Source: Cucumis sativus
Taxonomy: Eukaryota; Streptophyta; Magnoliopsida; Cucurbitales; Cucurbitaceae
DNA: 64,000 bases
Assembly: GCF_000004075.3 (NCBI RefSeq)
Contig: NC_026655.2
Span: forward strand, 23,545,489 to 23,609,488
Direction: 5' to 3'
Part shown: piece by piece, positions 1-64,000 of the stretch
How the letters are laid out: each line of letters begins with the position of its first letter
Position numbering within the stretch: the stretch's first letter is position 1
Translations under genes and position numbers: made by a program
The notes under the pieces: generated by a model
Told to the model about the DNA's origin: nothing
The model's input: the letters and a program-made list of their open reading frames with translations, nothing else
Databases searched by the model: none

Positions 1-533
1 AAAAAACAATAAAGTAATCAATTATTATTATTGAAAAATAAATTTTTGTCTTACTAAATTTAATCGATCTTAATTTATCAATTAAAATATATTTAACATA
101 TTGTTAGCTAATTAAATAATAATTTTTGTAAAGAAATAATTGTATTCATTTAATAATTTTTTATTATAAAATAAGTTAGGTAAATATTTTATTAGACTGT
201 TACTAATTCATTAAAATAAATATTTTATATTATTTTTTTAAAGTTAGTATTAATTAGTTAACTGTATTTCAAATAAAATAATAAAAAAATAGAGGGGAAA
301 AAGAGGAAACTCACTGTTTAGGAAGAGAATAAAAAACCCTGGTATGTGGTAAATAAGGATGCCTGGGAATCAGTTATTCCCAGCAAAAGTTAGAAAATTG
401 TGAAACAAACATGAGTTTTAAATGTATGTGCTAATTCTTAGGTAGAAAAATCTTAAACCAAACGAACCCTAAGAGATTATCATCCGAAGGCCAATGCTCC
501 ATGACTACTTCAATTCAACATAACTCCTTTTAC

Positions 534-3500
534 CTGATTATTGGATCTTTTCTGCATAACTGAATTTCTTAACAATGTTTGCTTGGATATCAATCGCTCC
601 GCGAAATAATCAACCAGCTGAAACAAGAAACATAATAATTTTCTCTATGTTCCACAATTATAAGAGCAATTGAATTGCATATGAAAAGGAAATATTTATA
701 TCCATGCTTAGTTTACAAAATTATAGTAAAAATTTTAAAATAAATTTCATTTGTTTAAAGAAATCAACTTATACGATTCAATAGTCGATTCTTAGTTAAA
801 CAACTTAGCACTCCAAACATATAGGGAAAAAAAATTATAAAGTTGTTAAAAAAATTCCTAAAAATAAAGATGAAAGTATACCTATTTTTAATGTGTTTTA
901 ACAGGTTTTAATGCACTTTGGGATAATTTTAAATTCTTAATTTCAAGAAAAATAAGTATTCCTAATAGAACAAAATGTAGGATGACAATAAAGGAAAAAG
1001 AATTGATGACCACCTATAAATAACATATTTAGAAAACTACACAATAATATACATATATGCTTTCACATAGACCGGAAAGCAATAATTATCATCAAAATGA
1101 AGAAAAATATAAAATCAAGAACCTCATCGCACAGTGGTTCAAGTTGTAGACTCTCCACTGTAATTTTCCGTATGTTCTGCTTAAGTGCAACTTGTCCTAA
1201 ATCTTTATATGATGACCGACCATCAGTAAAGGCCTGCCATCACAAACTATGCTAAGACAAACAACTCAATCACGCATTCATATAGATTGAAGCAATAAGT
1301 TCTTGTTTTTCAAAATGAACAACATAAATAAATAAACAAAAAATTCATATATTAAAAAGAGACTAATGCTCAATGGAAATAAAAATAAAACCAATAAAAA
1401 CAGTAAAGTAAAGTAACGGAAGAAATAAGAAAAAAAAGGCACCAATTTGCATTGTAAACTTTTTTTCCATTTTTATAAGAAACGCTCACAGCAATCGAAA
1501 ACAAATACACGAGTGATAGGACACCATCATTAAAAGCCAGTTGGCCTACCCAAAGAAAAGAAAAATAAAGAAAACAATAATAAATAAATAAAACCCCACC
1601 ATTCAATTAGCCTAAATAATAATAAGAAAAGAAGAGAAGATCATTGGATCAAGAGGTTTTAGGCCTGGAGATCCCAAATCTCCCTCCCTTTTAAACTTGG
1701 TAGTGGCCTAGTGGGTTGCCTTAGCTTAGTAGCTCGACTCAAGTTGTTGCCATCAATCTCAGTTTTGAACCTGTAAATAATCACGTAGCATAAACCACGT
1801 ACAACTGGCCGATGATATAGTCCTTTTCTCAATACATAAAAATTATGTTGTTAAATGATAATCACCATGTAAACCCTGTCACAGGAAAAAAACTGAACTT
1901 CTTTGGAATTTTACTCTTCCAAATTCCGACAAAAGCAGAATTAATCTGGGTCGGAAAAGCAACAAACAAAATATGTAATAGGAACCAAGAGGAGAAGCCT
2001 AGCAAAGGATCAGGAGACCAAATTCTAGAGTCCCTTCTCTCCCAAAGAATATGTTGGTCTAGAACCTAGCAAAGTAGGGCACAGTACATTGACACATTGT
2101 TGTCGTTGTTATTAAGGATTCTATAAATGACAAAACTGCTTAAAATATTTACAAATATAGAAAAAGTTTAGAACCTACCAATGATAGATATTGAAAGACA
2201 ATAGTTAGATGTGTCTTGGAAGTGTCCTAACATGTTGGAAAGTAAAAAAGTATAAATAAAATAATAGACACGCCAACTGGTTTTCTATTATTTTAATAAT
2301 ATAAGTTTTATACCCACCTGTCCAACGATCTCCCAAAATAAACTTTTCAAGCCTTGCCCAACAAACCATTTGAGAAATTGAGAGAATAAAGGGAATCCAT
2401 ATGTGATAGTGATAGAACACCGATATAGTGTTTCTATTTTATCGATATGTCATGAATCAAGTTATGGTTGAAAAAGGTGCTGGAATCTATTAAAGTGGCT
2501 TGTGGGAGAAATATTTTGGTATATATCTTTAGTACTTCTTCATGCATGGGGGATGAGTTTTCAATTGGAACATCAATTTGAAGATTCAACATGGTGTGTT
2601 AAAGCTTTGTATAGGATGTACAACCTTTTGCTGAGGCTGATATTATGAAAGATTCTTTTGTTCCTCTTCTGGTTTTGGTCTCCTTTGGCAAGTTAGCTTT
2701 GAGTTCACCGGTTGCTTCTTTTTGCTAGTCTCTAGATCCAAATGGTTTCCTTTTGAGAAAGTTATTTTGTTATGCTTTGTATTTATTTCTCTTCGTTTTG
2801 GTTCTGTTTTATCTTCATTTTTTCTGTTGGTTTTCGCGTTTTTAGCTTGTTCTTTGCATTTGTTTTGTTTTAGTCGTTTTTTCCTTGTATTCGCTGAGGT
2901 TGTCTTTGGGCAGTTTGTTTGGTTGTTTGTCTTTACTTTTTGCTCTTTGTATAATTCTCTTGTACTTTGAGCTTTAGTCTCATTTTCCTTTATTAATAAA
3001 GAAGCTCGTCTCCATTTCAAAAAAAAAATTATTGATATCTCAAACAGAAAATTACAATATAAAAGCAGCAAAAGAAAAGTAAAAGAACCCTAACCCTCTG
3101 CCCTTCCTCTCTTTCAAGGAATGTTGCAGCCCTAATTCTTCACCAAATTCTTCATGCCCTTCTTCCCTCCCCACCTCCCTATTTATAACCATCTAACTGC
3201 CTTATATAACTAACTACCCTTACCCCTATCTAAATGTAGGTATCTATCAGATAGCTTCCAATAGATTTTTCATTTTTCTTATGTATTTAGACAGAACAAC
3301 TGCTTTCTGGACGGTTTTTGAAAAGCCCACTCGGGTGCGCACCTAGGCTCAAAGCCCAAGTTTGGTGCCTTGCTGGAAAAGGCGAGACTCACAAAACAAG
3401 AAGCGTCTCATTCATGCGTCTTTTGTGATGCCCAAAGGCTCAAAACCCTGCGTTTGGAGGGTCTTCATTATTTTTTTAAAAAAAAAACTAGTAATAACTA

Positions 3501-6500
3501 AGGGTTTTGTCTAGGCTCTCTTCTTAATGTAGTACTGTACACCTAAACAAAAAAGCTTAAGCTTTTTCTTTTGCGACTTGTGCGTGTGCCCAGAAGACTG
3601 TTGTGCCTTGAGCTTTAAAAATCAATGGGTGTGAGGCATATCTGCTCACAATAACTTTATACCACAAAGCAATCCATGAAGAATCCTTAATCCTACTAGT
3701 TCCACTAGCTTAACCACTAATTTCCAATCAACCAAATGAGACCCTTCATCGTCAACCCCTTCCCACAAGTAGTAAGGATACCACTCAATTAAACTTTATG
3801 GAACATTCTATGATATTTGAACAAAATACAAGAAATTGAAACAAAAACCAAATTATCTCATAAAAATATATATATATAAAAAAGAAAGAAAAAAACAAAG
3901 CAAAACATAACTGAAGAACTATTCAAATCAACCCTACGTGAAAGGGCCCAAACCACATTTTGTGTGAAAGCATATCTAATTGAATTATTATAAATACCAG
4001 AGTATGGCCTTTCCAACCACATTTTCCACGAAAACAATTCCAAACAGCAGCCTCCCTGGTCATTTGAAATGGAAATTAGAAACATGTGATACTCAAAAAG
4101 AAAAAGGCCGTAGAATACATTCAGGTCAATGCAATTGAAAAATTGAAAAGTCCAGTGGATGGGAAGGAAATCCAACCACTTTTCATTAGAAAAAAAGTAT
4201 TAATTTCATTGAACAAAAAAAAAAAAAAAGCTAAGAATCAAACTAAGGTTAGTAGTGAACGAACTATGGAGTTTAAGTCCATCAACTTGTCACAGCCTTA
4301 TATGTATATCAAGAAAAAATAAATAAAGAATTTGAAAATAATCATATTTATAATTAAATTAAATTGATAACCAAAAAGATTGTTACAAAACGTAGGGAAA
4401 CATATACTTGGTCCTTGAGGATTAGTGTTGATGTCTATTTAACTCCCAAGTAAACACTTAGTCCTTGAGTTTTGGAAAATAGTCATAAATGACCCCTATT
4501 TTAAATTGACCATTATTTGACTAAAAGAAAAGTTGCGTGAGGTTGTTGAGTTGCCAATTTTAAATGACTTAAAATTATTACTTGATTTGATATTGATTGT
4601 ATATTATATGGTATAGTTTGTCTTTTTGTTTTGTTTTTCTTCTCCTTTTTTGATGTTGTTTTATGATACAATATGGTAGACATCCTATTATTCTACAATA
4701 CAGTAGAATGCGTAAGAGAAAGAGGAAGCACGTGTGAAGGGAAACTTAGACAGTGAGGAAGGAGATAGGGGACCACGGTGGGCCAAAGTTAGTTCAAAGA
4801 AAGAGATAAAAGCCAAGGAAGGTAAAGGAGAAGGGCATGAAGATTCTCTTCTTTGATCCACATTAATTAATAGCATGGAGCCACAGATTGGCAAACCTTT
4901 ACCCTAAACATACTTAGGACACAGCCCAAAAACTGTATTCCAAACATCAAAATGTCTCATCAATATACTGTACAGAAACTAGTTCATGAATGCAGGCAAG
5001 GGACCATGGATGTTACATCCTTTTTTAACAAATTCTCACTTATCTGGCAGGAGATGGATCTATGCAGAGACGAGGAATGTTTTTCTAATATATCGTTGAT
5101 GCTTTTTTTCTAATGTTCTGTATGGACTGACTACTTTATTTTGGGCTTGTATTTTGGCTTTGTATTGACTACTATCAACCTAGAGAAAAGATCATTTTTA
5201 TTTCTTTCCACACTATGGACATGATGAGGGCGCTAAGGAGTGTCAACCTAAATGAGATGTCCGGGTGCGTTTGTTGATCTGCCTCTCTCTCTTTCTTTGC
5301 CCATACCCTCTAGTACTATGAGCATTTGTCTCTATTTAATTCATTAATAATATTGAGACTTCTTTCCTCTTCAAAAAAAATAACAAATACTAATAGTATA
5401 AAAAGTAAAATGACTTAAACTCAACTGAGGAAGAAGCTTAATAATTACAAGTCACCCTAAATAACTTCCACAAAAACATTTAAAACAAACCATATAAGAA
5501 AAACACAAACACACAAAGCCTATGAGTACATCAAATAAAAAGATTCTAAGAAAAACTCGACGAGAGAGAAGCTATAAAATCTTTACCCATCTTCTGAGAT
5601 ATTTAGGGAGAAGGATCGTTCCTTTGTATCACCACCTTTACACTGGCACCAATTTGATACATAATTAATCGAGTAAAGTTAAAAAAATTAAAATTTTAAA
5701 ATAAATATAATAATGATAATACCAACCTCTTTGCACTTGGAAGTTATAAGTTCATACAGTAATTCTAAAATTGGCCTCTAAATGTTTACGTTGTACAAAA
5801 AATAAGATATAGAAGTTGGCAGCTGTTTTCATTTCACTTCTACAAATTGGATGAATATCTCAAAACAGAACATAGTGTGCATAAAGAAACTGATATTAGA
5901 AACAAAATACCATTGGACAAAGCAAACTGGAAAACTGCCCAGGAACACAAGCTTCGATATCAATGTCAAGATCCTGCAATTTTTTTCTTAGAATATTCAA
6001 TCGAGTGGAGATTGAAGCCTTGTCTGGTGGATTCCCCAAAAGGGCTGCACAAAGAAGAAAGCGAATAACATTAAAACTAAATAAACGTCAAGTCCTCTCC
6101 CAAGTCCCATCCTCAAAATACATTGCCTGCAAACTACTTTTCTGCCTTCAAAAATCCTATTTCATCCCAATCCAAAAAGAGGGGAAAAAAAAAGAGTAAC
6201 CACCCAGCCAAGAAACATCAAGTTACCCCACAACATGAGTATTAAGCAGAAATAATCATAAATCCAACTACAATTAAACAACCATAAAAAGTTCCAATAA
6301 TAGCACCTGGAGGTCTGGGAACATTGGCATGAGAAGTAAAAGAAGAAACCCCATTTGGTTTCATGGCAAAGGGTTTCACAAGGGACAAGGGTCGTACAGG
6401 AAATGAACCATGGAGAAGAGAAATGCTTCTGTACAGGAAATACTTCTGCGAAAAAGAAGAAGAAAGGTGTGACAGGAAAACCAGAGAGGTTGATTTGCAT

Positions 6501-6595
6501 AAAGGAAAGGAACCCATTAGACGAAATGGTGAGGAAAATGAAGAGAGTTTTGAAAAGGGGTTATAGAGACGGTGATTGTGATGAAGAAAACGCAT
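534..6595 (-). CDS. TWINKLE-type organellar DNA primase-helicase, 5' part (runs off left edge)
   Basis: Six minus-strand exons were read by eye: 6307-6595, 5911-6044, 5587-5642, 3998-4055, 1123-1233 and 534-617. They join in frame to 244 codons with GT donors and AG acceptors, and the rest of the gene lies left of the window. Residues 1 to about 97 look like an organellar transit peptide rich in Ser, Phe and Arg, starting MRFLHHNH. The zinc-ribbon primase module follows: ACVPGQFSSLLCPMCKGG, then WNCFRGKCGWKG (CxxC and CxxxxC pairs), then KITVESLQLEPLCDE and a YFAERLISKQTL segment. These match plant TWINKLE, the T7 gp4-like primase-helicase thought to replicate mitochondrial and plastid DNA. 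The TOPRIM and helicase parts would lie outside, so whether this copy is full length cannot be judged. Introns at 1234-3997 and 4056-5586 contain LINE tails. Confidence 0.88.
2640..3028 (+). mobile_element. LINE 3' tail with poly(A), in a TWINKLE intron
   Basis: A T-rich stretch ends in 'tttattaataaagaagctc', a short spacer and an A10 run at 3019-3028. The last 70 bases resemble the end of the second tail at 5100-5380, so both belong to one non-LTR family, inserted antisense to the host gene. The left edge is uncertain, no target duplication was found, and no reverse transcriptase remains. Confidence 0.55.
3300..3480. repeat. Local GC-rich repeat-like stretch, unclassified
   Basis: Between AT-rich flanks in the same TWINKLE intron lies a CG-bearing stretch with alternating GCGC, 'aggctcaaagccc' and 'ggcgagact' words, ending at a T7-A9 run near 3472-3488. 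It looks like an old short retroelement. I could not find clear A and B boxes or target duplications. Confidence 0.3.
5100..5380 (+). mobile_element. LINE 3' tail with poly(A), in a TWINKLE intron
   Basis: The words 'gctaaggagtgtcaacct' and 'ccgggtgcgtttgttgatct' (about 5230-5281) are close to the end of the large LINE at 48.92-48.97 kb ('ctaagagggtgtccacct', 'gggtgcgcctgctgac'). The segment ends in A8 at 5373-5380. It is therefore a 5'-truncated 3' UTR of the same broad LINE family, on the plus strand inside a minus-strand intron. Confidence 0.65.
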
Positions 6596-8266
6596 TCTGG
6601 CTATTGGTAGGGTTAAGGTGATCAGCTGAGTATGGCCACCATTTCAAGTCTACACTACAGAGTTAAAAATAACATAGTAGGTAGGTAGAGACTGAAGAAA
6701 CCGGCAGGGGCATTGAAATGAATATTGGTAAAGAGAGGAAGGAGTTAGGGGTGTGCGAAGAGTGGGTTTTGGTTGCTGCAAACCACCCCAACTTTCTTCG
6801 GCGGCTTGCTTCCGACGACAAAAGAACCCGATCACGGAAGGGGGAGGCTTTCCTGCACAACTAGCAGGATTTTTCTCCTTTTTTTCTTTACTAAATAAAA
6901 ATCTGTCCTTTGCTGCTAAAAGTAGGTTATGAAGATTATAATAGTCTGCCAATTTGGGAGGTAGATTATTATAACATGAAATAGGAATTTTTAAAAATAA
7001 TAGATTTTATAAAACATTTAGGGTCTATAATAAATTTTATCGTGTTAGAAAACTATTGCTGATAAATGTAAGTTACAATTTAATGTTGTTATTTTTATAG
7101 ATAACAAATTTAGACTTATTGTTTGATCATTAGAATAAAATATGTAACCATTTAAATTTCAACTATTAGCATTTATATTGAACAATAAATTTAGAATATA
7201 AATATGACCATTTTGTACAAACAATTAAAAAAGACAAACAACCATTGAATAATGATATATACATGCAAACTTTTTCTTTAAAATGTATTTACGATTTTTA
7301 TACATAGTTCTAAGTCTAAGTTCAATTCTTATAATTTATCTTTCTTCTTCTTCCTCTTTCATTTGAGATATTTCTTCTTGTTCGCACGAGATTTTCGAAG
7401 AAATTTGATTCGTGGAGTTGAACTTGAATTGATGTTATATTTTTATTGATTTTATGTGATGTGGTTCAATCTCTATAATTTGACCTTTGATTCTCTCTCG
7501 ACTGGATGCTTACATTTGATTTGAAAAAGCGGAGCACGTGATGTTTTTGAAGTTATAGCCTTGGAAGAAAGTGTGTATCTTCAAAGAAGTTTCAATCTTC
7601 AAAAGAAGTTTGAGTCTTGGAAGAAAGTTTGTATCTTCAAAAAGCTTCAATCTTCAAGTCAAAATTTTTCAACCCCTACAAATGAGGAGAATTATTTTAT
7701 TTATAGAGTTCTCATGTTGGTCCATGGACCAGACTTATGGACTACATGGTTACTTATAGACTCAATCACATGGATTTGAGTCATATTTAGCAATAATATT
7801 TAATTGAATCAACATAATTAATTTCATCCAACAATTATGATGAAAACATATGAGGATTGACCAATTTACGTATTCAATTTTATTTTGGGACACGTGTCAA
7901 CTTTTTAATTAGTCTCAAATTCAATTATTCATACTTTTCATCAATAATTTAGTAAATGGTGGGACAATTTGTGATTAGTCTAAAAATTGTATATTCAACA
8001 CTTGGAATCGTCTATTTCACTTATAAATGATATAATTATTTTTCACATAAAAATTGTATTTACCATTTTTAAAAGTATAATATTATTAATAACTTGACAC
8101 ATTTATCATTCTACAACCAAACATGTATCTAATTCTACTTATTTGGACCTATATTATCGAGTAAAAGACCCAAGGTTTGAATATTTAAATCCATACAAAT
8201 AGTACAATTCCTTCCAAATAAAATTTTAACGTCGGAAAATTAAAATTCAAAATATTGATTAATGCG
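6596..8266. other. TWINKLE upstream region and unclassified repeat
   Basis: 6596-6960 is the probable 5' UTR and promoter of the minus-strand TWINKLE gene, with relatively high GC at 6690-6870. Open frames here have no recognisable domain. About 7380-7800 looks repeat-derived and has a tandem duplication of about 60 bp ('cttggaagaaagt' at about 7560 and again at about 7616). No gene was recognised. Confidence 0.4.
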
Positions 8267-8440
8267 TTTTAATGACACTACTCATCAAGACATTGTGTCT
8301 TTGAAAAAAAAAGGTGAGGTGAGGTAAATTGTGTCATTGAAAATAAAAATATGGATTATTTATTGACACAATTTTTGCGTCATTAATTAACAACCATTTT
8401 TGCGTCATTAATTAACAACAATTTTTGTGTGTCATTAAAA
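8267..8440. repeat. Small element with TTTTAATGACAC inverted ends (copy 1)
   Basis: It starts TTTTAATGACAC and ends GTGTGTCATTAAAA, giving inverted ends of about 12 bp. Inside, 'tgcgtcattaattaacaac' is tandemly repeated at about 8380-8420. It resembles copy 2 at 8784-8935 in direct orientation, so it is a MITE-like or CACTA-subterminal-like unit. Confidence 0.5.
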
Positions 8441-8783
8441 AAAATTATATGGAAAAACCCCAATTTTCAATTTTTTTAATTTTCCTCCCTTGCGCAATTA
8501 AAACTAAATAAAAACCACAAATTTTCTTTCAAACAAAAACATTGTCGTCGAACAAAGCCTTAACGAAAATTTTCTTTTCTCTCTCTACTTAAAACACAAA
8601 AAAATTATTGTCGAACGAAGTGGGCTACCACGTCGTTGTGAAGAACGCCTTCCAATTTTTTGCCACCCGTTGTTGTCGATTCCACACTCCAGTCACTGTC
8701 GTTGTTGTCGCCACAACAAGCCTTCATCGTCGAACCCACCAATTTAGTCATTGTCGTCAAATAAATTTATTTAGAAATATGAG

Positions 8784-8935
8784 TTTTAATGACACTTGAA
8801 ATCAAGAAAAAATGATGAGTGGGAATAAAATGTATCGTTAAAAATAAAAATGCGAATTTTTCTGGACATAAATTGAGTTTTCTTGACACAATTTATGCGT
8901 CGTTAATTAACTACATAAATTATGAGTCATTAAAA
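8784..8935. repeat. Small element with TTTTAATGACAC inverted ends (copy 2)
   Basis: It starts TTTTAATGACAC and ends GAGTCATTAAAA, with internal 'gacacaatttatgcgtcgtt' similar to copy 1. The two copies lie about 0.5 kb apart in the same orientation and may be terminal pieces of one larger decayed element whose middle is 8441-8783. Confidence 0.5.
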
Positions 8936-9905
8936 ATTACCCTAATAAAAAACCGATGTTTTCCTTCATTCGTACGCTTTCTAATTTTAAAAAATAATTT
9001 GACACTTTCATCTCTCTTGAAATTAGGAAAATTGTATTTGGTGACAAATTAGTTTAGCTATTTTGCAAAAATGTCTTTAAGGTTTGTGATTTTGCAAATA
9101 TAGCAAAAATAATCAAATTCAAGGGTTAAGTTTATATATATATATTTTTTTTTCGTAAATAATAAAGTATATGTACTATAAACTTAATTATTATAACTTA
9201 TTTTGCCATTTTTGCAAGTGTTCCCTTAAATTACCATAATAAAAACTCAATATTTTCCTTCATTCATATGCTTTCTGATTTTAAAAAAATAATTCGACAT
9301 AATCGACCCATCTTTAAAACCTAAATTTCTAACAGTGGTTCATTATAGATAAACATATTTCAATTCATAAATAAAACTTTTATATTCAAACTCTTTGAAT
9401 TTCACCTTATTGATTGATTGAATAAAAATAAATTGTTTAAATTAACTTTTTTATGATAGGAAGTAAAGTTTAAGGTTTTTTTTTTTTTTTTTAAATTTGA
9501 CACAAATTTATACTATGAAAATAGAATTTTAAAGTAGTATACAAATATTGGTCAATTTTGATGGATTAAATAAGACAATAAATATATTATAATCTTGAAA
9601 TGAAAAGAACATTCTAACCTTCCCTTACAAAATCTTTATTAGATGAATTAATTTATATATTGTAATTCAACAAAACATGAATTAATTAGATGGAGGGAGA
9701 GAACCAAATTCTAAATTCCAAATTGTGATTGTTAAAAACAGATGTACTAAAAGATTTTAGACGAAATAATTTAGATTGTAATTCAACCAAATAAGAATAA
9801 TTAATTATGAATAGTTATTACTCAATTAATCATTTAAAAAAGAAATCGGTTTTGATATTAATTACTTATTATTACTTGCTAAAAATATTTAAAGTCTCTT
9901 GCCTC
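8936..9905. other. AT-rich intergenic stretch, no gene seen
   Basis: This stretch holds a piece of the dispersed 'ttttgcaaatatagcaaa' repeat family at about 9055-9235 and a T16 run at about 9477-9492. No coding exon or RNA gene was recognised. Confidence 0.5.
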
Positions 9906-10374
9906 GATAACACCCAAGAATTAAGGTAACTTTAAATTTAATTATCTTTATTTAAATTAATTATGATGGACTATTCAAGGGTTAATTGGGATATTTGTTA
10001 AAAATTGTTGGTTTGGAAGGTAGAGTTAATTAAATATTTAATTAATTATGGAATTGAGAGTTTGGTGTTGATTAAAGGATAGTAGTTAATTATTTGGATG
10101 AGATTTAAGAATTTTGATTAATTATGTATAAATAATAAATAAATTTTTGGAATGAAAATAATTAAAGAGTATATATTGTTGTTTTGGGAATAAGATAAAA
10201 TGGTTGATGTGATGAAAGGTAGAGATTTAATGAGGAGAGAAAATAAGATTTATTTGGTTTATTTTTTTAAATAGAAAGGAGGGAATGTTGAATAGGAATA
10301 ACAATAATAATAAATTGTTATATTATTATCATTATTTAACTCCAAAATTATCTTAATTTTCGGGGCGTTACAAC
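9906..10374 (-). mobile_element. LTR-like fragment, reverse orientation
   Basis: Read on the minus strand it begins TGTAACGCCCCGAAAATTAA and ends GGGTGTTATCG, with TG...CA-like inverted termini. The sequence just outside (10375-10415, minus strand 'gaggacgtaaggagggaagg') resembles the 'FEDE...GGG' codons that often precede the 3' LTR in plant Ty3/Gypsy elements. The two ends also form an imperfect inverted repeat of about 40 bp (TAACRCCC...AATTAAGRTAA). It is probably an LTR remnant of about 470 bp. Confidence 0.45.
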
Positions 10375-10788
10375 CTTCCCTCCTTACGTCCTCAAAAATT
10401 CTAATTTTGAAATGACTCATGAGAATTAAGCTCACTTATCATAATTAATAACATTATCCACCAAATTTCAAAATCTTTAATTAAATGTACATACACATGT
10501 ACGTGTATTTAATTAATCCAACACGTTAAACCAAATAAAAGTTTGACTTCAAATTTCAAATTAATGTAACACTAAGATCATTTGTTTTCAATTCTCTCAT
10601 TGCATTTTACGTATAACATAATTATCTCGCATAATCATTATGCATGTTTAATTACATCTTCGTATACATTTTCCTCACCTCAAGTAGTTGCCACATCTTT
10701 TGCCAAGTTGGCAGTCATGTGGAATAATCTTGACACATTTGGCCAATTCCATCAATTCCACTACGCATAACGCATCATTCAATGCTAA

Positions 10789-10986
10789 ATCACACAGTAA
10801 GCAAAAGACATCTCATATCAGATCACACAGCAAGTATGAGGTATCCTATTCAAGATCACACAACATAAATTGGATATTTTATTCCAAATCACACGTTAAG
10901 AATAAATCATCTTATCTTAAATCACACAACAAAGATAAGACACCCTATACCAGAACACAGAGCAAGTGCGAGACATTGCATCGCAG
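10789..10986. repeat. 33-bp minisatellite, six copies
   Basis: Six consecutive 33-bp units, most starting ATCACACA, run without any length change from 10789 to 10986. Their sequences have drifted but the period of 3 x 11 is exact, so an open frame on the plus strand encodes an imperfect 11-residue repeat (SHSK-like). No promoter, domain or homologue is evident, so I do not call it a gene. Confidence 0.75.
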
Positions 10987-12075
10987 AAGGTACAATGATG
11001 CTCATAGTTCATTATTTAAAATTTTATCAAGTTTCATGCATTCTCATAATGCATCATTTTAATTTATAATAAATTTGACTCATATATAAGTCATATGCAT
11101 TTTAACAATTGGAAAGCATAAGGTAAAATCTTATAATTCATTATCTCAATAGACATACATTCATGAATTCAAATGCGATTTAGAAATCCTTTTCATTTTG
11201 AAAACATTTTATTGGAAGAAACACTCACAATAAACAATTAATTAGTTCCTTCGCTCAACTCCTAAGCCAATGACCACCTTGTAATTCTTTGTCGGATTCA
11301 AGCCTCTTGAAATATTTTGGAAAACTTAAAAAGTTTCTAAATTTTTCCTTAGTTCCGCGTGGGATAAAAGTAGTTTAAAAAATAGTTGCACTTCTTCTAT
11401 TTATAGGCCTCTCCAGAGACATTTTCCAATGTAGAAATGATGACTTCTACTAGCATTCTTTAAAAAAAATAGTTCAGCATGCCACATGTGTCTGCCAAAT
11501 CCTTATACTAGATTTGAATTGGGCGGCAAGGTCAAGTCAATTGTCGACCTATTGACACATGGCTACGTCTTTACTTCTTAGTGAAGTAAGCTCAAAACAC
11601 CTAGTCATTCACCGCATCGCCTTTTTCCACTAGCATCCTTTATCGTATAGTCTTTTCGTAAAATGCAAGTTACTTTGAAATGAATCTCTCCGTGAACATA
11701 AATGATCTAATCTATCTAGATTATTAATCAATTTAGCCAGACTACATTTCATGATGTCATACATGTACTATGTATATAGTCTCCATATGGTTAAATAGAC
11801 TAAATTTTTTCTTTAAAGAAAAAAAGTTAGTCTTCCATTTTTTTTAAAAAAATATTTATATTTATTTCAAAAGAAGCAAAATTATTCTTGACAATTTATA
11901 AAAATGATGAATTGTAAAAGAAATTCCTTCGAGGAAAAAGTTGAAAGTTTCAACCAAATCAAACTTTAAAAGTATGTCTTTTTTCCTTAATATTTAATCC
12001 AAGGCTTCTTACCTATCAAAGAATTAACACACAATATCTCTCTAGTGCAACTACTAAAAACCTAACTATTATGGA
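10987..12075. other. Repeat-rich spacer between primase paralogues
   Basis: No gene is seen. A moderately GC-richer part at about 11340-11700, with a TATA-like 'ctatttatagg' at about 11397, looks like decayed retroelement sequence but has no readable domain. Confidence 0.35.
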
Positions 12076-15000
12076 TTACTCCACTCGATGCTCTTGGAAA
12101 AGGTCCTCTTCTGCAAAGTCAAATGACGAAAAGGTCATCAAAATAAATAATAAAAATAAAAGGGACCATGAAGTAAAATGGAAAGCAAAACGAATCTAGA
12201 AACGTGTGTGTATATATATATGTCATTGCAATGAATAATGCAATGGCATAGATATGTTTTTCAAATAAGAAGGTAGAAACATAAAAAAAAACGCTACTCA
12301 CATTAAAATACAATATAAAATATGGATGTTTTCAAATTAAAAAATAAAACTGATTATAACTAACTTATTGATAAATATAACTACACGTAATTGATTACAA
12401 CAAATTTAGAATAGACACTAATAGATATCTATCTAAGTTTATATAGATTATATTCAACCTATAATTATATTTAAAACAACTTTTCTTTAAAAAAAAATAC
12501 CCATGGAAAAGTTAAGGGATTTGTTTTCAAATGAAGGTTAAATATATGCCATCCAATGAATATATTGGGAAGAATTATTAAAATATTTAAATACAGACCT
12601 TTTTGTATTTGATTTGAACTTGAGAGTTGGTAAAACTTGGCATCTTCAATTGCTTTCTTCAAAGCATCTGGTCCCAAGTGCACTAGAACCTGTATATATA
12701 TATATGTATGTATATAAATATAATTTAATGTGGAAAATTTGTGTAAATAACATTTGAAAATATTTTTAAAATATAATAAAATGTCAAATTCTATCGATTA
12801 TACATATTGATAAATTTTTATTAATAAAATTTTGCTATGTTTTATAAATATTTTGATTTATTTTGTTATATATTTTTAAAATATCACATTTAATAGTGTA
12901 TAAGATAAAAAAAAAAAGTGAAACGAAGAAAAAGGATTATATGAAAGAAAGAAATTTAGAATTTTTGTTTAAAGTTTTTGTAAGTACAAACATGGTGAGA
13001 ATTTGAACCTAAGATCTCTTGATTCTCAAACACATACCTACGTCTGTTGAGTTTAGCTCTTGATGGCAAAAGAGCTTGGAATTAACATTGTATTAATGAA
13101 AGAATAAGGGAGTAAAGATTATAATAACAAGAATTCACACGATGCTAAATTTTTTATTAAAGTGAACTAATTCAACTAGCATAAAGTATGTGTTAATGTT
13201 CAAAGTGATCTATGGTTCGAATCCCCACCTCTTATTATAAAAAAAAAAAAAAAAATCATCGACGTGATTCATTCCTATTATATACAATTCACGAGCAACT
13301 TTTAGAGGTGCAAAATTTTTATGAATAATTATTGAAAGGAGGAAGGTAACCTCATTGGCATCCTTAAAACGGTTGAAGCCATCTTTATATGGCCAAGATA
13401 CTCGCCAACATCTGTTAATTCATAAAACAAAGTCATGTTATTTTATCCATGTGAAGAGAATAGTCAAACATTTAATCTTGAACTTGATAGTTTCAGTTTA
13501 ATGTCAGTTGAGCTATGTTCATTTTGTCAAATATATAAAAGTTTGATCTTAATTTATAAGATTATCAAACCAATTCACACATGAGTTGAGACCTATTTTT
13601 TCCAAGACGACGTGCTAGCTCTTCTGCCAAAGCTTGCCCTGGTACATCGCTATCAGTGGCCAAGATAACGCGGGAAACCTTGTAGGTTAAGCAAAATGAT
13701 TATCTAACAATGTATTCCTATAAAAACCACTTTGTTATCCTTTTACTAATTTCAGGCACAATGTTATACCTTATCTAAGTAGTCTTTGCAGCTCCACAAA
13801 TATTGGTATGCAGTATCCTGAATTCATCCATGCAATGCATAGAGATTATGTTGAAGTACACTAATTGAAAAGTTTGTAGATGTCAAACAATATAAATTAA
13901 AAAACAACAATGATGAAATTGTAAACTATATATATAATCACAAAAACTAAAGGTTAGAAATACTTCTTTAGTCTTATCCATGTGATAACTATTTTGTTTT
14001 GAAGCATAACACTTCCAAGTTCTAACTATTGTTTTTTTTAAAAAATTATTATCTAACTTTTATGGAGGTTTCCAAAAATCCAATCCAAAATGTGGTTTTT
14101 CACCGTAGAATTTGATCAAGAAACCAATTAAATGTGTAGTTAAACAAATTCTTCAAAAGTACAATTTTCAAAAACCAAAAGTTTTTGAAATTATCAATAA
14201 ATTATCTATCGATTATATGTGTTATGTAATAAAATCTCTAATTTGAATGTTTATTAATAATTTATTCGGTTCCCGTCTGGTAATTTTCTTTTTGGTTTTT
14301 TAAAATTAAGCCTATTTTCTTTGAATGTTTTAGAATGATGCGAATCGTTTTTTATTAAATACAAAAGTTATGTTATTTTTGGTCAAAATTATTTAAAAAT
14401 TATAAGTTCGTTTTTTTAGTTTTCAAATTTCGACTTGGTTTTTTAATACATCTTTCAGAGTAGATGACAAAACAATAATTTAAAAATGAAAAAATGTTTA
14501 TAGACTTTAATTTTTTAAACCTAAAAAAAAAGAACAAAATGGTTATCAAACAGGGCGTAGATTGTTTCTTGTTCTTAGTTGGTTTCTGTTGAAAAGGGTA
14601 TAGAGCATTTCTTATATGATGTTGCTGTAGTGACAACCCTTGGCTAACTTTTCAAATATCAACTAAAAGTTTTGTTTCAAAGGAAAGAGGAAAATGGATA
14701 ACTAGAAGCATAACTGAGGCAGTTAAGAAGAATGTAAAGCACATAAGACTGACATGATAGAAGTATTTGTATAGAATATAACCTTTTCAATTGGTGGAAC
14801 TGTATCAGTTGAAACCTTGTTTGGGGCACCACCAGGAACACTAATACAATTCAGGAAACCAGCTTCTTCAACTGAAAGTTTATCCATTTCACCTTCAACC
14901 TTCAACAGTATATACAGAATATTACGGAAAATGGATGCCAAAAGCTATTAACATATCAAATAGAACCTTAAAAGATTAGGTATAAAACGTGGATTACAAT

Positions 15001-17869
15001 GATGAGTTCATCTGCATCATTAATGTCATCAATCCCATACAGGAACTTTGCTGTACCCTTCTCCTGAATGTTGACATCATATACATATTAGATTCTTTGT
15101 ATAAGAGATATGTTCAATATGTTCCCGACAGCACTTTTTAGGACTAATAATTAAGTTTATAGTAACATTTTAAAAGAATTACAAACATAGTAAAATCTAT
15201 TGGTGATAGTCTAGTCTCTAATATTTCTATAAGCGATGCGATATGATCTACCATTGATAGACTTTAAGAGTTTGATCTAAATGTAAATTTTGCAAATTCT
15301 TTTGCTTTATCTTATATTTAAAAATGCGTTAACATTGGACCTAATTGCTATATTTGCTATGGTTGCAAAAGGACTACGTACCTGCCAAAATCTCTTGTCC
15401 ATGGTTCGGTACTTGCAACCAACAAGCTGTCCATTTTGTCGATAAGTAAATGCAATAGTAACCTGCAATTGGCCTTTAAACTTGTTAGAAGTTCAACATA
15501 CAAAGGAAAAAGAGAAAATAATCATCATTAATTTAAACACCAATTGAATGCCTATTCTATAATGATGAGCCTTAATAGAGAAACCATTCGCCCTTGAGGT
15601 AATTAGGATATCCATCCACAATTTAGAGCTAAGATCCTCTCTTCATTGAGGAGAGAAATATAATGCAAATTTTAGGTTTTAAAACAACCAAACACCTAAT
15701 TATATAAACAGAAGAATGCAACATACTTTGAACAAAAATTGTCTCTCCCGAAATGATTCATTGAAAATACCACCACATGTAGATGGAAGAATATCAAGTC
15801 AATATTTATAAAGAAATTAGGCAGCATAGTATTTACAAGAAACCAAGTTTAAAATTTCAATTATAAGGCATGTACACAAAATCATTATTTCAAGTACCTG
15901 ACGACCAGCTAATTGCATAACAACATTCCGTTCTAAGGTTTCTTGGGATATCATTCTCATGCTGAAATAAGAGATTAGCTGAAAAAGAAAGATCAAAACA
16001 CTCTTGAATTACGTTCGAAGTATTTTTTAATTCAATAGCAACCAAAATCAAGAGCTAACTCAATTTCTTGTTTGAACCAATAAGTACTTATGTTTGTGTC
16101 AAAAGATTGAATCGGTACGACATATTAGTGTAAGAGTATGGCTTGTTCATTTTTTTTTTTATGAAAGCAACAACTTTCACTCAAGAGAGAAAATGAAAGA
16201 ATACATGGACATATAAAAAAAAACTCAGCTCCCGAAAACATCACCTGAGGAGATCTAACCATGCGGAAGAACATCTATAGAATATTTACAAAAGATATTC
16301 GAAACTGAAACTGACAAAGAAATGTGAAAGTGAATAAGGGACTAAACTTCTAGAGTTCTTATCCAAGAATCGTAAAAGTGTTAAGCAAGAACACGACCTA
16401 TTCATCGAAATGCAAAGAAATTTGAAGTACCTCATCACAAAGAGGCTCCAAAACCAAACTTTCCTTGGAACTCCGTCCAACCATTTTCGTAATTTTGCCG
16501 AATCCATTAAATGCCAATTTGCCATCTGCAAATATCTAAACCATACAATCATTTTGCTGAGCAAAATTCTCAACGTTTAATTACAAGATATGAGATTGAA
16601 GAGAAATATTACAAATACACATTATTGTTTTCATAACGTTACCTGCCCTGCCCAACCACACTCAAACTGGAAACACCTCCACATTGCAAAATCTCTATGT
16701 TCCAAATTATGACAGGATGTAATTAACAACAATTTACTCTCCAATCAATCTCCATAAGAAATGAAGAAAATGAAAAAATAATAACAAGTATGGTAATTTA
16801 CTTACCCAGTTGGAATCACATGAAGAGATAAGCTCCTCTCCATTAAACGACCACCCTTGCACTGTCAACCGTGAACATATCTAATTATAGAGATAATAAT
16901 AAAAGAAAGTTGTATTACAAGTTTGGTCTCCTATCTTCAACAGTTATGTTTATTTTGGCTCCTATAAGAGGTTTCAACAAGTCTTTATCTTTTAAAATTG
17001 TGTTTCTATTTAGTCCTACAACTTTCCTTAGGTCCTATATATCCAATGAGTCCATGTCATGTCATTAGCATTTAACAATTTAGTACTTACTTGGCATACG
17101 GGCTAGATCATGCATATGGAGAGATAACTCCTAAACTTATGAAGTTACCAGTAGAATGAAGAAAAATTCTAGACACAAAAAACTTGAAGTTAAGAACACA
17201 ATATAAATTTTTTAAAGTTGATAAGTGAAATAGATAAAACTTCTAAACTTTTAATCACTTAAAAGCTTCTGGAAATATATAAATTAGGCTAACTTTGTTT
17301 TATTTTTATCTCAAAATTTTAAAAATGCATTTTTAGTGTTGAACATAAAAAAAAAAATTGAAAAAAGGAGCTTGTCTATGATCTATAATCTAACAAAAAA
17401 GAAAAAGACAATTGAAATGAAAAGATGGGTTTGGATTTTCATGCATTAATTCAAACCACAAAATGTAGAAACAAGAGAAGCAGATAACCTTGGGACAGAA
17501 GAGGCAATAGTATTTTCCAGGGATACAATGTTCATCACAGACTATTCCAACAAGATCCATCCTCTCCATAAGATGCTTCACTTTAATTATGGAAGCCCAA
17601 AACATTAGCCTCAAAATCCGAAAAGGAACAAAAGGGTGGGGTTTCACTTTCTAAACTCAAGAAAAAAAACGAGTACCTGGGGGCGGGGAGGGGGGAGCAT
17701 GAGAAACGGCGGAAGATAGTCTGGTAGTGCAGAACCGAAGGAATCGGGAAGGGGAAGAGGAAATGGAGAAATTGTTTAGAGAATGAGAGAAAGGGAAAGA
17801 GCGATGATTAATGAATTTGAATTGGAAGTTGAAATTAGAATTGAAAGTGAAAGTTGAGTTTATTGGCAT
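12076..17869 (-). CDS. Organellar primase homologue (TWINKLE paralogue lacking helicase)
   Basis: Exons on the minus strand: 17677-17869, 17489-17580, 16806-16861, 16643-16694, 16431-16535, 15898-15978, 15382-15462, 14998-15063, 14783-14899, 13770-13817, 13593-13678, 13351-13411, 12599-12689 and, tentatively, 12076-12110. They join in frame to 387 aa. If exon 13 is terminal, its frame runs on to a stop at 12471 instead, giving 418 aa. The first in-frame ATG is 17869, followed by a Ser/Phe/Asn-rich transit-like peptide. The zinc ribbon is LFCPKCKGG plus WRCFQFECGWAG. Primase residues are in MISQETLERNVVM and TYRQNGQLVGCKYRTMDKRF. The TOPRIM metal site keeps VEGEMDKL and LATDSDVPGQ. No RecA-type helicase motif follows. 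Exon order and phases match the TWINKLE gene at 1-6.6 kb (for example, both exons 3 are 56 bp). It resembles Arabidopsis Twinky and may prime organellar DNA. Confidence 0.87.
12740..12890. repeat. Dispersed 'TATCRATNATAGA / TTTGCTAT' repeat copy
   Basis: A short AT-rich unit with 'tctatcgattatac' and 'ttttgctatgttttataaat'. It belongs to a family seen at many places in this window: about 9055, 15125, 50120, 53080, 55330, 56870, 57700, 57960 and 63285. Confidence 0.45.
15125..15370. repeat. Dispersed 'TCTATYRNTGATAGA' repeat in primase intron 7
   Basis: 'aaatctattggtgatagtc', 'gatctaccattgatagact' and 'tttgcaaattcttttgct' mark a copy of the same dispersed family between the exons at 14998-15063 and 15382-15462. 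Confidence 0.45.
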
Positions 17870-18376
17870 TTGGAGAGAAATGGAAGAGCAGAGTGGAAGC
17901 AGCCTTATCTGCTTCGCATACACACACAAAGTTTTCTCTGTATATTGGAAGTTATGACGGTTGGAAAAGGATTGGGTATCTTTCTTATTGCTCCAATCAA
18001 AACATTTTTTTCTTTGGATTTAATTGATTGTAACCAATTATTAAAATATGATTTAATTCTATGTTTTGAAAAAGTTACAATTTTAATCCTTACATCTACC
18101 TCGGTGTAATCCATTATTAATCGCATGGTAATCACACCACATGTTTTAATTAGGTAATTACTTGCTTAATCACCTAAATATTTTGAATAAAATAATTAGA
18201 CATATAGCACACAAATTCATAAAAGACTAAAAAGCCATGTATCCTTTCGAATGTTTTTCTTTTTTCCTTTCGATTTAGGCATCAGTAATAGCATAATTAT
18301 GATTTTAGAGACTGAATACCCACTCCATGTTTCGATAAATCCCTGCTGTTAACGAGCTATTGGAAAAGCTATTTCA
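17870..18376. promoter_or_regulatory. Divergent promoter region shared by primase paralogue and mTERF gene
   Basis: The two start codons lie back to back, 507 bp apart. The mTERF-proximal half is AT-rich. I see no single motif that assigns a TATA box to either side. Shared control of two organelle-directed proteins is an inference from position only. Confidence 0.45.
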
Positions 18377-19738
18377 ATGGCAGGAAGAATCTTAATCGGA
18401 AGTACCGCATTTCTCCGGCGAGTGGTTTCCACTTCAATTCTTTCCTCTTCGTTTCAGGAAATCCACCATGTTTCAGCTAAACTGGTGCCCACTTCCTCCG
18501 ATCATCCCCAGATTTCCCTGAATCAATCTAATCTCCTTCTCAAGATCGGCTTCACACAATCCCAAATCCGCGATTTCCTTTCACAGAATCATCGCTTCTT
18601 CACCAATTCCAATTTGCATGACATTGAACCTTCTCTACCCCTTCTTCTTTCCTTCAAAATTTCCCCGAAGGATCTCGTTTCCATCGTCTTCGACTGTCCC
18701 GCAGTTCTGGACTTGGTGTTTCTCAAGAAATGGAAGGTAAGTTTGTCTCTAATTGATTTACCCAATGTTACTGTATCTATGATTCGGAGTATGCTGGTAT
18801 TATCTCAACGGTTTGACCTTGACCCGAGTCTTTTTCGTAGAGCTGTTGATTTATTGAAACGTTTTGGGATTAGTGATGCTGCCGTGATTAGGGTTTTAGA
18901 GGATTACCCTGAAATAGTGTTCACAAACGAGGAAGAAATTTTGCGAACGATTGAATTTCTGATGGGAATTGGAATTCGAAGGGATGAAATTGATCGGGTC
19001 ATTTGCTCGATTCCCAGAGTTTTAGGGTTTAGGGTTGAGGGCAGATTGAGGAGTTTGATTTGTGAGTTCAACGGTTTGGGGTTTGATCAAAACGTGATTG
19101 CTAGAGAAATTGTTAGGGAACCGAGAACTTTAGCCACAGAATTAGGAGAAATTTCAAGATGTGTCGAGTTGCTTAGAAATCTGAAATGCAGGAACTCAAT
19201 CAAGGAGAGAATCTTTAGAGAGGGTTCTTTTAGAGCTGCATTTGAAGTGAAACAGAGAGTTGATTGTTTATGTAAACATGGGCTGATTCGTACAAGAGCA
19301 TTTAAATTGCTATGGAAAGAGCCGAGGTTGGTCACTTACGAAATAGAGAACATTGAAAAGAAAATTGACTTCTTGATTCATAAGATGAAATTTGGTGTTG
19401 ACAGCTTGATTGATGTTCCAGAATATCTAGGAATCAATTTCGAAAAACAGATTGTTCCGCGCTACAATGTGATCGAATATTTGGACTCAAAAGGCTGGCT
19501 TGGTTCTCAGGTTGGTTTGAGGGAAATTATCAAGCCTAGCAGGCTCAGGTTCTACAACCTTTTTGTTAAGCCTTATCCACAATGTGGGAAGATGTTTGGA
19601 AAATTTGCGGGAGATAACAGAACGGAGAGTCCGAGTCGGCATCCTCTTGGACTATGGAAGGCCTTCAAACCACCAAGACATCCAGAATCAAAAGAGGACA
19701 TTGAAAACATGAAGTCCTTCATGGAATCTCTTGTTTAG
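18377..19738 (+). CDS. mTERF-family organellar transcription regulator
   Basis: An uninterrupted 453-aa frame from ATG at 18377. The first 25 or so residues (MAGRILIGSTAFLRRVVSTS) are Arg/Ser-rich without acids, like a mitochondrial or plastid presequence. The rest is a chain of degenerate mTERF helical repeats of 30-35 residues, each with a Leu-x3-Gly start and a P-x-x-L/V turn: LLLKIGFTQSQIRDFL (about 53), LKRFGISDAAVIRVLEDYPE (about 160), FLMGIGIRRDEIDRVICSIP (about 194), FNGLGFDQNVIAREI (about 231), LCKHGLIRTRAFKLLWKEP, and a terminal VIEYLDSKGWL. mTERF proteins bind organellar nucleic acids and act in transcription, RNA splicing or ribosome biogenesis. The absence of introns is usual for plant members. 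The specific subfamily was not assigned. Confidence 0.93.
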   Translation: MAGRILIGSTAFLRRVVSTSILSSSFQEIHHVSAKLVPTSSDHPQISLNQSNLLLKIGFTQSQIRDFLSQNHRFFTNSNLHDIEPSLPLLLSFKISPKDLVSIVFDCPAVLDLVFLKKWKVSLSLIDLPNVTVSMIRSMLVLSQRFDLDPSLFRRAVDLLKRFGISDAAVIRVLEDYPEIVFTNEEEILRTIEFLMGIGIRRDEIDRVICSIPRVLGFRVEGRLRSLICEFNGLGFDQNVIAREIVREPRTLATELGEISRCVELLRNLKCRNSIKERIFREGSFRAAFEVKQRVDCLCKHGLIRTRAFKLLWKEPRLVTYEIENIEKKIDFLIHKMKFGVDSLIDVPEYLGINFEKQIVPRYNVIEYLDSKGWLGSQVGLREIIKPSRLRFYNLFVKPYPQCGKMFGKFAGDNRTESPSRHPLGLWKAFKPPRHPESKEDIENMKSFMESLV

Positions 19739-22140
19739 TGAAAGCTTGGTAAAATTGAAGAAGAAAGGGATCATCTGGTATTGGAAAGGAAAGGCAGCAA
19801 ATCAAGCTGTATATGTGAATACTCACTCAAAAGCTCTTAAGCAAATGAGGGAACCCGAGTGACATCTTGTTCGAATTTTACACTGTGCAAACTGTCCTAA
19901 CAAGACAGGCTTGGCAAGAGCAACATGAGAAGAACCTTTTGGACAATGGGGAGTTGAGATATAGGACCTAATTGCCAAAGGGCTCTGATGCTGTAGAAAA
20001 CGATGGAGTCTGAACTTTGGTTTTGTTAATCTCCCCATTATTAGAAGTAAATGAATTCGAGTTTTCTTAAGCTCATGGCTTCCTCACGATGTTTGTTGCT
20101 GTCAGATATTGTAACACACAGTAGCAACCCATCGATCCAATGCACAAAATTGAGAGAATGGGGTTGGGATGTATGATCAAACCTGGTAAGTCGAACCACG
20201 TCCTAGAAGGATTGTTTGAGCTTTGAATCTACTTGTTCAAGCATGCTGGTAGAAATGTGGTTTTGATTTCATTTGTTCAAACATGCTGATAGTGATAGAA
20301 ATAAGTTTGACATCATCCATTTTTGTTGAAGATCCATTGTTTTCACAAAAGTTAGTTTAAACTATAAACTTGAATATCTTTGGATCCAACCCTTAGCTTG
20401 AAAAAGTAATCAAATCAATCTTTCTGACCCTCTTCACCGTTCAACATATTCAGGAGATCAATGTTAGAAAGTCTGAGTTTAGAGTGCATTAGAATTCCTG
20501 AGAATGTGAAAAATCTAATTTAAACTTGTCATTTAGCTTTTACTTTTTGTTACTTTAATCTAGTTATGTCTACAAGAAAATATTTTCTTATGGTTCCATT
20601 ATAACTAAATTAAATCAAAATATGTTATTTTAAATTGACTAACTTAATTAGCTAAAGCAATGATTAGCTTGAAAGCAAATTACATTAGGAAGGTTTCTAA
20701 AAATGACTGTAAAAAAATTGACATATGTTCTATTTAATACGAATTAGTTTATTTGGATATCGTATACATTCTTTTCATGTTTAAATGCTATTTTGGATTC
20801 ACATTTTTATGTTTGTTTTATAAATCGACTAACTTAATTAGGTAAAAAATGGATTCAAAACTATTTGGACTAAATTTATAGTATAGCCAAATTCTATTTC
20901 CAACTATAATTTGAACTTTAATTACGGATGTAACTAACTTTATAAATAAAGTGAGATTTATTATTATTTTTAAGTACAATGTGAGATTTTTACATATGAT
21001 AAATATTTATTCTTTTTTATTTTAAATACAACAATTAAACAATTACAGAAATAAGATATCGACCTTTAAAGAGAATAAAAAGGCTATGTCAATTAACATT
21101 TTTAATATTAAATTTGGGCATGTTTTCTGCCCATTTATCTTTTGACACAAAAACTTTTAGTTTAGTTTTGAAAATTGTTTACAATATTCTCTAAACATTT
21201 CACTGTTTTTTCTTTTACACCATTTTGACTCCAAAACTTTTGACTAATTAACTGCTCAACTTTTTACAAACTAAATAAAAAATAAAAAACTGCTAAATTT
21301 TGTTCCATAAAATATGATGAATTTTTCCAATATAAACAAATTTTAAGGACAAAAAAAATCTTATATCTATCTTTTTCATTAAAATCATGAAAATTCTTTT
21401 TGGACAAGAAAAATTAACACTTAATTTGTAAATCTTCACAGATCAAAATAGGCATATTTACAATATTTGAATATAATTTAATTTGTAAAGTTTAGCAATT
21501 TTTTTTATTATATATAATGTAAAAATAATTTGCGTAGTGAGCAAGTAAATGTGGATTTGTGGAGAAAACAAGAGTGAAAGGAAGGAAAAAGAAAAGCTAT
21601 TTATAGTACTAAAATGTAATAGAAAAGATGGAATTAATACTTCATTAACTTTTTTTTAAAAACTCATTTATACTAAAAATACACACTCAAATTAATAGTA
21701 TACAAAGATAATTCACAATTTAAAAAAGAAAAGAAAAAGAAAGTACCTTTCAAATTTAAATACAAACAAAAATTAAACTAAATTACTTGCATTTTTTTTC
21801 CTTTAAAAAATACATTACAGCTATATAATAAAGTTTGAATAAATAGCTATTTTATTTTTCTTGTTAAGTTTAGAAATTACATAGTAAAAATCCATATATA
21901 TTCTTAGGGTTTAGTAGCCGCCAAAAGCAAATAATTAATCACACATATATGTTCTCTCTATTGCGATTGCCACCAAAAAGTAACTGTTTTTGTTGGTCTT
22001 AAAAAAAAAAGAAAAAACCCTAATGGTACAAATTAACTAACAAAACACAAAAAATGAAGAGAGATAAATTAGAGAGAGAATCGTGGGTTTAGAAGTTGGG
22101 GGTTTCACGGAGATTAATTAGCCTACTAATTCCTCTTCTC
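19739..22140. other. mTERF 3' region and long AT-rich spacer
   Basis: 19739 to about 20400 probably holds the mTERF 3' UTR. An imperfect duplication of about 50 bp around 'gttcaagcatgctg' occurs at about 20236-20300. From 20500 to 22000 the sequence is AT-rich and carries no recognisable exon. The right end is the upstream region of the bHLH gene. Confidence 0.5.
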
Positions 22141-22163
22141 TCCATAACTGATTCCTCATTAAT

Positions 22164-22304
22164 CTCTCTCTCTCTCTTCATATAATCTCAAAACACACAC
22201 TCACTCTCCAACTCTCCAACTCTCCAACTCTCCAACTCTCTCCTACTTCATTCTTCCCATTCTCTCTGTTTCTTCTTCTCCCTTTCTTCCTCTCTTCCTC
22301 TCCA
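22164..22304 (+). promoter_or_regulatory. CT-rich 5' leader of bHLH gene with 9-bp repeats
   Basis: The segment before the start codon is almost pure pyrimidine: a (TC)n run at about 22162-22177, four to five copies of the 9-mer 'aactctcca' at about 22205-22245, then TTC/TTCC blocks up to the ATG. Such CT-rich leaders are common in plant 5' UTRs and often lie at or just downstream of the transcription start. Confidence 0.55.
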
Positions 22305-23231
22305 ATGGCTGCTCTCACTTACTACTCCAATTTCTACTCTCCTGACCCTTCTCCATACTATCACCATTTCCACTATTTCTCCCCTGAATTCTCCCCTGAT
22401 CTTTCTTATGTCCCTCCCCCTCAGCTTCTCAACCACCCCGCTGCCTTCGATTACGTCGACGATTCTCTTTTTTACCCCACTGCTGATACTCTGTTATTCG
22501 ATGATGCCCTTCCCTTTCTCTTTTCCGATACCTATCCCTGTTTCTCTGCTCCCTCCGTCGATGAATTCCTTCCCGTCTCCTCCCAATTCTTCCCTTTTGA
22601 TGAATTTGAATTTCATTGCCCCAAACGTCAGAGGGCTGTGTTCGAACACAGTTTTTGTTGTGGCGGTGGTGTTGGTGATGGTAATGTAGGTGGTGGAGGA
22701 TCAGGAGCAGGAGCAGGGTTCTTTCCTTCTCCTCCTCCTCCTCCTCCTCCGTTGGCGGAGGTTTTTTCGGGTCCTTGGGATTCTAGAATGGACAATGCTG
22801 AAATGAGGAATGATTGTTTGAAGAGCCAACCGTCGCCGGCGCCGTCGAGTCATAATAACTTATCAGCCCAGACGATTGCTGCCCGGGAACGGCGGAGAAA
22901 GATTACGGTGAAGACGCAGGAGCTCGGAGAGCTGGTTCCGGGTGGGAGTAAGATGAATACTGCTGAAATGCTGAATTCTGCTTTCAAATATGTGAAATTC
23001 TTGCAAGCACAAGTTGCTATTTTGCAACTCAAGCAAGAAACAGAGCAAGAAGGACAAGAAACAGAGAACCTTGAGATTCTTGAATCCACAATGATTCAAG
23101 AGAAGTTATACTCAGAAGAAAAATGTTTGGTTCCAAAAGGGTTCATCCAAAATCTTGCAGATTTCCCTGAAATTCAGTCCCATCCATCCATTTTCAATTC
23201 CATCAATAAGATCCTTCACAACAGCAGCTAG
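22305..23231 (+). CDS. bHLH transcription factor (bHLH52/53-like)
   Basis: A single-exon frame of 308 aa with start context TCCAATGGCT. Residues 1-110 are rich in Tyr, Phe, Pro and Asp, suggesting an acidic/aromatic activation region. Gly-rich (about 120-138) and Pro-rich (about 142-149) low-complexity tracts follow. The bHLH domain lies at about 187-240, with basic region SAQTIAARERRRKI, helix 1 ending at QELGELVPGG, and helix 2 NTAEMLNSAFKYVKFLQAQV. The basic region lacks the canonical His-Glu-Arg E-box triad and instead has the Q-[ST]-[IV]-AAR-x-RR form of a plant-specific subgroup. Continuation of helix 2 as QVAILQLKQETEQ suggests a short dimerisation zipper. It should be nuclear. The subgroup name rests on my recollection of the Arabidopsis bHLH52/53 type. 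Confidence 0.9.
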   Translation: MAALTYYSNFYSPDPSPYYHHFHYFSPEFSPDLSYVPPPQLLNHPAAFDYVDDSLFYPTADTLLFDDALPFLFSDTYPCFSAPSVDEFLPVSSQFFPFDEFEFHCPKRQRAVFEHSFCCGGGVGDGNVGGGGSGAGAGFFPSPPPPPPPLAEVFSGPWDSRMDNAEMRNDCLKSQPSPAPSSHNNLSAQTIAARERRRKITVKTQELGELVPGGSKMNTAEMLNSAFKYVKFLQAQVAILQLKQETEQEGQETENLEILESTMIQEKLYSEEKCLVPKGFIQNLADFPEIQSHPSIFNSINKILHNSS

Positions 23232-23926
23232 CAAAAAACCAAAAAAGTTCAACGTTGATCAGATGTAGAAGCAGAGTAGCTTGTTCATCATTTTGTTTTG
23301 CTAATTGTTGTTGTAGCTAATCCAAGTTTTTTAAGAGTTTTTGTTTTTAATTTTTAACCATTTAGTTTAGAGTTATAGAGTTTAGTTTCGATCAGATGCT
23401 AACCTCATGTTTATGATTCATTAACTGTTGTTTGTAAAACTTGTCCATTTGATTAAATGAAACCCCTTTCCATTTTCTTCCAATTTTATTACTCTAAACA
23501 GCTGCTTTGTTAGAATTTTTTTATGAAATTTACAATCAGAAAATAATAAGGGTTGCTCTGTTTCTTGAGAAAAAAGTTCTCTTTTAACAATGGGTAATAA
23601 AATTTTCTTGACATCCAGAACATAACATAAAAGTAAGACAGATGATTTCGTAACTTCTAAAGGCCATTTCATTGTAAGTATGATATCTATACAAAGATTC
23701 CAAAAAAAGAGAAAAAATCTTAAGAAAGTTTTTCTTTTTTAACTGTAATCAATTTTTCTCCAACACAACCGCCATAGCCTCCGAAAATGGCGGCTTCCAC
23801 TTTCTACTTCATCACTAACTGTCAAATTTTTTAGGGAGAAAACAGTTAAGAAAACATTCCTAAAAATTTCATTTATTTTCACAGATTTCCCAAAAACTCA
23901 ATCTTAATATCTCATAATCATCAGTA
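23232..23926. other. bHLH 3' UTR and receptor-kinase promoter
   Basis: The first 240 bases after the stop are T-rich and likely 3' UTR. The remainder leads into the receptor-like gene. No further coding sequence is supported. Confidence 0.5.
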
Positions 23927-25706
23927 ATGGCGGCCATGTCTGAAAATTTCATCGTCTTCTTTCTCTTAACAATGACAACTTGTTCTTCTGTCATTTTCTC
24001 TGCATCCGTCATTGAAGATCTCAACACCTTACATCCCCCGTTAGATTTCAACTCTACAATTTCCAAAAACTGTCATTTAAACCCTTCTCTTCGTTATTGC
24101 TCTGCTTCTCCAATGGATCTAATTGAAATTTTCAAGTCCTCCATTGTTGCTAGCCATCTTTGCAATGAATCCCGCAACCCCAATTGTGTCGAATCGTTTC
24201 CGAAAATCGATCTTCGCAGCCGCCCGAAGATTGCTCCTTTGTATCTGTCGTTTCACTTCTTCTGGAAGTACTGCCCTTTGAGTATCCATTCCATCGATTT
24301 GTCTAACAATTCTTTGAAAGGGAGTTTCCCTGTTGATGTTTTGGAATGTAAACAGATTGAGGTTCTTGATCTCAGTCGAAACGAACTCGATGGAGAAGTC
24401 CCATTTCGTATCTTCTCTGACATTACTAATCTAACTGTTCTAAATTTGTCTAACAATAAGTTCACTGAGAGTAAGATGTCTGATTTAGAGTTGTTCTTTA
24501 AAAGGTTTAATTCGTCGAGTTTTATAAGTTCTGGTCTTCTCCCAGATCATAGGAAGTATCAAATGAAGGCTGTGATCTTGTTGTTTGTGTTTCCCATTCT
24601 TGTGATTGTAGTAGTGTGGTTCTTGTGGTGGCTTTGTTTCCATAGGCCTGATTTCTTGCCAAGGATGTTAAGGAGGAAGCACAAGTTCACACCGGCAATG
24701 CTCAGGGCTGCGACCGGAGGATTTTTGAAGAAGAATTTGATTGTGAAGTGCAAGGGAGTTGATATTTACAGTGGAGTTCTAAGAGATGGGACTGAAGTTA
24801 GGATTGAAATCTACGGGAATGAGATTGCAAGGGAAAGTAGGAAAGAGTTTATTGATGAATGCAAGATCTTAACCCAATTATCCCACAAGAACTTGGTGAA
24901 ACTACTTGGCTGGTGTGGTAACCGACGAATGAGAGCCATCGTTATAGAGTGGTCGGAGGGTGAGAGCGTTGATATGTGGTTGTCGAGGTCGCCTCCACCG
25001 TGGAAACATAGGCTGAAAGTAGCCAAAGGAGTGTTGGAAGGCATGCTTTATTTGCAAGAGGAATGGCCTGGTGTTGATTATGATCTTAGGACAAACAGCC
25101 TTTTGTTGACTAGAAAGCTAGTGCCATTGATTTCAAGGTTCAAATTGGGCCATCGAAATAGCAGCTCAAAAAGTAAGTCGATCTGAAAGAAACTTCACCC
25201 ATCATTTTAAATACCACGATCAAATAATTGGCAAATTCAACACTTATTTATTTATTTATTTAATTTTTTGTGGTTCTTTAATGAAAAACAACATAAGCTG
25301 TTCAATAATTTCAATGTGTCAATAGATATTTCTCTGAATAAGTTTTCATGAACTTTAGCATGAGAAAATTAACATGGCAGTTGATGTATCAGATATCTAC
25401 AAATTCGGCGTGCTCTTGTTTGAAATGATAGTGAATCCGCAGCTGCGGGATGAGATCAAGCAAGGCGAATCTGATTTTGTTGGATACATAAAAATGCAAC
25501 TTCCCAACAATTTGCAAGCAGTGATCAACGAAGATATAAAGCTACAAAGAGAGAGCATGGTGAATCAGGCTAAAGCAGCAATAAACCTGGCACTGATGTG
25601 TACAGATCAATCAAGTGGGCATCAGCCAAATTTGAAATACATATTTGACAATGTAACTAGATTATTAAGTAATCACAAGATGCATGATACTGAGGAAGGA
25701 AGGTAG
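23927..25706 (+). CDS. LRR receptor-like pseudokinase
   Basis: Two exons, 23927-25172 and 25381-25706, joined at donor AAAA|GTAAGT and acceptor GGCAG|TTGAT, give 523 aa. Only this acceptor keeps the frame: the nearer AG at 25358 would meet TGA. Order: signal peptide (1 to about 26), Cys-containing N-cap, two to three LRRs (IDLSNNSLKGSFP at about 123, VLDLSRNELDGEVP at about 146, VLNLSNNKF at about 171), membrane segment about 214-238, and a kinase-like domain from about 252 to 510. The kinase fold is recognisable in FIDECKILTQLSHKNLVKLLGWC and DIYKFGVLLFEMI. The catalytic features are gone: no P-loop glycine pattern, Ile-Glu-Ile in place of the VAIK lysine, YDLRTNSLLL for HRDLKxxN, and SRFKLG where DFG belongs. 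It is probably a plasma-membrane receptor or co-receptor signalling without phosphotransfer. The ligand is unknown. Confidence 0.88.
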
Positions 25707-26037
25707 GCACATAAGGATTCTATCAAGTTAGTAAGAGCCTCGATACTGAAAACACTTCCAAGATTTTTTTTACTATATATTGTAATTTCCTCAATAACTA
25801 CAAAGAACAAAGAATGAAAATATAACTTCACACTGTTTCTTCACTCAAGTGGTTCTTGCTTTCTCCATGGTTTTTGAACATTTGAGTCTCTTTGTATTTA
25901 TTACATATAAAATAATCACTAAATCAAAGCAGAATACCCCCATGTTTGATCCTCTCGTGTTGAAACAGCCGTGCTCACCTAAAATGAGAGGTATCTATAA
26001 TTTTATGTATAAAAAGTTGACTAAACTGAAGTTCATG
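25707..26037. other. Convergent 3' ends of receptor-like and SDR genes
   Basis: Only 331 bp separate the two stop codons of the converging genes, so their 3' UTRs may overlap. Poly(A)-like AT-rich words occur for both directions. Confidence 0.5.
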
Positions 26038-28411
26038 CTACCAGGGAATTTCCTGACCATCCCAAGCAAAAAACTTGCCGTTGTCTTGGCTCTTTGCATT
26101 GTTGATGATTGTCATGAGCTTTTGGACTGAAAACTCTTTTGTAAAAAGTTTGCCTTCAGGAACATTTCTCTGAAATGGCCTAGACAGATCGGTGTCCACT
26201 GTGCCTGGATGCAACAATATGCATACAATTGGATCTTTCTTCCTTGCAAATTCTACTGACACGTTTTTTGTCACTTTGCAAGCAAAAACGAAAGATATTT
26301 TAGATGATGTCATAAAGTGTAACATTTAGCTCCTCTGTACTGTAATTTATGCATACAAATAATTAACAAATTCATAAAACATCTAATATGAATAACTGGT
26401 AAGCGGAAACTGCAGTTCTTCAATTCAATTTTTCATAGTTTAAACGATCTTTGTAGGTTGGATTTTTGAATTTCTGCAATGAACGTGTATGTGTGTGTAT
26501 TGAAAATGAACTTTTTTTCGTTTGATTGAAGAACGTGAAAGCATATTATCATGCAGAAAAGATATGCAAAAAACAAGAGATCTGAATTCAAGTTAAAAGA
26601 TAAAAGCATAATCAGAAAAAAAACTATTTCCGTTTCTTTCCCCTTTAGGTTGTCCATATTAATGAACCATGTAATGGGCAGGTTAATGTAAAGACAAGAA
26701 GGAAGACACTATACATTGGTTAAGTGCTGTCTTTGAAGCTCGGTAAGAATGCCAACCCCCAAGACGGTTATCTCCAATTGATCCCACCCGAGCGCTTAGA
26801 TTGGCAACGACAGCAACTTCTCTTTCTGTTCCAGAACCTCCCCCTGCCTTCAGAAAAGGCCACAAGTGCTGCTCAAATAAATCATAGCACACAGCAGTCA
26901 GTACTAACTAAACAATATGCTTATACTTGAACTCGAGACAAAGAAACGTTCAATTGGTGGTTTATTTTGTGCAACCCTTCAGACTATACAGAGTCAGTAA
27001 CTGGTTGAAAGAAGAATTATACATTCCTTTCCTAAATAGAAATAGAGTGATGGATAGAATAAAAGCCAATAACTATCCCGAAATTATTTCAGCTGCAAGA
27101 GCATGTTTAGGGAAGTAGTTTCAACTGAATGGAAATAAAGACAAGTTTTTGAAGAAATGTGGAAACAATTGCAAAGTCTAAGATTCGAGTGGAATGAGCC
27201 TAAATTTCTTACTGAAAAGTGAAAACTAATATTGTAAACAATCAGAAAAGGCTTGAGTGAGTTTCACCTTGATCACTAGAATAGGACCAACAGCATTAAC
27301 CTCGTAAGCATGAAGCAAAGAAGATTTCTCCACTTTATACAGGGTAGTTTCTGCATTGGAACCAGAACATGACCAATAGCTTAGATCACGGCTACTAAGT
27401 TACATGAACCAATAAAGGAAAAACATGGAGTCAATTGTCAATTCTATTACGTAAATCAGAAGTATATCTCAATTTTAGGTCTAGGTTGGAGGAAAAGAAG
27501 TAAAATCTATAATTCACCAAGAAAAAGACGACTACAATGTTGCATAAGGAACCAATGGCATTAATATGATGGGACCGTAACGAACTAAGCGTAATGCTGT
27601 TCAAATAACCATGGAATTATTAATTCTATGAAGAAATACCTGGTTGGATTACATTAGGAATTGAAAGAATGCCAGACGCATTAATTAGCAAATTCAACGA
27701 CCCATATCTTTCTTCTATAGACTTTGCAGATGCCTGAAATACATTGTAACATTGACAAACAAATAATAAAAATCGTATACAAAATGCACAGTAAAAAGAA
27801 AAAATTTCTTCATTATAAAGTAGATTTCACAACCTAATTCAACGCTTAAAACTTGTGAGAGTATTCTACTTTTACTTGGGGTTCAGAAAAAACCTGCTTC
27901 TATCAATCTGTAAAATCCCAGATGCACCAAAACCAAAAACTAGCTTAAATCATTAGAAGATTAAACAAGTATAGAATTTGATATAACTTCAACCAAAACT
28001 TCTATCTTCAATAAAAAGGTAAGCAACCAAGCCAACCAAACCAATGTGATCTACTGTGAAAGATAAAAGTAAAACCATGTTTAAGAAACAGAGTGAAACC
28101 TTAATGGTGGTTTCGTTGGTCACATCCAACTGTAGAATGCAAAGGCGTTCATCAAACTTGTTTTTCAGCTCAAGAAGCCCTGTAGCTTGTCCAGGATTTC
28201 GACATGTAGCAACAACATGTCCTTTTTCATTCTTCTCCAGCAGATGTTTAACCTACACCAAGATGAGTTTAAACCCAATTTTAATTTGTTAAGCAACAGC
28301 TAAAGTAAGTAACGAGAGAGCAATTTGGAGGTCAATAATTCACACCACTTTCAGAGAAACTAACTAACATCTACAATATACCATTACCAAATTCAAAAGT
28401 GAATGCTTGGA

Positions 28412-28449
<38 letters not shown>

Positions 28450-28602
28450 GACAAATTCGAGGCCAATTCCTCTGGAAGCTCCTTGCACCATTGAAACTCC
28501 ACCTTCCCATTTGGAAGAAAGAGAGGAAAAAGTGGGCATCCGAGCAAAGGATCTAAGGGTTCTAGGGGCGAACATTGGGTGATTCAGAAGGAGAAGGTTC
28601 AT
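26038..28602 (-). CDS. Short-chain dehydrogenase/reductase, probably organellar
   Basis: Six minus-strand exons: 28453-28602, 28100-28252, 27640-27733, 27268-27350, 26715-26868 and 26038-26273. All have GT-AG borders and join in frame to 289 aa. Residues 1 to about 34 (MNLLLLNHPMFAPRTLRSFA...) are Arg/Ser-rich with few acids, suggesting a targeting peptide. The Rossmann nucleotide site is MVQGASRGIGLEF (about 38-50). Further hallmarks are LQLDVTNET (91-98), LLINASGIL (116-124), the VNAVGP active-site Asn (151) and the catalytic YRASK (Tyr202, Lys206) after a Ser in ANLSARVGS. HPGTVDTDLSRPF is the usual post-active-site loop. It belongs to the classical, C-factor-like SDR group and would reduce or oxidise a carbonyl or alcohol with NAD(P)(H). 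The substrate cannot be told from sequence. Confidence 0.92.
28415..28445. repeat. (AG)n microsatellite beside the SDR intron-1 donor
   Basis: An (AG)n tract of about 30 bp on the plus strand reads as (CT)n at the very start of SDR intron 1, beginning 8-10 nt after the GTCGGT donor of exon 28453-28602. Confidence 0.9.
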
Positions 28603-31120
28603 AACCTGATTTGATGAAGTAAAACGCGACAGCCACAGGAATCCATTAATGAGGTTGTTTGGAATAAGATGGAGGGTAAGGTAGACAATAAATTTAGTAG
28701 AAAATTAGAAATGGCTAATGCAGAGGGAGAACAACTCCATTGGCAAACTCTCAAAAGAACTTATGGCTGCCGTAACGCCACATTCTACATTTCACTCTTT
28801 AATTAGATTGCACTCAAAATTGAAATTCTCTACAGCTTTCTATGATAATAACATACAATATTGTATTCTTTCTAAGTTCTCCCAAACCCAAGTATAGCAT
28901 AATTACTTTTTACACTTTTCTTTATCCGTAAAAATGGCAAAATTCAAGCGTAACCCACGTTTAGAAAATACAAAATTACAAACCTACCATCTAGAATTAT
29001 AAACATTTTCATGCATTATTTGATATGTTGTTGATACACAGATGTGTTTTCGATACACTTGTTGATACACTTTACGAATTAAACAACACTTGATACACAT
29101 AATTGGTTTGATACACTTGATATCTTGTTGATACATTTGTTAAACTTTGCAAATACACTCGATCAATTAAATACATTGATGCACTAAGCATAATATGTTT
29201 GTTGCATTGTCGATACATTTGTTATGATTTGTTCATACACTTGTTGTATTTTGTTCATACACATGATGAGTTTAATAAATACACTACTGATAAACATTTT
29301 ATATTTCACTAGTACACTCGAAAAATTTAATACACTTGATACAATTTATATGTTTGATACCCTTGATGTATTGGTACACTTTCTATGTTTACTGATATAC
29401 TCAGATTGATTAAAATACACTTGATACATTTGAGGTTCTCTGTTGATATACTTACTTCACTAGTAAACATTGATACATATTATATGTTTGATACACCAAG
29501 TTATATCATTCATATACCTAATAATACTAAAATGAATTGCATAAAATTTGAGAAAATGAAAAATAATGTAGTAAGTATATCAACCAATTAATACATATAA
29601 TATAAGTACATTACAACATTAATATACAAAACTAATACATATAACGTGACGCTCTAACAAAACAAAGACAACCATCTTCATTACATCCCAATACAAAACT
29701 AATACATATAAAATGACTTCAACAAAATTTCTTTACTACGTACAAAACAAATCCTTCTCCTTAAAAGTCAACTCATTCTTAATAGAGGTAATATCAACAT
29801 CTTTAAAAATTGTTAATTCACCTCCCAAATTAGTCTCAACTACGGAAGAAGAATCTGAAGAATCGATTAAACATCCAAAACTGTATATATAAAATCAGCA
29901 ACTAAAGGACATTGCGTAGATTGATCTTTAATTAATGTCAAGAACTAAGTCGCATCTTTATCTTCAACAATCTTAAGAACATGATGAGCATCATTACTAT
30001 CTATAGGCAACAAAACTGAAAGTTTTATACAATGATTCAACTTGAATTTCGGTACGTATCAAGTTCACACAAAAAAAGAATCAAATGATGATATCACTCC
30101 ATCAACCAAAACACAATTGTTTTTTAATCCACTTAACATTGTCGCTCATCCATTGAGACCACATAAAAAACAATATTACTGCAAGCTTAACCATAACTAC
30201 AATGAACTGCAACAATTTTGGAAAAATGAAAAATACGTAGTAAGTGTATTAGCAACTAATACATATAATATAAGTACATCATATCACTGATATAAAAATC
30301 TGGTACAAATTTATATAAAAAAAAGAACCAAACATAAATAAATAAAACAAAGCTATGCAAAGCCTCTTTCGGTAAAAGAGATGAGTAACAAATAAAAAAT
30401 CAAATAAAAGAGATGAGGAAGAACAAATTGTAGCCTTAGTTTCAGATAGATGATGATCGATTCACAGAAGAAGAAAGAAAAAAGATGATGATTAAAGTCC
30501 CTTACCAATTTCATACACCAAAATATAGGAAAGAATATTAGAGCTTTAAAAAAGAATATAGGACCTACCAATGGTAGGGAAGAGGGAGAAGAAGACGAGG
30601 AGAAGATACGTAGCGAAAAGGAGAAACCAAGAACGATGAAGATTGAAGGAGTGACGGAAAAGACCGTGAAGAGGAAGAGTAAAAGTGACGATAACATGAA
30701 CGATAAAAAGAGAAAGAAAAAATGAATGGTGTTGATTTTGTTTAAAAAATCTAACTTTCATAAATACCCTTAAAACTTAAAAAGTAATTCAAAATCTATT
30801 TTTTACTAAAAAAAACTTTTCAACATCCAAAATAAAAACCAAATTAAAGTTAAAATACAAAATCTCACCAAATTTGAACGTAAAGATGTCTCTTTAAAAT
30901 ATACTAAAACAATAATTAGTTATAGAAAAAAACTTATTTGGTTATTAAGCACTAAAGTTCTAAAATCTCTCGGTGTTTTTATTAGTCAGAGCAAATATAT
31001 CTTATTAAAGTGTGTGAAATTTTATTTATTTAGTTATTTGTGGGGAAAAAGAGAGTGGAGAAAAAAGAAAAAGAAAATAGAGAAGCAAGACAATAACTGA
31101 TTTGCTTGGAGACGATAACA
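28603..31120. other. SDR upstream region and degenerate GATACAC repeats
   Basis: About 29020-29510 is filled with irregularly spaced 'ttgatacac' and 'gatacactt' words. A unit of about 100 bp containing 'taatacatataatataagta' at about 29540-29640 recurs at about 30200-30290. The region at 30350-30760 reads Phe/Ser/Leu-rich on the minus strand but has no domain. No gene is supported. Confidence 0.5.
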
Positions 31121-31149
31121 AAATGTATTTATTTAGTTATTTGCGCGCA

Positions 31150-32150
31150 AGGAAGAGTTTGGACAAACTCCACTTTGGCAAAATAACTTCCATCATTTGT
31201 GTCCCGAAAGGAGAATAAGTGTGGGTATTTGACGCCGAAAGGTTGTCACCCTTGAAAGAGAAGTTCTGTAAGTCTTGTAAGTAAATCCTTTTAGATAGAT
31301 CTTGTTTAACCCAACTTAGTCATTTGCATCCCGAGAGGTGAGCAAGTGTGGCGTTACTGAGCTTTATGGCATCAAGGCTGCTACATGGCTTAATCGCCTA
31401 GTAACGCGGAGACCTTTCTTCACTCTTTCTTAATACAAGTTAGTTCACAATTATCTCGCGTGATTTCTTATTCCCCATTTACAGAATCTCTAGTATAGAT
31501 AGTAGATACAATTTAAACTTACACTTTATATTGTATAGATAGTGATTCTATACCACCTGAATGAAGATTAAACCTTAGAACTAAGCTTTGATATCAATTC
31601 TTTGTATTTCACCTTGGATTACCCAGGAAACCTATTGTACTTAAAAAGGACTTAGTAATTACGCAATTTAGAGAGACAGGGTGAGCATTTCGCATGCAAT
31701 GATTATGACCAATGACTCACCGAATAAAACTAGATTTAGACATACACATACATAACCACACACACAACTAAGTCCGAAAAATTCACCACCAGCTTCTACT
31801 CTTAGTGGTGTATGTGTGAACTTCATGTTTAACTTAACTATGCTTAGTTTAGACTTGAACACGTGGCCCATTAAGTAAATTTAGTAAATTTTCGGAAAAT
31901 TTTCTTACTCCCTTCTCACCTAGTTTTTCAACTTGCGAAGAACCTTAATCGCATACTAACACTTAACCTTCAAAAGTCTTGTCTCATAACTAATTACCAA
32001 CTTCTTATTGCATAGCCTTGCTTCATCGCCTGATGTCAATTTTTGTCAAAAACCTTTCACTTAAAACACCTACTTTTCATACTTAACCAAGTTTAACCAC
32101 TTAACTTAGATACGTATCTCACAAGATGCCTCACAGATAAGTAATAATAA
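31150..32150 (+). mobile_element. LTR-family non-coding fragment, plus orientation
   Basis: About 31415-31450 ('cttaatacaagttagttcac') and 31570-31650 ('actaagctttgatatcaatt', 'ggattacccaggaaacctat') match the reverse complement of sequence at about 39340-39420 and 39560-39600, next to the Ty3/Gypsy pol fragment. This is therefore a second, inverted piece of the same family, without coding sequence. Edges are approximate. Confidence 0.5.
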
Positions 32151-32584
32151 CTCACCTCGTTTTTCTTTTTTCATTTTCTATGATTCATTTTACTTATTAT
32201 TTTTAATTTACTTAAGTAAAATCTAATTGATATTAGGAGAAAAAAAATATTTTTAACTCAAATTTCTAGGTTTGATTTCTATTTATTCCTTAAGTTTTAA
32301 TATATTACAAATATTATAGTACTTAAATTCGCTGAAGGATTACCAACTTCCAAATTTAATTTTGTTTTAGTTTGGTTTTTAGATGTTAAGATTTACGCTT
32401 CTAAATTTCATTTTTCATTAAAATCTTCACTTCTTATATTTTATACTAATATTTATTAATTAATTCAAATAATTCAACTAATTTTATAGTATTAAAAGTA
32501 ATTTTTGTTACAGAAAACATTTCCTTTTTAATTTAATCTAATGAGAAATCTACAATTTTAATTTCTATCCCATTAGACTACTTA

Positions 32585-34567
32585 TGTAACAGCTCGAACT
32601 CTAAATTAATTGATTTTAATCAGATTGTTTTACTTTTAGGACTTTTAAATTTTGTTGGGTGTTATTTTATTGATTTTGGCTTGAAAAAGAAATTTAATTA
32701 ATGGAAAAGAAAAGAAGTGAGGGAGGAAAAGGTAATAATAATAATAATATATTAATAATATTATTATTATTAACTATTAATTGTTATTATTAAAAAAAAG
32801 AAATTAAAATTTCTTTTCTTCTTCTTCCTCCCGCGCGCACACCCCCCTCTGTCCTTCTTCTTCCGTTTCTCTTTTCTTCTTTTCTACTCTACTTCAGCCC
32901 ACCGCCCCTCCCCATCTCCGTTCGGTTCTGCGACCACCGCCCCCAACCTCATGTCAGCCGCCTATTCCGAATCGCCGTCGTCTTGCCGAGGTTGAAGTCG
33001 AAGGGCCAGTTCGCGTCGCGGCCTTATTCGCACGGCTTGGTCTTCGTTCGCGACGTCCGGCCACCGGCTGTCGCGACAACTGTTCGCCGCTCTCCTCCGC
33101 GCGTTCCTTTTCGTCAGACCGAGCCGTCCACACCCTCTGTTTCGTTCTGCCTCCGTTCTACAAAGCGCCGCCGTCGCGCGACTCTCCACCTCTCAACCGC
33201 GAAGTGTAAACCGTTTCGCCTCGATCAGTGCAACACAATTTTTGTCTTTACGTTCGATCCCTACTGCCTCTACTTTTACTGTGAATGGTTGAAGTTTATT
33301 GATGGAAATTGAAGTTGGGTTGTAGTTGTTTTGAAACTTTGTTCAAGTATTATGGTTGTATTAGTGGTTGATCTGTTGTTCGATCTTAGGTATTGAGGGT
33401 AGCGCTTGATTTTCTTTGGGTTCACAACAAATATTGGTTTTGGTTTGAACTCAATTCGATAACGTTGGGTTTGTTTTCGTGAATTCTAGTGCGGTTAAGG
33501 AGCTTACTTAAGGTTAAGGTAAAAGATTTTCTACTACTGGACTCATCTATAAATTAGAATATGTTGACGGTATGTTATCTCTAAACTGAGAATGGATGAC
33601 AGTTAGGATATATATATAATTTGAAGTAGACTTGAGATTGAATGTATGTTGTGTTTTGATCGGAACTATATATATATATGGGTGTGAAATGACTGCAAAC
33701 TGTGGATGTTGCCTATTATAATATGTGGATGTGAACTTGTTGGCTGTCGTGTGGACTGGGTGTAAATTATACCAAGTATGGCCATGTGCTAGTTAACCGA
33801 GGGGATATTATGATTACTTAGTTTATTTGACTGATGTGTTAATATGTTACTGACTGACTTGGGCTAAAAAGCAATAAGTTGACTGTTAGAGTATTAAGCC
33901 AAGAGATAATTTGACTGTATTATGGTTGACTGCTAAGATGTTTAAAATGGACTGAGGGGAAAATTATAAGTTTCCTATTGGGTAGTTACCTTGCAGGTGT
34001 CCTACGGGATCATCACCCTTTTGTGCATCATTTGGAAGCACTAGACTGATATGTGCATCCTTCGGGAGCACTAGACTGATTTATGCATCCCTCGTGACGT
34101 TAGACTGATTATGTGTATCTAACGAGATTAGTCACAGGGTTCTCCACAGGAAGTTAATAGTTTATTTTTTTTTCCTTAACGGGATCAGTAGTGGGTCTCT
34201 TACTGATTATGTTTATACTCACCATTTTATGTTTAACTTTTTCAGGCAAAGGTAACAAGGGAGGCAGACCGGCGAGGGACATGAAGGAAGCGTGATTGCC
34301 TTAGGGAATATTTTAATTTGCTTCCGCTTGATTTTCGTTTTAGTACTTGAGACTGTTTAGAAAATTTTGTGGTTTAACTGAAGTCACGAACTGATGATTT
34401 GTAAGCATTACTTTGAGAGTTTTTGATTATTTTAAACAAGGTCCAAACTTAAGTTGTTTTATTTGATCATATGATTTCAAATGAATTTTAATATATTTGG
34501 TGTCAATTAAGGTCTTTTTGTCAAAATTAATGACTTCAACTTAGTTAGAAAATGTAGGGTCGTTACA
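32585..34567. mobile_element. Solo LTR of a Ty3/Gypsy-type retrotransposon
   Basis: It starts TGTAACAGCTCGAACTC and ends GGGTCGTTACA, giving inverted TGTAAC/GTTACA ends as in many plant Gypsy LTRs. Flanking pentamers ACTTA (32580-32584) and AATTA (34568-34572) match at four of five positions, as expected for an old target duplication. The length of 1983 bp with no gag or pol on either side indicates a solo LTR. A sharp GC-rich block at about 32830-33230 creates random open frames that are not genes. About 34015-34130 has tandem units of about 37 bp ('gcactagactgat'). Confidence 0.75.
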
Positions 34568-35192
34568 AATTAATTATATGAAAAAAAGAAAGAGAAACAC
34601 ACATGTATGCACTCAATAGTAATCAAGTACAAGATATCGAACCATGCATCACATGAAATCAATCTTTATAAACACAAGTTCAACTCTACGAAACATGTTT
34701 CTTCGAAAAATCTCGTATAGACAAATATATAATTAGAAATATTGTCAAATAAACTCCCTAAAAATCCTTGAAAGACAATTTCTTCAACCAATTAGGTGTC
34801 ACATTAACTCTAATTGTCACCTCTTTCTGTATGCTCATTACACTTTCCTTGATAGATTAGTACATATACCCTCTTTGTTAACATATAGACCAAATCATGA
34901 ATAATTATTAGTTTACTAGTTTCCACTATTTCATTATTGAGTATATGATCAAATATAATAACAATATTGTGTGTTTTGAGAGATTCTAGAATTCTTTCTT
35001 AACTCTTGCTCTATATTTGTTATATATATATATAAATAAATAAAGTATATTAAGCAAAATATATATCTTCCATCTTTTAGTTATTGTTGTTTATACTCGA
35101 AAACAAACAAACTAGTGAGTAGTGTAACTCTCTCGTTTATTTAAATCAAACTACAAGCAAAGTAGTTCGAGTGAGATAGATGAAGATCAACT

Positions 35193-37097
35193 TCATATTT
35201 TAAAACTAGAGGTTCCATAACTTGGTTGTTTTGGTCGAATTTGAACGCCTTTAAAAACCAATTCCGACTTCCGATCCTCGCTGTGGATATTCATGCTAAA
35301 CTCGTACTCCTTATCACTGTCACAATCATGTTTATCGTCGACCTTGATTTCCCCAACTTTGATCGTAAACCATTCATTGGGTGGTCTAGATTCGAGGTTT
35401 TCCTTGATCACAACTGTTATTGCTTTTGGGTAGGTGATTTCAAAGTTAGTAGGTACATGATATCCAGTGGCATAAGGCTTGCACAAAAGTTCAAACAATA
35501 CGTCATATGTAAGGGTAGATGATAGCATATGTTGCTTGATCTTTCCACGTGCTTCTAGAAAAGTTATTTCACTAAATGCAGCCAATTCAGTTTTCTTACT
35601 GTCGAAGGATTCATCAACAACAAATCAACAACTTTAGAAATAGTAACTACGATGAAAAAAAACTACTTTATGCATTTCACTTAATTTAATCTATATAATT
35701 TGAGAGAATCCTATGAATATTGTATTGTAAATAGAATATGTTATAAATCATGGAGAACAATAAATTTTAATTATATATTGAAGACCGAATAATTCTAACC
35801 TTCGTCTGATTAAAGATCAAAATTTTGTAATTTAATCTATTTAATTTTCAAAATTACACTCAAACAACCCTTTTAATTTTGATTACAAAATAAATAATTA
35901 AGATTCATTTCATTCAAATTCAGACCTAATCTATCGCTTCTTTTATATTTTATTTTAATTTTTTTTTCATCTTGTTATATACTTTCAATCTGTTTACAAC
36001 ACACAAGAAAAGGAAAAAGAAAATTCCAATTTTATCTTTATAGTTTAAATTTTGTTTAATTTTAATTCATTATTTTCAATAATAAATCTTAAATTTAATT
36101 TAGTCCTATAATATATAAACATGTATTTTCTAAATTTATGGTAAAATTGTATATAGATAACAAAGATCAATTTATTTATTTACCTAAAATCAACCAAATT
36201 AAACTACCCCTCAAACTAAGTTAAAGAAACTTACAAATATATAGCAAATTGACCATGCATGATAATGGAAATTGTGACATTTTGTTATATTTAAAAATAA
36301 TATTTCAAAATGTAGAGACTAAAACGATATGGTTAAAAAATAAGTATACCCATTAAACTCCGAATCTTTCCATCTGATCAACTTCTGACGATCGAAAGAT
36401 ATTTTGAGGCCTCTCGGAGGTATAAAGAACGCATTACCCTTTGCCTTCTCATCAAACCAATACATCTGCATACAAACAAATCATACTCAGCTTTAACAAT
36501 TTTGAATATCTATTCAAATCTCGGTATAAGATTAAAAATAAATTAAATTACAATGTAAAAATAAATTTGTGTTTTAACTTAATTTCTATGTAAACAAATT
36601 TGAATAATATTAGGGCATGTATGTTTGAGAGTGTTTTTATAAATATTAATTTTAAACATTACATAACATTTTTTTTGGTAATAGTATGATAAATCACATT
36701 TTAAACTTTCAAAGAAGTAGATACATAGAAGATAAGATTATTATTAAGTGTAGAGAAGAAAGGTAGATAGACAAATTTAATGACAATTCAAGAGTACGTC
36801 AAAAGTAATTTTAGACATTTCAAAATCAGTTTAAAACATGTGTTTAATATTTTTGTTTATGAATCCTTCTAATATCAATTATATTATACTCTAAAATAAA
36901 CGTAAAAATGATATTACACTTGCCTTGTTTCCATTGTCTATGTAGATCCCATCACAAAGTTGTTTAAAAAGCTTAGCGTCGATGAGTCCGCTGTGCGACG
37001 CATGATCTCCATCTATTGGCAAGATACATTTGAAGCACTGATATTTTTCTATTAATTTTAAATTCTCTCTTTCTTCTTGAAGCTCTGACCAATCCAT
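35193..37097 (-). CDS. Phloem protein 2-like lectin, copy 1
   Basis: Three exons (36924-37097, 36350-36465, 35193-35598) join in frame to 231 aa. Exon 1 gives the variable N-terminal arm with QCFKC and KLFKQLCDG. Exon 2 gives MYWFDEKAKGNAFFIPPRGL. Exon 3 gives the beta-sandwich core with EARGKIKQHMLSS, EWFTIKVGE, KEYEFSM and the closing LVFKGVQIRPKQ signature of the PP2 domain. The first intron appears to use a GC donor (AACAAG|GCAAGT), and intron 2 is a phase-2 GT-AG intron. PP2 proteins are GlcNAc/chitin-binding lectins of phloem, with roles in P-protein plugs, long-distance RNA or protein movement and defence. This copy is the most diverged: it has DRQKLIRW where the others have Trp-rich C/QYW.W, and an extra C-terminal SYGTSSFKI. 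Confidence 0.88.
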
Positions 37098-37144
37098 GTA
37101 AAGAGGTTTATTTGGATTATTGAGAGATTGGAGATATAGACGAA

Positions 37145-37171
37145 GAATGAGAGTGGTGTAAGGCACACGTA

Positions 37172-37211
<40 letters not shown>
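37145..37211 (-). promoter_or_regulatory. Core promoter of PP2 copy 1 with (AT)n tract
   Basis: The 5' leader word shared by all PP2 units (plus strand 'gagtggtgta', 37151-37160) lies 48 bp upstream of the ATG. An (AT)n run at about 37174-37211 stands where the other copies have a short TATATATA box, so the microsatellite probably grew from the TATA box. Confidence 0.6.
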
Positions 37212-37214
<3 letters not shown>

Positions 37215-39170
37215 CCTTTTTTAGGTATACCAATGTGCCAAAGTTGATGTATCTGGATGAAGCTACTTTCATCTCTTTATGTGTAAAATTATTTGATACT
37301 TTTAAAAGTAATGACTTAATGCTAAAATAAATATACTTTAATTGATATAATACTATTTATAGTATAACAATTACTTTCGAGATGAGACCTTTTGATTCTT
37401 CTATACCTCTTATGTATAGTAAAAAAAAAAAGAAAAAGAAGAAAGAAAAGTAAATGATTTAATTCTGTATATATATCTCTTCTTTTTCCTCTCCTTTTCT
37501 ATTAACTTTTTATTTCACATATATGTTCTTTTCTGTACATTAATTTAAAATAATTTTATAATAGAATGTATTATATGAAAACTACGGCACAATAATATAT
37601 ATAATCAACATACTTAATAAACTAATAATTATGAGTAAATTCATATGGATAAAAAAAATTAAAATTATTTATAAAATATAGTAAAAAAATTAAAATATGC
37701 TAACAACAATTTGATAGATTTTTGTATGTTTAAGTTTTTTGTTTTTTTTTGTTATATTTGAAAATGCTAATTATAAATAAATTAATTAGATTTGAATGAT
37801 GAATGGAGGTGTGTAATTAATTTTTTTTATTGGTTAGAATGTATTACATTTTAATGTTATATTGGAACTTTTAACTAATAAGTAATCCACCAATTTACAT
37901 TAATCCACTTTTTCCCCTTATTGTATGAATTATTTTAAATTAATCCACTCACTTAATTAATTTATACATGCATTTGATGCCGTTTAAAATGTAGTGATTT
38001 TCTTTTTTAAAAAATGACAAATATAGTTATTTGAAGAAAATTATTAGTAGATATAGTATATCCGAAAAAAATTGTTAATAGACTTGGAGTATATCAAGAC
38101 TATCATTACTATATTAAAAGTGATTTAGGAGAGAATCAATTTTAGACTCTTTCTATCCTTTCCAAATTCTAAACTTTAAAGTTACAAAATTATTATCCTA
38201 TATTTTAAGATAAACATTAGTTATTTTTTAAATATATAAATAAAAAACGGATATATTCAATGACTTTTGTAAAAGAAATTTATTGACTATATTATTTTAT
38301 AATTGATTTATTATTTATTTAATATCAAGAATAAAATCTATATTATTTAAAGATAAAAAATGTTAGAATATATGAATTGTTTTTTCCTATTTATTTTAAT
38401 AATTTAAAAACTCAAATCTATGAATTTACATCGTGCAAAGCCTTTTGTTTTCTAATTTATTATTTTTTTATTTAATTTAGTTATATAATCAATAATCATT
38501 TTACAATTCTTTTCTATCCACTAACTAGGTAATTTAGTTATATAAACATTATTTAGGTGTAAAAGTCAAGAAATAGTCACTTTTACGTTATAACACTGTT
38601 TATTGTTTAAGACTTACTATTTCTTTCTATTGATGACCTTTGGTAACTTAATCTTAATCCCTTTTATTCACACATAATTATCAGATCTGCATAGGTGAGG
38701 GTAATTTAATAGCATTGGCCATATAAGCCTTCCATTTAAGAGGTAAGAGTGAGTAGACAGCTGGAGACATAGGGTGTAAGATGGACTTCACTCTTGACTG
38801 TTTTAGAGTCAACATATAGGTTGTTCCCTTATTCACTGAATCCAGATCTTGAACAATGGGCCCCATCCTCTCATTAGCTCAAGAGGGATTCGATTTATAG
38901 ATTCCCTTAAACCAAATTTTCACTAGAGAATCATTGAGACTTAAGGAACGAGATGTAATCTCAGGGGTATAGAACAATATTTTGACCCAACTGGGATTAT
39001 GAACAACCTGTTGCTTGTTTGTTTGGAACTTGCTTGTTGTTTTGGGAACAATATTCTAAAAAACTTGCCTTGACTAAGGCATATGGACTTACTTAGACAA
39101 ACCAAAATTGTGTGGCCTTTTTATAGTTTGTATGTTTGGTATGTGGTGTAACTGTGTTAGGGTCAATATT
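37212..39170. other. AT-rich spacer; unclassified repeat near 38.7-39.1 kb
   Basis: 37212-37620 continues the PP2 unit's 5' flank. About 38680-39170 has a different, more GC-balanced composition and looks like transposon-derived sequence, but no protein domain is readable. No gene was found. Confidence 0.45.
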
Positions 39171-39179
39171 TGACTTCTC

Positions 39180-42100
39180 ATGACGTGCCATTGAATACGA
39201 ATCATTGCATGCAAATTGCTCTCCATTATTCTCTTCATCATGAGAGTGAACATGATCGTTGCATGTAAAATGCTCCCAATGTACTCACCATCTATTTTTA
39301 AGTCCTAAACGTACAAGTTTTCCTATTGCTTGCCTAAGTATAAGCGAAGCAATAGGTTTACCCTAAGTAATCCATGGTCGAACACAGAGAATTAATATCA
39401 AAGCTTAGTTCAAGGATCTACTCATAAATTAGGCGTTATGACAAATAAAGTAAATGAATGTAAAAAAAATTATAATTATGTATATATCCTAGAGATACTA
39501 TAAAGGTGATTTAATGAAAGTGGTTGATAGAAAGAAGGAGGTGTAGATGGAGAGTGCACTAACTTGTATTAAGAAAAGGGCTAAAGGAAGGTCTAATGCT
39601 ATTAGGTGAATAAGCTTTATATGAACACCTCAACGTAATATAGCTCATTAAACTAGCTTATGATTAAGACGTGCTTCTGATAAGGCAATCCTAATCCTCA
39701 ATTCAAAGTTCCAAACTATTAACGTAGCAAGAACCTTTGAAATAAGAAACTAACACCTCCTTATACTAATTTAGATAACCAAGAGAAAGTTAGGATTAGA
39801 TTACCTTTTAGATTGAAAATTTAGAAGCAAGATTTGAAAATCTTGTTCTAAATTGAGTCACTCCATAATCAAACATGATCAAGGTTAGATTGAATGGCTC
39901 GCATGCATTCTATCACAAGAATTGCAAATTAAGGGAAAACTCTCAAAATGAGATTTCAAATTGCATTCATTAAAAGTCTCGTGCTTACAAATGAAAGAAT
40001 AAAGGCATTATATAGTCTTGTAGAGGTTCTATCCTAATTAATTATGAAAATATCAAAAGTCTTTAAAATATTAAATAATCTTTTTATCTTCCAACAACTA
40101 ATTTTCAACTACCATCTTTAATACTAAGCTATTAATGGTATTTACCCTAACTTGTTCAATTAGAACAAATGAAAATACAATAAAAGTGTGATATTAAGTA
40201 AGTCATGCGGCATTCAAATTGTTGGCTTCAAGGAAGCTTAATGTCTACCCCGTAGTCCACTTCAATTGAGAAAACGTTGACCTTCAAATCTCCAAATGGT
40301 CCTTCGTCTCTTGTATTAGTATGTGACACATGAAATTCACGGTGGACCCTATCCATTCTTGTACATGAAGAATGAATGATTGTTGAATCTTTGATGCTTT
40401 AGATATTATAATTGGTCCTTCCGGAACGAGTAGAACACCACGATTCACATCATTTTTCCCCTCTTCAAAAGGATTCGTCCTCGAATCAAGAAATTCATCA
40501 CCTACATCAAAAGGATTCAAGTCAACATTGAAAGTAGAACTTATCGAATATTCTCCTTGAAGGTCAATTTTGTATGCATTGCTGTTAATTTTTCAAGAAC
40601 ATGGAAAGGTCCATCCCCTCTTGGATGTAACTTTGTTTTCCTTTGAGACGAAAATCACTCCTTTCAAAAATGCACCCAAACCCAATCTCTCGATTTAAAA
40701 ATCAGTTCTCTTATTCCTTTGTTGGCTCTTAAAGCTACTTTGGAGTTATTTTTCTCAATCCTTTCTTTCACTTCCTTGTGCAATGTCTTGATCAACTTTA
40801 CCTTGTTTATAGCTGCATCACTTACAAACACATTACAAGGAATAGACAGCAAATCAAGAGGTGTAAGTGGGTTAAACCCATAAACAACTTCAAAAGAATA
40901 ACAATGAGCTGTACTATGAATCACTCTATTATATGCAAATTCAACAAATGGTAAAGAATCCTCCCAATACTTAATGTTCTTTGAAATAATTGCCTGAAGT
41001 AAAGAACCCAAGGTTCTATTAACCACTTCGGTTTGCTCATTAGTTTGAGGATGACACATAGTTGAAAACAACAACTTCGTCCCCAACTTACCCCACAATA
41101 CTTTCCAAAAATGGCTTAAAAACTTTACATCCCTATCACTAACAATAATTTTAGGAATTCCATGCAACCTTAAAACTTCTCTAAAGAACAAAATCAGCCA
41201 CATGCTTAGCATCATCGATTTTGTTACATGGTATAAAATGTGTCATTTTACTAAATTTGTCTACAACAACAAAAATATTATCCTTATCCTTTTTAGTCCG
41301 TGGCAAATCCATAGATATGTCAGTACAAAGTTCATTAGGCACATTCAAGGGAGAATACATTAATCCATTGGGTTGTGATCTAGATTTAGCCTCTTTGCAT
41401 TTAAAACATTGACTATAAACCTATTGAACATCATGTTTCATTTTAGACTAAAAGAAATATTCATGTAACATATCATAGGTTTTATGAATTCCAAAATGTC
41501 CCATTAATCCACCCTCGTGAGCTTCTTTAACAAGTAGTTATCTTATATAGAACACTTACGAACACAAAGCTTACTTTTCTTGAACAAAAAAATCACGAAA
41601 CACATAATAATCATCAACAACTTTTCCATCAAGACAAGATGAACAGATCATTCCATCATTCCAAAATCAGTGCCATCTCTATATAACTCCTTAACATGTT
41701 CAAATCCAAGAATTTTTGCACTAAGAGAAGTAAAGAGATTGTACCTTCTTGACAAAGCATCAGCTACTACATTGTTTTTACCTTGCTCATATTTGATTAC
41801 ATAGAGAAATGTTTCAATGAACTCAATCCACTTTACGTGCCTACAATTCAATTTGCTTTGTCCCTTAAGGTGCTTCAAGCTTTCATGATCAGTATGAATT
41901 ACAAATTCTCTTGACCATAGGTAATGTTGCCATACTTGCAAGGCATGAACTAGAGCAAATAATTCTTTATCATAAATAGGGTAATTCAAACTTATCCCAC
42001 TCAGGTTTTCACTAAAATACATTAAAGGCTTTTCGTCTTGCATCAAAACAACACCTATGTCCAACCCACTTGCATCACACTCAATTTCAAATGTTTTATC

Positions 42101-42520
42101 AAAATTAGGCAAAATAAGTATTGGTGCATTCATCAATTTTTCTTTAAGCTCTTTAAAGGCTTTCTCTTGTTTTTCTCCCCATTCAAAGGCAACATGCTTT
42201 TTCATTAAATCATTCAACGGTGTAGTTATAGTACTAAAGTCCTTTATGAATCTTTTATAGAAACTAGCAAAACTATGAAAACTCCTAATATCACTTGCAT
42301 TTTTGGGTGTTGGTCATTCTGTAATTGCCTTAACTTTCTCTTCATCTACTTCAACTCCATTTTTATCCACTATGGAGCCAAGAAAGTTGACCTTTTCCAT
42401 GCAAAAATTACACTTGCTTTAGTTAGCATAAAGCCTCTCCTGTCCAAGTGTAGTTAACGTCGCCCTAACATGCTTCTCATAATCAATCAAAGTCTCGAAT
42501 AAATCAAAATATCATCAAAG
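39180..42520 (-). mobile_element. Truncated Ty3/Gypsy retrotransposon (RT tail, RNase H, integrase)
   Basis: Reading leftward on the minus strand: an RT fragment beginning exactly at the catalytic box FDDILIYSRL (about 42515-42487) with NFLGSIVDKNGVEVDEEKV; the RNase H domain at 42217-41648 with [33 protein letters not shown] and VVADALSRR; then integrase at 41215-40664 with DRDVKFLSHFW, HPQTNEQTEVVNRTLG and FAYNRVIHSTA; and the C-terminal tail GDEFLDSRTNPFEEG near 40500. Several stops and frame changes separate the parts, so it is dead. 39180-40280 is the element's non-coding 3' part. Gag, protease and most of RT are missing. Confidence 0.87.
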
Positions 42521-42850
42521 TGATTTGAAGAATTATCTTCAAAGATTTCAGTCAATGATATCCAAAAATGATTCGAAGATTGATATTCAAAGATTTTGGT
42601 CAAAGGATCTTGAGAAAGTTTGTCGACAAAAAAAGTAATAAAATATCTTCTTGTGAGAGAAAACGTCATCAACTACGGGAGCAACAAATCCCTAAAAAAT
42701 CTGGAATAATATAATCTTGGGATAATATAATTCTTCTTTTAATAAACTCAAAGAATTTTAAAAAGTAAATAAAATTTATTGTTAAAAAATTTAACATTTT
42801 CCTTAAAAAGATTAGTAAATATACATCTTCTAAACATATGATCCTCATCA
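42521..42850. other. Junction sequence right of the Gypsy fragment
   Basis: It contains short imperfect repeats of 'gattcgaagattgatattcaaagatttc' type and no coding sequence. It lies between the abrupt end of RT and the next PP2 unit. Confidence 0.4.
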
Positions 42851-43155
42851 TGAATCATTTACCAGTTTCCATTTTTTCATTTTTTTTAGTATATCATCAA
42901 ATACTGCTTAATAACAACATTCTATGTTTTGAGATACTAGAATTATTTGTTAACTCCAGCTCTATATTTGTAACAAATATATATACACAAAATAAAGTAT
43001 AATAATTTTATATTTTATACACAAGACATCTATTACATCCTGATACCGTCGTTTATATTATAAAACAAACTAGAGTATAGTATACCTCTCTCATTTATTT
43101 AAACCAAACTACAAGTAGGGTAGTTGGAGTGAGACAAACTTAGAGATTCATATTC

Positions 43156-45258
43156 TTAGCTTTTGCAACATGGTTGCTTTGGTCGAATTTCAAAACTTTT
43201 AAAGATCAATCCCGACTTCCAATGTTGATTGTGGTTATACATGCTAAACTCGTACTCCTTAGCATTCAAACAACCATGTTTATCGCCAATCTTGAATTCC
43301 TCGACCTTGATCGTAAACCAAACATCTCGTGGCTTACATTCTAGGCTTTCACTGTTCACAAATTTTGTCCCATTTGGCAAGGTGAGTCCAAAGTTAATAG
43401 GTTCATGCCATCCCGATGCACACGACTTTAACAAAAGATGACATAATAGTTCATATGTAACGCCAGCTGATAGCATATATTCCTTGATCCTTACACGTAC
43501 ATCTAGCCAACGAACTTTTACAAGCTCAGCCACGTCAATTTTCTTACTGCCAAAGTTTTTTTACACCATCATCAACAAATAAACAACTTTTAAAATAATG
43601 ACCGACTACTTAAAAAAAACTACTTATTATATTTTTTAAACCTCGTATTCATCTCTATGGTTTCACAAAAAGTTAAGTTCAATTTAATCTTGTCAATTTT
43701 TAGAAAGTAGTTTCATTAGTGAAACATTTATCAAATCATAGAGACTAATTTAATCTACTTTGTTCCGTAAAACCATTTCACAAAATTACACCCAAACAAC
43801 CCTTTTAATTTTGATTAGTAAATAAATAATGAAGATTAAAGTTCATTCATTCAAACCTAATCTATCTCTTCTTTTGTGTTTTATTTTTTCATTTTTTTTA
43901 TCTCAGTATATACCTTCCATAATTCATCATTTCATTTTTCAACACATAAAAAAAAAGAAAAACATAAAAAAAGAAAAAGAAAAAGAAAACCAATTCAAAT
44001 TTTGTTCTCGTAATTTAAATTTTGTTTAATTTTAATAAACTACTTTCCATAATAAATCTTAAATGTAGCTTACATGAATATGTGTTTTCTAAATTTATGG
44101 GAAAATTAATATTGTTTATACATAACAAAGAGTTTATTTATTTATGTAAAATCAACCATAAACTAACAATATGGATTAAAACTTATTGAAAGGAGAAAGA
44201 ACTAATAACCTGCTTTCAAATATAATCAACTAAGTTAACTAACTTACAAATAAATATATAGCAAATTAAATCGATGTAGACACTGACAATATATATAAGT
44301 GTAAATTGTGACATTTTATTATATTAGAAAATTGATATTTCAAAATATAGAAACGAAGACGATATTTAATGCGGTTAGAAAAAATAAGAATACCCAAAAA
44401 TCTCGATAGATATCCATCTCCAGTACTGACATTCATTGATCCAAGCTATTGAGATGGCTTTTGGAAATATGAAGTAGGCATTACCCCTTCCCTTCCTATG
44501 AAACCAATAAATCTGCATACAAACTAATCATAATCAACTCTTTAACAAATTTTAATTAAAGATAAATAATAATAATAATAACAAAAAAGAAATTTCCATA
44601 TCTTCTGTGTTTTAAGTTTATTTCTATGTAAAAAAAATTGAACGCTAATATCAAGATTTGTTCGAGAATCATTTTAATATTTGGTTCTATACTTTTAACT
44701 AAGTATTTTTTTTTCTAGTAAATATTTGGTTTGATACTTGTAGAAATAGTTTTGTTCCATGTATGATCAATTGAAATAATTTTTTCAAGGACTAATGTTT
44801 TTTTGTTTTTAATGTTAGTTGTAGAATCATCCAATTACTAAAAGAAATTTAGATTAAAAACAATTACATGCATATGCATGGAAGTTAAGATTATTAGATG
44901 TAAAGAAGAAATTTAGAAATAGAACAAACACAATTTTAGAAGAAAAGTGATTTGAGACAAGTTGAAATGAGTGATTTTAGTCTTTACAAAATCACTCATA
45001 ATCATATCTTTTTAACTCTTTTTATAAGTCCTTCTAATATCAACTATATAATACTCTAAAAGAAATTAAAAATAATGTTACACTTGCCTTAGATCCATTG
45101 TTGAGGGAAGTCCCATCACAAAGTTGTTTATAGAGCTCAGAGGGGGAGGGCCAGTGCACCTCATGATCTCCAGTTGTTGGCAAAATATAACTCAAGCAAT
45201 GACCATATTTCTCTTTTGTTTCCGAGTTCTCTCTTGCTTCAAGCTCTGAGGAAACCAT
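43156..45258 (-). CDS. Phloem protein 2-like lectin, copy 2
   Basis: Exons 45088-45258, 44394-44512 and 43156-43546 join to 226 aa. Start ATG is at 45258 (MVSSELEARENS). The N-terminal arm holds YGHCLSYILP and SELYKQLCDG. Exon 2 reads IYWFHRKGRGNAYFIFPKAI, then CQYWRWI. Exon 3 has VRWLDVRVRIKEYMLS, DVWFTIKVEEF, KEYEFSMYNH and LIFKSFEIRPKQ, which together are the PP2 lectin core. The first intron again needs the donor AAG|GCAAGT to keep phase. No disabling change is seen. The single Cys in exon 1 is of interest because PP2 can be disulphide-linked to phloem filament protein; that role here is an inference from the family. Confidence 0.9.
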
Positions 45259-45304
45259 TTCAAGAGGTTAACTTGGATAGTAAGAGAGTAGAGATATGGA
45301 TGAA

Positions 45305-45344
45305 GATGAGAGTGGTGTAAAACGTGCACACACACGTATATATA
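45305..45344 (-). promoter_or_regulatory. Core promoter of PP2 copy 2
   Basis: TATATATA at 45337-45344, read on the minus strand, is followed after about 17 bp by the conserved leader (plus strand 'gatgagagtggtgtaa', 45305-45320), about 50 bp before the ATG. The spacing is repeated in copies 3 and 4. Confidence 0.65.
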
Positions 45345-45804
45345 GGCTCTATCTTGTTTCGTATAATAATGTTTTAAAGATGGGACGTGACAATTAGCTA
45401 TTATAATGTCCCTTATCTTTAGCTATTTGATAATTTTAAAAAGCAACGATTTAATTATGGTCAAAATAAGAATTACTCAAAGTGTTATAATACATGCACT
45501 AGAATTAATTTCAAGATTAAACTTTTGATTCTCTTCACACCTCGTTTGTCTATAGTAAAAAAAAAAAGAAAAAAAGTAAATGATTTAATTCTCTATATCT
45601 CATTTTTTTCCTCTCTCCTTCCCTATTAGCTTTTTCTTTCACATACATGTACCTTTTTATACATTAATTTAAATTTAAATATTTTGATTAAATCTATAAT
45701 TGAATCCATTACATGAAAATTAACTTCACAACAATATATAGAATTGACATAATTAATTATTTTAACCAATTATGTAGTATTTAATAAAATTTAATTATGT
45801 AACA

Positions 45805-48800
45805 ATGTCTTGGCTTGACTGATCCTCCCCTCAACAAATGCCTCTTATACTTGGTCCAACCTCAGAGTTTCTGTTCTCTGCAGACTTGACATATTCCTAT
45901 ATTCCTCGTCCGGGGAAAGCAAGTTTACCAATCATTTTAGCAAGCTTCTATTTTGCTTGAATCAAAGAACCTCAAATGGGATCTGGTTCCCTTCAGGATC
46001 AACAATTGTATGCAGAATGAAAAAGAGTTACTTAATAAAGTGGTTAGTTGTTGGCCAAACACTGCACAAGAGAGATATCTTGGCTATGCTTTCATGCGAA
46101 GACTGAGACAATTGACCAGAAAAATCAAAAGTTGGCAGTTCGAGAAGAAAAATGCATCTAAAAGGGATAGTGAAGCTTTCAAATCTGAGATAGACAAGAT
46201 TGACTTGCTGGAAGCCTAGAATGCCCTTATATTTATTTATAGTGACCAAAGGAAAATCTTATAGACCGACCTTGCTGATCTTATTTTCAAAGAATCTCAA
46301 TACTGAACTTAGAGAGCTAAAAAAATGTGGCTGGAAGAAGGAGAAGAAAACACCAGCTTTTTTCATAAGGTTTGCAATGCCAGAAGGAGGAGGAATTAAA
46401 TATTCGATATTTACGATAGCATAGGCTCTTGTTCTAATACGAATGATGGCATTGAAAGAGCTTTTATTGATGACTACAACTCCATCTACTCCTCCAACAA
46501 TAATAATCCTCCCTCTGTCATTGAGAATCTCAATTGGCAACCTATAGATAATTCTCAATCCACTCACCTTAAAACTCCTTTTCCTTTGGAAGAAATCAAA
46601 GAGGCACTTTCATCTTTTCACAGTAATAAAGCACTAGGGCCAGACAGATACACTATAGACTTTTTTTTAAAAAAAAATTGAAACATTTTCAAGCCAAATA
46701 TATTGGAAGTGTTCTAGGATTTTTTTCAAAAATGGTGTGATAAACAAAAATATGAATGAAACATATATCTCTCTAATTGCCAAGAAAGATAAATGTAGGA
46801 CTGATGCAGATTATAGGCCTATCAATCTTACTACCTCCGTATACAAGATTCTTGCCAAGACTTTAGCCACAAGAGTGAAACTATTATTGCCTCATACTAT
46901 ATCGAGCCATCAAATGGCCTTTATTGACGAAAGATAAATTACTGATGCAATCTTAATTACTAATGAAGTCATTGATTTCTGGAAACGCAAGAAGATAAAA
47001 GGCCTGATCTTCAAGCTTGATAATGAAAAAGCTTTCGACAAGATCAAGTGCAACTTCACTATGCCTTGATGAAAAAAAAAAATCGGATATATGGAGAAGA
47101 TGGATGCAATCCTTCATTCCAACGGCTCAATCTATATTTTGATAAATGGTAAACCAAGGGGGAGGATCATTCCTGAAAGAGGCATCAGGCAAGGAGATCC
47201 CATTTCTCCCTTCATATTCGTGATAGCTATGGACTACCTCAGTAGAATACTACAACACCTCGAACAATCAAATATGCTTACAAGTATATCCATCAAAGAT
47301 TTCAATCTTACTCATCTTCTCTTTGTAGATGGTATCTTGCTCTTTGTTGAGGATAAAGATGAAAATATATAAACATCCAATATGCTATACACCTTTTTAA
47401 GGCGGCAACTGGTCTAAATTAAACATTAACCTTTCAAAAATCTACCATCTCTCCAATAACGTTTTCACTGAAAGATCAGATCATATTGCAAAAAACTGGG
47501 GAATAAAATTGAATTCATGCCCATCTCATTCGGGTATGCCGTTGGGGGTAAACCAAGCTCCAAACCTTTTTGGGACAACATAATAGAGAAGGTTTAGAAA
47601 AAATTGAGTAACTGGAAATACTCTCACATTTCCAAAGGTGAGAGAACCACTCTAATAAAGTCTTCCCTATCTGTTTCCAAAGCCCCATTACAGACATGTG
47701 TAAAGTCATTGAAAAGTATTGAAGGAATTTTCTTTGGAGAGGCAACTTTGAAAATACTTGCAATTCAAGCAACCACAAAAAAAATTTAAATCTAGAGGTC
47801 CATCATTGAGGCTAAATATTCAACTACTTGTCTGGATGATTTTTCCATTATTGCTAAATATAGCCGTCTAAATGGTTCATGCATGAAGATCCATTTGCAA
47901 AGATGTGAAATGGTTTAACTCTCATTTGGGCTGGAAAATGAAAAATTGCATAATGTTATCTTTTTGGCACAGTAACTGGAGTTCATTTGGTCCTCTTTAC
48001 AATTCTTTAACCAGATTATATGCTCTTTCCACTCAGGAAAATGGCTCCCTCAGAGATATGTGAAATTTTGAACAATGTGGGTGAGATTTACACAATAGAA
48101 GGCCCCTAAGAGAAAGAGAAGCTTCACAGTGAAGTAACATTAGTGCAAACTTGCCCCCCGCTCCCATTCCGAAAAACAATCAATTGGATTGCTTCATTTG
48201 GAAACCAAACAGAAATAGTTCTTTTATAGTTCAATCTGCTCAATTTGTCAGCCTTGCCTCTACCTTCTCTTCTCCTACCTTAGATGGTCCCTTCTCCTAC
48301 CATTCATGAACATATGGAAATCAAAGATTTTTAAAAAATACAAAATTTTCCTATGGTTTGTTATCCCACAAAGGAATCTTTACAAATGAGTCGATTCAAC
48401 ACATGCTAAAAAATCTTTGTCTCAACCCAAATTGTTGCATCTTATATAAAAATAGTAGTGAGACCACATATCACATCTTCCTCCATTGCTCTATTGTCAA
48501 ATCTTTTTGGAACAAAGCAAAGGATCTCACAGAATCGGCAAATAATGTTGACAACCTTATAGCTTTATGCAATCACATCTGCACTATACACGTTAAGTTT
48601 CAAAAGGGTTTGATTCTTTTCAAACTTCTGATGGACATCACTTGGACAACTTGGTTGGACAGAAACAACAAACTCTTCAATAATAGTTAGGCCTCCTCCA
48701 TTAATCTATGGGAGAATAAATGCAACCTCACTAGTTTTTGGTTTACCAAACACAAGCTCTTCAAAACATTATTATGCTTCTACAATAGCTTTAAATATCA

Positions 48801-48985
48801 GTATTTTTTGTTAGTTTATGAGCTCTTACATTATGACTTATCTTTAGCCTATTTGTAACTGTTTTGAACTATGTATCCCTATGTGCTTTATTGAATATAT
48901 TTATGAGAATGATGATGACACTAAGAGGGTGTCCACCTAGTGGGGATGCTTGGGTGCGCCTGCTGACCCATCAAGTATCATTTTC
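45805..48985 (+). mobile_element. Decayed LINE (non-LTR retrotransposon), 5'-truncated
   Basis: Plus-strand pieces in several frames: NKVVSCWPNTAQERYLGYAF and RRLRQLTRKIKSWQFEKKN (linker upstream of RT), LEEIKEALSSFHSNKALGPD (46585-46650), ISLIAKKDKCRTDADYRPIN (46737-46937), IRQGDPISPFIFVIAMDYLS (47091-47372), then LLFVDG in place of the F/YxDD box, and the C-terminal zinc-binding region with TYHIFLHCSIVKSFW (about 48460-48510). The endonuclease domain is missing. Stops and frameshifts are many and the catalytic Asp pair is damaged, so it cannot move. The flanks are PP2-unit sequence, showing insertion into unit 2's upstream region. Confidence 0.87.
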
Positions 48986-49009
48986 TAAAAATTGAATGAG
49001 GAATTGAAG

Positions 49010-49240
49010 TGTGTACTTAATGAGCCATTTGGGGCGAGGAGTAACTTATGATAAATAGTTTAGGGATTATAATCGTCTGAGTATTATAATAGTGTGTGGA
49101 TTATTATAGTCTGCATTTGGGTGTAGACTATAATAGTATGTTTTCATAGTCTACGTTTAAGGTGTAGACTATTATAGTCTGTGCCATTATAAGCTGTGTT
49201 TAAGATGTAGACAGTTATAATATGAGTTTTTCACTATTTT
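49010..49240. repeat. MITE-like repeat with 'GTGTAGACTATTATAGTCTG' units
   Basis: The word 'tgtagactattatagtctg' recurs in variant form about every 25-50 bp (about 49119, 49157 and 49205), preceded by 'ggggcgaggagtaactta' at 49031. This looks like one end of a non-autonomous DNA transposon. The matching opposite terminus was not found. Confidence 0.5.
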
Positions 49241-50119
49241 TTTTGTGTACATATATATTGTACATGAAATACACATTTTACTTCAATCGATTTTATTAAA
49301 TTTGGTTAATTAGGATGCTCATCTAATAAATTTAGCTTCAAACTAGATTTTCCACCGCATACATGAAATACACATTTTTCTTACATGAATATAGTAGTTT
49401 TGCATTTTCATTATAATTATAGAATACAACAATAAACATAATCAAATGGACCATACTACTTTTCAAATTACCATTGATAGATTACATTTCCTCCAAAATA
49501 AACATGGTCTTAATTCATTTACGTGGGTAAAAGAAAAATGAGATACGTAAAGATGAATACATCTTGAGATTTATCTAAGCATCGTTGTTTTTAATTTTTT
49601 CACAAAAAATTACTACAAAATCATACATTGTATCGAAACATTTTTCCTTTTTTATCACATACTAGTTGTAAGCATATTTTTAACTTTTAAAAAAGTTTAA
49701 TTAAGTATAAATGTAACTTGAAAAATATTTTTTAAACAAAATACCATGGTCCTAGTTTTTATAAAGAACACTAACAACTGAGATAATTTTCTATAATTTA
49801 GTTAGAGAACAAGACCTTTATTAGTTAAAATTAAAATATTTGGATAAGAGTGATAGGAACTAACTCATATGTTAAAGAATTATTTTAATATTTGGTTTCT
49901 CAATTTTGAAAAGTAAATATATTTTTTTTTGGTAATATTGTGATAAATCATTTCAAATATAATTTGGGTTTTATACGTGTAGATATAGTTTTTTTTTCAA
50001 TGTAGGATCCATTTAAATTTAATTGAAAATAATTTTTTAAATGATTAATGTTTGCTTTTTTGTAGGTTAGTTTTAGAATCATCAAATTTAAAAAAGAAAT
50101 TTAAATTTTAGATTAAAAA

Positions 50120-50310
50120 CAATTAAAATATTTATAAACTATAATAAAATTTTAGATTCTATCAATAATAAAAACTGATAGACTTCTATTACTGGATATC
50201 AATGCCACTAATATAAACATATCAATGCATGACTATCAATGTCTATTACTGATAGAATCTGAAAATTTTACTTGTATATATTTTGTCAAATTTGCTATTT
50301 TTTACAATTC
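50120..50310. repeat. Dispersed 'TATCARTRNYAGA' repeat copy
   Basis: 'ctatcaataataaaaactgatag' and 'ctatcaatgtctattactgatag', followed by 'atttgctattttttac', place this in the dispersed family. Here it sits inside the remnant first intron of PP2 copy 3. Confidence 0.5.
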
Positions 50311-50516
50311 CCCTAAAAATAATTGGATGCATGAAAGATTATTAGACGTAGAGCAGAAATTTGGAGATAGAAAAAACACCATTTTAGAAAAAAAGTAATT
50401 TGTGATTTTAATCGTTTCAAAACCACTCCCAAACATATCTTTTAACTTCTTTATAAATCCTTCTAATATAAACTATATAATACTCTAAAAAAACTTACAA
50501 AGAGTGTTACACTTGC

Positions 50517-50714
50517 CTTAGTTCCCTTGTTTAGGGTGATCCCATCACAAAGTTGTTTATAAAGCTTAGCATAGGTAGGCCGTTTATAAAGCTTAGCATA
50601 GGTAGGCCAATGCACCACGATAGTTAGAGTTCTTGGCAAAATATAAGTCAGTCAATGACCATAACTCTCTTGTACTTGCGAGTTCTCTCTTGCTTTTGTC
50701 TCTATGCAAACCAT
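50517..50714 (-). pseudogene. PP2-like lectin pseudogene, exon 1 only (copy 3)
   Basis: The exon aligns with exon 1 of copy 4 (MVCIETKARENSQVQESYGH), but codon 21 is TGA at 50654-50652 where copy 4 has TGT. A 27-bp tandem duplication (50555-50581 and 50582-50608) doubles the codons for the PTYAKLYK region in frame. The donor-like AAG|GCAAGT is kept, and intron-1 sequence can be followed down to about 49860, but exons 2 and 3 are absent before unit 2's flank and the LINE. It cannot make a PP2 protein. Confidence 0.88.
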
Positions 50715-50763
50715 ACTTGAGGAGGTTAATTTGGATTATTAAGAGATCGGAGATGTGGATGAA

Positions 50764-50803
50764 GATGAGAGTGGTGTGAGGAACACAAACACACATATAT
50801 ATA
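50764..50803 (-). promoter_or_regulatory. Core promoter of the PP2 pseudogene
   Basis: TATATATA at 50796-50803 and the leader 'gatgagagtggtgtga' at 50764-50779 keep the same spacing as in the intact copies, so transcription of the dead exon remains possible. Confidence 0.55.
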
Positions 50804-51279
50804 GGCTCTTGTTTCGTACATTAATGTTTAAAGAATAGGACATGGTAATTAGCTATTTTGATGTCGCTTGTGTAAAGGTATCTGATACTTTTAAAAGTAA
50901 CGATTTAATGTCAAGGTGAGTATTACTATTTATACTGTAAATTAATTTTAAGATTAGACCTTTTAATTTTCTATGGTCAAAAAAGGAAAAAAATAAAGTA
51001 AATGGTTTAATTCTCTATATCTCTTTTTTTTCTTTTTCTCTTCCCCCTTAACTTTGTTTCACATATATCTATTTTTTTTATACATTAATTTTTATTTTTA
51101 TTTTTAAATTAAAATGTATTATATGAAAACTAACTTCATAACAATCTATAGAATTAACATAATTAATTATTTTAACCAATTCTGTAGTATTTAATAAAAT
51201 TAAGGTATGATTGAGTGAGGAATTGAAGTGTGTACTCTTTTTATTGGTTAGAATATATTACATTTTAGTATTTTATGGG

Positions 51280-53930
51280 AAATTTTAATCAGTAAAATAA
51301 TCTATATATATCAATTTATACTATGAGAATTTACAAAAATAACAAAAGAAAAAATCTAGTATTTACAAAAATAATAAAAGAAAAAATTAAGATAATAGAG
51401 TCCATGTCACTTACATTTTCAAAATTATAAAAATAGCAAATTTAAAAGTAGATTACTGTTTGATTACCATCGTATTTGCCAAATTTGCACTATGCAAAAA
51501 AGAGGTGTTATAGACTTTTTTTTATAATTTTTTTGTCATCTAATGCAATTTCCTTTTACATTAATCCGCTTTTTTTCTTTTCATTATGACATCTTTTCGC
51601 AAATATAATTGTTGTTGCTCTTTAGTTTGTATCTCACATATGGTACGATTCCTCTTCTGATCAATTCTCTAGAAAATCTCGCATACCAATCAGAACAACA
51701 AATGATTAAATCGTCTAGTTGAACAAAAACTGCAAAACAGAAAACATGTTAGTAGATGACTGAGTCGCAGATCACGCTCTCTTTAAGATGTTTCGCGACT
51801 CTGCTCTCTTTGTGCAAACAATATGATAGCCTCGTCGTCTCTAGGATAAAACAGCCTTGATCTTCAATTGGTTTTGCATAGAAACCAACTGAAATTCACA
51901 AACACTCAAGATGATATTGTGTTGCTTAGTACACAAAAAGTAATTTTGTTTTGGGAGAGTATGAAATCAGGAGAATTTTCTTTTTCTACGATGTTTAGGT
52001 GAAGAAAGACTGTATATATAGAAGTGGAGAGGGTTAATGACCAATTAATCTAGAAAATGAAAATAATTATCAATTAATTCAGAAAATAAAGGTTTTGGAA
52101 AGTCAAAAGTCAAAGAAAAACGTTTTAGTAAAAATATATATTATTTTATTCCTCCTCGCCCACTCGAGGAGGTCGTGTGGAGATATGAGCATATCTACAT
52201 TTGCCTATCTCCTTTCTCCTACCAAGAGTCCAAACCATTAATGAATCAATGGGTATATGAAGCGACTTCCACATTGCAAATTAAGCAACATGGGAATGCA
52301 ATGTGGAAATAAAATAATAATATATTTCTTCTTTCACACATTTTTCATCCAATAATAACAAAGCAGAAAAATATTTACACCGTATAGAATAATTTTTAAA
52401 ATAGAAAAAGCTCATAAACCCACTATGAAAAATTCCAAAAAAGCTCGATTAATTGACATCCAGCACACGTAATATATTTGGCAAACGATTGTTTAGATTT
52501 GATCATTTTTCCTACATGATTGTTTAGATTTGATCGTTTTTCCAAATCAAAATGATGTTTTTATGTTTTTTTTTTTTTTTTGTACACGATTGTTTGTGTT
52601 TATCGTTTAAATTTGGGTTGTCAAATCTCAACGGTTTTTTTTCAAGATTTTTTGGAACTCGTTTATATAAGGAAAAGACCGTTTAAATTTGGTAATGATC
52701 GTTTATATTTGAAACACGATCGTTTATATTTGACCGTTCCAAATCTAAATGATTTTTTAAAGATTCTTTGTACATGATCGTTAAGATTTGACTATCCAAT
52801 ATCTCAACAATTTTTTTTCACGATTTTTTTATATTTGGAATAACTAAATATCAATTTGAAAACTAAAAAATTACACAAGAAGAGAAAATGATGATGGAAA
52901 GAAAAAAAAATTCGTAGAAGAGAAAGAAAAGAAAGACGATGAAAATGAAAAGGCAAACCTGAAATATTTTAAATGAATTTGTATTACATAATGAACCATC
53001 TTAATTTATTAATGCCTATACATAATATATATTGTATTACATACCGTTTCAAAAGTAACGATGTTTTCTTTCAACACAAATATCAAATATAGTCATTATC
53101 CACAAAATATATTAACATGACATTTTCAAATATAGTATAATATACCAAAATAATTATAAAATATAACAAAATTTTAGAGATTGTTAACCAATGTCTATTA
53201 GTGTCTATCATTGATAGATATAATATTTTGTAAATATTTTTAATAATTTTGTTATTTACAATAATGTTTGTAGCTTGGTTCCTGTTTTTTCTTCGGAGAA
53301 AAGAAAAATGAAAACAAAATTGGTATTTTAGTATCAAGCAACTGTCATTCCCTTAGGAAAATACATTTCATATAGTTTCACGAAGGATATACTTTATCAA
53401 TAAAGTTAAGTCTCTGTTAACTTTAATATTAACTTTAACTTTAATATTTTTAGTTTCATATTAGATTGATACAAAGAGTTCATATAGTCAATTCGAGTTG
53501 GATGAAGAGCATATGGTGCTTGCTGATTTTTTGGGTTGCCACATTTGATTTTATAATGAATTAAATATATTTTGGGTTAGATAAGTTTTTGTTGATACTG
53601 CATATATATAGGTGTGATATTTTGTTGATATATTTGGATATATCTAGATGAATTAGTTTAGTTGATACTTTTGTTGATACACCTATAGTTAGGCTACACC
53701 TATAGTTAGGCTGTTTTGTTAGAAAAGTTAGGCTAACTATACATGTATGTATATGGTTCCATTGATATTATATATGTTAAAATATTATTAAAAGTTCTTT
53801 GATGGAAATTAAAGTTAGTTCATTCAATTGTTCAACAAGTGTGATCTCTTGTATTACTTATATACATTCGGCTACAAAACAGGTGCACGAAACATTATGA
53901 AGATATTTTAAAATATATAATTTTTTTTTC
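51280..53930. other. Spacer with imperfect repeats, no gene seen
   Basis: 52470-52860 repeats the words 'cgatcgtttatatttg' and 'gattgtttagatttgatc' about eight times with drift. 53080-53260 holds a dispersed 'tctatcattgatagat' family copy. 53676-53713 has an 18-bp tandem duplication ('cacctatagttaggct'). Composition at 51620-52020 is more balanced but gives no domain. Confidence 0.5.
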
Positions 53931-53934
53931 AAAG

Positions 53935-54283
53935 AAAAACTTAACTTGCAAAACATGTCAAGAGTACATGCAAAAAATGTCAAGAAATCACATGTACTTA
54001 ACGTTTATAAACTATCAAGTATAACACTACTTGACGCTTAAAATCTGTCAAACAAAATCACTCTTATTCTTGACACTAGATTACTTGACGATTAAAAAGT
54101 GTCAAGTAATCTCATATACTTGACGTCTTTTACCTGTCAAGTAAACTGGTTTTACTTGACGATTAAAACCAGTCAAATATACCTTCTTTATTCTTGACAC
54201 TGGATTACTTAACACTTTTAAAAGCGTCAAGTAAACCTTTACTTGACAGTTTTTAAGCGTCAACTAAGGCCAATTTTGTAGTA
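53935..54283. mobile_element. CACTA-like terminal region with subterminal repeats
   Basis: It is packed with inverted and direct copies of 'acttgacgctttta' and 'tgtcaagtaa', including the palindrome-like ACTTGACRNTTTTAAANGCGTCAAGT, and ends in GGCCAATTTTGTAGTA. Apart from the last base this matches the CACTACAAAA-type inverted end of En/Spm-class elements. Only one end is visible here and no transposase was found. Confidence 0.6.
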
Positions 54284-54454
54284 ATTGCTGTCTAGATTCA
54301 CACCACAATCTAGGTTACTAGTTTCCATTATTTCATTGTTTTTTAGTATACCATCCAATGCTTCTTAACATCAACATTTTCTTTTGAGATTCTAGAATTA
54401 TTTGTCTAACTCTTGCGCTATATTTGTAATAAATATATATAACAGAAATATAGA

Positions 54455-54457
<3 letters not shown>

Positions 54458-54502
<45 letters not shown>
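54458..54502. repeat. (TA)n microsatellite 3' of PP2 copy 4
   Basis: An (AT)n run of about 43 bp in the 3' flank of the unit; the same place in copies 1 and 2 has only short 'atatatata' tracts. Confidence 0.85.
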
Positions 54503-54508
<6 letters not shown>

Positions 54509-54713
54509 TACTAAGTAGAAGGTAGTTTTCTATATTATATATATATCTTTATTAATTTTTTTTTTATTGAACACTATTACTGTATTACATAGTGATATTG
54601 TTGTTTATATTAGAAAACAAAGTAGAGTGTAGTATACCTCTCTCATTTATTTAAACCAAACTACAAGTAGGGTAGTGGGAGTGGGAGTGAGAGAGATGTA
54701 GTGATTTATATTT

Positions 54714-56645
54714 TTAGCATCCGCAACTGGATTGTTTGGGTCGAATTTCGAAACCTTTAAATTTCAACCCCGTCTTCCATTGACTACTGTGATTGTACAC
54801 TCTAAACTCATACTCCTTATCACTGTTACAATCATGTTTGTCGACCTTGAATTCCCCAATCTTGATCGTAAACCAAACATCTCGTGGCTTACATTGTAGG
54901 CTTTCTTTGGTCTCAATTTTTTTTCCATCTGGGAGGGTGATTACAAAGATAACAGGTTCTTGCCATCCAGAGGCACAAGGTGTAACGCAAACATGACATA
55001 ATACTTCATATAGAACTCCAGATGATAGTGCGTATTGCTTCAACTTTCCACTTATATCCAACCAACATACTTTTATAAGCTGTGCCACGTCAATTTTCTT
55101 ACTGCCAAATTTTTTTTACACCATCATCAACAAGTAAACAACTTTAAGAAAAAATTACTAGCTACTAAAAAACAGTATATTTTTATGCATTCCATCTAAT
55201 TGTCTGTAGAACGAAAATTTTCTTTTCACGTCATTTTTTTTAAATCGTAAATTTGGTCTTTATTAGTTTAAGTAAAAGGTTAAGTTCAATTTAGTCTTAT
55301 GAAATTTTAGAAAGTGATTTTATTAAAGGGACATTTTTAAAAATAGCAAAATAAATTAAAATATCTACAAGTTATAGCAAAATTTTGAATTCTAATCTTC
55401 TATCATTATAGTATATCAGTGACTATCAATAATAAAATTTGCTATAGGTTATAAATTTTTTGTAAAATTTACGGTTTTTGAAAATTTTCCTTTATTAAAT
55501 CATAAAAACTAACTTTTTCTCATTCCTATTCCAATGTCAGTAATTTAATCTATTTGTTCTCTATAAAACCATTCCTCAAAATTACATCCAATCAACCTTT
55601 TTAATTTTAATTACTAAATAAACAATAAAAATTAAAGTTCATTCAAATTTAAACCTAATCTTTTATGTTTTATTTTTTTCATTTTTTTAAAGTCAGAATA
55701 TACCTTCCATTGTTCAAGATTTTGTTTTCCAACACACAAGAAAAAAAAATAGTAAGTTAAGAAAATAAAAAGAAAACAAATAGGACAGAATGAGATATAT
55801 TTAAGGTTAAAATTCCAGTTTTGTCCTTCTAATTTAAATTTTGTTTAATTTTAATCCATACCTTTCCATCATAATAAATCTTAAATTTAGTCGCTAACCT
55901 GAATAAGTATTTTCTAAATTTATGGTAAAGTTGTTTATACATAAACTTAGGTAAAATCAACCCTAAGCAAGTTCTATGGACTAAAACTTAAATTTATTGA
56001 AAGGGGAAGAATTATATACTGCTTTCAAATATAACAAACTAAGTAAACTAACTTATAAATTTATAACAAATTAAATTGACGTAAACACTGTAAATATGTA
56101 TATGTGTAAATCGGGATATTTTGTCACATTCAAAAATTGATATTTTAAAGTATAGAAACTAGAACGATATTTAATGATAGTAAAAAAAAAATAAACATAC
56201 CCATAGATCTCCCCGGGTATCCATTTCCAGTATTGACAATCATCGATCCAAATTATTGTGAGGGATTTTGGAAGTAGGACATACCTATTACCCTTTCCCT
56301 TTTTGTCAAACCAATAAAGCTGCAAACAAACTAATCATACTCAGCTCTTTGAACACAATTATCGATCCAAGCTATTACGAGGGATTTTAGTGATTTCAAA
56401 ACCAATCTCAAATATATCTTTTAACTACTTTATAAATCATAGTGTAAACAAATTAAAAAGAATGTTAGACTTGCCTTAGTTCCCTTGTTTAGGGTGATTC
56501 CAGCAATAAGTTGTTGATAGAGCTTAGCATAGGTAGGCCAATGCACCGTGACATTTAGAGTTTTTGGCAAAATATAAGTAAGACAATGACCATAACTCTC
56601 CTGTATTTGCAAGCTCTCTCTTGCTTCTGTCTCTATGCAAACCAT
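54714..56645 (-). CDS. Phloem protein 2-like lectin, copy 4
   Basis: Exons 56475-56645, 56201-56319 and 54714-55101 join to 225 aa. The N-terminal arm is MVCIETEARESLQIQESYGH, then CLTYILP. Exon 2 is LYWFDKKGKGNRYVLLPKSL and CQYWKWIPGEIY. Exon 3 carries VCWLDISGKLKQYALSSGV, DVWFTIKIGEF, KEYEFRVYNHSSQWKTGL and KFKGFEIRPKQ, close to the textbook PP2 lectin ending. In intron 1, the GC donor AAG|GCAAGT is the only phase-compatible choice because the downstream GT here (GCAAGTCTAAC) would shift the frame. Intron 1 is only 155 bp, against 458 and 575 bp in copies 1 and 2, and holds a scrap of exon-2 sequence. Its sequence looks fully coding. Confidence 0.9.
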
Positions 56646-56694
56646 ATTTGAAAAGGTTAATTTGGAGTATTAAGAGATTGGAGAGATGGATGAA

Positions 56695-56724
56695 GATGAG
56701 AGTGGTGTAAGGCACATATATATA
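56695..56724 (-). promoter_or_regulatory. Core promoter of PP2 copy 4
   Basis: TATATATA at 56717-56724 and the leader 'gatgagagtggtgtaa' at 56695-56710, on the minus strand, lie 50-80 bp upstream of the ATG and have the unit-wide spacing. Confidence 0.65.
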
Positions 56725-56869
56725 CTCTCTTGTTTTGTATCTTATTGTTTCAAAGATGGGACGTGGTAATTAGCTATTTTTATCTCTTATCTAATCGTAT
56801 ATTATACTTTTAAAAAGTGACCATTTAATGCCAAAATGAGTATTACTCAATTGATATAATAAATATATG

Positions 56870-58140
56870 AAGAATTTTCAAAAATATCAAATTTTACAAA
56901 ATATTTATAACTTTTAGTAAATTCTATCACTAATAGTCGTTGATATGTTATAGTGATTGAATCCAAAATTTTGTTATAGCTTATAAATATTTTAATTTAT
57001 TTTGTTATTTTTAAAAATGTCTTTATATTAAATTAACGTGAAGATTAGACCTTTTGATTTTCTACCCTTTATCTATGGTCAAAAAAATAAAAAAATAAAG
57101 TAAATGATTTAGTTCTCTTTATCCCTTCTTTTTTTCTCTTCTTCCTCGTGAGAATTTTCTTTTCACATATATCTATTTTTTATACATTAATTTATAAACG
57201 TGTAAATTAAATCTGTAATCCAATCCTTTATATGAAAATTAACTTCACATTAATATATAGAATTAACATAATTAATTAATTTCACAAATTTTGTAGTATT
57301 TAACAAAATTTTAATTACATCTCAAACCGTTTAATTTAAAAAATAAGTTATTTTGAAAAAAATAATGTGTTTGAAAGTTAGTCAAAACTATATTTTAAGT
57401 GAATAATCTATTTAAACAAAAATAAATTTCTTAAAAAACATTTTTTTTCTAAATTAATCCAAATAGACCCTAAGTCTGGAACATACGTTAAGTCAAAGTG
57501 AGGAATTGAAGTGCGTACTCTTTTTATTCATTAGAATATATTATATTTTAATATTTTATTGTAAATAATCTATATATATATATATAACAATTTACATTAA
57601 TCTACTCTTTTTTTTTTATCTTTTCCTTATTGTATGAATCGTTTTGGTGTGCATAATGTATATATTGTATTTGATACCGTTTTAAAAGTAGGGATAGTTG
57701 TAAAATTAGTAATTAAATTCAAAATAGTTAAGTATATAGCAACGCTTTTAAAAATTTGCAAATATAGCGAAATTTGTCAAATTATATTAATGATACAAGT
57801 CTATCACCGATAGACTATATTGTAAATATTGATCTATTACTGATAGATCATATAAGTCTATCAACGATACAAATCTATCAGTCATAGTCTTGCTATATCT
57901 TTAATCATTATTTATGAAATGACCATCAATTACAATTACTTTTAAAAGTATTGATTTCTTTTTCAAAATAAATATCAAATATAGTCATTACGCACAAAAT
58001 ATATTAGTAAATATAGTAAAATAACATTTTCAAATATAATATAATAAATCAAAATAATTACAAAATATAATAAATTTTTAAAGATTATCAATGAAAGACA
58101 CTAATACAAGTCTATTAATGCCTCTATCACTATGTTTCTC
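56870..58140. repeat. Cluster of three dispersed 'CTATCANTGATAGA' repeat copies
   Basis: Copies at about 56870-57015, 57700-57910 and 57960-58130 each contain words such as 'aatatagcgaaatttgtcaa', 'tctatcaccgatagact' and 'ctgatagatcatataagtct'. The first lies inside the 5' flank of PP2 unit 4. No coding sequence was found. Confidence 0.5.
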
Positions 58141-59900
58141 TAAATTGACTTTTCTTAACTTAATTAAATTTCTTACTTAAAATTTGACGATGAAAGAACT
58201 AATTTCTAAAATTGTTTAATTACGGCCTTATCTTTTTACTTAATTAATTTAATAAAATAATAGATTTAAAAGAGATAAATAATATATGATGTATATGGAT
58301 CACATTATTAATAAAATTATATTTAAAATAAATATAACATTTGCATCTAATACAATTTCTCTCAAAAGAAAAAAAAGATAAAAATAAATCTTTTATAAGA
58401 AAAGGCAAAAAAAATTATTCCATGCATCACCAAAATTTTATTGACCGGAGGTTTATATTCTTTTTCTCCAGCTATGATATTTCAAAGATAAGAGAACAAA
58501 TTCTAATTTTTTCTAAAAGATATATTTAATTTTTTGTATTTTTACTTTGAGGTGGTTTCAATTCCATTTATATTAGAGTGAGAAAACAAAATATTTACAC
58601 AATATTTTCAACATTTTTACCATTTACAATTACTTTCAAAACAGTTCGTTATAAATTAATAGTTATTTTTAAAATAAATAAGTATATTTTAATAGTTCAT
58701 TCTAAATTAATTGTTATTTGTAGCATAAATAAGTATATTTTTCAACCAAGATTTGAATAATGAATAACAAGAACTTAACTCAACTGTCATAAAAATTAAT
58801 GACCTACAAAATAGAAAAACTCATACAAGTATGGTGCTTGACCACAAAATAGAAAAACTCATACAAGTATGGTGCTTGACCACTAACACTCTAACGATCA
58901 AATTAATAATTGTTTAGATAGAGCTAAAGAGTATAAAAGTTCAGAGGTCTTTTATCATAACTCAAATGAAATGAGTCCTCGTGATTATATAAAAATAGAT
59001 TTCATAACTCAAGCCATAACTAAATTGTTGTGCATCCTCAAATTTATTTCACTAATGACCAAACACATGTGTAAAAGTGCAACACTTAGACATAATCTTT
59101 GCTATGCCTCGTACCTAAGTATTATGGCTTGATAGTCAACCCAATGGGTCAATCTCTTAATTAACTAAATAAATCTAGGGTCGTCAAGTAAACAGTAAAT
59201 TATGAGTTTTACTTTGGGAAAATAGCAAAAATAAATTTAAATTGTTAGAATAACAAAACATACAAATTAGAAAAATAAATAAATGAAACAATCCCTCAAA
59301 TGCCCCTATCCAATATGAAAAGTACAATTATTCAACTAAACCCCAAATACATTGTAGTTGAAATAACATGTGCTACATAAAAATTTTCCCCAAAAAACAT
59401 GAAGATTAGAAAAGTTGCCATTAATGGAAAACTCCACCTCATGCCTGAAAAATTTTAAATCTATTTCAAGGTCCAAAATATGCAATTCATTTGAAATTGG
59501 TAATTGCAAAATTGAGACACATTTGATTCAAGAGTTTGACTCTACACCTGTGTAGCAGCCATAGCCAAAAGCTTCAAGTTGAAAACATGAGAATTGTTAA
59601 TATTATAATAAAGATGAAATCATGAAATTACTATAGAATTCAAAACTTATATACATATTAGCAAGATACGCATTACTGAGTTCGTCTACTCAAATCGGTG
59701 AGTTCTTCGTACATTCGAGATTCATTTAAGTTATTATCTATTGTTTGCAAGAAAAAAATTTCTCTCTCACATTGTGTTTGTCTCTTGTCAACTGCCCCTC
59801 TCTCAATCTCTTTCTTTTCATTTCTCTAATAAAACCTAAAAAAAGAAGATTCAAATAATTGCAAAAATGTCATTGAGATATAATTAAATCACAAAATTTA
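58141..59900. other. AT-rich spacer, no gene seen
   Basis: An exact 38-bp tandem duplication lies at 58806-58843 and 58844-58881. The rest gives only short frames without domains. Confidence 0.55.
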
Positions 59901-60099
59901 AATTCAAATTGTTATTAAAAATATATATTATGTATTATTTAATAAATTGTTTAAAATATAACAAATTTGAAAATCTTGTATATATATTTGCCATTAGCAT
60001 AAATCTAACAACAAAATAGCAAATTTAGTTAAGATTTACCAAATTTGAATGTTGTTTACAAAATACATCGTTTTAACAAAAGAGGCACAATAAATTATT

Positions 60100-61400
60100 T
60101 TTTAAAAAATAAAAATCAATCAAAATAAGTGTACAATTTGAAATATAAATTAAAATAACTATGTATTATATAATAAATTTTTTAAAAAAATTTGAAATAT
60201 AAATCCTACAAAAATTGGAGTAGTGATTGTCATTATTTTAGGGATTAAATTTCATAATATTTGAATTTAAAATACTATGAAATCTGATGAATGTAATTTT
60301 CGATGGAAAATAACATAAGTTTTATGAATTAAATAAATAAATGTTAATTAATTTATTTTAAATACTAAAAATCCAAAAATTTATTATGAATTGTAGGCAT
60401 ATATTTAGGAGATATTGAAGAAATCTTGTCGATCTCGAAAATATCATAAATTTGTTAATATTTTCCAAAACTGATAGTTAGTTTGCAAATACACTATTAT
60501 CGTATGATATTTGGTCTCATTGTTTGTATCATACGAATACACAGTAAAATATGTATTATTCTACATAAAGCCTAAAGGGGTATAACACACGTATTATACT
60601 TCTTGATTTAGACATGCATAACAAGGATGATTGGAAATAAAATGTTACATACAAAAAAATAAAACGTTTAATTAAAATAAATATAAATATTAACGTAAAT
60701 AAAAAACACAACGTGAAAAAATAATTATCCGATACAAAAGACAAAATAAATTATTTTTTAAATAAAAATCAATTAAAATAAGTGTATGTATAATGATAAA
60801 ACTTTATTTTTAAATTATTATTATACGTACTATGTGATAATTTTCTTTAAATAACTTAAAATATAAGTAATATGAAAAATGCTTAATTTATGCTTGCAAG
60901 TATTTTAAGGATATGAGGTAATATTAGAAATCAAAATATTATGAAATAGAATGACTTGAAAATTGTTGAAATTCTCATAACCAGTTTTTTTATTAATCAC
61001 ATGTACTATGTATTATCTAATAATTTTGTTTAAAATAACTTAAAATATAAATCATATGAAAATATTGAAGGAGTGATTGTCATTATTTTAGGGATTAGAT
61101 TTTATAATATTTGAGTTCAAAATATTATGAAATATAACGAATGAGGAACGGTTGAAAATCTTTTAGCAATTTTTTAGAAAAAATATTTATTAAACATGAA
61201 CTAAATATTTAAATGTTAATTAATTTGATTTAAATACTAAAAATTTGAAAATTTGTTATGAATTACCGGCATATATTTAGGAGATGTTGTGAAAATATTG
61301 TCAATCCTGTAACTATCATAAATTAGTTAATATTTTCCAAAACTGGTTGTAGTTTGCAAATACACTGTATCTATGACGATGTGATATTTGGCAAATACAT
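60100..61400. repeat. Imperfect tandem array, units of about 0.85 kb
   Basis: About 60215-60510 and about 61065-61390 share long stretches ('gtgattgtcattattttagg', 'ggcatatatttaggagat', 'gttaatattttccaaaac', 'gtttgcaaatacactgt'). A third partial copy lies at about 60770-60970. It is non-coding; the family is unknown to me. Confidence 0.6.
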
Positions 61401-61604
61401 TGTATCTGAATACACACATTATCCTACCTAAAGGATATAAATGGGTAAAAAAAATCCAGAAAATTCTGTTAGAATTAGTTTTGCGAAGATTCTTAATATT
61501 TTTCAGATTTGCTATTTTTCAGTTTGTTATACTAAACTTTGCTATTCTCACGGTGATCTCGTAAATTTATGGCTTGCTGGGAGAGTTTGTACCAGTAGCC
61601 TCTA

Positions 61605-62430
61605 GATGGAAGCACCAATGAATTTTTGTGCAATTTTTAAATTCAAATAACTAATGGTCTTATGCTAATATCAGCCATGTGTGAGTTTACCAAATTGACC
61701 CCATTTGCACGCGAGGGTAGTCCACTACCAATTTCTTCTCGTAGTCCACTACCAATTTCTTCTCGTTTCTCTTTCTCGTCTGTAAAAAACTTAACTACAA
61801 AAACCATAACACCAATTAGCTGACGAATTCCATAGTAGAATGATGACAAGAATTGTCAGTAAGCAATTGTGGTCATCAAAGGCAATCAACTTCTGTTAGT
61901 CTTTAAAAACATCCAATCCCAATGATAGAAACCGACAAAAGTGGGAGCTCAAAGAGTACTAGGCGAAGAGGAAAAGAGAGGAGGTTTCGATGATGACTTG
62001 GTCAAGTTCAATTATAGTTTGGAGTTTCAAATTATAAAGAGGAGGAGGAGTCGAAGACGTGTGGAGGTGCAGCAAAGTTTGGTGAGCTTGTTTAATTTTT
62101 TCGAGGAGTTTGATATCGTGGTTTGAAGGAGATAGGGGTAAAGAGTAGTCGAGAGTTTGACGAGGAGATCAGGTGGTAAGAAAATGGAGGCTATGGCAAT
62201 GGGGAATGAATGAATCTATATGGAAGGCAATGACAAGATGACCTCACTCAAGGAGGAGAAACGAGGTACAGGAAAGAAAAACGAGAGAAAGAAACAAGAA
62301 AAAATTGGTAGCGAATTAGCCTCGAGTGCAAATGGGGTCAATTTGGTAGATCCACACGTGGTTGACGTAAGCATAAGACCATTAGTCATTTGAATTTGAA
62401 GATAGGGCCAAAATTCATGGAATCCATTCG
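61605..62430. mobile_element. Mutator-like non-autonomous element with long terminal inverted repeats
   Basis: 61640-61740 and the reverse complement of 62300-62395 agree over about 100 bp: 'aactaatggtcttatgct', 'taccaaattgaccccatttg' and 'ctaccaatttcttctcg'. Similarity fades outward to about 61610 and 62425. Long inverted ends with a short middle that lacks transposase fit a MULE-derived MITE. Target duplications were not identified. The left arm also has an exact 24-bp tandem duplication (61717-61764). Confidence 0.65.
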
Positions 62431-64000
62431 TACAAATTTCTTCGGTTGCTAGGCAACCCTACGGGCTAGTCTAGTTCGTTCTTAACTAAATAAATTTATG
62501 GCTTGATAATTGACCCTATAAATGAATCTCCATACTTAATTAAATAAATATATGGTTTGATAGTAAATTCTATGGGTTGACCTCTGTAGTTAGCAAAATC
62601 AATTTATATTTTACAGCAAAATCAAGTCCAATGAGTTTTTTTGTCGTTCGTTCGTTTTTTTACCATAAATATAAATACTTTGTATTTTTTAATTCTTCTC
62701 CAAAAAAAAAAAAAATAAAAGGTATCTTTTTACAATTACCCTCTCCAATTTTTATTTTAAACTTTAAATGAAACACGAATATTTCTCTCTGTATATAAAT
62801 TTGTGATAGGACTAATATGTGATATCTGATTTTGTTATTTTCTCGATTTCAAACTTTAATTTAAATCAAAGTATTCTTTTTCCATTTTCTGATATTCTTT
62901 TCTTTAGTCAAAAAAAATATTTATATTCTTTTTATTTCAACAATGTAATTATCCTTTTAATTTCAAACTTCCATTTAAATTATAAAAAAATATATTTTTT
63001 AATTTTGCAGAATATTTCGCAATAGTTCTTTCTTAGTTTTTTTTTTTTTTTTTTAATTTTATCAAAGTTATTTGATTATTTTCGTAATTTCTTTTTCAAA
63101 ATTTAGTTTAAACAAAAAAACTCGTTCTTTTGTACATTTACAATGTGCTCTTCATCTAGATTTATTTGTCTAAGTAGAAGAAGCCTTAAAATAATATCAA
63201 TCATGTAAAAAATAGTGACAAACCCCTAACTGATTGATGTGCATTTATAAAAATGGAAAAACAAACTAAAAATGAAATGCATGAAGACAACCAAAATTTT
63301 TTTAAATAGTAAAATAAATTAAAATATTTATAAATTCAACTAAAATTTTAGATTCTATAGAATATCGGTATTTATTAACGTCTATAGTGATAGAATTTGA
63401 AATTTTTGCTATTTATCAAATTTGCTATTTTTGATAATTTCTCAAAATACAATGATTCACACCTTGAACAAGTATATAGAGATATATGTGAACATTTGAG
63501 GTCTCATTTTACCTTTTTTTATACTTTATATCAATTTAGTAAAACTAAAAAATATTTATAATCTATATAACAAAATCTTTCGAGAATTATTCGCTAGTCA
63601 ATAAATGACTAATGCTATATGCTACGGTTGGTGGATAAAGAAAATTGGAATAGAAACTTTCAAGTAAATGAGAATGTTCAAGAGAGAATAAAATAAAAGA
63701 ATGACATGATATTACTCACTCATTTGTGTGGTATTTTTGTAACACACATGGGCCATGATCTTTATGAGAAAAGATATAGAATATTTACAAAAATAATAAT
63801 TCAAGGATTTAAAAATAATAACCCAAAGAGATACATGGTAAATGTCCCATAACCTTATGACGTCTAGCTAGACCGGAGATATAAGTTAATCGGGTTGGTG
63901 CTAGAAATAAGAATTGAAAATGCGTGTAGATGAATTATCAAACACCCGCAGATGTCACACAAAGAGCGCAAACAACAATTGAAATAAATAAAATACCAAC
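62431..64000. other. AT-rich spacer to the right edge, no gene seen
   Basis: A dispersed 'tttgctatttatcaaatttgc' family copy lies at about 63285-63440. Poly-T and poly-A runs occur at 62701-62713 and 63037-63054. No exon, RNA gene or domain was recognised. Confidence 0.5.

Follow-up and report, generated by a model that had tools for sequence, protein, structure and literature searches.

The window is a 64,000-nucleotide stretch of contig NC_026655.2 of Cucumis sativus. Together with the DNA to its left, it holds a TWINKLE cluster in which two full-length copies (C and B) and a helicase-less gene (A) are present at a single locus. The models of A, B and C are all intact. The genes are as follows in window coordinates, where negative values lie beyond the left edge.

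12076-17869, minus strand: gene A, Twinky-type TWINKLE paralogue with the primase alone, 14 exons encoding 387 aa (open spliced model, phrog_239, Toprim_4)
17869-17677, 17580-17489, 16861-16806, 16694-16643, 16535-16431, minus strand: exons 1-5 of A (spliced model)
15978-15898, 15462-15382, 15063-14998, 14899-14783, 13817-13770, minus strand: exons 6-10 of A (spliced model)
13678-13593, 13411-13351, 12689-12599, 12110-12076, minus strand: exons 11-14 of A (spliced model)
12076-12689, minus strand: exons 13-14 of A, end of the TWINKLE homology and new C-terminus (spliced model, alignment)
534-6595, minus strand: first six exons of gene B, a full-length TWINKLE of 714 aa (spliced model, DnaB_C, phrog_239)
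-32423 to -59948: copy C, second full-length TWINKLE, 717 aa (spliced model)

Structure and copy number of the cluster

The spliced model of A has GT/AG borders in all 13 introns and a single open frame of 387 codons. Exon 5 is 105 bp long with its acceptor at 16535, which keeps the frame open; a start at 16525 (95 bp) was rejected because it breaks the frame. By its zinc finger and TOPRIM RNA-polymerase domain, A is a member of the TWINKLE / T7 gp4 primase-helicase family. The profile phrog_239 (DNA primase/helicase) matched its residues 92-371 (E 8e-41), and an NCBIfam search with A returned no family. The homology to TWINKLE stops at the primase-helicase linker (AKFYQLSS) and is followed by a short new C-terminus and a stop; an alternative 3' end, in which exon 13 is read through to a stop just below 12474, is also without a helicase. 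The RecA/DnaB-type C-terminal helicase, which is the mark of a full TWINKLE, was absent from A and from 6900-12600 downstream of it, where tblastn gave nothing credible (best match listed, E 5.3), and a hidden helicase there was ruled out on this ground. The preliminary description was thus right that the primase-only gene ends before any helicase motif, as the truncation falls at the linker and no helicase exon was found beyond exon 13.

Gene B has 21 exons, of which six are inside the window (6595 to 534) and 15 are further left, ending at -23319, so that it extends 23 kb beyond the left edge and encodes both primase and helicase. Its linker and helicase exons begin at -8916 and run leftward, and the leftward extension that had been proposed for finding the helicase of this gene did recover it (DnaB_C, 29.0 bits against a cut-off of 27; 31.9 bits in C). 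The phrog_239 profile covers residues 138-706 of B, with E values of 6e-87 in B and 2e-94 in C. Exons 1-13 of A and B start in equal phases (13/13, trivially for exon 1), which agrees with the earlier reading, and the exon-1 ends SHANVPRPP and SHAPPSPPP were both found in the spliced models. The single identical exon length reported before is correct within the window, where six exons of B are visible, and falls short for the whole genes, which share seven of 13 (exons 3 and 7-12, of 56, 81, 66, 117, 48, 86 and 61 bp). The coding regions of A and B are 5,480 bp apart, as the estimate of about 5.5 kb had it. A primase-helicase gene and a primase-only gene are indeed neighbours, but the "tandem pair" is a triplet with copy C further left.

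When the whole genome was searched with protein queries, the primase query gave 19 matches (A, 10; B, 3; C, 3; small C4 fragments, 3) and the helicase query gave 11 (B, 5; C, 5; one C6 fragment); A, B and C were the sole genes recovered, the rest being short fragments, and weak copies may escape both searches. This limit follows from the Toprim_2 profile, which gave no match over the whole genome despite the presence of A, B and C because exons were searched singly. Relatives were also sought in viral contigs and in genome contigs, and were confirmed in 0 of 2 and 0 of 28 stretches, respectively.

Age and origin of the three genes

The cluster was found to combine one recent duplication (B/C dS 0.09) with one old one (A/B dS saturated), and the two-gene history assumed at first needs this amendment. 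C and B are a recent tandem duplication. Their corresponding blocks are 85-94% identical and carry different insertions, which seems too much for the haplotypes of one plant, and the haplotype reading was therefore rejected. Three helicase positions separate the copies: at S647 (C numbering) B has N and T7 has S, at R629 B has M and T7 has K, and at N588 B has D and T7 has neither residue. The 28 primase differences between B and C, when polarised with A, were uninformative (C=A in 8, B=A in 6, neither in 14), and C does not outrank B in every profile, as two primase profiles favour B (phrog_47, 60.7 versus 57.6 bits; phrog_849, 27.5 versus 25.4 bits).

The maximum-likelihood dS was 6.1 for A/B and 5.1 for A/C, both saturated. 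The lower limit for A/B is at least about 2.5-3; the log-likelihood at dS 3 was 2.1 (A/B) and 1.2 (A/C) below the best, and at dS 1.7-1.8 it was 10.9 and 8.6 below, respectively. The split of A from B is thus old. Omega was 0.062 for A/B and 0.075 for A/C (ML), a constraint on A that is a mean over a long time and is compatible with a recent loss, and a mean omega near 0.5 would be expected had A drifted neutrally. The saturated dS together with an omega of about 0.07 therefore shows that A was long under purifying selection. The reading of A as a gene that died recently or is dying, and is intact by chance, draws on PMC6843274, which allows that Arabidopsis Twinky may be a pseudogene; a reading frame and canonical splice sites kept intact across 14 exons since a split whose dS is saturated, together with the low omega, make this reading very improbable.

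Arabidopsis Twinky (At1g30660) is described in PMC3610141 and PMC6843274 as a shortened relative of TWINKLE that has just the primase domain, stops close to the linker and lies near TWINKLE. Compared through this description and locus order, A is of the known Twinky kind, being primase-only, ending at the linker after AKFYQLSS and lying next to B, and the parallel drawn in the preliminary description stands. The gene neighbourhood also matches the order of the Arabidopsis locus (BBE, PATL4, TWINKLE, Twinky/bHLH52, WRKY14, PPR). Because of the synteny and the dS, an old arrangement is favoured over an independent repeat of the same event. Separate truncations in the Arabidopsis and Cucumis lineages, which concern the origin only and are compatible with any function, are a possible though clearly weaker account. 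By locus number bHLH52 (AT1G30670) lies between both Arabidopsis genes, whereas A adjoins TWINKLE here, where two full-length TWINKLEs are present. The 15-residue antigen KASRIVIATDGDGPG is common to both Arabidopsis proteins, according to PMC3610141, and A and C differ at four of the 15 residues matching it. The saturated A/B dS, the identical syntenic block and the shared end of Twinky and A near the linker (PMC3610141) speak against separate events.

Zinc finger and TOPRIM core of gene A

Two domains of A were compared with those of its relatives.

16643-17580, minus strand: zinc-finger domain, exons 2-4 of A (A aligned to B and C)
13351-14899, minus strand: TOPRIM core with VEGE, TDSD and KDANE motifs, exons 9-12 of A (Toprim_4, Toprim and Toprim_2 above cut-off)

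A shares the zinc finger and TOPRIM core with Arabidopsis TWINKLE (At1g30680), B and C, and its intron phases with B and C; it differs from all of them in having no helicase and a changed zinc finger. The T7 gp4 primase (1nui) has a homologous RNA-polymerase/TOPRIM domain (E 7e-5 with A), and full-length gp4 (6n7i) matches the polymerase and helicase domains of C (E 3e-13); unlike gp4, A has no helicase, and the spacing of cysteines 2 and 3 is wider in the plant zinc fingers (eight residues in AtTwinkle). The E of VEGE, the D-x-D and the D of KDANE, which we take to be the catalytic TOPRIM acids with a role as in T7, are present in A when aligned with T7, B and C, and the zinc cysteines C93, C96, C121 and C126 are retained, as had been claimed for the primase-only gene. 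A scored highest with Toprim_4 (A 50.6, B 43.4, C 46.8 bits) and Toprim (43.0, 29.4 and 34.1 bits) and not with Toprim_2 (34.5, 34.2 and 35.5 bits).

The zinc-finger residues of AtTwinkle and their mutant data were taken from PMC10557236. By a mapping that depends on the exact letters and the spacing W-N-x2-R-x-K-x3-K in B and C, W162/N163/R166/K168/K172 of AtTwinkle correspond to W119/R120/Q123/E125/A129 of A, and the change at four of five positions is no more than the divergence of the whole zinc finger (A identical to C at 22 of 43; hypergeometric P ~0.16). B and C retain W, N, R, K and K in WNCFRGKCGWKG; none of N163, R166 and K168, which an active plant primase of the TWINKLE type would be expected to have, is kept in A. 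A has lost most of the residues known for template reading. Template choice by AtTwinkle is set by its zinc finger, R166A is largely inactive and K168A is strongly reduced in priming, and both mutants still make a dinucleotide on GCN templates without extending it (PMC10557236). The earlier suggestion of A as a source of primers for the full enzyme should be qualified, given that A carries other residues at template-reading positions whose importance has been demonstrated in AtTwinkle.

One reading of these changes, which we consider unlikely but serious, is a stand-alone primase that does not need TWINKLE and in which the substitutions in the zinc finger (N to R, R to Q, K to E and K to A) have shifted the template preference and not disabled the domain. 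The retained cysteines and TOPRIM acids, the purifying selection, the template-setting role of the zinc finger and the residual dinucleotide synthesis of both mutants are in its favour, but the loss of R166 and the reversed charge where AtTwinkle has K168 are more suggestive of lost DNA binding, and a new site is not readable from sequence. The idea of competition, in which A would be a brake that binds TWINKLE, polymerases or primer sites unproductively and lowers priming, agrees with a changed template readout beside a conserved core; a pure brake would have no use for the TOPRIM metal site, which is conserved in A with good profile scores, and we consider this reading improbable.

Possible role of gene A in organellar priming

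The account that we favour, with somewhat better than even confidence, is a TWINKLE cluster with an old Twinky-type A that is imported, has an active core, does not itself read the canonical site, and acts in trans or on another template. A would be an old partial TWINKLE copy, cut at the primase-helicase linker, beside the recent tandem copy formed by C and B. Its first 60 residues have 0 acidic, 5 basic and 17 Ser/Thr residues by composition count, acidic residues being absent from this stretch of A, B and C alike, and A would be imported into plastids and/or mitochondria. A would be unable to form a helicase ring, its TOPRIM core would still make short oligoribonucleotides, and its own zinc finger would fail to recognise the canonical (G/C)CGA site. 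It would most likely lend its core to the zinc finger of TWINKLE in trans, or use another template, and may thereby tune priming beside TWINKLE. The separated zinc-finger and polymerase domains of AtPrimase do cooperate in trans (PMC10557236). Counting against this account, an Arabidopsis Twinky insertion mutant showed visibly normal growth (unpublished observation cited in PMC6554949). On present evidence A is unlikely to be a simple TWINKLE-like primase, and action in trans with TWINKLE, or else an altered template choice, is the favoured possibility. A more specific version is offered tentatively, as one that may well be wrong: A would be an ancient, selected, template-blind and helicase-free organellar primase of eudicots that needs the zinc finger of TWINKLE in trans, with B losing helicase quality and C keeping it.

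In 2019 it was considered undecided if Twinky of Arabidopsis works as a primase or is a pseudogene (PMC6843274). An intact and long-constrained A in the matching neighbourhood of another plant speaks against the pseudogene reading. What is new is that A pairs kept zinc cysteines and TOPRIM acids with changes at four of the five positions probed in the AtTwinkle zinc finger. The tandem duplication of TWINKLE is in addition a natural case of a two-copy replication gene that is essential in Arabidopsis (PMC12230644).

A primase-only gene and its TWINKLE neighbours

Gene A, the primase-only TWINKLE paralogue (Twinky type), and gene B, a full-length TWINKLE that starts in the window and runs past its left edge, were reconstructed exon by exon, with the flanks extended both ways using DNA of the same genome (coordinates below 1 lie left of the window). 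On the minus strand, gene A has 14 exons between 17869 and 12076, with GT/AG at 13 of 13 introns and a single open frame of 387 codons. Three TOPRIM models scored above the cut-off in Pfam, which found no helicase model in this gene. PHROG 239, the phage DNA primase/helicase family, spans residues 92–371, and sequence comparison matches the protein to 1nui, a structure of the T7 primase, at E 7e-5. The homology with TWINKLE ends at the linker, after AKFYQLSS, and is followed by a short tail finishing in exon 14 or by an alternative read-through tail from exon 13. As the preliminary description held for a gene stopping before any helicase motif, no credible helicase remnant was found downstream of gene A, between A and B. 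Gene A is real and belongs to a known, uncharacterised kind, and the gene pair had been described well. No report of a Twinky gene outside Arabidopsis was found among the listed titles and abstract openings from searches of the open-access literature. A table in PMC4166229 gives AT1G30660 (Twinky) as plastid-localised; of the eight species in it, only Arabidopsis has a primase-domain entry, and two Porphyridium entries are marked partial.

Gene B (21 exons, 6595 to −23319; 714 residues) carries a DnaB_C domain and VTGVPNSGKS, a motif resembling Walker A. When 204 kb were compared with themselves, the gene proved to be tandemly duplicated, with matching blocks 85–94% identical, introns included, and copy C as the second gene:

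−32423 to −59948: second full-length TWINKLE (copy C), 21 of 21 exons, splice sites conserved, 717 residues

The two proteins share 652 of 714 residues (dS 0.092, omega 0.43). Gene B scored below copy C with phrog_239 (294 vs 319 bits), phrog_19 (68 vs 85), DnaB_C (29.0 vs 31.9) and AAA_25 (24.3, under the cut-off, vs 33.3), and slightly above it with the primase profiles phrog_47 and phrog_849. At position 647 (C numbering) the S shared by C and T7 is N in B, and at 629 B carries M, against R in C and K in T7. Gene B may be the decaying copy. The omega of the pair was 0.38 in the helicase half and equal in the primase half, which is compatible with relaxed constraint, with neither proof of it nor an indication of the affected branch. 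Broken copia-like retroelement pieces, recognised by eye, lie at −7300 to −4700 within a gene B intron and are missing at the corresponding place of copy C.

Homology and age of the A–B split

The shared exon order and phases noted earlier for A and B were borne out, the start phases being the same in 13 of 13 shared exons. Lengths are equal in seven of these; in exons 1, 2, 4, 5 and 6 the difference is divisible by three, and gene A has a shortened exon 13. The A and C proteins are identical at 125/209 residues of the polymerase domain and 22/43 of the zinc finger. Chance is excluded as the source of the A–B likeness.

The codon model gave dS of 6.1 (A–B) and 5.1 (A–C); setting dS to 3 lowered the log-likelihood by 2.1 and 1.2, respectively, and setting it to 1.7–1.8 lowered it by 10.9 and 8.6. 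These values are saturated and therefore serve only as a lower bound of about 2.5–3, which at common plant substitution rates corresponds to about 100 million years or more. Omega over the whole split was 0.06–0.08; therefore, both the A side and the TWINKLE side have been under constraint most of the time since.

Gene order and copies elsewhere in the genome

The cluster is flanked by the following genes.

Beyond the patellin-type gene, leftward: berberine-bridge-enzyme-like (BBE) genes, seven BBE-type ORFs (two assigned by Pfam, five by eye)
−64045 to −63047: CRAL-TRIO (patellin-type) gene, left of copy C (Pfam on its one ORF)
18377 on: mTERF gene, right of A, 453 aa (Pfam mTERF, 134 bits)
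22305–23228: bHLH gene, right of A
About 89.8–91.1 kb: WRKY gene, right of A
Near 129–130 kb: PPR gene, right of A

By position and sequence resemblance, the bHLH and WRKY genes are putative orthologues of bHLH52 and WRKY14. Arabidopsis locus numbers increase along the chromosome. In the literature, AT1G30690 is PATL4; AT1G30700, 30710, 30720, 30730, 30740 and 30760 are BBE-like genes; AT1G30670 appears in bHLH tables; AT1G30650 is listed alongside WRKY14 and AT1G30610 alongside pentatricopeptide papers. The order here is that of Arabidopsis with Twinky and bHLH52 swapped and extra genes (mTERF, receptor kinase, phloem proteins) interposed. The matching order supports an old TWINKLE–Twinky block. 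Against it stand the swap itself and a 15-residue peptide, common to both Arabidopsis proteins according to PMC3610141, at which A and C differ in 4 of 15 residues.

Gene A and the mTERF-type gene point away from each other, their start codons 507 bp apart (17869–18377), and a promoter shared by two putative organelle genes is possible. At least three minus-strand Phloem protein 2-type ORFs (35196, 43159 and 54717; Pfam PP2 run on one) occupy 35196–55115, in repeated DNA blocks 73–83% alike. A dense array of related repeats (−101079 to −96281) lies between the BBE-like genes.

Across the genome, a portion of the helicase used as query matched 11 times (five B, five C, one short C6 piece) and the primase part 19 times (ten A, three B, three C, three short C4 pieces). 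At least three TWINKLE-family genes are present, those found lying in one cluster; the counts are lower bounds because a Toprim_2 family search recovered none of the three. The pieces found elsewhere were:

C4:16987206–16987465: ~260-bp gene A piece around exon 6, with intron, 91–92% identical
C4:19693323–19693586: the same, 91–92% identical
C7:14770622–14770882: the same, 91–92% identical
Near C4:6904732: gene A piece, exon 8
Near C6:12478339: TWINKLE helicase piece

These pieces appear to have been captured and dispersed by a mobile element.

The zinc finger and the putative role of gene A

Among the AtTwinkle mutants of PMC10557236, R166A has lost most of its activity and that of K168A is strongly reduced; N163A is altered, W162Y slightly so, and K172A is close to normal. 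The only product of R166A and K168A is an unextended dinucleotide, on GCN templates. In the same paper, separate zinc finger and polymerase domains cooperate. Genes B and C retain W-N-C-F-R-G-K-C-G-W-K, whereas gene A reads W-R-C-F-Q-F-E-C-G-W-A, with four of the five tested positions changed, including the two critical ones, R166 and K168. The four zinc cysteines and the TOPRIM acids are retained in gene A. The four changes do not exceed the general divergence of the domain (P about 0.16), and the functional argument therefore leans on the published mutants, which are to alanine (and tyrosine) and not to the residues found in A.

Beyond the gene pair first described, the analysis contributes the third gene of the cluster, the synteny with Arabidopsis, the long-lasting constraint and the altered template residues. 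Because the critical residues are changed, the catalytic ones are kept and separate domains cooperate, we prefer the reading that gene A would supply the polymerase core in trans, or alternatively would read another template site.
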